This document shows, piece by piece, positions 1 to 64,000 of a stretch of DNA of 64,000 nt. The notes beneath the pieces are model-generated. The model was given only the letters and a program-made list of their open reading frames with translations. It was not told where the DNA came from and made no database searches. The first letter of the stretch is position 1. Every line of letters begins with the position of its first letter. This DNA is from Saururus chinensis. Its lineage: Eukaryota > Streptophyta > Magnoliopsida > Piperales > Saururaceae. The stretch lies in the NCBI GenBank assembly GCA_035235625.1, contig CP141140.1:46557351-46621350 (forward strand), given 5' to 3'. Position numbers and translations under genes: made by a program.

Positions 1-416
1 TGAAAGTCTATTTAAGTCATATAAATTTTTTATGCTGATTTTGATTATACTTAAATTCAAATGATCAAAATTAAAACCCAAAAATAAGAGTTATTTTTCT
101 AGCTCAGATCCTTGGTCTACAGTTGAAATCACAAACTATATGTATAAATAAAGTAAATTGTCTTAAGCTAAACGAATAAAGAAAGGTTTACATACACCAT
201 TCTGCGAATTGTCATACATGCTAAATCAAGCATGTTTTATACACGATTTCTGACCTAATTGTGAGGGAAGGATCAATATCTGCCCAAAAACAAAGCGGAA
301 AAACAGCCCATTAAGTAGGAATTCTCTGATTCTGAGACTTAGTTCATAGAGTTTTATTTTTCCCCCTTAATGTTATGAAGTTTTATGAATTAGTTGTACT
401 TGTGTTGCAAATTTAG

Positions 417-2441
417 AAGGAGAAGAGAATATTTGGTTTTGGTCGGCTAAGATCCAAAAAGGGCTTCCCTGCAATAACAGACCACACACAAGTACAAGAA
501 GCACAGAGTAGAAACGCCTTGGCTGTTGCTGCAGCTACGGCAGCTGCTGCAGAGGCGGCCGTGGCAGCAGCACATGCTGCAGCTGAGGTTGTTCGCCTGA
601 CTGGGACTCCTGTCCGATCGTACAAATGCACAACGCTTCACCGCCAAGCTGCAGCAATCAAAATTCAAACTGCTTTCAGAGGTTATCTTGTGAGTTCACT
701 TCCACTTCTCTCTTTGTTGGATCAATAAGAGGCTCTAAAATCACCACATAAGAACATTTTGAAGTGATGAAATTTATTATATTCTATGGAAAAAAAATTT
801 CTCACCACTCACCTGTTACCAGTGGACACGGGCAGGGGGAAACTTGGGAACATGTTACATCCAGTTCCCAAATTTCTCTCAGACCACTCTTTTGTTGATG
901 TGGCAAACTCCGGTCACCACGACTTGGTAAGGAAGGATCACGTCTAGCGTGACCGGTTTTCATGACGAAAGCCCCGTGACCAGCACTATGAAATAATGCC
1001 CCCTTAGGGACCAAGTTCTATGAAATAATGCCTCCTTGTATACCAAGTTCAGAACCCTGTGTAAGATGGTCATGGAACTGGTTACGGAAAACTAGTCAAC
1101 AAGTATTTTTCCTAAGGAAACCTGATCATGCTAGAGGAGTCTTATTTTTTGTACGTTTGTGGCATGCCCATCCTCTAAAACTTTACACAATGATGTTTGT
1201 AAGGCACGGAAGGCACTGCGGGCACTGAAGGGATTGGTGAAGCTCCAAGCTATAGTTCGTGGCCAAGCAGTCAGACGGCGAATGCAAACTGCTCTGAAGA
1301 ATTTGCAGTCTCTTGTGCACATCCAATCTCAAGTCCAGGCAACGAGAATCAGGATGCAACAGAATAAGCAGGTTGCTGATCAATCAGGGAAGTTACACAG
1401 AAAAATGAAGGATGCGGATGACATTAAATTGATGGTGAGCAAATGAATTTTAATTTTCTGTTTCTTAGCAAGTATAAGGCGTTAAGCATCTTATTCTTCT
1501 AAATCTCAAACCTAAGGAAAAGATGAATTCCTAGGATTTATTTTAGACCATTTCTTGGCGTAGATTAGTTGCAGTGGGCATAGGTGGGATGGAAGCTTAC
1601 TATCAAAAGAGGGGATGGATGCGCTATATGCTAACAGGAGAGAGGCTGCATGGAGACGACAACGTGCAATGCAATATGGATGCTCCCATCAAGTAACTTT
1701 CATTTTCTTTCTCTCCATGGATTTGGGGGTCCTTAGGGATAGATCTGCTTGTTCCAAGTTCACTTGTACCCTCCATTCCCTGAGATATTATTTGTCTTAC
1801 GTTTTATTAACAAGATGAGGAGAAAGACCAAACTTGATCGTCTATCAAGGGAAGCAGTCCCAGTCCCGGAAACAGAACATGAAAGGCTAACTTCAAGATG
1901 GAGCTGGCTAGAGAAATGGGTGGATTCACAATCACGGAAAAGAGAAGGGCCGGAGGCTGAGCCATTGATGAACTCTGACCAAAATGACTTTGATGATCGT
2001 CAAATTCATCTTTCAGATTGGCATGAACATTTTGATTCTTCTTCCGTTTACCAAATAGAAGAAACCCAACTCAGAGGCAGATCTCCTTCGCCTGTTTATT
2101 TACGAAGAACATCGCTTGATCTCCCGAGAAGACATGCTGTGACAGATGATGTCTCCTTCTCAAGCTCCCCTGGCATTCCCAGTTACATGACTTCAACACA
2201 ATCAGCTAAGGCTAAAACTAGAACAATTAGTACTCCAAAAGTAAGACTGAGAACTTCAGAAGCTAATACTCAGGACCATTCACCTTCCCTGTATAGGGAT
2301 TGTGCATTTCTTTCAGTAAACAGTGATGTGAGTATCAATAAATTTTCCAAGCCTTCTAGCCCGCGCCAGAGATCATCACGCCTAAAGGATCTTGGCGTGA
2401 ATTCTGAACGCTCGCTGCTCACTGGGGTAAAAAATTACTAG
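417..2441 (+). CDS. IQD: IQ67-domain (IQD) calmodulin-binding protein, 5' partial, four visible exons
   Basis: Exons are read at 417-689, 1204-1434, 1564-1692 and 1815-2441 (stop TAG), all joined in phase 0, giving 419 residues. Residues about 74-130 form the IQ67 domain. The first IQ motif (AAIKIQTAFRGYL|ARKALR) is split by the 690-1203 intron exactly where IQD genes carry their conserved phase-0 intron; two degenerate IQ motifs follow (LVKLQAIVRGQAVRRRM and LQSLVHIQSQVQ). An Ala-rich helix (residues 31-57) precedes it. Exon 4 has the family WDGSLLSKE and RREAA block. A DUF4005-like PSYM-TQSAKAKTR motif lies near 2,180-2,220. IQD proteins bind calmodulin and act as scaffolds at microtubules, membrane and nucleus. 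The usual basic start (MGK...) is not seen in 1-416, so the first exon(s) probably lie upstream of the window. The acceptor of exon 4 (TAG at 1561-1563) is my choice because it keeps frame; the AG at 1574 would not. I see no stop or frameshift, so the gene looks functional. Confidence 0.93.
690..1203 (+). other. IQD conserved intron with short tandem duplication
   Basis: Intron from GTGAGT (690) to TTGTAAG (1203). It contains a duplicated block of about 35 bp (about 977-1050), with 'tatgaaataatgcc' and 'accaagttc' in each copy. Nothing else is recognised. Confidence 0.75.
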
Positions 2442-5400
2442 TGAGATGTAATTTATTACAAATCTGGTCCGGGTAGAGCTCAGTACATTGGTTGATTTGT
2501 GCTTGTCCGCAGGCTTTTGATTCTAATTTGGTGTTCAAGAATTGCTCAAATTTTCATGTTCTGATCATGGCTTTGAGAAATAGTTTCTGACCAATATTCT
2601 GTGTCTAGTTTTGAGGGAATAATTTATTCTTAAAAGTAACAGGTATTGTCTTGTGTATAGTCTGTATTCGGAGTGTAATCAGTTTGTTTGGAGTGAAATT
2701 TGTAAGTCTGCAATGTCCCAGTTATGTTTTTTTTTGCTGCTGGTCGATAACAAGAAATTTCTCAATTATATGTGTACAATTGACAACAGAGCTCACAAGT
2801 TTTCATATATATATAAGGTGCGTTTCGGAACGTATTTACAGGATTTATGTGTGATTTGGTGGAAACTCTCTAATAAATCGAGTTTGGATACACATATTTA
2901 AGCTGCATCAAAATTTGTCCTCTATTTGTGATTTACGGCAAGATATACTCTTGAGCAGATTTGACGTAACAAAAGCTGGGAAAAATCCTTGAATCCACAA
3001 GGTGAAGTGAATAGAATTAAAACTCGCTTGAAAGAGAGGAGAGAACTCACTGAAGCGGGGGCGGCGAAGATAAGATTTTGGACAAGGTGGGGCAAGAACA
3101 TACATATATTTAGGCAACCTAAAATTAAATATTATTAGTGTGTGCCCCTGCTATTACCACTTGACAATTCGATTGGGATTGAACAGTATGAAACTCTTAT
3201 AGCTATTCTTTGACACTACATTTAAGCTATCTATTGTAGGTTCAAGCCTATGGGGATAAGCATTTTTAGAACGTGTTTGATCTCCTTTGTATAATTACTT
3301 TAAATACTACATAGAATTACTATAAGTGCTACGTAGTGTATATTGCCCCACCCTTGCTCCGCCATGCACTAAGTGAAGAACACTCAACATTCAATACTCA
3401 AGATGGAGGATTCTACCAAAAAAGGGAGCTCATGTTTAATTGCAAGTGAAGGTTGCCTTGCCCATAGGCTGTATATTCCTATTTATAGAGGCGCTTTGAA
3501 GACTAAAAAGGTATACATATGACTTCTTCTGGTCTTTTCTATAACCTATAACATTCTACGAACAACAACCACTTTTAGATTTCTCTACAATTTAGAATAT
3601 TCTACTAACTTCAAACACTTTAAAACTTTATTATAACCTAAAATATTCTACTAATTAAATATTTTATATGTTTAAATATAAAATAATTTTATTTATAAAT
3701 ATATATTTCACCTTTAATTAAATAGTTCAGCATTAGTATGACCAATACCTGTGTAGGGGTAATGAATGCCTATCGAACTTTGAGTTCCATACCATACACC
3801 GCCTTGAGACATTTGAAAGCTAAATAGCTTGTGTGCATGTGTTGTGTGCCTTCCATATTACACATAAAATTCAAAATTTAACATCTTAATTTTCATTGGT
3901 AATTATAAAATTTAAAAATGATTGATAACTTAATAAACCTTACCTCCAATTAGGCCCTCCTCCTTTGTAAATAGAGGCAGATGATTTATAACATTCATTT
4001 GAATCTACTATCATAGATAAATTTTCTTCTTCTTCTTTGTCCACCGGCATTTGCATATGTCTTTCATTGTTTACATTTCTTTCAGAGCTCTTGTGTGAGC
4101 TCTTGTGAGAGCTCCTATGTGAACTACTTCACCTTTCACTAGGTACTCGGTCATCTTTTTCTAGAAATAAGTCGAAACAAATTATGTAGCGCGAAAGGTC
4201 AAACATAAAACTCATTGATGCATAATCATTTATATATATTTGTCTCAAATTCAATCCATATGTTGGAATAGCACATTTTATAGTGATTTTCCATCTTTTT
4301 TGATCCCACCCAGCCTTACTATCTACTTGCATCTCAAATTCATCATACGTAGACAGTTTCTTAATTAATAATCCTTCTATATATCTGTCATAGTTAAGTA
4401 AAAATCTAATCATTTCTTCTGCCATCTCTATTTACTTAATTTATAAATAATTGATTAAATTAATATTAGATTAAGTAATTATCTCAAAACTAAGAGGCTA
4501 AAATTAGATGAAGCAATTGCCTCATATATAAACGAGCAATAATCATACACTTCTTCACATATTTCTTCTCTTATTCAAACAAGACAACAAATATTCTCAT
4601 ATACTTCTTCAAATATTACATCTACCCTATTGATAAAAATATTAAACTATTACTAACAATCTCATATGTCAGAAGCTTGTATGTGAGAAGCTAGAAACTT
4701 ATATGTCAAATCAACTTCCATATTTCTCGAGAATAAATAACAACACATCATTAAAAACGGGAGCCGCAAAACCACTTACAGCCCCATATGAACTAACCTC
4801 ATCACAAACTCAACACGCACTATGGTTTCATTCCTTTTAACACAAGCATCTTTTTGTCTCATTAGAAGAGAATTAAATATTTCAAGTTATAAGAGTCATT
4901 ATAGTTGTAGGGAGCTCCTATCAAACAAAATTTTCCTTATGTACCAAATTCATTCATTTTGAAAAGTTAAATGCAATTATTAATGTAGGATGAAATGAGT
5001 ATTTAAAAGCAATATTTATACAATATATTCAAGACAAGAGAACCTTCCTGCAGAAAGTACATGATTAAAAATTTTATCCTTACAAAAGTCAGTCCTAACA
5101 CATGCAATTTGATTATAGAAAATATAATAAAAGCATACATTCATTAAACTTAGAATCATATACTTTCAAAACATACAAATCACCTTATTTAAAACCAATC
5201 TAAAACCCCAATGTACCAAATTCCTAAACTCAAATTAAAGTGAAATACCCAAAATCCTTAAACTGAAATTAGGGCGGAGGACGGGATTGGCAGACTCGGT
5301 GGCGGGGTGGTGGACAATGGGAACTAGACAACCAGCGGACATTACAGCGGGGCAAACTACAGGAATCGGAGGAGAAAATGTCTAGAAGAGGAGCGATCGA

Positions 5401-5448
5401 GCAAGGAGAGAAAATGACTGGAGGCGGAGGCATCAGATAAATTAAGCT
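2442..5448. other. 3' flank and AT-rich intergenic DNA, no recognised gene
   Basis: The first few hundred bases after the IQD stop are presumably 3' UTR. An open frame on the - strand (4129-4425, 98 residues starting MAEEMIRFLLNYDRY) has no motif I recognise and may be a transposon remnant or chance. Around 4,085-4,130 there are three tandem copies of a 'gagctc-ttgtgtga'-like unit. No TIRs or LTRs were identified. Confidence 0.5.
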
Positions 5449-5620
5449 GATTTCGTCCTATTAAAGGACGAAATCATCTTTGGATCTTGACTAACGGTCA
5501 AAACAGCGATTTCGTCGCCTTAAGGTGATTTCGTCCTTCTAAAGGATGAAATCGGGTTAAGTTTATACATCAATAAACTAATTTCGGACGAAATCAACTT
5601 AAACTTGATTTTGTCCTTCA
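5449..5620. repeat. Fold-back cluster built on the GGACGAAAT motif
   Basis: Two near-perfect hairpins lie at 5449-5475 and 5527-5552 (arms gatttcgtcc / ggacgaaatc), followed by more 'ggacgaaatca' and 'gattttgtcctt' copies to about 5,620. Inverted GGACGAAA/TTTCGTCC repeats of this kind are common in the subterminal parts of plant CACTA elements. No CACTA terminus was found next to them, so this is a likely remnant. Confidence 0.5.
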
Positions 5621-7054
5621 TATAAAAATTAAAAACAAAAACCACGCAGGCGCTAGCTGCTTGGTTGGCGCCTATATGGAAAAAAGCAACACCACTTTGG
5701 GAAATATGATCCAAATTGGTAAATATTTTTTTTAATTATTATTTAAATAATTTTCCCTTTCTAATATCTTCTATACATTAGACTTGTGGTCCATGGGCCA
5801 TAATGCATCCTATTTCAATCCCATCTTCTTAGGAATAAGTCGACCCTTAGTTCATATATATCTCGATAAAAAGGCTCATCTAGATGATACTCGTCCAGAT
5901 TTGTCACATTGATGGTCTTGGAAATCTTGAGATGTTTGGGAAAATCGATCACATAAATGTTGTCACTAATTTTCTTCAAAACCTTGTAGGGGTCATACTT
6001 CTTGGGCTTTAACTTGTGACAGGTGACTATAAGAAATCTTTCCTTGTGCAAGAAAATCATCACCAAGTCTCCTTCATTGACATCCATGCTTGTCAACAAG
6101 TTTCTTGTATTTAGCATTTGTTTCTTCTAGTTTTGGTTGAATTCCTCATGCAAAGTTTGGGCTTGTTTAGCCATGGTCTTAGCTGCAATACTTAATCTAG
6201 ACCACGAGGTAATTGAACTAAATCCACAACATGCCTAAGTGGGGTCACATAAAACACATAGAAAGGTGACTTCCTAGTGGCACTATATATTGCACTATTC
6301 TAGACAAATTCTATTTGAGGCAAGGCATAATCCCATTGTTTTGGCTTGTCTCTGCAAATGCCATGAACTAAATTACCCAAAGTTCTATTGGTTGCCTTTG
6401 TTTGCCTAGTGGTTCAATGGATGTGCCATTAAACTTCGATTCAAAGAGGTATCATGCATGTTCCACAATGTTACCTAGAAATGGCTGAGGAACTTTATGT
6501 GACAATTATAAGTAATGGAACGAGGCACCCTATTCAAGCGATCACTTCTTGGAAGGACAAATGAGCTATATGAGATGCTTACAATGTTTTTCCATACACG
6601 ATAAAATGAGTCATTTTGGAGAACATGTCAACATCAACAAAGACAGAATTTACACCTTGTTAGGTACGAGGGAGACCCAAAACAAAATCAATAGACAAAT
6701 CTTCCCAAATGTTGCTAGGAACAAGTAATGACATATAAAGGCTAGTGTTATGAGATTGTCCTTTTGATACTTGGCATGTATAACACCGTTTGAAAAAAGT
6801 ACCAACATCACGCTTTAGTTGAGGCTAGAAATACTGCTCCTCCAGCCTTTCAATAGCTTTAACCCTCCCTAAATGCCCACTCAATCCTCCACCTTGTAGG
6901 TCTCAGATTAATCTCTCCTAGAGATGTTTTAGGTATGCAAAGGCGATTTCCTCGAAATAGGAATCCATCGGTCACATGGAAATCACTGACAAGTTGCTTC
7001 TCAACACACTTTGCCAAAATCTCTTCAAGGTCTTCATCGTTTGGATATATTTTC

Positions 7055-9428
7055 GAGTTTTTTCATATTACCTAGCTCAATACTCAAATATTCTATATTT
7101 TCTTGATTTTAACACTTAATCCCATATGACCTAGTTTAGGACAAATATACCCTTAGGCCACAACTAAACCTATACCCAAGCTCTTAGCTCAATATTGGTG
7201 AAAAATTACCCACGATAGCACAAATTTGTATGAGCAAAATCAAAATACTCAGCATATAGAAAATAAATCACCCACTTAAAGATGATCGATAGAAAGTAAA
7301 AAATTTCTCATTCTCAATCCTGTGTTCCAAAGAACAAACCAGAACAGAGCCACCTCCCGGTTTCAATCGAAAAATTAGTTCCTAGGTAAAAAAAAGATTT
7401 AACAAAATTCAAAACAAGGAATCAAAGGAAGCCACTTTAGTGCTTGCTGAATTGCAACAAACAAAATGTTTCGGCAATCTGAAAAATTGGGTTGCATTTA
7501 GAACTGATTGAAGGACTCCGGAGACTTGCCACAAATGGGGATTGAACGCTACAAAAAGAAAGGATTTTCGGGAGTACAATGAATCCGAATGAAATCAGGT
7601 AGAGTACGTCAACTTTGCATGACTTGTGAGACTTCCGAGAATGTGAGAACGAGAGGATGGCTTCTCCTAAACAGGCCAAAGATCTCACGCTTCGCATGGC
7701 CTGTGGCCAACACTTAATCCATATCGCATATACGATAACTCGATATGTCTATAAAATGTATTTTTAATAATACGATATGTATTCTTTAAGCCAACAACCC
7801 ATAATATGATATCCTCTATATCGCATATACAATAACATGATATTCGTCATAGCGTGTTATCGATAACACGATATGCCAACAATGTGTGTTATTAATAATA
7901 CAATATGCTATGATATCCTCTATATCGCATATACGATAATACGATATTTGCCAAAGCGTATTATCAATAACACGATATTTGCTATAGCGTATTGTCAATA
8001 ATATGAGATTCGCTTTAGCGTGTTATTGATAACACGATATTGTGGCATATCGTGTTATTGATAACACGATATTGTGGCATATCGTGTTATCGATAACACG
8101 ATATGCCAACAAGACATGTTATTCATTTTCCTCTATATCTCATTATTATAACATGATATTTGTCATAGTGTGTCATCGATAACACGATATTTGCCATAGC
8201 GTATTATCGATAACACAATATGTCAACAATGCGTGTTATTGATAGTACAATATGCTACGGTATCCTCTATATCGCATATACAATAATACGATATTCGCCA
8301 AAGTGTATTATCAATAACACGATATTTGCTATAGCGTATTATCAATAACATGAGATTCACCATAGCATGTTATCAATAACAAGATATAGTGGCATAGCAT
8401 GTTATCGATAACACGATATGCCAACAAGATGTGTTATTTATTTTCCTCTGTATCACATTACTATAATATGATATTTGTCATAGTGTGTCATAGACAACAC
8501 GATATTTTCCATAGCGTGTTATCGATAACACGATATTCACCATAGTGTGTTATCGATAACATGATATGCCAACAATACATGTTATCAATAATACAATACG
8601 GTACGATACCCTCTATATTGCATATACAATAATACGATATTCGCCAAAGCATGTTATTGATAAACGATATTTGACATAGCGTGTTATTGATAACACGATA
8701 TGCCAACAATAAGTGTTAATGATAATACGATATATCGCATATACTATAATAGGTTATTCATCATAGCGTGTTATCAATAACACGATATTCGTCATAGCGT
8801 GTTATTGATAACACGATATTCACCAATATTTGTTATTTATACAATTGTTCATCAAGTCAGGGATAAAAACCTCTAAGATCGTGTACATGCTTACATAAGA
8901 TGTTCTACATACTAAAACTTGCATATAAAAATCATACTAGAGTCCCTCTTTGCATAAATGGCTATTCTACAGTGTCATTCCTCCATATCTACATCTTTCT
9001 CCATTCTTACATAGCTATGTTCTCCCTGGATAGTCCCTCAAGATTCATTTTTTGAGTTGCAGTGATATCTTGATCTCCTTTTGTAAGGATAAATAGTTTA
9101 TGTGGTTAGAAATTTTTGGACAAAAATCAGAGAAGAGCGATCGCCAATGAAGTGAAGGAGGCCGATAATCGCCGAATAGAAATTGGAATTTGTTGTTGAT
9201 GAAAACCGCTGGGGGAAAATCACAAATCGTCATTGAGCTCCAATATCCTCTTTGTGTTTATGCGTCATCACAACTAGTTTACACGATTTTAAACCCTAAC
9301 CTTGTTGAAAGGTATTTTGGTCCATTTTTTTCAAATATTGTGTAAACCTAGGTTCTATGGAATGTTTTTTACAAAACCAGTGAATATGGAATATTTGTAT
9401 CTTTGACCAAGTAATATGGAAAAAACTC
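7055..9428. mobile_element. Non-autonomous Mutator-like element filled with a palindrome array
   Basis: The left end GAGTTTTTTCATATTACC and right end GTAATATGGAAAAAACTC are inverted repeats, with similarity continuing about 60 bp inward. The flanks TATATTTTC (7046-7054) and TATATTTCC (9429-9437) agree at 8 of 9 bases, the 9-bp target duplication typical of MULEs. Removing the element and one flank copy rejoins the gypsy pol reading frame (...FEYLKEI / YPNDEDLEEI...), an independent check on both boundaries. The inside has no transposase. About 7,700-8,830 is the palindrome array and the rest is unassigned AT-rich DNA. The termini closely match those of the large MULE at 45,708-59,518, so that family is the likely source of its transposase. 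Confidence 0.9.
7700..8830. repeat. Palindrome array, core GTGTTATCGATAACAC, higher-order period about 350 bp
   Basis: The array has at least a dozen copies of ATAACACGATAT, most forming the palindrome atcgtgttatcgataacacgat, joined by connectors such as 'atgccaacaa' and 'catagcg'. A longer block beginning 'cctctatatcgcatatac' recurs at about 7,913, 8,263 and 8,611, spacing near 350 bp, which shows higher-order amplification. Many copies carry single-base changes, so the array is not recent. It sits wholly inside the small MULE. On one strand it would fold into many hairpins. Confidence 0.88.
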
Positions 9429-9644
9429 TATATTTCCTTCAAATACTCAAACACCACAATTTCATGGGCAAAGTTTACTAGCAAGCTAGCATGATGCCTT
9501 AATGCATCTTCAACACAGTTCATGGTGTTGGATTTGTGCTGAATGGTAAAAGGAAATTTCTAAAGGAAAGTCGACCATCTAATTTGCATTTTGTCCAAGT
9601 TCTTCTGACTGTTAATAAACTTCAAAACTTAATGATTTGCTTAT

Positions 9645-10192
9645 TGACGATGAAACCAATTACGGGATTCATTAAGGGCAGTTTAGTCCTTGTGGCCTTA
9701 AGACCTAAGTTATAAATAGAAATCATTAAGGCCGATGGGATTGGTGTGGAGAATAGTCCAACGTCAAGAGGATTTTTGAGAGAGAATATTTCAAAGCCGC
9801 CACAGCCCGGAACTGAAGAGGTTGACGCAGAGCAACGCAGAGAAGGAAAACGGGAATTTCTGAGAGGTAGAAGTTGGACTTTTCTTCTTGTGTATCGCAT
9901 GAGGAGCGTTGCTGAGAGATCTTTGTAATTCTCTTGTATCTATTTCTCTATCTAGTGGAATTGTGTGATCCCATAGATGTAAGTGTCGAACCACATAATT
10001 CCTTGTGTTCTTGTTTTGCTTTCTTGTTGGCGTTTCTTGATCCTTTATTCTGCAGTACAGGCAAAGAACAATAAAATTATACTTTGTTCGCCTAGAACTA
10101 GAGAACAATATATTTATACTCTATTCGGCCAGAACCAGAGCACAGTAAATATATACTCTGTTTGGCGAGGGCCTATAGTTATATTCCCTACA
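9645..10192. mobile_element. 548-bp insertion in gypsy RNase H, solo-LTR-like
   Basis: It is flanked by the direct repeat TTGCTTA (9638-9644 and 10193-10199) and interrupts the RNase H coding sequence, which reads through when it is removed. Inside are a TATA-like box (ttataaatag, about 9,710), a T-rich stretch near 9,928-9,955 and, at its right end, three imperfect tandem copies of a block of about 40 bp ('agaacaatat-tttatactctattcggccagaa'). Promoter-like and terminator-like parts in a short unit suggest a copia-type solo LTR, but clean TG...CA ends with a 5-bp duplication are not resolved. Confidence 0.6.
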
Positions 10193-10991
10193 TTGCTTAG
10201 AGAACGAACTCCTTTTGAAGTTAGGTAGTGTTCCCAATATTCGAGAGCATGCGCCACTACATAGAACTCTTGATCATTAGTGCTTCATTTTTGGTGAGCC
10301 TCACTTAATTTCTCACTAGAAATGCAACTGGCCTCTTTTCTTTGATAAGATAGCCACAATTCTCTTACCACTAGCATCACACTCTACCCCAAAAACCTTT
10401 TCAAAGCTAGGTGGTGCCAAAATTGGTGGCTGTATAGCATCTCTTTGATCAACACAAAGCTCTTCTCTACATGTTCATTCCATAAAAATTGTACTTTCTT
10501 CAAGCATTCTATTATTGGGGCCATAATGGTCAGGAAATTTTGGATGAAATGCTTGTAGAAGGTAGCCAAACCATGAAAACATTGAACTTCAATCATAGCC
10601 TTTGGTGTGGGCTAGTGAAGTATAGTTTGGATCTTCTCATTGTCCACATAAATTCCTTCTAAATTGACCACATATCCCAAGAAAAGTAGGTTATTGGTCA
10701 TGAAGTTGCACTTTTTTAGATTGATGTACAACTTGTTATCCTACAAGGTAGTTAGGACCTTCCATAAGTGTTCTATATGGTCCTCCTCAGATTTGTTGTA
10801 GATCAAAATATCATCAAAATAGACAACTACAAAATTTCTAGTAAAATGTCTCGATGCATAGTTCACAACTCGCATAAAAGTATTGGGAGTAGTAGGTAGG
10901 CTGAATAGCATCACAACCAATCATATAGACTATCCTTAGTCTTTGAACATTATTTTCCAATCATCGCCTAGTAGAATCTAAATTTAGTGGT

Positions 10992-12277
10992 TGAGAGTTT
11001 AATATTCATCTAATCAACCTAGCGAATCATCACATTGCCCCTAGTCATATTATCTAATGAAGATAAAGATATGAATTATGGCCTCTTTGTGCAAGAATTT
11101 ATTTATGTAGCTAAAACAAAAACATAATCTCTATGTATCATTCATGATTAGTCTACCCAACAATCAAACCAATCCTGAAATATCACATTAGGATTGTTTA
11201 CGTGGAACACGCTAACTAGGGTAAAAAACCACGATAACCTCTCTAGGCGAAATGAATACAATAGTAGAACGCAATACCTTTTTACAAGACTAAGAATAAC
11301 CACTAACCTATAGAGACCTCGACACAAACAAAACTCCTTTTTTTGTTTAGACTTCTTCCTTTTTGTATTTTGCCTTCAAGTTTCCCTCAAATCCCTAGAT
11401 TTTTTCTCCTAATGTTCCATCTTTATCTTCTTCTAGCTCTTAAATCAAAGCTCTTTTTTTTATTGTTAATTCACCTTGAGTATTTTTCAATCCTCCTTGA
11501 CTAAGAATATGCTCCTCCTCAAGCTCTTGTATGTGAAAAAGTGTGTGTATCACTCATTTCAATATCTCTCACCCATAAGAATTTCTTTCACAAAATATGG
11601 TGATTCAAAGAAATTTTAAGCTAGGGTCTCTCCTTTTTTCTTCTCTCAAATCATGATTTTTCTCTCTTTAAATTCGTCCAAGTCTAGTCATTTTATAAAG
11701 CCTTATGTCAGTTTGGGTTAAGGAAACAACTCTATTATGGAACCATAAAGTAGGTAACTAAAACTTTGAGCGTTTCACCAAGGCGATTGATTATTCACTA
11801 GTTTAGTTTAAATGACACACTCAATCAATTGATCTTTTGACAAGACGATCAATTGGTCTTTGTTTTGGGCTAAAATCTAAAAAACAGTTACTAAAAAAAA
11901 GTTACCAAAAGATCGATCTCTACAAACAATATGTTCAAGGGTGATTGATCATTTTTGAATAATTTTCAAAAAATTTACCTCTTTTTCCCAAAAATTCCAA
12001 AATCACTTCTAATAATTATTTCTACTTAAATATAAGTTATTTGTGAGCATGAGTGTGTATATCATACCTTTAATCTCTAACACTCCATGTAGTCTTCAGG
12101 CTTGAACCTTTAGAACACACCTACGCTAATTTTTCTAGTCCTTCAATTCTAAATTTGGCTTGACCACAACACCAATCTAACAAGACTTTAACATTAACAT
12201 CGTACATGAAGTTTTAACATAGTTTTGATCATCAAAATGAGTCAATAACTATACATGTACCATCATATGTTTTAAAA
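10992..12277 (-). mobile_element. R-family LTR inserted at the gypsy RT start
   Basis: It begins TGAGAGTTTAATATTC and runs rightward with homology to the LTR at 60,195-61,411. The right end is approximate because similarity fades near 12,277. About 12,280-12,364 continues into R-family internal sequence (compare 61,412-61,500), where the CACTA element then starts. The left flank is gypsy RT. Orientation is called by the family's coding strand, which is - here. Confidence 0.7.
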
Positions 12278-13014
12278 ATCTCCACCTATGATAATTTCAT
12301 GTCAAGATACTACAAGTATGAAAATAAAAAAGTTACAACTCTAACAATGTAGTACATTGACTTTCACTGCAACAAAATATACTATTAGCGACGCAAATAA
12401 AAGCATCACTAAAAAGTACTTCTTGAGACGTATAAAAAAGCATTTCAAGAAAATTACATATTAGCGACACTTTTTATTAAGCATCGCTACTATATGACTA
12501 TTAGTGATGCTTAATAACAAGCATTGCTAATATTACAAATATTAGCGACGCTTACTAATAAATGTAGCTAATAAGTATGCTATTAGCGACGCTTTATAAA
12601 AATGTCACTAAAAGTTATATGTTCTAAAATAAAAAAGAAAAAAATCATAATTATTAGCAATGCTTGCTATTAACGTCGCTAATAATTATAAATTAAAAAT
12701 AAAAAAATGAGAATTATTAGCAACGCTATTAACAAGCATCGCAAATAGTGTTAATAATAGCAACACTTTCTGAAAAGTGTTGCTAATAGATTTATTAATT
12801 AATTTTATTTAATAAGTTAATATATATAATAAATAAATATTAATTTTTTAAAAAATATATCTAAATAATCATAAATTAATGAAAAATAAAATGTATTAAT
12901 GATGCATATGAATATACGTCGCTAATACTCTTGGTATTAGTAATGCATTTGAGTATACGTCGCTAATACCTTTGGTTTTAGCAACATATTTTTATGCGTC
13001 GCTAATACCTAGCT

Positions 13015-14170
13015 TATTAGTGATGCATATTCCTATGCATCACTATTACCTTATAATTTTTTTGTATTAAATTTAAAATATATAGAGAAAGAGAGGATAG
13101 AGAGAGAGTGAGAGTAAATTGAGAGAGAAATTTAAATTTAAATTTTTAAGATTTTTTATTATATCTTTTATTTTAAAATTAATAAAAAATAAAATATAAT
13201 AATGATGCATATGAATATGCGATGCATATTTTTTCGCATTGCTAATACCTAACTTATTAGAAACATATTCCTATGCATCTTTACTACCTTATAATTTATT
13301 TGTATTAAATTTAAAATATATAGAGAGAGAAAAAAGAGAGAGGATAGAGAGAGAGTGGAGGAGAGAGATAAGGAGATAGAAGGGGAAGAGAGAGGGAGAG
13401 GGGAGAGAGAAAAAGAGAGAGGGAGAATGAGAAGAGAGAGAGGAAAGAGAGGAATTTAATTTTGATTTTTAAAGATTTTTTATTATATCTTTTAATTAAA
13501 AATTAATAAAAAATAAAACATATTGGTGACGCATATGAACTCTCGGTATTAGTGACACATACGAGTATGCGTCTTTAATACCCTTAGTATTAGCGACGCA
13601 TATTTTTATACATCGATAAAACCTAGCTCATTAGCGACGCATATTCCTATGCATTGCTATTACCTTATAATTTATTTGTATTAAATTTAAAATAGATATA
13701 GAGAGAAAAAAGAGAGAGATGAGAGAGAGAGATGAGAGAGAGTGTGGAGGAGAGAAGGGGAAGAGAGAGGGAGAGGGGAGGGAGAAAAAGAGAGGGAGAG
13801 AGAGAAATTTAATTTTGAATTTTTAAGATTTTTTATTATATTTTTTTATTTAAAAATTAATAAAAAATAAAATATATTAATAATACATATGAATATGCGT
13901 CACTAATACTCATGGATTTAGTGATGCATACAAGTATGCATCTCTAATACCCTGTGTATTCACGATGCATAAAATCTTAAAAAATTAAAATTAAATTTCT
14001 CTCTCTCTACTCTCTCTCTCTCATTCCTCTCTCTCCTCACTCTTTCTCTCTATATAGCCTCTCTTTTTTTTTCTCTCTTCATATATTTTAAAATTAATAC
14101 AAATAAATTATAAGGTAATAGTGACACCTAGGAATATGTAGCAACACATATTTTTATGCATCGCTATTAC
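13015..14170. repeat. Tandem subterminal unit with long GA tracts inside the CACTA element
   Basis: A block reading 'tgatgcatattcctatgcat' then 'accttataattt-tttgtattaaatttaaaatatatagag' occurs at about 13,020, 13,260 and 13,640. Each is followed by a purine-only (gaga)n tract of 50-130 bp. An inverted copy lies at about 13,990-14,165, where the tract reads (tc)n. The unit therefore forms a large imperfect inverted repeat. Confidence 0.75.
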
Positions 14171-17105
14171 CTTATTCTAAAGTGTTGCTAAATTTGTCAT
14201 GCGTAGGATTAATATATTCGCTCGCACGACAAAATTTTGCCATCACAGATGAAATAAAAACCGTGCGGAGAAAATTTCGCGCGTGTAGGATTAATTTATT
14301 TGCTGGCGCGAATTTTTTCTCCCCTGCCTGCCCACCCTCACTTCTTCTCCCAATCGCCCCGGCTGCCACCCTACCTACCGCCGCCTTGCAGCCGTCTCTA
14401 CCCGCTCCATCACCCTGCCAGCCCCCCGTCGGCCCCCAGCCTACCCTCCCTTCTTCGGATACCATCGCCGCCACCCCACCTTGCTATCTTGCCGCTGGCT
14501 CCGCCTTGGCCGACCCCCCGCAAGCCCTCCTCTAGTATGTCCCCGCCAGCCCCCCTATCGCCTTGACTCTGGTGGCGCCTCCCCCGTCCCTTCCCTTCTT
14601 CTCCGGATCCCCCTGCCACCGGCTCCGCCTTTGTCGGCCCACACCAGCCCCTGCCAGATCCGTCTTTGCCATTCCTCCCGATCCCTCCCTTCTTCTCCAA
14701 ATCCCAATTGTCATTGTCCCACCTTGCTGCCTTGTCTTTGGCTCCGTCTCCGGACCCCCTGCCAAATCCATCTCTGCCAACCCCTGCCACCCTGGCTTCG
14801 GTGGCACCTCCCCCGCTCCTCTCTCCCCCTCTCTTCCTCCCCTCTTCTCTAGATCCCCTTGATGCCTCACCACTTGCATATGGTTCGCTGTCATGCCCCG
14901 GCACCTGCCCAACCCGGTCCAGGGGACAATCGAAGCTCACGAGGGTGATAGGATTTGTTGGTTTAATGTTATGGAAGACTTTAGCCCCTATATCAGGCAA
15001 ATTTACATACGGGGTTGCACACCTTTAAACCTTTGTGCAAAAGAAAAAAGAAAATAAAAGAGGACTTTTAACTCTAAACTAGTCCATAAGTCACATACCC
15101 ACATACTTAAAATATCAAGTCATCACGCATAGCTCGAATCAGAAAGTCTTAAACAGATCTAAAAACATAAGATATACATGAGTCTGAAGCAAGAACCACC
15201 ATACATGATGTTCTATTATCATAATAGCATAAATCAGAAAAACATAACGAAGTCCAAAGGCAACCACGCCTACTCCCATCCTCTCTCCGACCTTTCCTCA
15301 TACAGAGGATCCTAGTTAACTACATGTCACTCCATGTAGCCCCCAAAAACACACAGAAAGAGAGGTGAGTAAAACTCAGTAAGGTTTTGTATGTTGAGAG
15401 AATAAATAAATAATTATCACACCTAAAATTCATCACAGAGATGCATGCATTCATCATGAAACATTTGCATAACTTGTGCATGACTACTCATCACACATAC
15501 ACTCACAATATCATCAATATTTCTCGTGCAGACCATTCCACATGGCATATCATAATATCATCTCATTCATGATTCATTTCCAATGCATTCATTCATCATG
15601 CATATTATTTCATATAGTATATCACAATATCATCTCATTCATGATCCATCCTCATCGTGTACATTCATCCTACATAAGTGTGTCCTAACACAATGTCATA
15701 TCATGCATATTCCAATTCTCATTCATTCATAAATCTTTCGCCCTACAGATAAGTGTCTCAATCACATTATACCAAATCATGCATAATAAATCATATTCAC
15801 ATGTATTGCATAATCTCAATTATCCCTATACAACCTATGTAACCTTGGCATAATATTATCTCATACACATGCATCATCAACAATGGTGAATGTCTCCATC
15901 AAAGAGAGAAATACAATCATACCACCCACTCTGGACTAGAACTGGACAATTCAAATGGATAATTCTGGCCGGGAATATCCGAATTCCACAAGGGAAACCT
16001 AGATCAGTGTGTTCGCCTTGGACATCTCTTCTGTGGAAGAGTCTGAATTCTATAAGGGAAACCAAGAACGCGTGGTAGCCGGTGCACGAAGGCATACCAC
16101 TTTGGATTCTTAGGGTCCAGATGACTCAATAAATAAATCTCAACCACATCAAATGACTCAACTCAACTCAACCCTGAGAGGATCCATGTTCTAATCATGA
16201 ACTCAAATTGAAATTATGTCCTTTCGGACAAACCAATTTCTGATAAGCCAACAAAATATTAATCTGGCACACAATCTCACACCATTGCATCCAATCAATC
16301 AACCAAAGCTAATCTCGATAAAGTCTCATTTAGAAATCTATTTTATAATGCATGTAGCATGGTATATACATGGGTAATACATACATGAATCCTAATTCAT
16401 GAAACGTGCTCCCATCAGCTCTATACTCATCAATTCTAATCATAATATCAAGCATTATCATAATTATCTCCCACATGTGTGTGTACATGGTAGAAACATT
16501 CTATTCTAAGCATATGGACATGCATTGTAAATAACCCATCAACATACAACACACATGCTTATTAACATTTAATCACGGTTCCTTACTAAAATCATGGGTG
16601 AAAACCATATGAAAACATAATTCAAATCAAGTGCAACCTCATGCTAGACTATGTAAACATATTCATACCACACTCGAAGCTAGACATGGCATCATCATTC
16701 ACCCATAATTTAATAATGATATGTGAAGACATATAATTCCATTCTCATGCTATAACCTTTCTAGAATCATACTCAAAATATGAGGAATCATTCAATATAG
16801 ATTCAAGAGAAGAATTCATAACATGATTAACCGAATAACATCAAAATCCACTTAACACCTAAACATTCATCATAGCCACCAACATCAAATTCATGCCCTT
16901 CTAGTAGCTTTACCTAGCATATATTACTCATCAAAGTCATAATAAATGATACTTAAGAGTAGAAACACAAAAATGAGCAAAATCAAGAAAATAGCCAAAC
17001 TGCAATGTTGGCGTTCGAATGCCAGAAATGATTTCTGGGTTGTCTTCTTCCTTTCGAATCTAAAATTGAAACTTCACATAAACATCATAAACCTTCAAAT
17101 TTCAC

Positions 17106-20100
17106 TGTAACGCCCAAGATTTTTCATCCCTTTTTTCTTAAAACTCATAGAATTTTTTTTTTATATGATAAATCGGAGTCAACATGACAAAATCAAAACC
17201 CGTATAAACAGTTTATAATTTAAAACATCATACGGTTAAACATCGTACTGCCAAATCAAATATCCTCAGGCGCTACTCGAAAACACACGTACGACTAAAT
17301 TACCATGATCATGGATTTTTAAATACAAATAACTCTCAGGCGTCCCCGAGTACAAGTCCCATAAACAGTCTAACCTGATCCAAATTAAAAGTCCAAAATA
17401 CATACACTTACATCTCATCTCACCCAATACATCAGATCGTGGCACCAACTATACTTGAGTCGAGGGGGAAACAATCCACCGCAGAAACGAGCGTCCATCT
17501 CCAGGAGCTCACCAACACAACCTGCAAAAGCCTCCCGAACAACGAGGCTAAAAGAAGTAGGGTGAGTATTTTCCTACTGAGTATGAAAATACCCAGTAGG
17601 GGAAATCCCAAACGGTGAACTTAAAAAGTTCATAAATCATACGTCATGCAACACAACATGAGGCAAACAACGTATAACAATCATATACATATGCAAATAA
17701 GTACACATAACACGCCATCAAACCAAACTTACACGAACACCCTTAATCAGGGTCTTACAACTTACTCATACCATCAAAGGCATACTCATACAGCTTACAC
17801 GTACTTATACGACCTTACTCGTACAATCTTACACTTACTCGTACAACCTTACTCGTACAGTATTACACTTACTATCAAACTCATAATCAAACTCTTACAG
17901 TCGTGCTCAAACTCACACTCTTACAGTCGTACTCATCCTCAATCTTACAATCGTGCACATACTCATCATCATACGCTTACTCAGAATGTACAAACTCAGT
18001 CATACAGTCGTATACATACTATCGACCACTGAAGCTCATTACAACTAATAAGCTCCAGCGTCGAAAAGGAAAAGAATGCCACTGGGGCATCACCTTAACC
18101 TCCGGGGAGTGACTAGACGTCATGGACTTTTCTGAAGGTAAGGTACACCTATGCTCATAGGGCACAAGATCAAACAGGTAAAAGTAGATCCATGATACTA
18201 CTTACCTGAGCGCGCAAACATACACCCACTCAAGGGGTCATACAATTGCCCACACATAAGGGGTCTTATAGTGCCATAGAATTGCCCACCATAATGGGTT
18301 TTATAGTGCCAGAGAATTGCCCACCATAATGGGTCTTATAGTGCCATTGCCACTCTTGGGCACAAACATACAGTGCCACTTGGGTAGAAACGTACAGTGC
18401 CACTCTTGGGCGGAAACATACATCGCTCTCAACAGAGCATCAAACGTCTGGGCTTGTACATCACACAGACCGAATCAAAACATACTTCGCTCTCAATAGA
18501 GCATCAAACGTCTGTGCTTATACAACACACAGACCAAATCAAAAATACATCGCTCTTAACAGAGCATCAGATGTCCGGTGCTCTATATAGCACTCAGACA
18601 AAAATCCCGCAGGATAACCACCATGGCAAGACACAAGAAGTGCTCAGCCGATTCATTATCGGCTAGCTTAAACACAGAACTTAATCTGTCGAACCCTTAG
18701 GTCTCAAACTCACAACGCTATTATTAGCTTTCTCATAATTCAAGTTTGAATTAAGTATATTATGCGGTACAATTATTCTACACAAACTCAGTCCTCGACT
18801 GATCAAACTGAAGCTGAGCCCGATCTGAACCCTAGTTCGTCGGGGCAGTAGACTTCACTTACCCGTCCAAGTCACACATAACTCACCGTACACAAATCCT
18901 TACGTATGCATAATCCTCTGACATCCACCTTACGATCAGACATCTTACTTACATCGTCAAACAGAGCTCCTCACAGCAGATCCCCGTTATCATCCTCTTA
19001 CTTAATTCCTCACTTATTATACTTACTTTTCACTTCATAATTTGTACATTATGCTTGTACAATTATGCACGCTCTTACTGTCTAATAAACCCTCATAAGG
19101 CTCCAAGCCTAAGTTTTCTTACTTACCGAACCCCTGACGTATACTCCAAACCAAACTGACCCATCTCAAATCCTCGCTCCTCAAACATACTTTCTCTGTC
19201 TTCCGTCATGCGCTTACATATCCAAATCCACATCCAACTTCATACCAAACCCTTACCAATCTTACCGTCCATCGCCCATACCTCTGCCCACACAATCCAT
19301 ATACGTAACTTACTCGACATCGCTAGCCATCACTAGCATGTCCAACACACACATACGTAGCACACTAACATATTTGCTAGCCATCACTAGCGCATACATC
19401 ATACACATACATAACCATGCTTACAACTCACATACATACATACATGTATCTCAATGTGGCATAATTCACTATCTTACATCATGCATACATGTCATGATTT
19501 AATATCCAAAACATGGAATCATACAAGCCTAGCATGCGGCTACTCATTCAAAGCATGCTGTCATGAATTTACGAGTTCAAAGCTCCCCTACCTCGTAATC
19601 ATGACCTTTGATGGCGAGCACATGACGGTGGCAGCGTCAATGGCGGAGTCGGCGGTCAACACCATTGCTTAATTGAGAGAGCTATTGTCCCGAGGTTTAG
19701 GAAGCGCCGGAACTACACACGGTCAAATGGGATGTCAAAATCAACGCGGCAAAATCTGCGATCCACGGCAGCACACCAGGGGCGGCCGGGAGAAAGATCG
19801 TGCCAACGAGTGGCAAGTGCGACCGGAAGGCAGGGTGTACTCACTAAAATTCGACCGGCGGTTGATAAATACACAACCGGTCACAAGACGTCGAAATCGG
19901 CCGTGGACAGCACCCAACGGTGTCGATTTCACGTTCACAAGGGCCCACATAAGGGCGGAGGGCGACACTGAAGGACGTAGGAGAGGTGGAGGACTCCGAT
20001 GTCAACTCCAGATGATGGCAGAGCAATCAGACAGTCAGGCGGTGCCAAAGTGGCACCTAAATCCTAACCCACACGCGCGGCTACTTGCACACGCGGCCAA

Positions 20101-21890
20101 AGGGAGGGGAGAGAGGGCTAGATGGTGTCTGCCCAAAACTCATAAGGGCAGTAGGGCCATGCCCAAGGGTGGTGACCGACGAAGATGGCGTTTGCCATTG
20201 TCGTGTCGAGGAAGGCTGACTAGAGGCCATACGGTGTTCGGTAGAGGTAGGACGCTAAGAGGGCAAAACATGGCGCTCTCTATAGCGCGGTCAAACACAT
20301 ATCATCGGTAGAGGGGGAACCTACCTCATGCCGAAGAAGAGGGGCGGTGCCGCACTAGGGCGGCCAGCCATCTCTAGGCTGAGACCTGCCATGCTAAAGT
20401 GGTCAGAGGGCGTTCGTCATCCCACGATGCTCAATGGCCCAAAACAGGTGGAAAACCCTGGGGCACAAAGGAGCAGGGTTTACTGGCAGCTCTGGCCGAC
20501 TCCATCATGGCCCTAGCGGCTAGGATGAGCTGTCTCCGGCCAGAGGTGACGACCAAAGTCAACGGCGACATGCAGGACAGATAGCACAGTGAGGAGCAAA
20601 GGCTCGGTTTCTGTGGACGAGCACATCAACCAGCGGGCGACAAATCTCGTTCCAGCAGAACAGAGGGGACGAAGGCTAAACCGGGCTGGGTGGAAACATC
20701 CACCATCATTGCCCAACCGGAGAGAAGCCGAACAAAAGTATGGTGGGTCAAGTCTGGCGTTCGGCTACCGGCGGCCGCTAGTGAACCCAGACACGGCCAA
20801 AAATAGGGAAGATGAAGGACTGGCCAGGGGAACCCAATAAGGGCGGAGCGGCCAAGGGGGTGGTGGAGCTGGCTAGGGCTCACCATGCAGTCGCCGGCCT
20901 AAAGCTGGGCGGACAGATGTTGGGCGGAGCTGTCTTCATAAAAAAGGCAGCAACTTTCGGCATGTCCGGACCGAGCAGAGGAAGGATGGAGGGCAAGGAA
21001 GAGGAACCGGGCAGGGAAGGGTGGTTCACCACCTTGGCCGGACCAAGGCGGGTCTGGATAGAGGTCCGGTCGGCGGTGGCGCGCCGCCGGCAGCCACCAT
21101 TTCGCCCAAAACAGTGCGTCAGCGGAAAAATAGGGGTGGAGGGGGATGAGGACGGGGCGGCAGAACGGAGGCCCACCGGGCCAGGAGGGGTGGCCTCCCG
21201 CCATCGCCGGCCTAGGACGGAACCGTAGCCGGCCGACTGGCCCTTGGCGGCCCACGGCGGCAGCGCAAATCGGATCACAGTGAGAGAGGGAGAGAGACTG
21301 CTTACCGGGGAAAACCAAGGGGAGGAGCCAACGGGACTGGCCAGGGCAGCGGCCCTGCCGTCGCCGGCCTAAGGCTGGCCGGACGGAGGCCGGGCGGAGC
21401 CCACCGGCCACCGCTGGCGCCGTCACAGCACAAACAGAGAGAGAGCAGAGACGGACCGGGGAAAACAGGGGAGAGGCACGGGGCGGACGGCGGAGCGGCC
21501 ATGGGGTCGGGATGGCGGTCCCCCTGCCGTTGCAAGGCTGGGGCGGAGCCGGTGCGGCGGCCCTGCGGCCCACCGGCGGCCGGCGGCGGCTAGGAGAGAG
21601 AGACGCCGGAGAAGGGGGGGACAGTCATCCACTGTTCCAGAAGAGTCTGGATCGGGCTCGGCCGAGCCCGAGCCCGAGTCTTTTTTTTTTCCAACTTATC
21701 CTCTGCAGTTCCGTTCTTCGACGATTTTTCGTACCAGAAGCTTGCGTCGAGGCCCGTGGTCTACGATGAACCCACACCCGACTATACACGTACGAATACC
21801 GAGGCCACATACGCCGAAGCATCACAATATCTCGCTGAAAATGATCAGACAAAAATAGTAGAAAATCGTAATAAAATCCGGGACGTTACA
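17106..21890. mobile_element. LTR-B copy 1 (4.8 kb), nested in LTR-A
   Basis: The ends TGTAACGCCCAAGATTTT and AATCCGGGACGTTACA are the classic TGTAACG...CGTTACA termini of long plant LTRs. The flanks ttcac (17,101-17,105) and ctcac (21,891-21,895) agree at 4 of 5 bases. A second copy lies at 45,854-50,454. Base composition has two halves: AT-rich with C/T bias to about 19,550, then very GC-rich. The long open frames in the GC-rich half overlap on both strands and share no motif, so I treat them as non-coding. Confidence 0.75.
17740..18640. repeat. Short tandem repeats inside LTR-B copy 1
   Basis: At 17,740-18,010 there are many degenerate copies of 'cttactcgtaca-cttaca'. At 18,230-18,430 a unit of 25-30 bp containing 'catacagtgccactcttgggc' repeats. 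At 18,420-18,600 three copies of 'cgctctcaacagagcatcaaacgtctg' follow. The same order occurs in LTR-B copy 2 (46,350-47,140), so this belongs to the LTR family. Confidence 0.75.
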
Positions 21891-23346
21891 CTCACTCTCA
21901 AACAACATAATAATTAAATTCATACTAAGAAAATAGTAAATCTAGCCATTTACAACCAAAAGGACCAAGAAATCATAAGAAAGATTAAACTTTTCTAAAT
22001 ATGCCAATAAATCTCAACTCCATAGAAACCCACTTAAAACTCCATCAAAACCTAAATCTGAAATCTCATACACATTTAAGACAAAATCACTTACCTTCAA
22101 CAAGCTTCTTGACTTGAAATAGATCCTCCAACACCTTCAAATCCTACCTAAAATAAGGTTTTTGTTAATACACTCATAAATCCTATTTAAAATACCCAAA
22201 TCTCTTAAAAAAATAGTAGATCTAGGGTTTATTAAGTTCAAAAATGAAATTCCTTTTTTAAGGATTTAAAATAGAGGTTCAAATAAGTAGTTTTTTTAGT
22301 AGAAATCAAGATTAAACCTTTTCAAAAGAAGGGATTTGAAAAGTTTAGGAGAAACCCTAAGAAATTAGTGAAAAATTAAGCTAATCCTTACCTTAATCAC
22401 CTTTCTTTCTTGGGAATTGGGGATTAGGGCTCCTAAGCTCCAAAAGGCTTTGGGGTAAACCTAATAGATATGTAGGGTATAAATAGAGTTTTATACTAAA
22501 AATGGAAAACTTACTTATTTTAAGCCCAAATCGATGGCTAAAAATTTTAAAATAATTAATTATTGTCTTAAGAAGTCATTTGGGACCAAAAATCCCAATT
22601 TCGCACATGGGGCCCACAGCTGGTCCCACACCCTAACTTTTCGGGCAAAATAGTCAAAATTTTTTTAAAAAATCCAATAAAATTCCAATTGGCTTATATT
22701 AACATAAAAACCATCTTAGTGAAGAAAATTTGATCCAAAACCATTGTTAACCACTTTAGTTTTGAAAATAAGTCAAAATTGATCAAAGTTAACATTAAAT
22801 CACAATAATCAGTAAATAAAAATTAATGGAACCGGTTACGGTTTAGAGATCTTACACTCGACGTTGGCTCTGCCTCCATCAGCCCCCCGCCAGCCCCCCG
22901 ACACCCTAGCTCTGGCTCCCCCCTTCCCCCACCTCCCTCCAGCCTCCCCCTCCCCCACCCCCACCCCCTTGTTCTCATCCATCTCCCATCCATTGCCACC
23001 GCCGAAGGAGGAGACTCTGGCTGTCGGAATCCCACTCCCCAACAGCATTCCGGGCCTCCCTCTCCCCGGTTCTCCCTTCCTCCCCTCCACCCTCGCCCAG
23101 TCCTCCCTCTTGCGCCTCTCCACCATCTGCCCAGCCCCCCCCCCCCGGTTCCTTTGCATGGTACCCTTGGTGTCATATCTAAGCTACTGCCAAATTCTGG
23201 CAGGCCCTCATCTTCCCCCCATCCTCCCGCACCCCCACCAAAGGAGGGGTGCCGGAGTCCGGCACCTATCTTGTCTTGGACAATTTTTTTTATAATTAGT
23301 GAAGCATAAAAATGTGTTGCTAATAATTTTTTTAAAATGTATTTTG

Positions 23347-24134
23347 TTAATATTCTTTATACGATACATATGAATCTATATATGGTAGTAGAAGTCTATT
23401 GCTCTAATGCATTCTATAAATAAAAATGACCCACTTTGGTTATTACTTAGTATAAATAAATAAAAAAAATACTAGTACTACCTCTAATAATGATTACTTA
23501 TATATTTACAAAATGACTTTATGATTTTTTTAATCAAAGAAGAAACAAGTAACTTTGACGTTTTAGTTTGGTGGTGATCACATTTAAAAAATTATCTTGT
23601 GTTTGCCACCTTAGCACGTGATTTACTAACTCCTCCAAAGTCTACAATAGCTTCAAAGTATGCTTTTAGTGTAGAAAATAAGGTGCGTGATGATTGGAGG
23701 AATCGCTTAGATCCAATGATAGTGGAGTGCTATCTGTGCTTGAAGAATTGACTAGGTGGAGAAGAGAAAGAACAAGCTCTAAAATTAGAAGATGTGCTAC
23801 AAGAAGACTTTATTGAAATTTCAATTTCTTATAAAGTTCAAATGTTTTTTTTTATCTTATACTATTAGAATAGAGTTGTAGTCTTGTAGAGGTGGTGCCA
23901 ACCTAGTTGGGATGTACTCATACTATAATGATGCAATTTTCACCTCCCTAAGATTTTTTTTTTTACAAATTTACAAATTATATGAAATTTTATTGATTTA
24001 TATTTAAAAAAAAGAATTGAAAAGGCCCTAGGGCTATGCTAGGCCTGTATTTTGCTATGAGGGCTAGGCCCAAGCCTCATACTGGGCCTCCAACGGGTCA
24101 AGGCAAGGCTTGGTCTAGCCCTTTGGCACCTCTA
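23347..24134 (+). pseudogene. Duplicated 3' part of a hAT transposase and its right TIR
   Basis: It matches 32,612-33,399 of the complete hAT element. It carries the hAT C-terminal dimerisation region, with reading like LACDLLTPP, STIASKYAFSVENKV and DDWRNRLDPMIVECY at about 23,600-23,740, then the right TIR ending TGGCACCTCTA (24,134) and a target-duplication-like TATATCAT. The 5' half is absent: the left edge abuts the truncated CACTA tip. It is the left part of segmental copy 1. Confidence 0.85.
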
Positions 24135-24209
24135 TATATCATGAGTTGTAATTTTTTGTTGATTTTTATTATTGTAATGTTTTGTCACGAAATAACCAAA
24201 TGGGTAGAT

Positions 24210-26381
24210 TGTGAGAACATATGAAGCATATGTAATATAATTAGCTAATTTTGATAATCAAAATAAGGGTAAAACTTCATGTGCATTTTATTCTTAGAAG
24301 TTTGACTAGATGTTATTATGGTTAAGTCAGATTAGCAATTGATAGACTTGAGAAATAGGAGCACATTGAAAGAATATATGAGGCATATTAATTGTTAACT
24401 GGCTAATTTTGATTATCAAAATAATGTCTAAACTTCATGTATGTGTTAGTCTTATAAGTTTGATTAGATGTACTTATGGTCAAGTCGGATTTGGAATTTA
24501 TTGCCTTGATAATAAGAGCTTATGTGTAATTAAAAATCAAGGTTGAAGACTTAGCTGAGTGTCGAAGGTAAAAGATTTATTTTCATACACTCATATAAAA
24601 AAAATCACTTAGTTTTACTTAGGAATAATTAATTTAAGTGATCTTAGAAGTTTAAGGGAAAATTAAGGCAAAATATGAAAAATTATTGTGCGTTAATCAA
24701 TCACTGCAAAATACACTGGACAATCTATCAATCGGCCCTTGAATCAGATAGTGTAAATTTTGGCCAATAGTATATTGATTGACCACCACAAGTGAGTGAT
24801 TGATCGCTAGAAGAAGTTTACCTTAGTTAGAATAGTGATCAATCGATCACTATTTGAACCGATTGATTGGTGTCTATGTAACTTATATTTTTTAAGCATT
24901 CTGAGAAAGAGTTTATTCCTAATTAAAGTCTAACACCTAAATAGACTTAATAAACACTATAAGGGTTAGGTAAACCACACATTGAAGAAAGAGAAATCTA
25001 AAATTTGAGAGTGAAATGAAGAGAAGTCCTTCTGCTATTTTTTCCCCAAGATATCTTCATTATGCTTAAGAGTTTAGTTTTGATGGTGATTGTTTAAGTG
25101 ACACAACTAAAAGAGAGTTTTTCATACACAAAAACTTGAGGAGAGAGTCAGCCAAGTTCAATGATAGGTTGAAGACTTAAGGCTTATGTAATAATTAAAA
25201 GGAGCTTGATTATAGAGGCTAGAAGAAGACGAAAATAAAGCAAGGAGAAAAAAATATTTCAAGGTGTGAAAATAAAAGACTTGAAGGCCAACAACCGATG
25301 GATAAGGACATCTAAACAAAAGAATAGTTTGTGTTAGAATCTTCACAAGAGGTTGGTAGTTTGTTTGTGTCTAAGAGTTCAATATCTTTCTAATCGACCT
25401 AGCAGATCACTAGATTGCTCTTAAAACTAGTACTTTCAATAAGTAAAAATTAAGAGTTCTAGCTTCTTTGCACAAAAAAATTTCATTAAGTGAAAATGAT
25501 TAAAACCTAATGTTATCTTAAATCTCAATATTGAAATATCAATCAATCAACACATAAACATAACAATTTACATAGAAAACCCCAACTAGGGTAAAAAATT
25601 ACGACAGTTCTAAAAGAACCAAATCATATACTAGAAACTAAGACTTTACATTGACACAAGCAAATCAGAACCTTGTTCAGCTAACACAAGCTCCTCATGT
25701 TTAAAATACTGTTGTTGACATTGAAGTCTTCTCTTTAAGCACTTGAAACTTACTCCTCCTTATCTTGTCTTCGTCTCCTTTTAGTCTTTAACAAGTACCT
25801 CTTGTTATCTTGACTTTGGCCTTTTAGAAAGTTTCAATCTTCTATTAAAGACATGTTACAACTCCTCTTTGAATACTCTACACATAAGCTCTTGTAGTTT
25901 TAGATTGTCTTCTTCAATTCACCACCTTGATAAATAAGAATACGTATACTCCAATTTTTAAGTCTGGCAATTCTAAATCTAACTCGACTACAACAACCTC
26001 AAATCAGATTCTAAGACTCATTATATAGACATAGTTTCTTAACATAATTTTGACAAAGAAATTAGCTAATAAACTAAACATATGACTCATATGTTTCTAC
26101 AATGTCTGTAAGTTCTTGCTTTGGTAGTGCATTAATTTTAGGCCAAAAGTGTTTGTCGTGGTTTTTTAACCTAGTTGGGTTTTTTCAAGTAAAAATCTTG
26201 TGTGTTCTTGCATGATTTGTGGTTTAATTGATAATTAGAATAATTATGATTAGGCATAGTAATTAGGATTTTGTCATTTCTGATTCAAAATAATTTTATG
26301 CGCAAAAGAGGCTATAACTTTTAATTTCTTACCTATTGAAGAACTTGGGTTGGGAGCAATTAGACAGATATTAAACTCTCA
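24210..26381 (+). mobile_element. R-family LTR, segmental copy 1, interrupted by a second R LTR
   Basis: It begins TGTGAGAACATATG after an A/G-rich stretch and ends ATTAAACTCTCA. It is split at 25,371 by the opposite-orientation LTR at 25,372-26,101; the host LTR resumes at about 26,102 without loss. The host LTR contains repeated 'gattgatcgatt' motifs. It is paralogous to 33,475-35,615. Confidence 0.75.
25372..26101 (-). mobile_element. Solo R-family LTR (730 bp) nested in an inverted R LTR, copy 1
   Basis: It begins TAAGAGTTCAATATC (TGAGAG in the other copy) and ends ATGTTTCTACA. The flanks gtgtc (25,367-25,371) and atgtc (26,102-26,106) agree at 4 of 5. Because it opposes its host LTR, the pair forms an imperfect inverted repeat. 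The same insertion is present at 34,634-35,315, so it predates the segmental duplication. Confidence 0.75.
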
Positions 26382-27405
26382 CATACGTGATTTGAAAGTT
26401 CAAGATTAAAAACTATGCTGAGTATTAAACGTAAAAAGTTTATTTCATACACTGATCTACACAAATCACTTAGTTATGACTATGAATAATTAATTTAAGT
26501 GATTATAGAAGCATTAGGCAAATTTAGGGTAATTTGAGAAGTTTAATACTAAATCAATTAATCACTAGATTTTGTATTGAAGTGATTGATCAGTTGGTGC
26601 TTGAAAAAGTCTTTGTAATTTTTGGTTGTGAGTTTCCAAATTGATCACTTGATAAATTTTACTGAAATGAAACCAGTGATCTATCGATCGTTGTCAATTA
26701 AAGTTACCTAGTTTAAGTATTTTGAAAAATATATCATTTTTAATTGAACTCTATAACTTAAACCGACTTAATGACCTCTATAAGAGGTAGCTAAAGACGA
26801 AATTGAAGTGACAAAAATCTAGAATTTGAGAGAGAAAAAATGGAGAAGTACTTTTGTATTAGTTTTCCCTAAAAACTATCATGTACCTGAGTGACCAGTT
26901 TTAATAGTGATTAATTGAGAAGAGACACAACAAAGAAAGTTTTTTATACACAAATCTAAAGAGATTCTCAGCCAATTCTTTAAAAGTCAATTGAAGAGAT
27001 TCAAAGTTAAGCTCAAGTTAAGAGGAAATTTATTGAGGAGGCTAGAAGAGGACAAAAATAAAACAAGGATGGATAAAACTTCAGGACTTGGAGGAGATGA
27101 CTTGAATGTTAGTAACAAAAGAAGAATGAGATCTAAACAAAGAAGAGTTATGTTAGAGTCTTAATGAGAGGATGGTGGTTTGTTTGTAAAAAAATTATAT
27201 GTTCTTGCATGCTTATGATTTGAATTGTTAATAAATTGATTATGAATGTATATAAAGTTTAGGTTTCTATTATTTCCGCTTTGTAAATAAATTATTGTGC
27301 ATAGATGTTAAAACTTTTAAATTTTACCAGTTAAAATATTAATTTTAGGAACAATTTAGTGATTCATTATGTCGATTAGACAAAATACATAAGGAAATGG
27401 TACTA
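26382..27405 (+). repeat. Older truncated R-family LTR, copy 1
   Basis: This is the 3' portion of another R LTR in the same orientation as the host LTR to its left, lacking its own 5' end. It resembles 24,530-25,360 internally and ends near 'gtcgattagacaaaatacat'. Compared with copy 2 (35,616-36,790) it lacks about 100 bp near 27,190. Confidence 0.6.
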
Positions 27406-27515
27406 CAAATATTTCCCCTATTGGGATTTAGAAAAATGCTTATGAGACATTGAGTATCACATATGATGGGTTACATTATGCCATCGTAGCCATTCGTTGA
27501 AAACTAGGCCTCTAA

Positions 27516-28058
27516 GGGGTCATTTGGGTACTGAATTAATTCAGTAGCAAATTAATTCAGTAGCGAATTAACTCAAAAAAATTACCGCTGATATTGAATT
27601 ACGTTTGGATAGAGAATTTGTTAGAATAAATTCAGATGTCACGTCAAACCCAATTTTAAAACTTTAAACTAATATAACTCTGTCTCTCGAACTCGGATAT
27701 GCACGTTCTTCATACCATTACGTTTTTAAATTCAAGCTCTATCAAACAAGATCCACAAGGGCAAGTAATTTTGAATTTTTAAAGTGGGTCCTACCTATAT
27801 GGCACGTTTGTTAAGGCTCAAATAGATATGAACGATAACCATTAAAAAATATAAAATCTGAAATTTTTAAAACGGTGATTAGGAGATTGAATCGACTGGT
27901 GATTCAGTGATTTAGGCCGATTCAGGCTTGAAACGGCCTAAATCTAACTTTAGTAACTTCTCACGATTAAATCTAACTTTTTAATTTAGCGCAGCTTCAG
28001 TGCTGAATAGATACTAAATCGATTGAATCTTCTCACGATTCAATACCCAAACAGCCCC
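27516..28058. mobile_element. Tourist-like (PIF/Harbinger) MITE, 543 bp
   Basis: The termini GGGGTCATTTGGGTA and TACCCAAACAGCCCC are inverted repeats of the Tourist type, flanked by TAA on both sides (27,513-27,515 and 28,059-28,061). The paralogous site at 36,850-36,852 is empty and has a single TAA, which confirms the insertion boundaries. It has no coding capacity. TTGAATCGTGAGAAG-like arms extend the pairing inward. Confidence 0.93.
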
Positions 28059-28493
28059 TAAAATCAATAGTTTTAGAATGATGAAATAACTTTATCACAT
28101 GTGAAACTCAACTCAACCATGGTTCTTGGATTTAAAACTATGTTAACCATTCTTTGTCTAATAAACTTATAAAACAAGTTTTAATATAACATAGAAAAAA
28201 TAGGTCTCACTGAAAATAAACGAACTTATGTGCCCGTGCTCAATGAAAACTTCATGTAACAACCAGGTGCCATAAGAAAATCATCCGCCCAATATCCTTC
28301 AAAAAGTCCCGCCATCGCTAGGAGAAATACAATATCTCCTCTCCGCGCTATATTTTCGGAAAGAAACTGAAAAACGGAAAAAAGAGCAGTCGCCGCCAGG
28401 TCTGAACAACTCTGCATTTCTCCGCAAAATTTGGGCATGGAATTTCCCTCATTCGTTCATTTCTCTTCCGTTTCTAGCTATTACAGTTGGCAG
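28059..28493 (+). pseudogene. Duplicated upstream region and first codons of the myosin-binding protein gene
   Basis: It is nearly identical to 36,850-37,288. It includes the AT-rich upstream region, the conserved GC-richer leader and the start codon at 28,437, with an open frame MEFPSFVHFSSVSSYYSW. Homology stops at 'acagttggc' (about 28,490), and sequence like 36,288 onward follows. Only about 18 codons were copied, so no protein is expected, but promoter elements may be intact. Confidence 0.9.
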
Positions 28494-28496
28494 AGA

Positions 28497-28735
28497 AAAA
28501 AATAAAATAATGAGGGATAAAACTTCAAGACTTGGGGGAGATGACTTAAATGTTAGTAACAAAAGAAGAATGAGATCTAAACAAAGAGGAGTTGTGTTAG
28601 AGTCTTAATGAGAGGATGGTAGTTTGTTTATGTTATGTAAGGTCTTATTTGCTAGTATTTTAATTTTAGGTCAAGAGTAGCTGCCTTAGTTTTTACTTTA
28701 GTTGGGGGTTTTTATGTAAAAAATTTGTTTTAGAC
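28497..28735 (+). repeat. R-family LTR fragment joined to the truncated gene copy
   Basis: It matches 36,288-36,513 closely ('ataatgagggataaaac', 'cttgggggagatgac', 'gtcaagagtagctgcc'). The join at 28,494-28,500 therefore links the copied gene start to sequence that lies about 1 kb upstream of the intact gene. Confidence 0.8.
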
Positions 28736-30306
28736 ATTGAAATCTAGGTTGGGTAAAAATTTGGAATCAATTGTACAACAAAATTTTTTAGGGTTAAATT
28801 AAATTTCAAAATTTGGGAAAAAAATTTATTTCAATTTTTTCTTTGAAATTTCTAGTAGTTCTTTATAAATTTAAATAGTGAAAGCAAATAAACAAAAAAC
28901 TTCTGCTGGATTGAGCAACCCTGGGAGCTCATTGACTGCAAGTGAGTGAGTTAGGCCTCTTAGATGTGAGAGGAGTGTTATTCTTGTTTCAGCCAATCAT
29001 GTAGACGATTGAGGCTAGGGGGTATTGGATAGACTATTTTCATTCTATTTCTACCATTGATCAATTTGCCTTCCCTAGAATTGTTTGGTATTCTTCTATC
29101 CACTTTGTGGATGAGGAAACATTAGTGAGTACAGTAGGAGGCACAACAACTAGTGTGACACCAAGTGTCATTGTAGAGGTCATTGCATGTGAACATTGAG
29201 ATTACGATATCCAGACTTTAGTAGATACATCTTTCCATCTGACAATGAGATTATTGGATGTCTCATTGGTCTTCCTTGTGGAAAATCTCTCAACATATCC
29301 ACCTTAGCTCATTCTATGACTGTGGATTTTCGTCTACTTCATGTGATAGCTCAATATGATATATAGAGTGCTAGGAAGGAGAGAGTTGATCACACCATGG
29401 CACAGATCCTATTTATTTTGTTTGAGCTATATCTAGAGCTTGATCCATCTTTCATCATATTCAGTAATATGATGGCATTCCTCTATGGACACACACATGA
29501 GATGTTACCTTATCCGTACATCTTATGCCATATTTTTACGTCTGTTCAATTAAGGGTTCCACTGGCAAAGCCTATTATGATTGGTATGGGACTAATTGAT
29601 GCAGTAGTAGTTAGGAGAATGATGTCACACATGTGGACATGAGACAAAACCCGAGGAGGAACAAGATGTTCATGAGGAGCCAGTTCTTGTTGCAAGACCA
29701 TCTGATCTTTCTAGACCCTTGGCATATGGATATTTAGTGGATTTTTGTTGGCAGTTGCTTGACAAGGTTCAACAAGGTTTTGCAGATCTCAAGAGAATGA
29801 TTCATGACAGATTGCCACTTTCAGACAATGAGAGGGAGATTGATGATGATGCCCCACCTGATGCTGCTCCATTATGTTTATCACTTTTACATGTATTTGT
29901 TGGTTTGGATCTATGATAGTTCATTATATGTTTTTCTTTTACTTTAGGTTGTATTATGAAACTGTTTATGTTATTTGATACATGATGAACATGTGTTTCT
30001 CTTATGATTATTATATTTTCATGTCTTTTGGTGATTACTTGACTTGATGACTTGAATTAAAATTTTTGTTAATTATTTATTCATTTTTTGTCAATTTGTG
30101 CCAAAACGGAGGAGAAAAGGTTAATAAAAATTGAAGTGCTTATTTTCATACTTGATTGAGTAGTGCTATGCAAAAAAAATTTTTTTTGTAAGTGTGTAGG
30201 ATAAGTACAAGTTTTAAAGGCTTTCAAATATCAATTCCAAATAGTCTTAGATGAGCTTAGTCTAGTCAAATCATATGTAGAAGTGAAAGTCAATGCACTA
30301 TGTCAT
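28736..30306 (+). pseudogene. R-family retroelement internal region with a decayed gag-like/plant transposon ORF
   Basis: Open stretches at about 29,050-29,916 read LPRIVWYSSIHFVDEETL, FELYLELDPSFIIFSNMM and HTHEMLPYPYILCHIF, interrupted by stops. The pattern resembles the 'putative plant transposon protein' ORF of plant retroelements; this family call is tentative. A paralogue on the other strand at 61,950-62,933 reads FKAHLELDLPSIIFGEMM, showing it is a repeat family. From 29,917 to 30,306 is AT-rich noncoding DNA leading to the hAT insertion; the same noncoding sequence resumes after 33,407 and runs into the LTR at 33,475. Confidence 0.65.
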
Positions 30307-33300
30307 TAGAGGTGGTAAAGGGTCGGGCTAAAGCCCGGCCTATTCGTGACTAGGCCTAGCCCAACCCTATAAAATAGTTGAGCCATGTTGGGTTGAGAAT
30401 TTCAGCCCCTGGACTGAAATTAGCATAGCCCGATCGATGCCCAAACCTCAATAGCGCCTGCACTAAACCTTACGCCTACTAAAACGGATGCCAACAACTC
30501 TTTTGAGAGGCGTTTGATGTTTGTTCGATCAGCCACAATATCAAAATTGTTTTTTTACTGTTAAGGGACCACTTGATTGGTCTTATAATAAAATTTCAGA
30601 AATTACCCCCCAATAGAGCCATTTTTTGACACTTGGGGGATTTTTCCATCAATTAACAAGGGCTCCTTTATAAATTGGAGGAAAGGGGGAGGTGATTTTT
30701 GACTCCTCACTCTTACTCAATCTATCAAGTCTCAAATTAATCAAGTAATTAAATGCTCAAGCAATCACTCACTCCAATTCCTTCAAGCTCTCTCCTCCAT
30801 TCTTCAAGAAGGCATCTTCAACTCTTCAAGTTCTTCTTCTTCAAACTCTCTCATCTAAATCTGATTCTCAAAAATCAATTCTTCAAAGGGTAATTCTCTA
30901 TGCAAATTTGAAATTTTTTTGTCATATTATTATTTTATTTTATTTTTAAGTTTTTTCATGCTTACTTTCTTTCTAATTGTATCTTGACCTTTCCTTTTTT
31001 AGACAAATGACTCCCTACTCTCACTCTCATTCCATGAATGAGTCCAACTCCAACACTATAGAAAGTCAAATGCCCATCGAACAAGGGAATCTGATTCATC
31101 CTGATTACAAGTTTGACACCTCATTCTCAGAAAATGAAGAGCAACCAATAAAACTAGAAGTGGCGACAACTAGTGGTCATGGTCATGGGCGACAGGCAAC
31201 TATACCAAGTGCACCAAAGAAGCACAAACTTTCTAATGTGTGGGAGCACTTGACAATGAAAGAAGTGTCAGACCCAGATAATCTCAAGCATATGCTACAA
31301 CGAGCAATTTGCAACCACTGCAAAGCACATCCCAGTATCTCCACCAGTAGCATGGGTCATCTTTTTAGACATGTCGACAAGTGCCTTGCAAAAGCCAAAA
31401 GATTAGATCCAGGGCAAACAGAGTTAGCTTGCATGACTAGCTCATCGGCTAGTTTGAGCACTTTTGCATACACTGAAAGTACAAATCAGAGTCAGCTAGC
31501 CCAATACATTATGCAAGCTGAACAACCATTCTCTTTTACAGATGATAAAAAGTTTGAAAGCTATACGAGGTATGCCCTCAACCCATGCTTCCACAAGGTT
31601 AGATTGTATTAAACTTAGTTTAATGCAACAAAGTTAGATTGTATCAAAATCTTCAACGAATATAAAGGTAAGTTCATCGAAACCTTTTTTACGATTCTAG
31701 GTAAAATTTCTATTGCTTTAGATATATGGACTAGTAACCCAAATTTAGGATATATTTGTATTACAACACATTTCATTGATCATGATTGGGAATTAAATAA
31801 AAGAATTATTACTTTTAATTTATTAGAATCTATTCATATGGGAATTGTAATTAGTAGGTCTCTATAATGGTGACTTTCCATGACAATTATATTAATAATA
31901 AAATTCTTTCATTACCTTATATAACACTTCAAATAATAAAAGTGCTATTTATTTTCTTAAATTACAATTGTACCCTATGTAAGATGGAATTTTTTTTCAT
32001 ATAAGATGTTTTATTGTATTGTTAATTTATTTTCTCAAGACAACTTAAATATTGTTAAAGATCATATAGTAAAAATTAGAGATGTGTTAGTTTATATTAG
32101 TTCTTCTCTATCTAGATATGAAGAATTTAGAGATTTATATAAACAATATAGTAAAAAATATAATAAAATTATCTTAAATGTTAAACATAAGTAGAATAGC
32201 ACTTATTTAATGTTATAAATAGAAAGAAATTATAATATTATGGTTTGCCGATAAGTTACCCGATTCTTTATTATGTGATGATGATTTTAAAATTGTGAAA
32301 GTTATTACGAACTTTTTACATGTTTTTTGAAGCTACTAAGCAATTATCGGGTATATATTATCCTATATCTTCTTTAGTTCTTAATCAACTCTATAATATT
32401 AATCTCATGTTTTTGGAATATAGATATAATGATGTATTTAATATGACTTTGGGGTAAATGAAAAGAAAATATAAAAAATATTGGAAAGAACTTCCTAAGA
32501 TTTTTTGTTTAGGTGAAATTAGAGATGCTAGGATTAAGTACATATATTAGATGGTATATATAATAATATGGCTTTAGAATCCAATAGATATATTCAAGAA
32601 GTTAAAAATGCTTAATATTCTTTATATGATATATATGAATCTATGTATGGCAGTAGAAGTCTAGTGCTATAACGCCATCTATAAATAAAAATGACCCTCT
32701 TTGGTTAATACTTAGTATAAATAAATAAAAATATACTAGTACTACCTCTAATAATGATTACTTATGTATTTACAAAATGACTTTATGACTTTTTTAATCA
32801 AAGAAGAAACAAGTAACTTTGACGTTTTAGTTTGGTGGTGAACACATTAAAAAAGTTATCCTATGTTTGCTGCCTTAGCATGTGATTTACTAACTCCTCC
32901 AATGTCTACAATAGCTTCAAAGTATACATTTAGTGTAGAAAATAGGGTATGTGATGATTGGAGGAGTCGCTTAGATCCAATGATAGTGGAGTGCTACCTG
33001 TGCTTGAAGAATTGACTAGGTACAGAAGAGAGAGAGAACAAGCTCTAAAATTAGAAGATGTGCTACAAGAAGACTTTAATAAAATTTTAATTTCTTAGAA
33101 AGTTCAAATGTATTTTTTTTATCATACTATAAGAATAAAGTTGTAGTCTTGTTGAGGTGGTGCCAACCTAGTTAGGATGTACTCATACTATAATGATACA
33201 ATTTTCACCTCCCTAAGATTTATTTTTTTGTAAATTTATAAATTATATGAAATTTTATTGATTTATATTTAAAAAAAAGAATTGAAAGGGCCCTAGGGCC

Positions 33301-33399
33301 ATGACAGGTCTGTATTTAGCTATGAGGGCTAGGCCCAAGCCTCATACTGGGCCTCCAACGAGCCCAGGCAAGGCCTGGTCTATCCCTTTGACACCTCTA
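30307..33399 (+). mobile_element. hAT DNA transposon, 3,093 bp, perfect 8-bp target duplication
   Basis: The left terminus TAGAGGTGGTAAAGGG and the right terminus (inverse TAGAGGTGTCAAAGGG) are inverted repeats. The flanks are both TATGTCAT (30,299-30,306 and 33,400-33,407), the 8-bp duplication expected of hAT elements. GC-rich 'gcccgggcc/ggcctaggccc'-type subterminal repeats follow each TIR. It interrupts R-family noncoding DNA. The transposase inside is decayed. Confidence 0.95.
31007..33085 (+). pseudogene. hAT transposase, BED zinc finger and dimerisation domain, broken
   Basis: The N-terminal open frame (ATG 31,007 to 31,612) has a BED-type finger at about 31,230-31,400: SNVWEHLTMKEV...CNHC...HLFRHVDKC. 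The frame then breaks at a local duplication of 'agttagattgtat' near 31,598-31,650. It resumes with KLDCIKIFNEYKGKF and the hAT core block ALDIWTSN (about 31,710-31,735), HFIDHDWELNKRI, then degenerate pieces (VKDHIVKIRDVLVYISSS, about 32,050-32,110). The C-terminal dimerisation region STIASKYTFSVENRV lies at about 32,910-32,955 and LKLEDVLQEDF at 33,040-33,080. Stops and frameshifts throughout rule out an active protein. Confidence 0.88.
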
Positions 33400-33474
33400 T
33401 ATGTCATGAGTTGTAATTTTTTGTTGATTTTTATTATTGTAATATTTTGTCATGGAATAGCCAAAGTGGCAGAT

Positions 33475-35615
33475 TGTGAGAACATATGAGGCAAATGTAA
33501 TATAATTAGCTAATTTTGATAATCAAAATAAGGGCAAAACTTCATGTACATTTTATTCTTAGAAGTTTGACTAGATCTTATTACGGTTAAGTCAGATTTG
33601 AAATTGATAGACTTGAGAAATAGGAGCACATTGAAAGAATATATGAGGCATATTTATTGTTAATTGGCTAATTTTGATTATCAAAACAATGTCTAAACTT
33701 CATGTATGTGTTAGTCTTATGAGTTTGATTAGATGTACTTATGGTTAAGTCAAATTTGGAATTGATTGCCTTGATAATAAGAGCTTATGTGTAATTAAAA
33801 ATCAAGGTTGAAGACTTAGCTGAGTGTCAAAGGTAAAAGATTTATTTTCATATATTCATATACACAAATCACTTAGTTTTACTTAAGAATAATTAAATTA
33901 AGTGATCCTAGAAGTTTAAGGGAAACATAAGGCAAAATATGAAAAATTATTGTGCATTGATCAATCACTACAAAATACACTAGACAATCGATCGATTGGC
34001 TCTTGAATCAAATAGTGTAAAATTTGGGCAATAGTATATCGATTGATCACCACAAGTTAGTGATTGATCGCTAGAAGAATTTTACCTTAGTTAGAATAGT
34101 GATCAATCGATCACTATTTGAACCGCTTGATTGTTGTCTATGTAACTTATATTTTTTAAGCATTCTGAGAAAGACTTCATTCCTAATTGAAGTCTAACAC
34201 CTAAATAGACTTAATAAACTATATAAGGGTTAGGTGAACACCACATTAAAGAGAGGGAAATCTAAAATTTGAGAGAGAAAGGAAGAGAAGTCATTTTGCT
34301 ATTTTTCCCCAAGAGATCTTCATTATGCTTAAGAGTTTAGTTTTGATGGTGATTGTTTAAGTGACACAACTAAAAGAGAGTTTTTCATACACAAAAATTT
34401 GAGGAGAGAGTTAGCCAAGTTCAATGAGAGATTGAAGACTCAAGACTAAAGTAATAATCAAAAGGAGTTTGATTATAGAGGCTAGAGGAAGATGAAAACA
34501 AAGCAAGGAGAAAAAATATTTCAAGGCGTGAGGAGAAAAGACTTAAAGGCTAACAACCAAAGAATAGAGACATCTAAACAAATGAATAGTTTGTGTTAGA
34601 ATCTTCATAAGATGTTAGTTGTTTGTTTGTGTCTGAGAGTTTAATATTTATCTAATCGACCTAGCGGATCACTAGATTACTCTTAAAACTAGCACTTTCA
34701 ATAAGTAAAAATTAAGACCTAATGTTATCTTAAATCTCAATATCAAAATATCAATCAATCAACACATGAACATAACAATTTACATGAAAAACCCTAACTA
34801 GGGTAAAAAACCATGACAGTTCTAAAAGAACCAAATCATACACTAGAAACTAAGACTTTATATTGACACAAGCAAACCAGAACCTTCTTCAGCTAATACA
34901 AGATCCTCGTGTTTAAATCACTGTTGTTGACCTTTAAGTCTTCTGTTCAAGCACTTGAAACTTACTCTTCCTTACCTTGTCTTCGTCTCCTTATAGTCTT
35001 TAATGAGCACCTCTTATTATCTTGACTTTGTCCTTTCGAAAAATTTCAATCTTCTATTAAAGATATGTTACAACTCCTCTTTGAATACTCTACATATAAA
35101 CTCTTTGAGTTGTAGATTGTCTTCTTCAATTCACCACCTTGATCAATAAAAACACATATACTCCAATTTTTCAAGTTTGGCAATTCTAAATCTAACTCGA
35201 CCACAGTAACCTCAAATCAGATTCTAAGACTCATTATATAGACATAGTTTCTGGACATAATTTTTGACAAAGAAATCAACTAATAAACTAAACATATGAC
35301 TCATATGTTTCTACAATGTCATGTAAGGTCTTGCTTTGGTAGTGCATTGATTTTATGCCAAAAATATTTGTAGTGGTTTTTTAACCTAGTTGGGTTTTTT
35401 CAAGTAAAAATCTTGTGTTCTTGCATAATTTGTGGTTTAATTGATAATTAAAATAATTATGATTAGTCATAGTAATTAGGATTTTTTGATTTCTGGTTTA
35501 AAACAAATTTCTGTGCAAAAGAGGATATAACTTTTAATTTCTTACCTGTTGAAGAACTTGGGTTAGGAGCAATTTAGTGATTCATTAGGTCAATTAGATA
35601 GATATTAAACTCTCA
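33475..35615 (+). mobile_element. R-family LTR, segmental copy 2, with nested inverted R LTR
   Basis: It begins TGTGAGAACATATGAGG after the purine-rich 'ccaaagtggcagat' and ends ATTAAACTCTCA. It is interrupted by 34,634-35,315. Its left neighbour is R internal DNA with the hAT insertion, so it is best read as the 3' LTR of the element whose coding remnant lies at 28,736-30,306. It is paralogous to 24,210-26,381. Confidence 0.78.
34634..35315 (-). mobile_element. Solo R-family LTR nested in an inverted R LTR, copy 2
   Basis: It begins TGAGAGTTTAATATTTATC and ends ATGTTTCTACA, flanked by gtgtc (34,629-34,633) and atgtc (35,316-35,320). It has the same insertion site as 25,372-26,101 in segmental copy 1. 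Confidence 0.8.
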
Positions 35616-36790
35616 CATACATGTTTTGAAAGTTCAAGATTAAAAACTATGCTAAGTGTTAAAAGTAAAAGGTTTATTTTCACACACTAATGTACACAAA
35701 TCACTTAGTTATGACTACGAATAATTAATTTAAGTGATTATGGAAGTTTTAGGCAAATTTAGGGTAAATTGAGAAGTTTAATACTAAATCAATTGATCAC
35801 TGGATTTTGTATTGAAGTGATTGATCAGTTAGTGCTTGAAAAAGTCTTTGTAATTTTTGGTTGTGAGTTTCCAAATTGATCACTTGATAAATTTTACCAA
35901 AATGAAAACTGTGATCTATCGATCATTGTCTATCAAAGTTACCTAGTTTAATTATTTTGAAAAACATATCATTTTTAATTGAACTCTATATCTTAAACCG
36001 ACTTAATGACCTCTATAAGAGGTAGCTAAACACGAAATTGAAGTGACAAAAATCTAGAATTTGAGAGAGAGAAAATGAGAAGTACTTTTGTATTAGTTTT
36101 CCCTAAAAATTATCATGTACGTGAGTGATCAGTTTTAATAGTGATTGATTGAGAAGAGACACAACAAAGAGAGTTTTTCATACACAAACTTGAGGAGATT
36201 GTCAGCCAATTCTTCAATAGTCAATTGAAGAGATTCAAAGTTAAAATCAAGTTAAGAGGAATTTTATTGAGGAGGTCAGAAGAGGACAAAATAAAATAAT
36301 GAGGGATAAAACTTCAAGACTTGGGGGAGATGACTTGAATGTTAGTAACAAAAGAAGAATGAGATCTAAATAAAGAGGAGTTGTGTTAGAGTCTTAATGA
36401 GAGGATGGTAGTTTGTTTATGTTATGTAAGGTCTTATTTGCTAGTATTTTAATTTTAGGTCAAGAGTAGCTGCCTTAGTTTTTACTTTAGTTGGGGGTTT
36501 TTATGTAAAAAATTTTATATGTTCTTGCATGCTTAAGATATGAATTGTTAATAAATTGATTATGAATGTATATAAAGTTTAGGTTTCTATTGTTTCCGCT
36601 TTGTAAATAAAGAGTCCCGTTAGTATGAGCCCGGGCGCATTCCGGCGCGCATGCGCCCGGGCTCATACTAACTTTTCCCGTAAATAAATTCTTGTGCATA
36701 AAAGTTAAATTTTTTAATTTTTACTAGTTAAAATATTAATTTTAAGAACATTTTAGTGATTTTTTAAGTTGATTAGACAAAATACATAAA
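35616..36790 (+). repeat. Older truncated R-family LTR, copy 2
   Basis: It is paralogous to 26,382-27,405, keeps the roughly 100-bp block missing from copy 1, and carries the 69-bp hairpin insertion at 36,611-36,679. No coding sequence is recognised. Confidence 0.6.
36611..36679. mobile_element. 69-bp hairpin insertion with 8-bp target duplication
   Basis: Arms of 22 bp pair perfectly (from GTTAGTATGAGCCCGGG at 36,619 to its inverse ending 36,671) around a 10-bp GC-rich loop. The 8-mer GTAAATAA flanks both sides (36,603-36,610 and 36,680-36,687). The paralogue at 27,283-27,290 has one GTAAATAA and no insert. The outer ends (agagtccc and ttttccc) resemble the ends of the larger MITE at 43,914-44,113, suggesting an extreme deletion derivative. 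Confidence 0.9.
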
Positions 36791-36849
36791 AAAATAATGA
36801 TACTACAAATATTTCCACCATTGTAGCCATTGGTTGAAAACTAGGCCTC

Positions 36850-37234
36850 TAAAATCAACAGTTTTAGAATGACAAAATAACTTTATCACATGTGAAACTC
36901 AACTCTACCATGGTTCTTCTTGGATTAAAACTATGTTAACCATTCTTTATCTAATAACCTTATAAAACAAGTTTTAATATAACATAGAAAAAAAAAGGTC
37001 TCACTGAAAATAAAAGAACTTATGTGCCCCATGCTCAATGAAAACTTCATGTAACAACCAGGTGGCGTAAGAAAATCATCCGCCAAATATCCTTCAAAAA
37101 GTCCCGCCATCGCCCCTAGCAGAAATACAATATCTCCTCTCCGCGCTATTTTTTCGGAAAGAAACGGAAAAACGGAAAAAAGAGCAGTCGCCGCCAGGTC
37201 TGAACACCTCTGCATTTCTCCGCAAAATTTGGGC
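36850..37234 (+). promoter_or_regulatory. Putative promoter and leader of the myosin-binding protein gene
   Basis: This block lies directly upstream of the first ATG and is conserved in the duplicate at 28,059-28,436. It contains a TATA-like 'cttataaaac' near 36,959 and a GC-richer leader (37,040-37,230). Promoter function is inferred from position only. Confidence 0.5.
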
Positions 37235-38779
37235 ATGGAATTTCCCTCATTCGTTTATTTCTCTTCTGTTTCTGGCTATTACAGTTGGCGGGGAAACACA
37301 GCGCCGGAGCGGTGGAGGAGAAGGAAGTTCTCCCTGGCCCCGGGCCCTCCCGGGTTTCCGCCTCATTCCCTTCCCTTCTCTCTCTGCCCCATGTACCCCG
37401 ATCCCGCTCCGCCTCCTGGGGCGGAGCCTCCCGCCAGCCGGTTCAACTGCGGCGATTTTCCGGCGGACGGTGTGGCGAATTCCGGACCTCGTGTGGTAAA
37501 GAGGAAAGTTGACAAGGTGATGGGTGAACGTTGCTGCCAGGATGCTCCGGCAGGCTCCTCCGCGGGGGAGGATGGGGGTGTTTCTTGCATTGCGCGAGTG
37601 GAGGTGGAGAACGAGTGCGCCGCGCTGCGGGAGGCGCTGGGCAGCCACCAGCAGACGATGCGGGAGCTGTACACGGAGCTAGAGGAGGAGAGGAATGCAT
37701 CGTCTTCGGCTGCTAACGAGGCGCTGTCGATGATCCTGCGGCTGCAGCGGGAGAAGGCGGAGCTGCAGATGGAAGCGCGGCAGTACAAGCGATTTGCGGA
37801 GGAGAAGATGGCCCACGACCAGGACGAGATCCAGGCGCTGGAGGAGCTGATTTACAAGCGGGAGCAGCTCATCCAGGCCCTCAATTGCGAAATTCGGGCC
37901 TACAAGCACCGTCTGCTGAGCCTTGGCCACGGTGAGGACTACGAAGATGAAGCGACTGAGATCGAGGTCGATGCAACAGAGGATGATGGAATTCAGAATG
38001 TGCTTGAGCAGAATGGCGGACACGAACACAAATACCCTTCATTTGATTACCCTGCTCTGAGATGCAGTATGAACGAGGCACCTGATTCCCCAGGTGCGGA
38101 AAAATGTGTTCTTGAGGGTTCTCCCCATGTCTTGGACCATCTGCAGAATTTGGAATATCGGATTGGGCAGTTGGAGAGGAATCCTGACAACAATTTAACG
38201 AATCAGACATTTGCAAATGGCATGAATTTGTTGGAGAAGACAATGGTAGAGCAGTCTCCAAGGCAGGTTCGACATTATCGACAGCTCTCCCAAGATAGCC
38301 CTCGTTCTTTCATTGGGATGATCCCAACAGAGAGCCCGAGGCTTGATTGCGTGGGAGCCAAGAAGAGGGACGACAGTGTGAGAATGGATGACAACTTGTT
38401 TCAGAAGAAAGTAGGTAATGGCTCTGAGTATGGAGATGACATGAATGATAGAGTGTACACTATTGATTCAATTCAGGGTGTGCCTTGTAATGGAAATGTG
38501 CTGAATGGATATGAAGATTACATCACTACACCAAGGGAGTCTGTGCCGAGGGTGGATATAGGGGAAGGGGAAATAACAAAGCTCTATATGAGGCTTCAGG
38601 CACTTGAGGCAGATAGGGAATCAATGAGACAGTCATTAATTTCTGTGAGTAAAGATAAAGCGCAGCTTGTATTGCTGAAGGAAATTGCCCAACATCTATG
38701 CAAAGAGATGGTGCCGGAGAGAAGGCTGGTTGTGAAGAAACCATCAACTCGGATTTTCTCGTTCATGTCTATAGTGAAG

Positions 38780-38833
<54 letters not shown>

Positions 38834-40343
38834 TATAATCTATACATCTTACAGATTTTCACATTAAATGAATGAGTAAATCTTCTATGTTGTTGAGATT
38901 AGGCCTTTGCCAATGGAGATCCGTAAACTCTAATCTGTGTGACACAAGTCTTTTGTGTGGCTTAAGGTTGCATGGTGTGATTATAGTGTTTTTTCCGCTC
39001 GTGTCCTGTTGTTTGAATTGAGTTCTTGAAATACCATATTTCCTGAATTAGACCTTTATCAAGGAATAGGTGTATAATTTATAATACATTGTAACCGAGA
39101 TTTTTCAGAGTGACCTAAGATTCATGATTTGAATTTTATATGGTTTCTAAGTTCTGGTCTTCTTGTTTGCATATGTTCAGCATGGTATTTCTCATGGTCC
39201 TTTGTTTAATGCAGTTCTTTGGTAGAAGATAATATACAAATAGACTTGCCAAACACTTGATTAGTTGGGGGTCATATTATATATGAGGACTTGCACCTGT
39301 GGCTACAAAATACGGTTTCCTCGTGAATTATGTAATGTACATGGTGCAACTTTTTCTCCTATTCTAGATAAATTATATCTAAAAAAAATTTCATACTCAG
39401 AGAAAATATAATTTGTAGTTTGTCAAGTATGAATCTACTGAAGTTGCTTACAACGTATACAAATTAGTAATTACTGGGATACACTTAAGTTTCTCCTGTA
39501 CAGAATCATGTATCACAATTGTCTTCTTTCTTAGATAAATTATTACGTTTTTAAATTTGTACTTAATGAAAATAGGACTTGGAGTTTGACGAGTATGACT
39601 CTAGTACAGAATTATGGATTCGCAGAATCAGTATAAAAAGATAAAATTCCATTTAGTTTTGTTGATTTTATGCTATTTTTTCATATATCTGTCTTATTTA
39701 TCTACATTTTTCTGTGGAAATTTCTATACTGAAGTTATTCTTGTTTCCTTGTGATTCCAGTGGGTTCTGTCCTTTGTTTTCTGGAGAAGGAAAGCACAGA
39801 GTACCAAGTGAGTAAACTTTTTTTTATCGTTCCTCAGATCCATTGTTTAGCTGGGAACAAAGTTACATCCCACCCTGGAAATTCACCTTATCTGTGCTTG
39901 AGAAAAATGAGGTGAATACGTGCTTTTGATTGATCCACCTATCAATGTGATTTCATCAGCTTAAAAATCTAAACATTTTGAATCTTATGTTTGTTGTTCG
40001 TCTTTTAATGTTTGGACAACTGTATCCTCTTAATTATCATTTTTGCTGCTGTATTTGAATTACCAATCATGTTAGATTGATATAGTAAACAAGGACCAAT
40101 CAGTTTTTGAATGAAAGTATCATTTTTGCTGCGTGTGCATTTAGTGATATCCCGTTTCTAGTAACTATTACTAATAGTACATTATAAATAAACTATTAAA
40201 AAATATATCACATGCTTGTTTTAAATATGTGATACAGGTCCATGTTTGAGCCAACGGACAATAGCTTGGGGTTACCACTATTGTTTGAAAAATCCCCACG
40301 TTCGAAGCCGCTCAGATGTTTATCCAGGTCATCAAGAATATGA
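37235..40343 (+). CDS. GTD-binding (zein-binding/DUF593) myosin-binding protein, three exons
   Basis: Exons at 37,235-38,779, 39,761-39,807 and 40,238-40,343 (stop TGA 40,341) give about 565 residues. Residues about 122-230 form the GTD-binding coiled coil, from VENECAALREALGSHQ through ELEEERNASSSAANEALSMI and ARQYKRFAEEKM to LNCEIRAYKHRLLSLG. Members bind the globular tail of class XI myosins and act as membrane receptors for organelle transport. A second coiled coil lies near residues 445-475. The tail FMSIVK|WVLSFVFWRRKAQSTK|SMFEP...GLPLLFEKSPRSK, built from three exons, matches the C-terminal hydrophobic/FWRRK block usual in the short MYOB subgroup. Introns are in phases 0 and 2. The start could instead be ATG 37,391 (MYPDPAP, 52 residues shorter). 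I prefer 37,235 only weakly; its frame is also open in the duplicated copy. No breaks are seen and the gene looks functional. Confidence 0.92.
38782..38833 (+). repeat. (CT)n(AC)n microsatellite at the 5' splice site of intron 1
   Basis: The intron begins GTTCTC at 38,780 and becomes a pure CT repeat within two bases (38,782-38,816), then (AC)8 (38,818-38,833). If the intron is retained, the frame runs on through the repeat to a stop near 38,875 and the FWRRK tail is lost. Confidence 0.9.
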
Positions 40344-42000
40344 AGCTGGCTTACACCTTGTAATCCTTGACTAGATCGATGCAGAATGCTTTTGTTATCT
40401 CTGTAAAACAATCAAATTTCAATCTTCTCAATATTTATGTGTAAATTTGTCATTGTTTCCTTTTATTACATAAAATACTGGGTAAAGAAATTATATAATG
40501 CTGAGCACGGCAATTCCTTTTGCTTCCCTGCCATGTTTCATTATTTTTGCGTTTTCCCTAGACTGATTAATCAGATGATACAAGTAAACGTGAGTGAACC
40601 TCAGATATTTACTTGTGGAAGTGTAATTTGAAGCTTTCTGTTCATAGCCACCTGCCGATATGTATTGTGAAGTAATATGTCAATACTTCGGTGTTTAGCA
40701 GAATATTGTTATTCACCCTTGATTTTGTCATTTCAGGGAGTGGTTTATTGGCAGCTTTTTTATTTTATGATTTTAATTTCTGGTGTGCACACTGTAGATA
40801 AAGGACTCAATAGATCTGCAACACAGGCTGTCGAATTTAGAAAATGAATATCCATGATTAAGGTTGTATTTTCTTTTTTATTATTATTTAGAGTACCAAA
40901 CCTTGGTCTAGGGGAATTTAGGAGTGTGATGAGCAAGCAAGGTGGACCCATGCAGAGTGCAAAGTTGGTAGTAGATACAGTGTTGAAAAGCTAATGGTAC
41001 GTCCTCATTTTTTGGGAAGCTTTACCAATGGAGATGTGTAAGTTCATTCTCATGATTTCTAGCCATTATTATCTATTAATGGTTTCATTAATTCTTTCCT
41101 CCTCACCTGACCTTCAAATCGCAAACCTTCAAACTGCAGGTACCCATGCTCTGTGTATTTTCTTCTCTCCTTCCAAATATGGCGTAATGTCTCACAATAT
41201 TGAAGCCTCTCTTTTGAAGAATCTTGGGGGTCTGTAGTGGCATTTTTCCTTTCTCTGGTAGTGGATAATGCTTATGTCAACTGATGGACTTGTCATTTAC
41301 GTAGCTATGCAGAGGATCCTATTTCATATCAGAGTTTGCAGAAACAGTCAGTTCCCTTTACTGTTTACTTTTTGCTCATGTTTTTTGTTTCTACATGCTT
41401 AAGTTGCTGGGAATTGGGAAAACAAAATTTGTATATCTACGGTATTTGCACTTTTTCCATTTCTCAAGTTACAAGAGTTTGCTGTTTTATTAGTTTTGGT
41501 TTTTATGCCTTGTACCAGGAAGCTTTTATGGGCAGTCAATTCAAACAGGCGTTGTTGGAAATGTCAGACATGCACCTGAACCTTACTAATTCAGTTTGCA
41601 ACATCACCACTCTATAGACGATGTATCTTTCATCCTGTTCCAGGCTTACCTTCCTAGAAACATGTAGCTTGGTGTTGACACTGAAGCAGTGGCTACTTAA
41701 ATGTACCACAGGTAAAAAAAATTGTACACCTCCAAAATTTATAAATATGCAATAGTTGGAAAGCAAATTGGATGAGGAGTGCGAGCTCTTAGGATTGACT
41801 AACCTTCTAGGTGGACTTGTGTTCACCAATCGTGAAAATGTTGACTGTGTGGAAGAGGCTGCAAAGGCTGAGTTGAACAAAGAGCACGTTGAGTACCTGG
41901 GCAGCTGGTTGTTTTGGGTAACAAAAAGAAACATACAGAAAGATTAAGCAAGATAGATGCCGGAAAAAGCTCCAGAGTGGCGTACCAGCACAAGCATGAG
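40344..42000. other. 3' flank of the myosin-binding gene; unassigned DNA with possible exon remnants
   Basis: The first part is probably 3' UTR. Two stretches look weakly coding: about 41,515-41,580 (PGSFYGQSIQTGVVGNV in one frame) and 41,753-41,944 (LESKLDEECELLGLTNL...). I do not recognise either and could not link them into a gene. They may be a decayed gene fragment or downstream exons of an unknown gene. Confidence 0.3.
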
Positions 42001-43011
42001 GAGGGCATGAACCCTAAAGGTGGCACCTTAGAGAAAAATTTAGTCTATCAAATTATTTCTACCCATGCATGTGGAAATCAATCAATATAAACAATAAACA
42101 TGATCAAGAGGCTATTAATCAAATTAAATTAAATTAAGGGGTGATACACATTGACCTTTGGGGCTGATCAGCCGTGGGACACCAAGACCTTTCATGTCAA
42201 TGCCCAATGGGTTAATTGAATACCAATTCAATTTAAGAGAGTACTACCTTGTATATGTGTAGATCCCTCACAAATATTTGCAATGCAGTGCCGTAGCCTT
42301 TTTCTTGAATCCTTTTATGGGTCTCGATGATGATGAGACTCCCAATGTGATCAACATGCAATGGAAGATGACGAGGGAGGGGAGGAAGGGGATGTCCAAC
42401 CTTATTTCTCTCTTCTCCTTGTGCAACAGGCTAGAGAGAGACAAAGGAGAGCAGGGGACGTGATGGGAGAGAGCGGGACGTGCCTTAGGGCTTCCTCCTC
42501 TCATTTCTATTCCTTTTTATCCTTCTTTCTCTCTTAATGGGCCTAAGTGAATGGATCTCTAATATGAGTTCTACCAGATTAACTTAGAAAGTTGACACAA
42601 CGGGAGTGGCTACAAAGGTCTGGCCAGTATGCAACCATGCTCATGACAGGGTCAATCATTCACTAATAACGAGTCCTACCAAAGACACATTCTAGAACCA
42701 GACCCCACAAAGTGAATATATGCACCCTAGTCAATGCCTAGTGTACGTGTGTATCGGATGTGGGTCTCACGTAAATATATGTTACAATAGTTCCTGTGGG
42801 GTTGGTAAGACCACCCCCACTATCCTTGGACTTCATGTCCATACCAACTCATCCGTACCATGAACAAGGGACCATATGGGCCTAAGCCCATACCTTGGTC
42901 TAACATATATGTCCTTCAAGAATCCTTTAGAAAATGAGGAAGAATAAACCAATAACCAGAATAGTAATAAAGCAATAGTTTGCTCACTTATCTTTCTCTA
43001 TAATCTTTCTA
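42001..43011. other. Unassigned, possible LTR-like DNA
   Basis: Mixed-composition sequence with a C/T-rich tract (42,480-42,535) and phrases typical of copia-type LTR DNA, but no paired LTR, TG...CA boundary or coding domain was found. Confidence 0.3.
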
Positions 43012-43098
43012 TCCCACATTAATAGCTACATTTGGTTTTTTAAAATAAGTTAAATTTGTTTATTTTAGAAAACCAATTGTAGCTATTAATATGGGAGC
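43012..43098. repeat. Near-perfect hairpin of about 87 bp
   Basis: The arms 'cccacattaatagctaca-ttggtttt' and their inverse close on a short AT-rich loop (about 43,045-43,060). Two or three mismatches are present. A very short fold-back MITE is likely. It sits directly beside the hAT-type MITE that follows. Confidence 0.75.
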
Positions 43099-43820
43099 AT
43101 GGGAGGCCGTATCGATACGCATGAGAGTATTGATGATTATGGATACGGGTACACGCCGATGATACGCTTGGTACACACCGAAACGGGCATAAACCCTTTT
43201 ATAAACATAAAAAATATTATAATTAATAATATATCATTATAATACCTCTTTTAGAGCATAATAAGACCATATAATGTTATATCAACCGATACAGGTATTC
43301 TAAAATTAGTTCATTTAGAACTATATATTATTATGCTCACTGTCCCATAGAAATTATTGGCCATTCTTTCCCATATTAAATGCTTTAAAATTAATTTATT
43401 TTAAAAATAAATAATATGCTTAATATGAGTCTAAATTACATGTTTAAATAAATGTATATTTGTGAAGCATTATATGCAAAAAGTATAATTATGTAAATTG
43501 TATGGACCTACCCGTATTGATCTCATATAACTTTAAAAATATTATTTTTAATATAACTAAAACTTAAACTTTCAAAGAAGTTGGGTTCGAATTGTATTTT
43601 TATTTTTAAGAAAAAAAATTTAAAATTTTTTTTAAATTTTTTTTAAGTAAAAAATTATTTTTTAAATATAGTATCGATACATATCGGCTGTATCAATATG
43701 GCCAATACGTATCGCAAAATGGTGTAGGGGGCGTATCGCCCCCCGTACCGTATCGGTATCGACCGATACAGGTACGTATCATCCGATACAGACCCGTATC
43801 GGTCAATACGACCTTCTATG
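43098..43820. mobile_element. hAT-type MITE rich in GTATCGG/CCGATAC repeats
   Basis: The left end CATGGGAGGCCGTATCGAT and the right end (inverse CATAGAAGGTCGTATTGAC) are inverted repeats. Both flanks are TATGGGAG (43,090-43,097 and 43,821-43,828), a perfect 8-bp duplication as made by hAT transposases. The subterminal regions (43,105-43,190; 43,670-43,810) are dense in gtatcgg/ccgatac in both orientations; the middle is AT-rich. It has no coding capacity. Confidence 0.88.
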
Positions 43821-43913
43821 TATGGGAGTCGGGGGGGTAAATGCATCACCTCTCCTTCGCAATGCCTTGAATTTGTCATGGGACTTGACCTTGATGGGAG
43901 AGGATTACCTTGG

Positions 43914-44113
43914 AAAAAGTTTATATCAGCCCGAGCTCATATACGCCTAAGTGAGCTTGGCTTTATTGGATGTCAGATGTACATCCGACAGCCCATAATA
44001 CATATAGGCATTTAAACCCATGAGTATTATGGGCCAGATATAAATCCGACAGCTCATAGAGCCCAAGTTTACGTAGACGTATATGAGCCCGAGCTCATAT
44101 AAATGGGACTCTT
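43914..44113. mobile_element. 200-bp MITE related to the 69-bp hairpin
   Basis: The left end 'ggaaaaagtttatatcagcc' and the right end (inverse 'agagtcccatttatatgagc') both lead into 'cgggctcatatacg'-type arms. The interior repeats 'cagatgtacatccgacagcc' and 'cagatataaatccgacagct'. No exact target duplication was resolved. Confidence 0.6.
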
Positions 44114-44189
44114 ATAATATTGCATGAATCACCTTAAATAACAACATTTGAAATGTTTAAATAAATTGGAAGCCGGACTCCCAAAAGAC

Positions 44190-44700
44190 AAGCATAAGCC
44201 TCAGCCAATACGCTGACTGAACTGGAAGTGAACAAAATTCCCATTGCAATCCCTAATAACAACCCAGCAAGCAGCTACCTTACAGACTGCCAAGAAAGGC
44301 TCCGTCAAAATTAAGACAATACCAACCTGTTGGTGGTGGAAGATTCCATTTTAACATTCTTTCCGTATAAGTAGATTTCCCACTTGTATTAATAGAGCTC
44401 TTCTTCTCAGCTATACGAAGTTTTCTTAGGACCATAGACAGATATTTTCCAATACGAGGAGCTGAGGGACAAATAGATTGAAAAATATTTTCATTTCTAG
44501 CATTCTAAATTAACCATATTAAAACAATCAAAACTTCCTTATCTTTGCCATTGGTAGTGTCACCACCAACTGCCCAGAAGTTCGTAAAGAAAATTACATA
44601 ATTGTTATTAGGAATTGCATCAGTGAGTTGCAGCACCGGATCCCTAAGTTTTCCAATAGAATCTTGAGTAGGCGATAAAATAACCACCCATGAGCCAAAG
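44190..44700 (-). pseudogene. LINE (non-LTR retrotransposon) C-terminal fragment
   Basis: On the - strand the reading SICPSAPRIGKYLSMVLRKL, then TERMLKWNLPPPTGWYCLNF followed by DGAFLGSL matches the region between reverse transcriptase and the RNase H-like domain of plant LINEs (the 'KW..PP.GW.KLNFDG' block). Frameshifts and stops follow (CWVVIRDCNGNFVHF in one frame, EAYACLLGV in another). Reverse transcriptase itself is absent. A 5'-truncated or fragmented copy. Confidence 0.8.
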
Positions 44701-44759
44701 ATCAGTAGGCTTACTCCATGCCAACTTTAAACTCTAATAAACCTCAAAAACTCCCTCAG

Positions 44760-45707
44760 TACCCCATTTCTTATTTACCTCTAATAAAATTTTTAAAATT
44801 ACTCATCTATACCCACAATATTATGAAATTTTTTTATTAACCCTACCCCTTCCTCCCTCCTCCTCCTCCTATGGCGGTACTGACAACAACCGACCAGCGA
44901 CCATCAAACTCTTCTCTTTCTTTTTTTCCTTCTTCTCTTCTACCCTCTACCTAGCAGCGGTCATGGCTTCCTGGCCGCACCAGTGACCAGCTGCCAGGCC
45001 AGATCTGCGATGCCTGGCCTATTCCCTGGCTGCCGCTGCGAGGCCATATCTAGCCTTGGCCATTGTTGCTAGGGCCAGCAATAGGCCGTTAGGCCAAATT
45101 TGTATGCATTTACATGCAACCTGTCATAGTATACACTTAAGTCTCATTGCCTCTCCTTAACTCAATTAACAAGTAAAGTAACATTCAATGCAATGCAAGA
45201 ACATACATTTAATACCCTACTCCTTGCAACACATGATCATCAACCAATTTTATATCAAATATTTTACATATCCCATGTAGAATTCTTAAGAAAATTAAGG
45301 GTGAAATCATGATGTGCTATACCGAATTCATAAAAAATTACTCAACGTAGTTTGTAATTCCATATGTTTAAATTGAGAAACATTACCACTTCACAAGTGA
45401 AATCTAATAACCCACCTTTCAATTAATTTCCAAATTAAGTCTTCCACTTTACTTGCACATCTTTTTCAAGGTGTGGTGTTCCTAGACCGCATGTATGCAT
45501 CTGGATATGGCCTTGAAGGCTATACATTCCACACCTCCAAAGTCTCTTGAACTTCTACGGACTATTTTTGTAATGCCATGGTGAACCACCACACAAGATT
45601 TCTATATTATTAATTATCCAAGCCTAGAGATGTCATTGCATCTGTTTATAACCATTGTGTTTGCTACAACATCTTTCATTTCCACTTATTATCTTGATTA
45701 TAAGTTA
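44760..45707. other. Intergenic DNA, nothing recognised
   Basis: It has a C/T-rich tract (44,845-44,945) and a local repeat of 'ggccagatctg/ggccatatctag' (44,995-45,100). No ORF, TIR or LTR was seen. Confidence 0.5.
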
Positions 45708-45853
45708 GAGTTTTTTCCATATTACTTGGCCAAAGAATGGAAAATTATATATTCCCTGAATTTTATATGGAAATGCCATAAAACCTGGAATAACACGATA
45801 TAAGGTAAATTTTGAACTAAAATACCCCTAACCGGATATATGGTTTTATATCG

Positions 45854-48800
45854 TGTAAAACCCTCACGAAGTCGCATTCATTGGCATACGACATTAGACA
45901 CCGGCAAATCCTCTAATTGAAAAGTCTTTCCGATTGAAAAAGTCTTTGAGTACAAGTTCTTTCACAACCTTAAAATTATTCGTACATACATGCATAAGTC
46001 CAATATATAATACATTTCTCTCACCTTAAGCAAAACATGAGATCGTAGCACCAAACTCCACATAACCTCACCGTGATTTCGCTACACTCTAGGTCGAGGA
46101 AGAATTGTCCACCACGGGAAAAGTCCAATCTCAATAGCTAATGATTGACCTGCAAAAGCCTCTAGTCGAAGGGGCTAAAAAGATGGGGTGAGTATTTTCA
46201 TACTCAGTAGGAAAATACCCAGTAGGGGAAAAATATAAATTAATAAACCCCGTAAGTTCATATATAGATGCTTCCATGCAATCACACATGAAGCAAATAG
46301 AATAAGAAGTATAAATATGGTCACTCATACAAATCATCGTATAAACTGAACTTATACTTACTCATACATCATACTCTTACACTTACACTCTGAATCAGTC
46401 TTATCAGCTTACTCGTACAAACGTATGCTTACACTTACAACATATGCCTACTCGTACGACCTTATTCGTATGAACTTACTTGTACAACCTTACTCGTACA
46501 ATCATGCTCTTACACATAAATGTACTCTTACATCTTCCTTAGAAGCTTACACTTACACTTACGCTTACCGTCTGAATTAAAGTCTCACAAACTTACTCGT
46601 ACAACATACTCATACTCATAAACTTACTCTTACTGTCTTCTTAAGAAGCTCACACTTACTTTAAATCTTACACGTACAACTTACTCAGAATCTGAAACCT
46701 ACAACTTACTCTTACGATTGTACACATACTATCGATAACTGAAGCTCATTATAATTAATAAGCTCCAGCGTCGAAAAGGAATGCAATGCCACTGGGGCAT
46801 CACCTTAACCTTCGGGGAGCAACTATACACCATGGACTTTTTCGAAGGCAAGGCACACCTATTCTCATGGGGCATAGGATTAAACAGGTAAAAGCAGATC
46901 CATGATACTACTTACCTGAGCGCGCAAATGCCCACTCTCTGGGGCCATATAGTGCCAACAAGGGCCATACAATGCCGACTAAGGGCGAAAAACATACAGT
47001 GCCACTCTTAGGCAGGAATCTTACAGTACCACTCTTGGGTAGAACATACAGTGCCATCGGTAGGCAGAAAACATATAAAACCCACAAGGGCAGAAACTTA
47101 CAGTGCTCTCAACAGAGCATCAAACGTCTGGGCCAAAAATATGACACCAAGACTAAATCCCACAGGAAAACACCATGGCTAGACTAGAAAGGACGCTCAG
47201 TCAATTACTTATCGACTGGCACAAAAATGGAACTTAATCCATTGAAACCCTCAGTCTCAACCTCACAACATTATAAAATTAGGGTTACTTACATTCAAGT
47301 TCATATTAGATAACTTATGCACGTATAATTATGATCGGAATGACTTCCATCTTACAAATCTCTGCACAGTCTTACTTTAACTCGTAATCCATACTAATAA
47401 TCTTACCATCATACATTTACGGCCTTACATCTTACACCATCCACCATAAAACTGAATCACCTTACCTGAACTCCTCATATGAAACCACCCTTAGACTTAA
47501 GTCCCGATATCATACCCTTACTAATTCCTTACTCATTATTTTTCAGTTACAATTCATATTACATACATTATGCGGTACAATTATTTAGTCCACTTTCACT
47601 AATTCACAATCCCCCAAAGATGTTAAGAACCCTGAATCTTCCCAATCATGACATCGCTTAGGTATTATACTCACTGCTCCAATGTACTACCCAACTCAAT
47701 CCAAGCCAATTCTTCAACCTCATCAAATCCAACCTTCGACAGTCTATCTTACATCTTTTCTCGTTTGTCATACCATCACCATTTCCATGTCGTAGCCTAC
47801 GAAGCACCCTTCCGACAACTTACAAACAAAGGCACGTACTCGTGCTCATCGGCCACACATATTTATCAGGTACTCAAATCACACACATACAATTCACTAA
47901 TTACTTACTGTCATACCTTTAGTCCTCAATAACATATGTGTGATTCACATATATAAAGCATGCTCATTCAATTAGCATTATCATGCAAACCATTAAATTA
48001 TAAACTCCTAGTATGCTACTACACAATCAAAGCATGCTATAATGAAATTACGAGTTCAAGGTCCCCTACCTCGTAATCCACAGGAGTTTGATGGCGAGCA
48101 AACAATGGTGGCGGCGTCGATAGCGGACTAGGTGGCCAAAAGCATTGCACTGAGAGAGTTGTTGTGTCCCGAGGATTTTCAAAGATGCTGGAATTAATCT
48201 CGATAAAGTTAGATTAATTTCACTCGAAGCCAAAGGTTTGGACGCACTAAGGCGGCCGGACACAAGGTCATGCCACTAGAAATGACAAAAGCGACCACAG
48301 AATGGAGGTTGACTGATTGGAAGTCGGCCAATGGTTTAAAATACGTTGTTGGCCACAAAACATTAAAATGGACAGCGGACCACATCCAACGGCAGCAATT
48401 CTGCATCATTGAAGTCTCACAAGGTGGTGAAGGGCTTTAATGGCCATATTGCCTAGTGGTGGAGACGTTTCCTAAACATATGTTGAGGCACTAAGGCCCG
48501 GTGTAAGAGGCCGACAAAGGCAGCGCCATTTCTAAATGCTACTCACAACCAATTCATCGTACGGATAATTGTGCATTAAGCACGACTTACGGTGGAGGAT
48601 ATGGCACGGCATCGGTCGAGCCTTCGATGGGCCAAGTTTAATGGCTGACTGTGTTACTTCCGCTTGGAAGGATCTGAATTTGAGGACTCTTTCTTCATAT
48701 GTTCCGGGTTGTGTGTAATAGAAAGTGGGGGTGCAAAGGTAAATTCAGGCCAGAAGTGCTGGCCTTAGCCGTCACTGGGCCGGGGTAGAGCCCATTTTGA

Positions 48801-50454
48801 TTGGATCTGCAGCCTAAGTTCACAAAATCCCAAGCTAAACACATTGGCATGGGTTGGAGTGGGGCCCATTAGCAGCAATCAGAGATGTATCCTAAAGTTT
48901 AGGGATGTCTGGTGTGTGCAAAAGATGTGCAAAGGAGGTCGGGAGCGGCGGCCCCTTTCTGATATTGGGTAAAGCCGACATCTGCAGTGTTTGCAGCAAA
49001 ACAACACTATAGCAAAATAGCCAAATAGAAAATTGAAGAGACCCAAGACCTAATTTAGGTAGGGTGACAGGGCGCTAAATTGGGGCGGCAAACATGCCTT
49101 ACCGAGCTACGAACGGCCCGACATGGCCAGGGGTTAGACCTGGGAGAAGACAGGACTTGGTAGTCGCCGGATTGTGGCAAGTCAAATGGACGTTGACTCG
49201 ATGTTGTATGACATCCGATAGCAAAAAATGAATGTCATGATCGAAAACTATACTCTAATGTAGGTCAGCCGAACAAACGAATCGGAACCGATCGAGGCGA
49301 ACGGGGCCAAACCTCGACACCTTGCCGTCATCGGCTCGAGACAAAGCAAGTGAAGAGCAGGTGAGGTGAGCTGAGCTCCTCCGATAACTCAGCATAGAAA
49401 AACAACCAAAAATAAATAAATGTTCTGGGAGAAGGCCAAAGGCCGAAGATCAACGGCACAGTTGTGGTTCACAATGCCAAGAAATAGGAAAATAAGGAGG
49501 GGTTTTTGATCCCGTTCGAAATAGGGCGGAGGAACTAAGGGAGATGGCGGCCAAGGTGGAGGCTGGGGTGGTAGACTTGTCGGTGCTGGGCTGGGAGAAG
49601 GCCCAAGGCCGGACCACGGTGGCCGGCGACCAGCGGCCACAACAAATAGACACAAATAATAAAAACAATGGCAGTGGTGTTTCTTACCTCACGGGGGCGA
49701 AGCGGGGGCGGGGAGGTTGGGACGGATTTGCCAGAGGTCACAGTAGCCGTGGCGGCAAGTCTAAGGCCGTACAGTCGACGGCAGCGGCAAATCCAGCACG
49801 ACAATAGTTCAAGGACCGAACTGGGGAAGAAGGAAAAGAACGGCGGGGGACGGCGAGAAGGCCGGGACGGCGGTGGCTGGAGGTCGCTTTGGTCGGGGTG
49901 GAAACTATGGCGGCGGTTTGGAAGCCATGCAGGCAGAGGCGGCGGCGGATCCGACGAAAGTTCTCAAAAATAGCCACCGGGCCAAAAACGGGAAAAAGGG
50001 AGAGGGGCAGCAGCTGCCAGCAGGGCCAGGCTAGGGAGGTGGTGGCGGTGTCACCATGTCGTGGCTGGCCGGGCGAAAGCCAGCGGCCACCGGCGGTGGT
50101 GCCCTCGGCCTCACACAGTGAAGAGGCCCTTCACTGTTCATTCAGCCGATCGAGCGTGCCTCAGCGCGCCCGATCCGTTTTATGTTATTATTTTTTTTTC
50201 ACTACTCTTTCTTCCTTTCTGCTTCTTGTCTCACACGTCCCGCCTGATTTATGAGCCAAAATTTTTTGTGATGCGTCGAGGCCTCTAACCAACGACTAAA
50301 CACTACTCCTGACTCTTACGATTGCAAATATTACAAATATGGATACACCAATGCGTAAAATTTATTTATTGAAAATATGACCAGAAACTACATAACATTG
50401 CAGAAAATTACAAAAAAATCCTAGAAAAATTACAGAAAAATTAGGGATATTACA
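45854..50454. mobile_element. LTR-B copy 2 (4.6 kb), nested in the large MULE
   Basis: The left end TGTAAAACCCTCACG and right end TTAGGGATATTACA match the LTR-B family with mutations. Collinear blocks shared with copy 1 include 'gaagctcatta-aa-taataagctccagcgtcg' (46,740 vs 18,024), 'ccatgatactacttacctga' (46,902 vs 18,191) and 'tgatggcgagca' (48,090 vs 19,609). The 3' part from about 48,060 is GC-rich. MULE palindrome-type sequence lies on both sides (45,800-45,853 and 50,455-50,480), fixing the host. No coding gene is supported. Confidence 0.75.
46350..47140. repeat. Short tandem repeats inside LTR-B copy 2
   Basis: Degenerate 'cttactcgtacaa' and 'cttacacttac' repeats (46,350-46,720), then 'catacagtgccactcttgggc' repeats (46,940-47,110) and one 'gctctcaacagagcatcaaacgtctg'. 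The order is the same as in LTR-B copy 1. Confidence 0.75.
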
Positions 50455-50649
50455 TCGCGTATGTTTGATAACACGATATATATACTTATTGTATAAATAG
50501 AAGTTATTTAGAGAATGTGAATTGACACGACTATTGATTATGGTCATGACCTATTGTTAATATACATATATTTATCCAATTTTGCATACGTAAAGTTAGA
50601 GTATTACATCAAATTGCGGAGTCAGTGAAGACGGCAGAAGAGAAGAAGA

Positions 50650-51397
50650 AGAGAATCTACGGAAGAAGATCGGGTCTGGGAATGAATAGTTTCCTCACTG
50701 GATAGCGTATATCAAAAGACCTTATATATTCACGTCTGGGATGCAAGGCCATCTTGGTAGAGACTGGGTTATACCCAGTATATGATTGTGAACACATCAT
50801 CATCTCTAGGTTGCTCTTGGATGTTCTCATTGGTGAGTGTTGGGACAACTCATAGGAGGTCTTCAACATAAGGGGCAAATGACTACCCCTTACTGTGGAT
50901 GAAGTGGCAATGATCACGTTTTTTAGTGGAAAAGGGAACCCGTGTAAATTGGAAAGTAGCGAGGGGAAGGCTGCCCAATGCAAGGGGCAATTCTACAAGA
51001 AGTTCTTCCAAGGGAAGCGACCGGAGAAGATAGAAGAAATGTTGAAAGAAGTGGCTGCCGAAACACGGACTATTTCAGATGAGGACTTAGCACAGTTGGC
51101 TATCATGCACATGAGTGTCCTCGTGTTATTCATGCAGAGTAATAGAGTTGCATCCCCAGCTCTGTGTGATTACATAGATGACCTGTCGGTTGTGGGGAGC
51201 TACAATTGGGTTGGCGCCATACATGATATGTTGATGAGAGGCATATCAGTAGCCCACCAGAACATCATGAGCAGACAGGATGAGCATTCCGCCATGGCCG
51301 GGATTCTCGTTGGGGCTTCATTATGCTCCAGGTAATGCTCATATGTTTTATACCATGAGAAAATCTATTGTCATATATCTATGGACACGATATGTTT

Positions 51398-51429
<32 letters not shown>

Positions 51430-54315
51430 CATGGTATCACTCACAAGATATGAAGTCAATCGTGTTATCTGGAATACGACGTATAACACGCACATAGACC
51501 CATGTACGCAGGTACAAAACTAATTATAATATCATGTATAGGACATTACACGATGGTTATCGGGAACACTATGTGGCCTAAGAGCGTGTTCTCGGTAACA
51601 CGACTAAATTGTCATACTTACGCTTCTGACCATTTACACTACTGACCATTTTCTTTTGTATTGTCCGCCAAGTATGGTTTTATGAGCATACGTCCATATG
51701 GACTCCCAGTTGTCCTCCATATAGCCCAAGGTGCAAGAGGTGGCCCAGATTTACCCAACTTCTGAGTGATGTGGAGAAGGCTGATAAACTTGACCCAACC
51801 AACGAAAAGGCAAGGAAAAAGATTCTAGCTCATCATTGGATGAGGAAGTGGTACAAGGAGGTCTTCATGTGGCTGAAGCCAGACTCACAAATTATTATGA
51901 GAATCAAACCAATTGCCAAAGAGGCACACTTGATGGATGGCCAAAGTGCGACCCCGAAGGCTAAGAAGGTGGGTATGTAGACTTTCCGACCAATGAGACC
52001 CATCCATGCCCTCCACAGCGAGATGTCAAGGCATGTACATTCTGGCCAGGATGTCATTGAATCATTCTTCTTGCCTATTGATGTCATGACCGGAATATGT
52101 AATGCTATTTTGGAGAAGGTTGTTCTCTACGTTTAGCGGGGATGGAACACGAAGCGAGTTGAAGCTGCACTCCAACGTGTTAAGAACGATATAGAGGTGG
52201 CAACTAGCCTCATAGAACATATGCAACCCCTTGAATAACTAGAGATAGAAGAGTCGCATGAACCCCCTCAACCGGAAGTCCGTCATGCATCAACCCCTCC
52301 TCCAATAACCGACGGATCGCAGTTGGTTCATGTTAAGTCAAGAGCTTCAAAATCCAGAGAAGCTCACCAATCATATGCCTATGAAGATCAACTAGTACTT
52401 GTCCCTCAACCAGTGGATGAGGGATTCATTTTGAGTAAGTACGACATTTTAATGTATCGTGTTTTATATTGGTATATTCATATAATCGAGTACACGATAG
52501 CCTAAATAGTTGTGCATTAGGAAAGATGATTTTGTTATGGCCATGTCATCGATCACACGATCATTGAACCAAATGTTACTTCAGAAAATAATTTGGTTGT
52601 GGTCGTGTTATCGTTAGCATGATTAGCCCTGTTATCTTTTTTCCATCAATACGATATGTAGTTTCATCGTGTAAGGTAAAAGACGATTGGTGTGCATCTC
52701 GTTTATTTACTAATGTGACTGCTTACTTCTTAAATGCATAGAAAAGGTAACCGCAAGCTGCCTCCAAATTGAAGAAGAAGACTGGTTTGAAGTTGCAAAG
52801 GACCGTGATAATAAGATTTTTAACTAAACTAAATGCAGAATTCTTGGAACAACCCCAGGAGGTCGTGGAACAACCCTGGGAGGTCGAAGAAGCCAGAAAG
52901 CTGGTTCTAGCGCTCCCTTCTTACCTCATGTGCCCCGGAAGTCTAGGTCCACCGTCATTGAACCACCTGCTCAAGGTGAGGAGGCAGTCAAGAAAGTCTC
53001 TTCTCAGGGCTCGAAGAAGCCGAAGTATTTCAGCAGCTACGTTGATGAGAAGTTAGCCAAGTTTGGACACATTGCCCAAAATGCAAAGCCTAGTAACGGA
53101 GTTCCTCTGGCATCAGTCCCTGGCCCATTCATTATCCGTCTAGCACATCCAAAGTCTCCCACCCTAGAACGATCAGGCTCAACTGCTGGCTCCAGTGGTA
53201 GCACTTTGTCGGATACTCCTCTAGTTGATGAGGAAGTAATGGAGAGTATCTACAATGTGATAGAGGTCGAAGAGGATACTGCAAATAAGGAGGATACTGC
53301 GAATAAGGAGGAGCTCGGTTTGCGGCCAAAGAACTATCTTGACACATAGTTGGTGTTCCACATGGAGCTTCAGAAAGAGGCAGTTAAGGACATTATCATG
53401 AAATTTCTGCCGAACCCATACAAGTCGTGGCCCATAGAAACTCTCATCTACACCGACTACCTATCTCCGTTAAAGATGGAGTGCATAAGGAATGAGGTAA
53501 TATCATTTCATTGCTCATACGTATTAACCTCTATCATGTTATTAATTACACGATTGCATCACACGATTGCATCACTGACGAAATTTAACAATTATTTATC
53601 GGTTTATCGATAACACGACCTATGCTCATATTTTTGTTTCCATAATACGCTAATTTTTTACTATATAGTTGACATAGAAATAGTGTATTAGTTAATACAC
53701 GACTTATAAATTCATCGTTTTAGTGTTCATACGATATAATCACTTATCATATAAAAGATGTCACGATCTATCGACTATCGTGTCATTACTAACACGTTTG
53801 GTTTGCTGTAGGTCATAGACGGCTTCCTCCAACTTCTTGATGAATGCAATTTGAGATATCTAGGCATGTACCGCAACTATTTTTTCGGTAGGTTCATCAT
53901 TCAGCACTATTTGAATGTTGGCATGGCCGAAAGGCTGGCAGAGAAGGAGGGCAAACTCCATGGCATATTGTTCAGAGGCCTAAATGTTAACAAGGAGAGC
54001 GGTTTCATTCCTATCTACGTCACGGGCCACTTTCTCTTGCTTATTGCCTGATGTAGGGAGAAGCAATTTAGATGGTACAATCCTCTAAAAGGTGACCACA
54101 GTCACCACTTTGCAGTAGCAGACAGTGTCAGGAAACATGTTGCGAATGGAATGGAGAAGGCCCTTAAGATAAAGGGTGCTCGGCAGTGGCCAATGACTAA
54201 GATCAACAAATGCCCATACCAGGAAACAAATGAAGATTGTGGTTTGTACGTCATGTACTACATAGCGAAGCTGGTAGGGGGCATCCTTCAACCTAATTTA
54301 GACAACTCAAGATAA
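50650..54315 (+). pseudogene. MULE-borne Ulp1/C48 SUMO-protease-like gene with plant DUF1985-like N-terminal part, decayed
   Basis: Four exon blocks are read at about 50,650-51,332, 51,671-52,435, 52,742-53,496 and 53,813-54,315. The first has the LPLTVDEVAMITFFSGKGNP block typical of DUF1985-type MULE proteins; the second begins VWFYEHTSIW. The third is low-complexity and acidic with a tandem EDTANKE repeat near 53,275. The last carries the C48 protease core: His in VTGHFLLLI (about 54,030), YNPLKGD where the catalytic Asp is usually found (here Asn), and the Gln/Cys block CPYQETNEDCGLYVMYY (about 54,213-54,263). Ulp1 enzymes cleave SUMO from targets. In-frame stops (for example near 50,852, 50,880, 51,978), a shift in exon 3 near 52,930 and one at about 54,049 (between LLLIA and EKQF) rule out an intact enzyme. 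All three introns carry the element's palindrome. Confidence 0.82.
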
Positions 54316-54536
54316 CAGGTTTGGTCAAGGTGAAGATCTATGCTACTATTCTTTGGGCCTGAATCGACGAGGAATTTAATCCGGATGTAGATGAATTGTA
54401 ATTAGAAAATAGACTTTTTTCATGCTGCGATTAACTAACAAATTTGTTTTTTTGACCCCCTATTTTGTAATTATCCACTAGAATAGAAATACATGTTGTT
54501 ATCATGTTTGTTTTACATGAAGTCGTGTTCAACCAA

Positions 54537-54645
54537 GTGGCATCTATTCAATCAAACTATATGTGCCAATGTCATGTCACAAAAAGCAAGTTGCATCTAT
54601 TCAATCAAACTATATGTGCCAATGTCATGTCACAGAAAGCACGAA
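54537..54645 (+). repeat. Two tandem copies of a unit of about 55 bp
   Basis: 'catctattcaatcaaactat' followed by 'atgtgccaatgtcatgtcac' occurs twice in direct order, almost identical. It lies just downstream of the Ulp1-like gene and is probably noncoding. Confidence 0.9.
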
Positions 54646-54934
54646 CAGGAAGAAAAAATATTTCCAATCATATAATAGTTCTCACGATAGTCTCTTAGGT
54701 TGTGTTATTGCATACACGCCATCTACTATGGTTGATTGTTAGTAAGAATACGATTGTAGTATTAATACTTGGAGATGCATGGCCGATGATGATGTCATGT
54801 AATCAAACAAATGATATCGACAGATGTTGTTTAACCGAACCGATGACCAATCGATCTCAGCAAAGAGGATGGTCACAAGATAGATTCAAACAGAAAACCA
54901 AATAAAATAATGCTCTAGATGACCACGCTGGAGG

Positions 54935-55320
54935 ATGTTGATGACAGATAGGGCGCGAATGCGATGGATCATTCGAGGCATTGATATATCGCCGTCTAGT
55001 GAGTCATCTCCTCTATCGGATATAGGTGATGACAATATCCGATGGATGAGCGATTTACCAGCTGCTGCTAAAGTAATCTCCCAAATGACTGGTCTCCACG
55101 AAGAACATGAGTGTGTCTATGATCTCCCTACACACTCCACTGATATGGCATGACTACGACGAATCATTAGAGCTATTGATATATCGCCATTTAGTGAATC
55201 ATGCTCTCTGTCAGATATATGTGAGGACCATATCCGATGGAGGGCCGATTCACCAGCCGCCGCTAAAGCAATCTCCTTAATAATCCGTCTCGGCGCCGAA
55301 CACACGTTGGCCAAGCCCTA
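54935..55320 (+). pseudogene. Two-copy peptide repeat, unknown MULE accessory coding stretch
   Basis: A unit of about 190 bp is duplicated (54,955-55,085 and 55,145-55,275). In one + frame the units read RWIIRGIDISPSSESSPLSD and RRIIRAIDISPFSESCSLSD, followed by IRW and PAAAK(V/A)IS in both. One stop (TGA, 55,152) separates them. Keeping the same frame across both copies hints at former coding, perhaps a 3' exon or a third MULE gene. I do not recognise the domain, and the - strand is also open. Confidence 0.45.
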
Positions 55321-55329
55321 ACCCTAATA

Positions 55330-55780
55330 TATAGTGAGACTGGAGCATGAAGGTTCATATGGCACTGAACCGTTAGGCTAGGCAGCCTGAACCCGATGGT
55401 TCGGCCACACAAGAATGTTCTATCATCCCCGAACCGATAGGCTCGATGGCCCAAATGAGAAGGTCCGGGCTGCACCAGCAAGTGAGGGCTGAACCATGAG
55501 GTTCGGTAAGGTTGCCCTCATTTTGTGTTACCAAACATACGCTGAATATATCTCACGTAGTTCTAATAAGAACATGAGTTACACGTATGGCCGATGATTC
55601 TGTCATGTTTTCGATTATAAGATAAAAATATATAGTATACCCTATATACAACATTTCGTGCTTTAGGAAAATACATTAATTACATATTATGTGTTGTTGA
55701 TAACACAATGCATATACAAAATTTTCAGCTGAAGAACGAGGGTGGAAAAGGTAACCCTGATTGATGCTCTCCTTTCTTAC
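55330..55780. other. MULE internal spacer with GAACCG-type repeats
   Basis: From 55,365 to 55,510 variants of 'gaacc-gtaggct' and 'ggttcgg' recur in both orientations. From 55,510 on is AT-rich DNA with one palindrome variant (gttgttgataacac, about 55,690). No gene is seen. Confidence 0.5.
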
Positions 55781-58700
55781 GTCATTTATGTACTCTATTA
55801 TTCAACCTCCTTCGGCTTGTTGTTGGGACATCTTCCATATTGGGAGGTCCCCCTTGTGCGTTGGTACATCATTTGTGATTGTGACCAAACCATATGTTTC
55901 ACATTTTTGTGGAGCTTCGACAGGTGGTTGTGACTCTATCCAATCTTTTCTAGGACGCCCCTGCTACTTTTGTGGGATAGGTGGGCTGAATGTAGGCATA
56001 ACTCCAGCTGGTGCCCACTAGTGCCTATCCTTCGTTGGGTGTAATGGCTCTCGATAGGTTATTATTCTATACAATTCAGTAGAGTACCATCTTTCGTAGT
56101 CCTCAGACACTTAGAAGTGTCTATTATCAATTGTTGTGACTGCATGCTTACATGGTAGCCCCAGATGTTGAAACTTTCCATATGTGTAGGTACGATCAAC
56201 TAGGTTTACCACATCTTGTGAAGAAAATATTGTGAGTATGAGTGCACGATAAACGACTCTATCGTGTCATCGATTACACGACACAACATACAATCGTTAC
56301 GTAAATCGTATCAACTTACACGATAAATGAAAATAATGTGTACACACTAACACGATAAATGAACATAATGTGTAACACGCTATTTAAGTCACCGTATGAA
56401 TGAAATGTACCTGGTGATATAGCGAGTTAACCTGGAATTCATACATTGACATAGGCAATACAATCACTTTCCTTGCTTCTTCTTGCATGTTTTTAATGTG
56501 TTTACGGGCAAATGGGGTTAACTCTTCCATCATATTTTGTCCGTCTATCTAACATTTTTCAAATAATTCTATGGTGTGCTCCCTCATGTGCTCAATTAAC
56601 CAAGTTATAGGCATCGATCAGGCTTTTTTGAATATTGCATTTGCACTTTCATACCTATTTGAGTTGAGGGTCCCATATCTTTTCCATGGAAATGAGACAT
56701 TGGCCCAGTGCTTCGAACCTATCTTATTTAGCCAAGCATATGCTTCCAGATTATGTTCTTTAATATTGTTCATTGTTTCATCATACACATTATATTTGAA
56801 AGTTTTTGCTGCAACATGGAGCTGATTCTTTAGGTAGTTGTCCTTGAATTTGTCCAGCATATTTGCTACCATGTGATGGATGCAATATCTGTAGTGTGTA
56901 GATGGGAAAAACTGCTTAACAGCATTTTCCAATCCCTTCTGTCTATAAGAAATGATTATATCCAACTTGGCTAGAAGATCAAAGAATGGATGATTTCTAA
57001 GCAAGTCAAGAAACCAACACCATGTTTTCTTGCACTCATTCTCAACTACTACAAATGCAATGCACAACATATTATTGTTCCCGTCTAGTGTAGTTGCTAT
57101 CAATAGCTGTCTAGGATACTTTCCTGTCAAGAAAGTTGCATCTACCATTAGCAACAGCCTCAGTGTTGTTCTGAAAGCTCTCACAATGGGGCCAAACATC
57201 CACAATATTCTTTTGAAATCGTACCCAGATATAGGCCCAGGAATATCATATGATCTCACTAGAACAAATACACTTCTCGAATTTATATATTCTATTTGCT
57301 TTCTATAAGCATCAAGTATGCGGTAGGATTCATTTGAATCCCCATCTATTAAATCAGTGAGTGCTTTACCTGCACGACTAAATACAATTTAGTAAAGGTT
57401 ATATGACAGTGGCTTATATCATGTTCCCAAGCACACGACATTGTTTGTATTCGTGTGATCGAAATCCATGCATGATGACTAATCATGTTCATGTTAACAC
57501 GATATTTATGTATGTTGTGTGAGCATTTAATGCGAATGTAGTATAAGTGTGTAAACGATAACATGGTAGGCTAACATATCGTGACACTAAATCAACACTT
57601 CAATTATTCTCATGCATTACCTATGCGCAGCATTTCTTGTAGTTTGTAGTTAAGCACCAGTGTTTCCAAATATAACTTGACATAATCTTAGGTGTAATGT
57701 CCACTGAGTCTTTAAACATGTCATAACATTTTCTGGCAATCCAAAGGTGCGATGCTAGGGGATGGTTAGTTAACTTCCCTTGGGTTCCACAATAATGATT
57801 TAGCACTAACCTCATGATAGTCACATGATCTCCTATATTTGAAGCCCTTATGTACCAGTTACAAGAATGTCACTTTGCGGCGTACATATTCCGGTTTTTA
57901 TCCACTACACAGTATGTGAAATTTGCCTTTATTGCTAAGTCAATCAAGACCCTCTTGAAATGCAATAGGATTAGAAAATGTGCACCCAATTCAAGGAGCT
58001 TTTGGTAATCCTTAGCTTGCAAACTACCCGTCATTAGCTCGCCTTCACCAATATTCGGTTCCAACATGTTTAAATCATTTATTGTATCCCAATCTGCCTC
58101 CACCTCAATGTCAACATTACTGGGAACCTTGTTATTTCCAAATTCTTCATGGTCAGACATACTTTCCATGCCAATTATATCATTAGCGTACCACTGATCC
58201 TCACCCCACATATTTTTAACTTCTTCGCCTTCTTCACCATCATAATTACAAGGGCTATATGGAGGTTCGTTGTTATCAAATGAAGTCCTTGTCCCACCCA
58301 TCGTTGGCGACAATTCCTCCGATCTATTCCAATTGACTTCATTTTAAGGTTCTGTACTCATTGGATTGGTGAAATAAGATTGGCATGGATTCATTGAGGA
58401 CAAGTTTCCCAGTTCTCCCAATCTGCATTCCACATTATCATGTTAAAAAAATGCAACATCAATCGACACCGTGTATTCGGTTAACACGCTTAAAATTCAA
58501 AGCGTGTTATCGAAACCATGAGATGAATGCATGTCTTGTTATTATAACTACGCTGCAACTCATAATTGGTATATCACATGTGTATGTTGTATAATTACTA
58601 ATGTGATATATTACACGTCGTGTTAATTTCTTCACATGATATGATTTTAACTTAACACGATATGGTCGATATCGTGGTCTCGAGTACACGAAAGAGTCCA

Positions 58701-59277
58701 ATTGCTTATAATCTCAAGATTCATTGTTACCTGACAGTTTCAAATGTGAACTGTGTTTCATTGAATCCGGTATGAAATCCGACATTAAAGCTGGGATGAG
58801 CCATTACCATCGGTGATTTAACTCTATTGACTGTCTAGTTCCTTTCTACGGATGGTGATGGTGATTTATCACATTGTCGGGCTCTTTCATCTCTGCATAC
58901 AATGATAACACCTCCTTATTCGCCTTCTTATGAATGGAGAACACTGATTAGAGGTCCTCATCGTCTTGTAATTCATATATCATGGATGATTGGGAGGATG
59001 GAATTAAATACTTCAAACTGACATTACCATTGACAGAAAGTTATGCTTTGAGTTGCCTTAGCAACTCACCGAAGCTCACCGATGAATGTATGTTCATCAA
59101 CCGTGTCATTCCACCAATATACACACCATCATTGCCTACCTCTCCTTTATAATGGATGCAAATATCAATCCTATCCATGATTGGTGAAAAAGAAGGATTG
59201 ATTCTGTGAAATGCAGCCCTTGTAGCACTCAACAGCGTCTGTGTGTCAAAAAATATTTTTTTCTCTTTTATCAACAC
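55780..59277 (-). pseudogene. MULE transposase (MURA type), multi-exon, inactivated
   Basis: Read leftward from 59,277. The N-terminal region (to about 58,740) has MDRIDICIHYKGEVGNDG and SLYAEMKEPDN. The DNA-binding part at 58,313-57,621 has DLAIKANFTYCVVDKNRNMY, CNWYIRAS and NHPLASHLWIA. The catalytic domain at 57,366-56,430 has the first Asp in MVDATFLTGKYPRQLLIATT, then IISYRQKGLENAV, HYRYCIHHMVANML and YGTLNSNRYESANAIF. The SWIM region at about 56,225-56,040 reads YGKFQHLGLPCKHAV, then GRPRKDWIESQ. Such proteins cut and paste MULE DNA. Damage includes stops in the N-terminal exon (59,041, 58,940), TGA in place of a Cys codon at 57,870, Tyr in place of the second catalytic Asp (near 56,943), and RTYTY where SWIM fingers have a C-x-C pair. 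It cannot be active. Confidence 0.87.
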
Positions 59278-59518
59278 TCACTGGGGAGTCACTACCAATC
59301 ACCTCCTGCCAGAGACTTCCGTTTGCCACTGATGACTCCCGACACACCGGAACGGTGCAACACTATTCCGGTATTCATTTATTACTTTCTACTTTAAAAT
59401 ATATGATATAGTGGAAACCTAAGAGTAGTTTTGTCCATAAACATGTCATATGGCATTTTCGTTTAAAATACAGGGAATATGGAATTTTTCATTCTTCGAC
59501 CAGGCAAAATGGAAAAAA

Positions 59519-60194
59519 GTTATGACTTTTTCATACCTAACCTAACCCACATAGGATTTGAGTAAAAAACAAGTACAAACATGACATATAATGATCAAAT
59601 ATTATTAAATCACATAAAATATCTAAACATGATTTCTAGAATAGGCCATTTTCTCATATAACTAACATGTGTGGCACATTGTCAAACATGAAGATATAAT
59701 AACCCTTACATTGATAATCCAACGTACATATCCCCAACCCTTATTCCATTAATCACACGAATGATGAAAATAATATGATAAACATTAATTAAAACAATAT
59801 GAACACTCAATCAAACCTAAACAAATGTGTGGATCAAATATGCTAATTTCGCCCAAAATGGAAGGATTTGACGCTATGGCTAATTCCAAATTAATCAAAA
59901 ATATACCTAGAGACTCATATTGTTATGAAATTTTAAAACAAACCAATTAAAGGTGTTAAAGGCTAAAAATTAAATTTGGGGTTCAAACCACTAAATATTT
60001 TTAACTATGAATTTTAAAATCACTTCATAGTACTTGACTTTATGCGCAATTGGAATTCCTCACCATAACTTAATGGAAAACTACTCAAATTAAACCAATT
60101 TTTTTTCTAGATAAAAAAACATGTGAGACTAAGTTCATAAGAAATTTGGGATAAAAAATAATCAATTTAGTCACCAAAAAACATGTTGGGATAC
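59519..60194. other. AT-rich intergenic DNA, nothing recognised
   Basis: There is no ORF, repeat boundary or RNA gene I can support between the MULE right end and the R-family LTR. Confidence 0.5.
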
Positions 60195-61411
60195 ACTGAG
60201 AGTTTAATGTTCGTCTAATTGACCTAGTGGATCACCAAAAATACTCCTAAAACTAGTACTTCGAATAAAGTAAGAATTAAGAGTTTTTTACCTTTATGTG
60301 CAAGAATTTGTTTACTTAGTTGAAACAATGAAAACTTGAACACTAAGCACATTCATGATCAATCAATCAAACCATCAAATCACAAGCATGTAAAAGACAT
60401 AAGGATTTAACGTTAGAAACCCAAACCAGGTAAAAAATCATGGACAACCTAACAGGGCCCAAATCAATGCACTAGTAAGCAAGACTTTTACATGGCCAAC
60501 ACAAACAACCAACCTCTATTGAGACTAACACAAACTCCTTTTTTTTTACCTCCTCCTCTTTTGTTGTTGGCTTTCTAGTCTTCTCCTCTATGTCTTGAAG
60601 CTTTTCTCCTACTCTTTCATCTTTGTCTACTTCTAGTTCCTCAATCAAACTCATTTTTTATTATTGATTTTCCTTGAGACTCTTCAATCACTCCATGATG
60701 AAGATTCAACTCCACCTCAAACTCGTGTGTGTGTTATGCTCTTATTGTGTCTCTCTCACCTTGAAGAATTTTCACTCATAAACCAATGTTGGATCAAGGA
60801 AAATTAAGGTAAAGGTCTCATCTTTTTCTCAACTTAAATAATAGTTTTCCTCTCTTCAATTTTATCCCAACCTAGCCCTTTCATAAAGTTTTAAGTCAGT
60901 TAGGAAAAAAGAATCAAAGTAGGAAAAACCTTTATTCCAGAATTATTAGACTAGCTAAGTTTAGCCTCAAGCAATCGATCTATTAAGCAAGGAATCGATC
61001 AATACTTGCCTTGGTTTGAAATATATAAAATAGCCATTAAAAGATCAATTTATGCAAATACTCTGTTTAAAAGTTGATCGATCCCTAATGAATTTTTTTT
61101 AGATTTTGTCCTAAAAAGTCCCAACACTTCCAAAATTACTCAAATAAATTATTTAGGCTTAATTATAAGTAATTTATGTAAGAAAGTGCAATTATCATAC
61201 CTTCAAATCTTCAACACTCAATGTAGTCTTCAACCTTGAACTTTTAGAACACATCTGCTTCTATTTTTTAAGTCTCACAATTCCAAATCTAACTTGACCA
61301 TAACTTAATTTAATTAAACTCTAAAGACTAAAATCATGCATGAAGTTTTGACATAGTTTTGATCATCAAAATTAGCCAATTACATTACATATGCCCTTAT
61401 AAGTTCTTACA
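60195..61411 (-). mobile_element. R-family LTR, probable 3' LTR of the element on the - strand
   Basis: It begins TGAGAGTTTAATGTTCGTC and ends TATAAGTTCTTACA (TG...CA). Next to its right end, read on the - strand, is the purine-rich CCAAAAGGGAAGAT, a polypurine-tract-like site expected just before a 3' LTR. It contains the family's 'gatcgatc' motifs. Homologues lie at 10,992, 24,210 and 33,475. Confidence 0.75.
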
Positions 61412-61949
61412 ATCTTCCCTTTTGGCTAGTTCATAACAAACACTATAAGTATGAAACTAAAAAATTACAACTCTTGACACTTTAGTGCATTGACTTTCAC
61501 TTGTACCAAAAATAATATTTTTTTCATTAACTCAACTAAGATCTAAGACCATTTGAAATTGTTCTTGAAAACATCTTGAAACCTGTACTTATCTTCCACA
61601 CTTGATAAAAATTCATTTGCATAGTAATATTCAAGTAAGTATGAGATAATACTTGATTTCCCATAATCAATTTCTCCCCACTTTTTATACAAATAGATAA
61701 AAAATGAATAAACAATTAATGAAAATATCCAATCAAGCATAAGAGTCAAGTAATCACCAACAACGACATGAAAATAAGAAACAATAAGCACCACGTCTCA
61801 AAATAATCTTGTGTTAAACTACACAGCTTCATAATACATCAAAATCACAAATAAAGTACATATCGTAAATTGACAAAGAGTTTCAACATGCCAATAAGTC
61901 CAAAAAGTAGATAAATATAAAAAAATCATCAAGATGCACCAACATCATT
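61412..61949. other. R-family internal noncoding DNA
   Basis: AT-rich, homologous to 12,280-12,364 and, inverted, to 30,180-30,306 plus 33,408-33,474. An open - strand frame at 61,543-61,794 has no recognised motif. Confidence 0.55.
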
Positions 61950-62933
61950 CTCCCCCTCACCATCAGATCCATCTAATGCAGGAGATCCATCATGTATCAA
62001 TCGTTGAAAATCCAAAAACCCTGATGAACTGCATCAACAATCGTCATCGAACAACTATTAAGTTAGCATATGTAACTGTCTGAGACTCTAGAATCTCCAA
62101 TCGTCGTCATTGGGCGGATCTGGGCTCCTCTAGCACATCCTCAGGCATAGGTACATCATCTTGTGGCTCTATGACCATATCTTTGGTGTGTGAGATCATC
62201 CTTCATACAACGAGCTCATTAATGGGTCCCATGCCAACCATGGTAGGCTATGTCCTATTAATCCTTATGTTTTGCGATGAAAAATATCCAACAAAGAATG
62301 TATAGATAGGGAAGTATCTCATGTGTATGATCGTAGAGGAAAGTCATCATCTCACCAAAGATAATGGAAGGCAAGTCTAGCTCTAGGTGGGCCTTGAAAA
62401 CAAGGTAAAGCAGTTGCATCATCGTCCTATCCACCCACTCCTTGTAGGCATGATGACATGCAATAGATGGAAGTCTGGGGTCATAGAGTGAGCAAGAATA
62501 GCAGTGTCAAGAGATCACCCTCGCTCTAGTCTAGTAAGACGTCTAGAAATGATGCTATCATCAGGAAATATGTATCAATCGAAGAGTGGATAATGCATCA
62601 TGCATCTCTCTACTTTGATTGCCTCTCTCATTGTTGTTCCTCTGACCAATCAATGACTCCTCTCCCTCTTGTCAAAGTGATGCAAACCACTGACAAACAA
62701 GCTTAGGGTAAATGAGGGTGCTGGAGGTCCATATCATCTAAAAGTATGATGTCCAAAAGGCTCTATTGCCAATCTAGACCATTTCTAGATGCAGATGCAC
62801 ATAAAGTAGAGGTCTCTTGCATCGTATAGGCCTTATTTGCTAAGGAGCAGCAGAAGAACTCCCAGGATCCTTAGGGGCAGGGGCAATCTTTTTCCCTTTC
62901 AACATTGATGAATTCTCCTTACCCATCTAAATT
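61950..62933 (-). pseudogene. R-family gag-like/plant transposon ORF remnant
   Basis: From a start at 62,933 the - strand reads MGKENSSMLKGKKIAPAPKD, then many stops. The best preserved part (about 62,440-62,310) reads TMMQLLYLVFKAHLELDLPS and IIFGEMMTFLYDHTHEILPY, collinear with 29,395-29,510. Function is unproven; it is the coding remnant of the same retroelement family. Confidence 0.65.
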
Positions 62934-64000
62934 ATTTCAAAATAAATTTTACGGCTAAGGTAGAATCTAGGAAATCAAGATAATCAGTAAAGAACACCTA
63001 AAAAAATTACAAATAAATTGAATTTCAAGAAAAAATGCCCCTTTTTAAAATTATGAAATTAAACTCTGAAGAACAATTATTCCCAATTGATCCCAAACTT
63101 TTACACAAGGTAGGTTTTGATTAGTAGATTAATGTTTATAACTACACCTACTTTTAATTTTGAGCCTATCTTCACAAATTTTTAAATTCCTAATTTGGGT
63201 AGTTTTCGAAGTAACAAAATGAAAAATCGTTGAAAACTCGATTTTTACATGATGAAATTGCATGAAATTTTGCATAATGATAGATCTAAGAATTTATGGC
63301 AATCCTATATATTCAAAATATTTGAAAATAACTTGAAATTCACTAAGAATCGAAAAGCTATTTATGGACATCCCTTGGCCACGATGAAAAATTACTTGAT
63401 TGATGTTGGAAATCCGTGTAAATCCGAGTAAAATCGCCATAAATCTTCTTTCACAGCCTCTAGCTTCTAGCTCTCATCTCCAAGTGTTTAGAGACAAAAT
63501 GAGGGTGTCTGCGAATTTAAAACTCAACGTGTTGCATCGGTTTTGGAAACCAGCAATCGAACGTTAGTAGAGAGTGATCAATAACTCTTAAACTTTATAA
63601 ATATTTTTTTTCAAAAAAAATTGAAAAAAATTCATTAAAATCTAAATATAAAAAATGATCATTTCCCATTTAAATCAAGTCAAATCTCCCTATAGAACTC
63701 AAATGAAAAAAATTAAACTGTCCAAAAAAGACATATTGAGCTATTTTTGTTAATTTTCTTTAATTCAACTCTTAATCTAAGTTCATACATAGAATATAGT
63801 CAATTTTACCTTGCCTTAGATTAATTTTCTTCATTGGTTTGTATTTCTCATTCCTCATTTCTTCATTTTAATATTCTAATTCTCTTTTTATTACATTTTT
63901 TTAAGAAGCCACCAATGTTTAACTCTTGTCTCCTTCAAGAATGAATCTCTCAAGAACTTTCTTATTTACAAGTGATGAATCTATTCTGAATCTAGTAATG
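62934..64000. other. AT-rich DNA upstream of the R-family ORF, element 5' end not reached
   Basis: No 5' LTR matching 60,195-61,411 is present before the window ends. No genes are recognised. Confidence 0.4.

Follow-up and report, generated by a model that had tools for sequence, protein, structure and literature searches.

According to the published accounts, the VANC protein of Arabidopsis has a DUF1985 domain, and VANC21 binds to motif arrays in introns and intergenic DNA, its targets evolving through tandem repetition (PMC5735166). The motifs given are the 9-bp YAGTATTAY and the 8-bp AGTTGTCC and AGTTGTAC (PMC5735166; PMC10398659). The VANDAL clade as described includes members with TIRs of 46-174 bp (PMC6446971), and degenerate TIRs are therefore not a strict VANDAL feature. 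In addition, Ulp1-bearing VANC genes (KIU) have been reported which recognise motifs in the noncoding DNA of their own group (PMC13317346), and the title of Sasaki et al. 2022 (EMBO J 41:e110070), together with citations of it, indicates a treatment of VANC systems, KIU and eudicots included.

The window analysed here, a stretch of 64,000 nt from Saururus chinensis (CP141140.1), contains two Mutator-like elements (MULEs) of one family, elements A and B. Element B is a decayed element of autonomous type, with TIRs and a convergently arranged pair of a DUF1985-Ulp1 gene and a transposase, and element A has TIRs and a palindrome array without recognised genes. TIRs are present in A, in B, in copy C and in others; those of A and B have about 100 bp, and the two ends of element A are 67% alike. 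Among seven elements tested, a perfect 9-bp target duplication is found in L009 and L011 (AT-only in L011), a duplication matching at 8/9 positions in A and, only with a shift of one base, in C, and no convincing duplication of about 9 bp in B, L005 and L013. The palindrome itself is a dyad-symmetric site of 24 bp, TATCGTGTTATCGATAACACGATA, recurring every 31-32 bp. The features of both elements are listed below (strand in brackets, a dot where none is assigned). Exon limits in element B were taken from open frames, homology and the intron limits of the earlier sequence-only reading, and since this is a decayed copy its splice sites are provisional.

7055..9428 (.): element A, non-autonomous relative with ~100-bp TIRs; flanks TATATTTTC / TATATTTCC, 8/9 alike
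7722..8818 (.): tandem palindrome array of element A with a period of 31-32 bp; 25 sites used for training, 29 sites at score ≥3
45706..45802 (.): likely left TIR of element B, with half-sites at 45,791 and 45,849; matches the right end at 80.5% across 77 bp
45871..50454 (.): foreign repeat DNA inside element B, limits approximate
50455..50705 (.): 5' noncoding DNA of the + gene, with a single palindrome at 50,455
50706..51332 (+): exon block with DUF1985 domain, broken frame; E 4.6e-5, 23.9 bits, below the cut-off of 35.1
51333..51673 (+): intron 1, palindrome array 51,427-51,605; 4 sites at score ≥0
51674..52436 (+): exon block 2, broken frame; homologous to copies C and E
52437..52741 (+): intron 2, palindrome array 52,476-52,656 and a weaker site at 52,665; 4 sites at score ≥0, gaps 63, 62, 32
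52742..53497 (+): exon block 3, based on open frames only
53498..53811 (+): intron 3, palindrome array 53,532-53,799; 7 sites, gaps 65, 32, 50, 34, 32, 31
53812..54398 (+): exon block 4, Ulp1 (Peptidase_C48); E 2.5e-8, 34.5 bits, above the cut-off of 20.7
54399..55744 (.): intergenic DNA between the convergent genes; 7 palindromes
55745..56225 (-): transposase 3' exon, SWIM-like; SWIM E 0.0015 on a single piece, under the cut-off
56226..56430 (-): transposase intron, palindrome array with best site at 56,260; 3 sites at score ≥0
56431..57366 (-): transposase exon, MULE domain PF10551; E 1.3e-18, over the cut-off
57367..57620 (-): transposase intron, palindromes at 57,417, 57,481 and 57,545 by matrix scan
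57621..58319 (-): transposase exon, N-terminal DNA-binding region; DBD_Tnp_Mut E 0.0091, under the cut-off
58320..58740 (-): transposase 5' intron, palindrome array; 4 sites at score ≥0
58741..59180 (-): transposase 5' exon, from an open frame and DNA similarity to copy C and the L007 copy
59425..59518 (.): right TIR of element B, matching the left TIR and both ends of element A

The stretch at 45706..45802 is likely the left end of element B despite the foreign repeat of about 4.6 kb between this TIR and the genes. The repeat shares blocks with the window at 17.5-19.7 kb (e.g., 46,720-46,928 at 88.5%) and is probably a piece of a retrotransposon. In the Ulp1 domain of B, the His, Gln and Cys align with those of SENP5, with an Asn at the position of the Asp.

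With up to three mismatches the palindrome has 13 matches in the window, 12 forming the array at 7,850-8,818 and one (56,260) lying in element B, compared with a mean of 0 in 100 shuffles. The array at 7,850-8,818 does not appear in the sequence-only reading. The palindromes of element B are degenerate, and they were mapped with a symmetric weight matrix trained solely on the 25 sites of the element A array. At a score of ≥3, this yields 31 sites in the 3,845 bp of noncoding DNA of element B, none in its 5,289 bp of exons and none in the 53,565 bp of remaining window DNA; when 3,777 bp of the noncoding DNA were dinucleotide-shuffled 200 times, the mean was 0.78 and the maximum 4. At a score of ≥0, sites are found in all six introns (4, 4 and 7 in the + gene; 3, 3 and 4 in the - gene), in the intergenic DNA (7) and in the 5' segment from 50,455 (1). 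An independently trained matrix thus confirms the earlier claim that variants of the palindrome occupy all six introns and the intergenic DNA, and bears out that they are absent from the exons. Since zero sites is about what shuffled exons of B also give (mean 0.25, maximum 3), the exons lack the array but show no clear depletion below chance. Of the 25 gaps between neighbouring sites in element B, 10 measure 30-34 bp and 16 either 30-34 or 61-66 bp, whereas 5,000 random placements gave means of 1.5 and 2.7 and maxima of 6 and 12, respectively.

The palindrome recurs beyond the window, its 16-bp core occurring 829 times in the 516-Mb genome compared with no occurrence of the reversed control; shuffles, matrix scan and reversed-core control together rule out an origin by chance or low complexity. 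Copy C has 31 sites, 30 of them outside coding BLAST matches, and copy E has 9, 8 of them outside coding matches. In six copies of the transposase, including that of copy E (L060 and L052 on contig C7 being two parts of one element), 15 sites lie in 1,530 bp of intron versus one in 10,143 bp of exon, and the intron homologous to 57367..57620 has two to three sites in each of six out of six further copies. Around other DUF1985 loci there are 13 background matches in 101 kb, and beside the elements of R5 there are 2 in 22.8 kb. Neither in the window copy nor in the other copies, most of which contain stop codons, does the density in exons equal that in introns, or the density in unrelated DNA that in the element. 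A spacing of 31-32 or 63-64 bp is found in all classes of copies and arrays, and this register and the arrays are signs of tandem array formation. Both TIRs are present at 9 of 11 exact-core loci examined (A, L005, L009, L011, L013, L055, L056, L057 and L059), one TIR at L007 and none at L058. The densest arrays examined are those of small elements bounded by TIRs, and no gene of the family turned up in these elements.

By its sequence, the Ulp1-like protein of element B is a member of the DUF1985 family, since DUF1985 matches coincide with 14 relatives of B in the genome, 13 of these over the Pfam cut-off and one only together with its frame neighbours. The DUF1985 match in copy E (E 1.6e-6) is under the cut-off, and copy C has no DUF1985 match at E ≤ 1 and a weak match to the Plant mobile domain. 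Two genes are recognised in element B and in copy C, and their convergent order is found in 14 further pairs as well, as judged from the DUF1985 end. In a large protein database, the DUF1985 half has no homologue at E ≤ 0.001 and the transposase has two. As DUF1985 is a domain of VANC, the proposal of an independent self-recognition code loses its claim to independence, while a family-specific noncoding motif unlike the published VANC motifs stands. A second DUF1985 lineage in the same genome bears a different repeated motif; the profile of B and C is colinear with it, but weakly so (E 0.005, probability 7%), and no solved structure was matched by the sequence of this second lineage at E ≤ 1.

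As far as the VANC/VANDAL system is described in the sources (Hosaka et al. 2017, PMC5735166; Sasaki et al. 2023, PMC10398659), the Saururus family has in common with it a MULE with an extra DUF1985 gene, a short motif peculiar to the family that is repeated in noncoding DNA (introns, intergenic DNA and termini) but seldom occurs in exons, and targets that are formed by tandem repetition and diverge between lineages. However, the site here is dyad-symmetric, 24 bp long and spaced at 31-32 bp, whereas the Arabidopsis VANC motifs have 9 or 8 bp; the TIRs here have about 100 bp, whereas those of VANDAL are described as degenerate or absent; VANDAL has the three genes VANA, VANB and VANC, with at least two genes recognised in element B and copy C; and Ulp1 is fused to DUF1985, unlike in VANC/VANDAL. 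An Ulp1 gene opposite in direction to the transposase is shared with KAONASHI/KIU (Benjak et al. 2008, PMC2528002; PMC13317346), but the KI-MULEs of Arabidopsis are called non-TIR, and in their relevant passages these two accounts mention neither this motif nor gene-less array elements. The motif text (three stretches) matched no paper in a search that missed most subscription papers and supplements.

Both the reader gene and the layout of its putative targets look related to the VANC system. The array is most likely a VANC-type target whose dyad-symmetric motif is new, carried by a MULE with TIRs of about 100 bp. The transposon would thereby probably mark its own copies for rescue from silencing, which would make it a new form of an already known type of system. 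That the palindrome is bound by a dimeric protein of the family, with the DUF1985-Ulp1 protein as the best candidate, and serves VANC-like anti-silencing is the joint reading that we consider reasonably probable. The 31-32 bp repeat would correspond to about three helical turns, and a VANC-like protein would attach to the arrays that its own family carries in introns, between the genes and in the 5' DNA, and would clear silencing marks from them; with sites in every intron, binding would spread along the whole element. We infer that this protein would be the binder and would act as a dimer, that demethylation would follow, and that the protein would act in trans on elements consisting largely of TIRs plus array. 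Counting against this explanation, the DUF1985 scores of B and E are under the curated cut-off, copy C lacks a DUF1985 match at E ≤ 1, and B is broken; moreover, the transposase could be the binder. Further points against it are the alignment of transposase introns between copies, the weak conservation of sites relative to spacers and the background matches.

A more far-reaching reading, which we hold to be possible but doubtful, is that the arrays also created or took over introns, that several DUF1985 lineages use different codes, and that array elements exploit or titrate the reader. Array DNA in introns would lay the self-recognition site through coding regions at a pitch of 31-32 bp; the intron near transposase residue 240 has sites in B and in six out of six further copies, and the same position is intronless in a 49%-identical relative, where it is read through in one frame. 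The DUF1985 codes coexisting in one genome might be the palindrome, GAAAACTA/TGGAAAACTATAAAAC and perhaps a 198-bp repeat in one locus, and elements made up mostly of TIRs and target array might live on, or titrate, the reader protein.

If the transposase were the binder, the palindromes would be its binding sites, needed for transposition rather than for anti-silencing, as are the subterminal repeats of CACTA or Ac elements, which are transposase binding sites. A palindrome would suit a dimeric DNA-binding protein, the transposase has a weak DNA-binding domain match, and elements without recognised genes retain TIRs and array, so that mobility may depend on the array in cis. We nevertheless regard this as unlikely, because the sites lie away from the ends, with none at a score of ≥0 in 59,181-59,520 and, in copy E, a first site at 643 where the TIR ends at 174, and because they are found in all six introns and the intergenic DNA.

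It is quite improbable that the palindrome is a functionless satellite-like repeat which spread by slippage within one transposon family and is passed on with it, insertions into exons killing the gene. The tandem arrays do change in copy number (five elements have between 24 and 50 sites at score ≥10), and the exon counts equal chance and thus show no active clearing of exons. Furthermore, the transposase introns align between copies (two of them between B and C), so that their sites are shared by descent and are not independent events, and the conservation of sites above spacers in aligned introns is weak (0.74 versus 0.67, with 17 of 238 circular shifts as high). However, the site and its 31-32/63-64 bp register are kept across copies whose transposases are only 56-78% identical, and all six introns of B are occupied. 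Those of the DUF1985-Ulp1 gene are among them, and although these cannot be aligned between B and C, they contain sites in both copies. RNA hairpins in introns, involved in splicing or as a source of siRNA, are a very remote explanation even though the sites are self-complementary and the introns presumably transcribed, as the halves do not covary (complementary pairs 667/1,212 versus 677 expected if halves are independent in 101 sites of coding copies, and 2,405/3,600 versus 2,433 in 300 sites of ten arrays, the choice of sites by a symmetric matrix being a possible bias), for which a DNA site is the better fit, and as the dense arrays of L055-L059 lie in DNA that yielded no match to the transposase or to DUF1985-Ulp1.

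If the array is indeed a VANC-type target, sequence-specific anti-silencing of this type would extend to a MULE whose TIRs are clear and whose operator is long and dyad-symmetric, and many small array elements should respond in trans. Such a clean long operator would also be a better start than the short Arabidopsis motifs for understanding how DUF1985 proteins read DNA. Finally, as one genome harbours at least two DUF1985 lineages with different repeated motifs, the co-evolution of reader and target becomes testable within one species.

With respect to the 24-bp dyad-symmetric palindrome, 13 places in the window match it with at most three mismatches, one in element B, a decayed Ulp1-carrying MULE (56,260), and 12 in an array at 7,850-8,818, which was missing from the description in the sequence-only reading. 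This array is carried by element A, a relative of B without recognised genes. The two elements have the following parts:

7,055-9,428: element A, with TIRs like those of B (67% between A's ends), flanks alike in 8/9 bases, and the palindrome array
about 45,706-45,802: left TIR, likely belonging to B; 80.5% over 77 bp against the right end
45,871-50,454 (approximate limits): foreign repeat of about 4.6 kb between B's left TIR and its genes
about 59,425-59,518: right TIR of B

The + strand gene of B has a DUF1985 match at its start (E 4.6e-5, under the curated cut-off) and a Ulp1/Peptidase_C48 match at its end (E 2.5e-8, above the cut-off), and the - strand gene codes for a MULE transposase (PF10551, E 1.3e-18).

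A symmetric weight matrix was trained on the 25 sites of the element A array alone and then run on the remaining window DNA, where all of the top 31 matches outside the training array fell into introns, intergenic or 5′ noncoding DNA of element B. At a score of 3 or more, the noncoding DNA of B has 31 sites in 3,845 bp, compared to none in its exons (5,289 bp) and none in the other window DNA (53,565 bp), and 200 dinucleotide shuffles of the noncoding portion (3,777 bp) gave a mean of 0.78 and a maximum of 4 sites. The initial claim that the palindrome occupies the introns of both genes and is missing from the exon blocks is thus borne out, as each of the six introns carries 3 to 7 sites at a score of 0 or more, and so is its distinction from unrelated window DNA. 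The exons of B are without the array, yet a depletion below chance is not demonstrated because shuffled exon DNA has a mean of 0.25 sites (maximum 3). In addition, the sites of B keep a register, with 10/25 gaps between adjacent sites measuring 30-34 bp (null mean 1.5, maximum 6).

Elsewhere in the window, the repeat blocks at 45,871-50,454 and 17,500-22,000 are related, having short tandem repeats and a GC-rich part; they are probably copies of one retrotransposon, one of them inside the MULE. There is also a long direct duplication (23,347-28,726 and 32,612-37,296; blocks of about 91-98% identity), and at 500-2,450 and 37,055-38,875 there are, judged by eye, ordinary plant genes, which we take to code for an IQD-like calmodulin-binding protein and a long coiled-coil protein.

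The noncoding distribution recurs in other coding copies of the family, the first being:

contig C1, about 62.339-62.354 Mb: copy C, with TIRs at both ends and a transposase and a DUF1985-Ulp1 gene, convergent as in B

Of its 31 palindrome sites, 30 lie outside coding BLAST matches, and the exception (site centre 24,813, joined coordinates) is within the edge of a match that seems to overrun the conserved exon end; 13/22 gaps under 130 bp measure 30-34 bp. B and C align in blocks of 68-74% DNA identity. These blocks include the transposase introns at 57,367-57,620 and 58,320-58,740, whose sites can thus be due to common descent, but they leave out the DUF1985-Ulp1 introns of B. In six more transposase copies (6 of the 20 first requested, taken mainly because they have few stop codons; exons 56-78% identical), the homologous introns, which are mutually alignable, hold 15 sites in 1,530 bp, with 6/9 gaps at 63-64 bp, and the exons one site in 10,143 bp (L051 position 693, score 3.3). 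Copy E, at the locus of the other gene of an already sampled element (L060 and L052, respectively), has three sites in 5′ DNA and six behind exon 1; one of the latter, at 1,931, is covered by the initial 40 bp of a coding match, which apparently reaches outside exon 2 (start about 2,020), and the rest of its two exon blocks is free of palindrome sites. The noncoding pattern is therefore a correct observation and general among the copies examined. As to the Ulp1 domain itself, that of B (54,052-54,312) retains His, Gln and Cys and has Asn at the Asp position of SENP5; the surrounding sequence is YNPLKG in B and YNPPKG in copy C, where the Cys is gone (EDYG), and this Asn is perhaps a family trait.

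In the 516-Mb assembly of 11 contigs, the exact 24-mer is found at six places including the window (control 0) and its 16-bp core GTGTTATCGATAACAC at 829 (reversed control 0). Within the 20 kb examined around each of the five exact 24-mers outside the window, four loci (L005, L009, L011, L013) have an A-like element that has its two TIRs and contains 24 to 57 sites, flanked in L009 and L011 by perfect 9-bp duplications, and the fifth (L007) has one TIR and an incomplete transposase copy, with sites on both sides of its exon. Among five core loci on contig C1 (L055-L059), hand-picked with clusters favoured, L055, L056, L057 and L059 have both TIRs and L058 is a 20-site array with no TIR detected within 3.2 kb; transposase or DUF1985-Ulp1 matches occur in none of the five, and 99/132 gaps are 30-33 bp. 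The family TIR has at least 40 genomic copies (40 of 1,284 candidates scored). Background at a score of 3 or more amounts to 13 matches in 101 kb around other DUF1985 loci and 2 in 22.8 kb beside elements of R5.

For the N-terminal region of B's protein the genome has at least 181 matches, the window's own included (127 of 2,845 candidates scored), those listed to residues 1 to about 211 having mostly 62-76% identity, and for the transposase of B at least 186 (74 of 5,462 candidates scored). When the coordinates of 23 B-related loci were set against 49 of 150 DUF1985 family matches, 14 coincided; 13 of them exceeded the Pfam cut-off, and the last reached it only together with neighbouring matches in frame. 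Since the loci were partly picked for overlap, this shows membership and not a rate, and two of the 14, scoring identically, may represent a duplication. Counting against membership, copy C has no DUF1985 match at E ≤ 1 and a weak match to the Plant mobile domain, which is weakly matched in B and E as well, and the profile comparison given below is weak. Of 18 neighbouring transposase/DUF1985 gene pairs chosen by eye from the matches listed, all but one (C10, 8.59 Mb) are convergent, the distance being less than 9 kb in 14 pairs and 10-15 kb in three.

Among 30 loci (L019-L048) excised around the best DUF1985 family matches, 28 form one DNA cluster of a different lineage, to which B and C showed weak similarity in a profile comparison. 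All 28 contain the words GAAAACT/TGGAAAAC, with 1 to 29 matches each and four or more in 24 loci, counts in which overlapping words may score a unit twice and copies sharing descent are included. The repeats GAAAACTA / TGGAAAACTATAAAAC have a single orientation in these loci, with 0 to 2 words in the opposite one, and the words are mostly upstream of the DUF1985 frame, its core having 0 or 1 match. None were found in elements A and B, nor in the other two loci, L031 and L044, the latter with a repeat of its own:

L044:23-954: 198-bp tandem repeat, 4.7 copies, upstream of a DUF1985 frame of another type

Judged by its words, the second lineage has a putative code unlike the palindrome.

Regarding the array-bearing transposase intron, a protein-database relative (49% over 261 residues) is gapless across its position when compared to the joined pieces of B, and in six other copies an interval of 234-279 bp separates the two coding matches, which meet near residue 240. 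Being absent from this relative and present in family copies, the intron was either gained in the lineage or lost outside it; that array DNA created it is a guess.

Hosaka et al. (2017, PMC5735166) describe VANC21 as binding YAGTATTAY, a motif that forms clusters in the introns, the intergenic DNA and the terminal noncoding DNA of VANDAL21; VANC6, in their account, has targets with a different motif, VANC targets expand via tandem repetition, and VANC proteins contain DUF1985. Some VANC genes (KIU) also carry Ulp1 and act on the motifs of their own group, according to a 2026 review (PMC13317346). The Saururus family resembles these systems in having a motif laid out in its own noncoding DNA, but differs in that the site is 24 bp long and dyad-symmetric, with a pitch of about three helical turns. 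For such a site in a VANC-type layout, the putative reader is a dimer of the DUF1985-Ulp1 gene product, and the lack of covariation between half-sites speaks for recognition as DNA over an RNA hairpin. The site has three CpG positions, and of these 41% in coding copies and 44% in arrays read TG or CA, a frequency that fits past methylation but is not proof of it.

The proposed VANC-like self-recognition code is hence retained as the best reading, whereas its 'independent' invention is not, the gene family being DUF1985; the code would be a variant of a known system and not a separate invention. Its novelty is further tempered by a VANDAL clade that is already on record as including some TIR-bearing members (PMC6446971).
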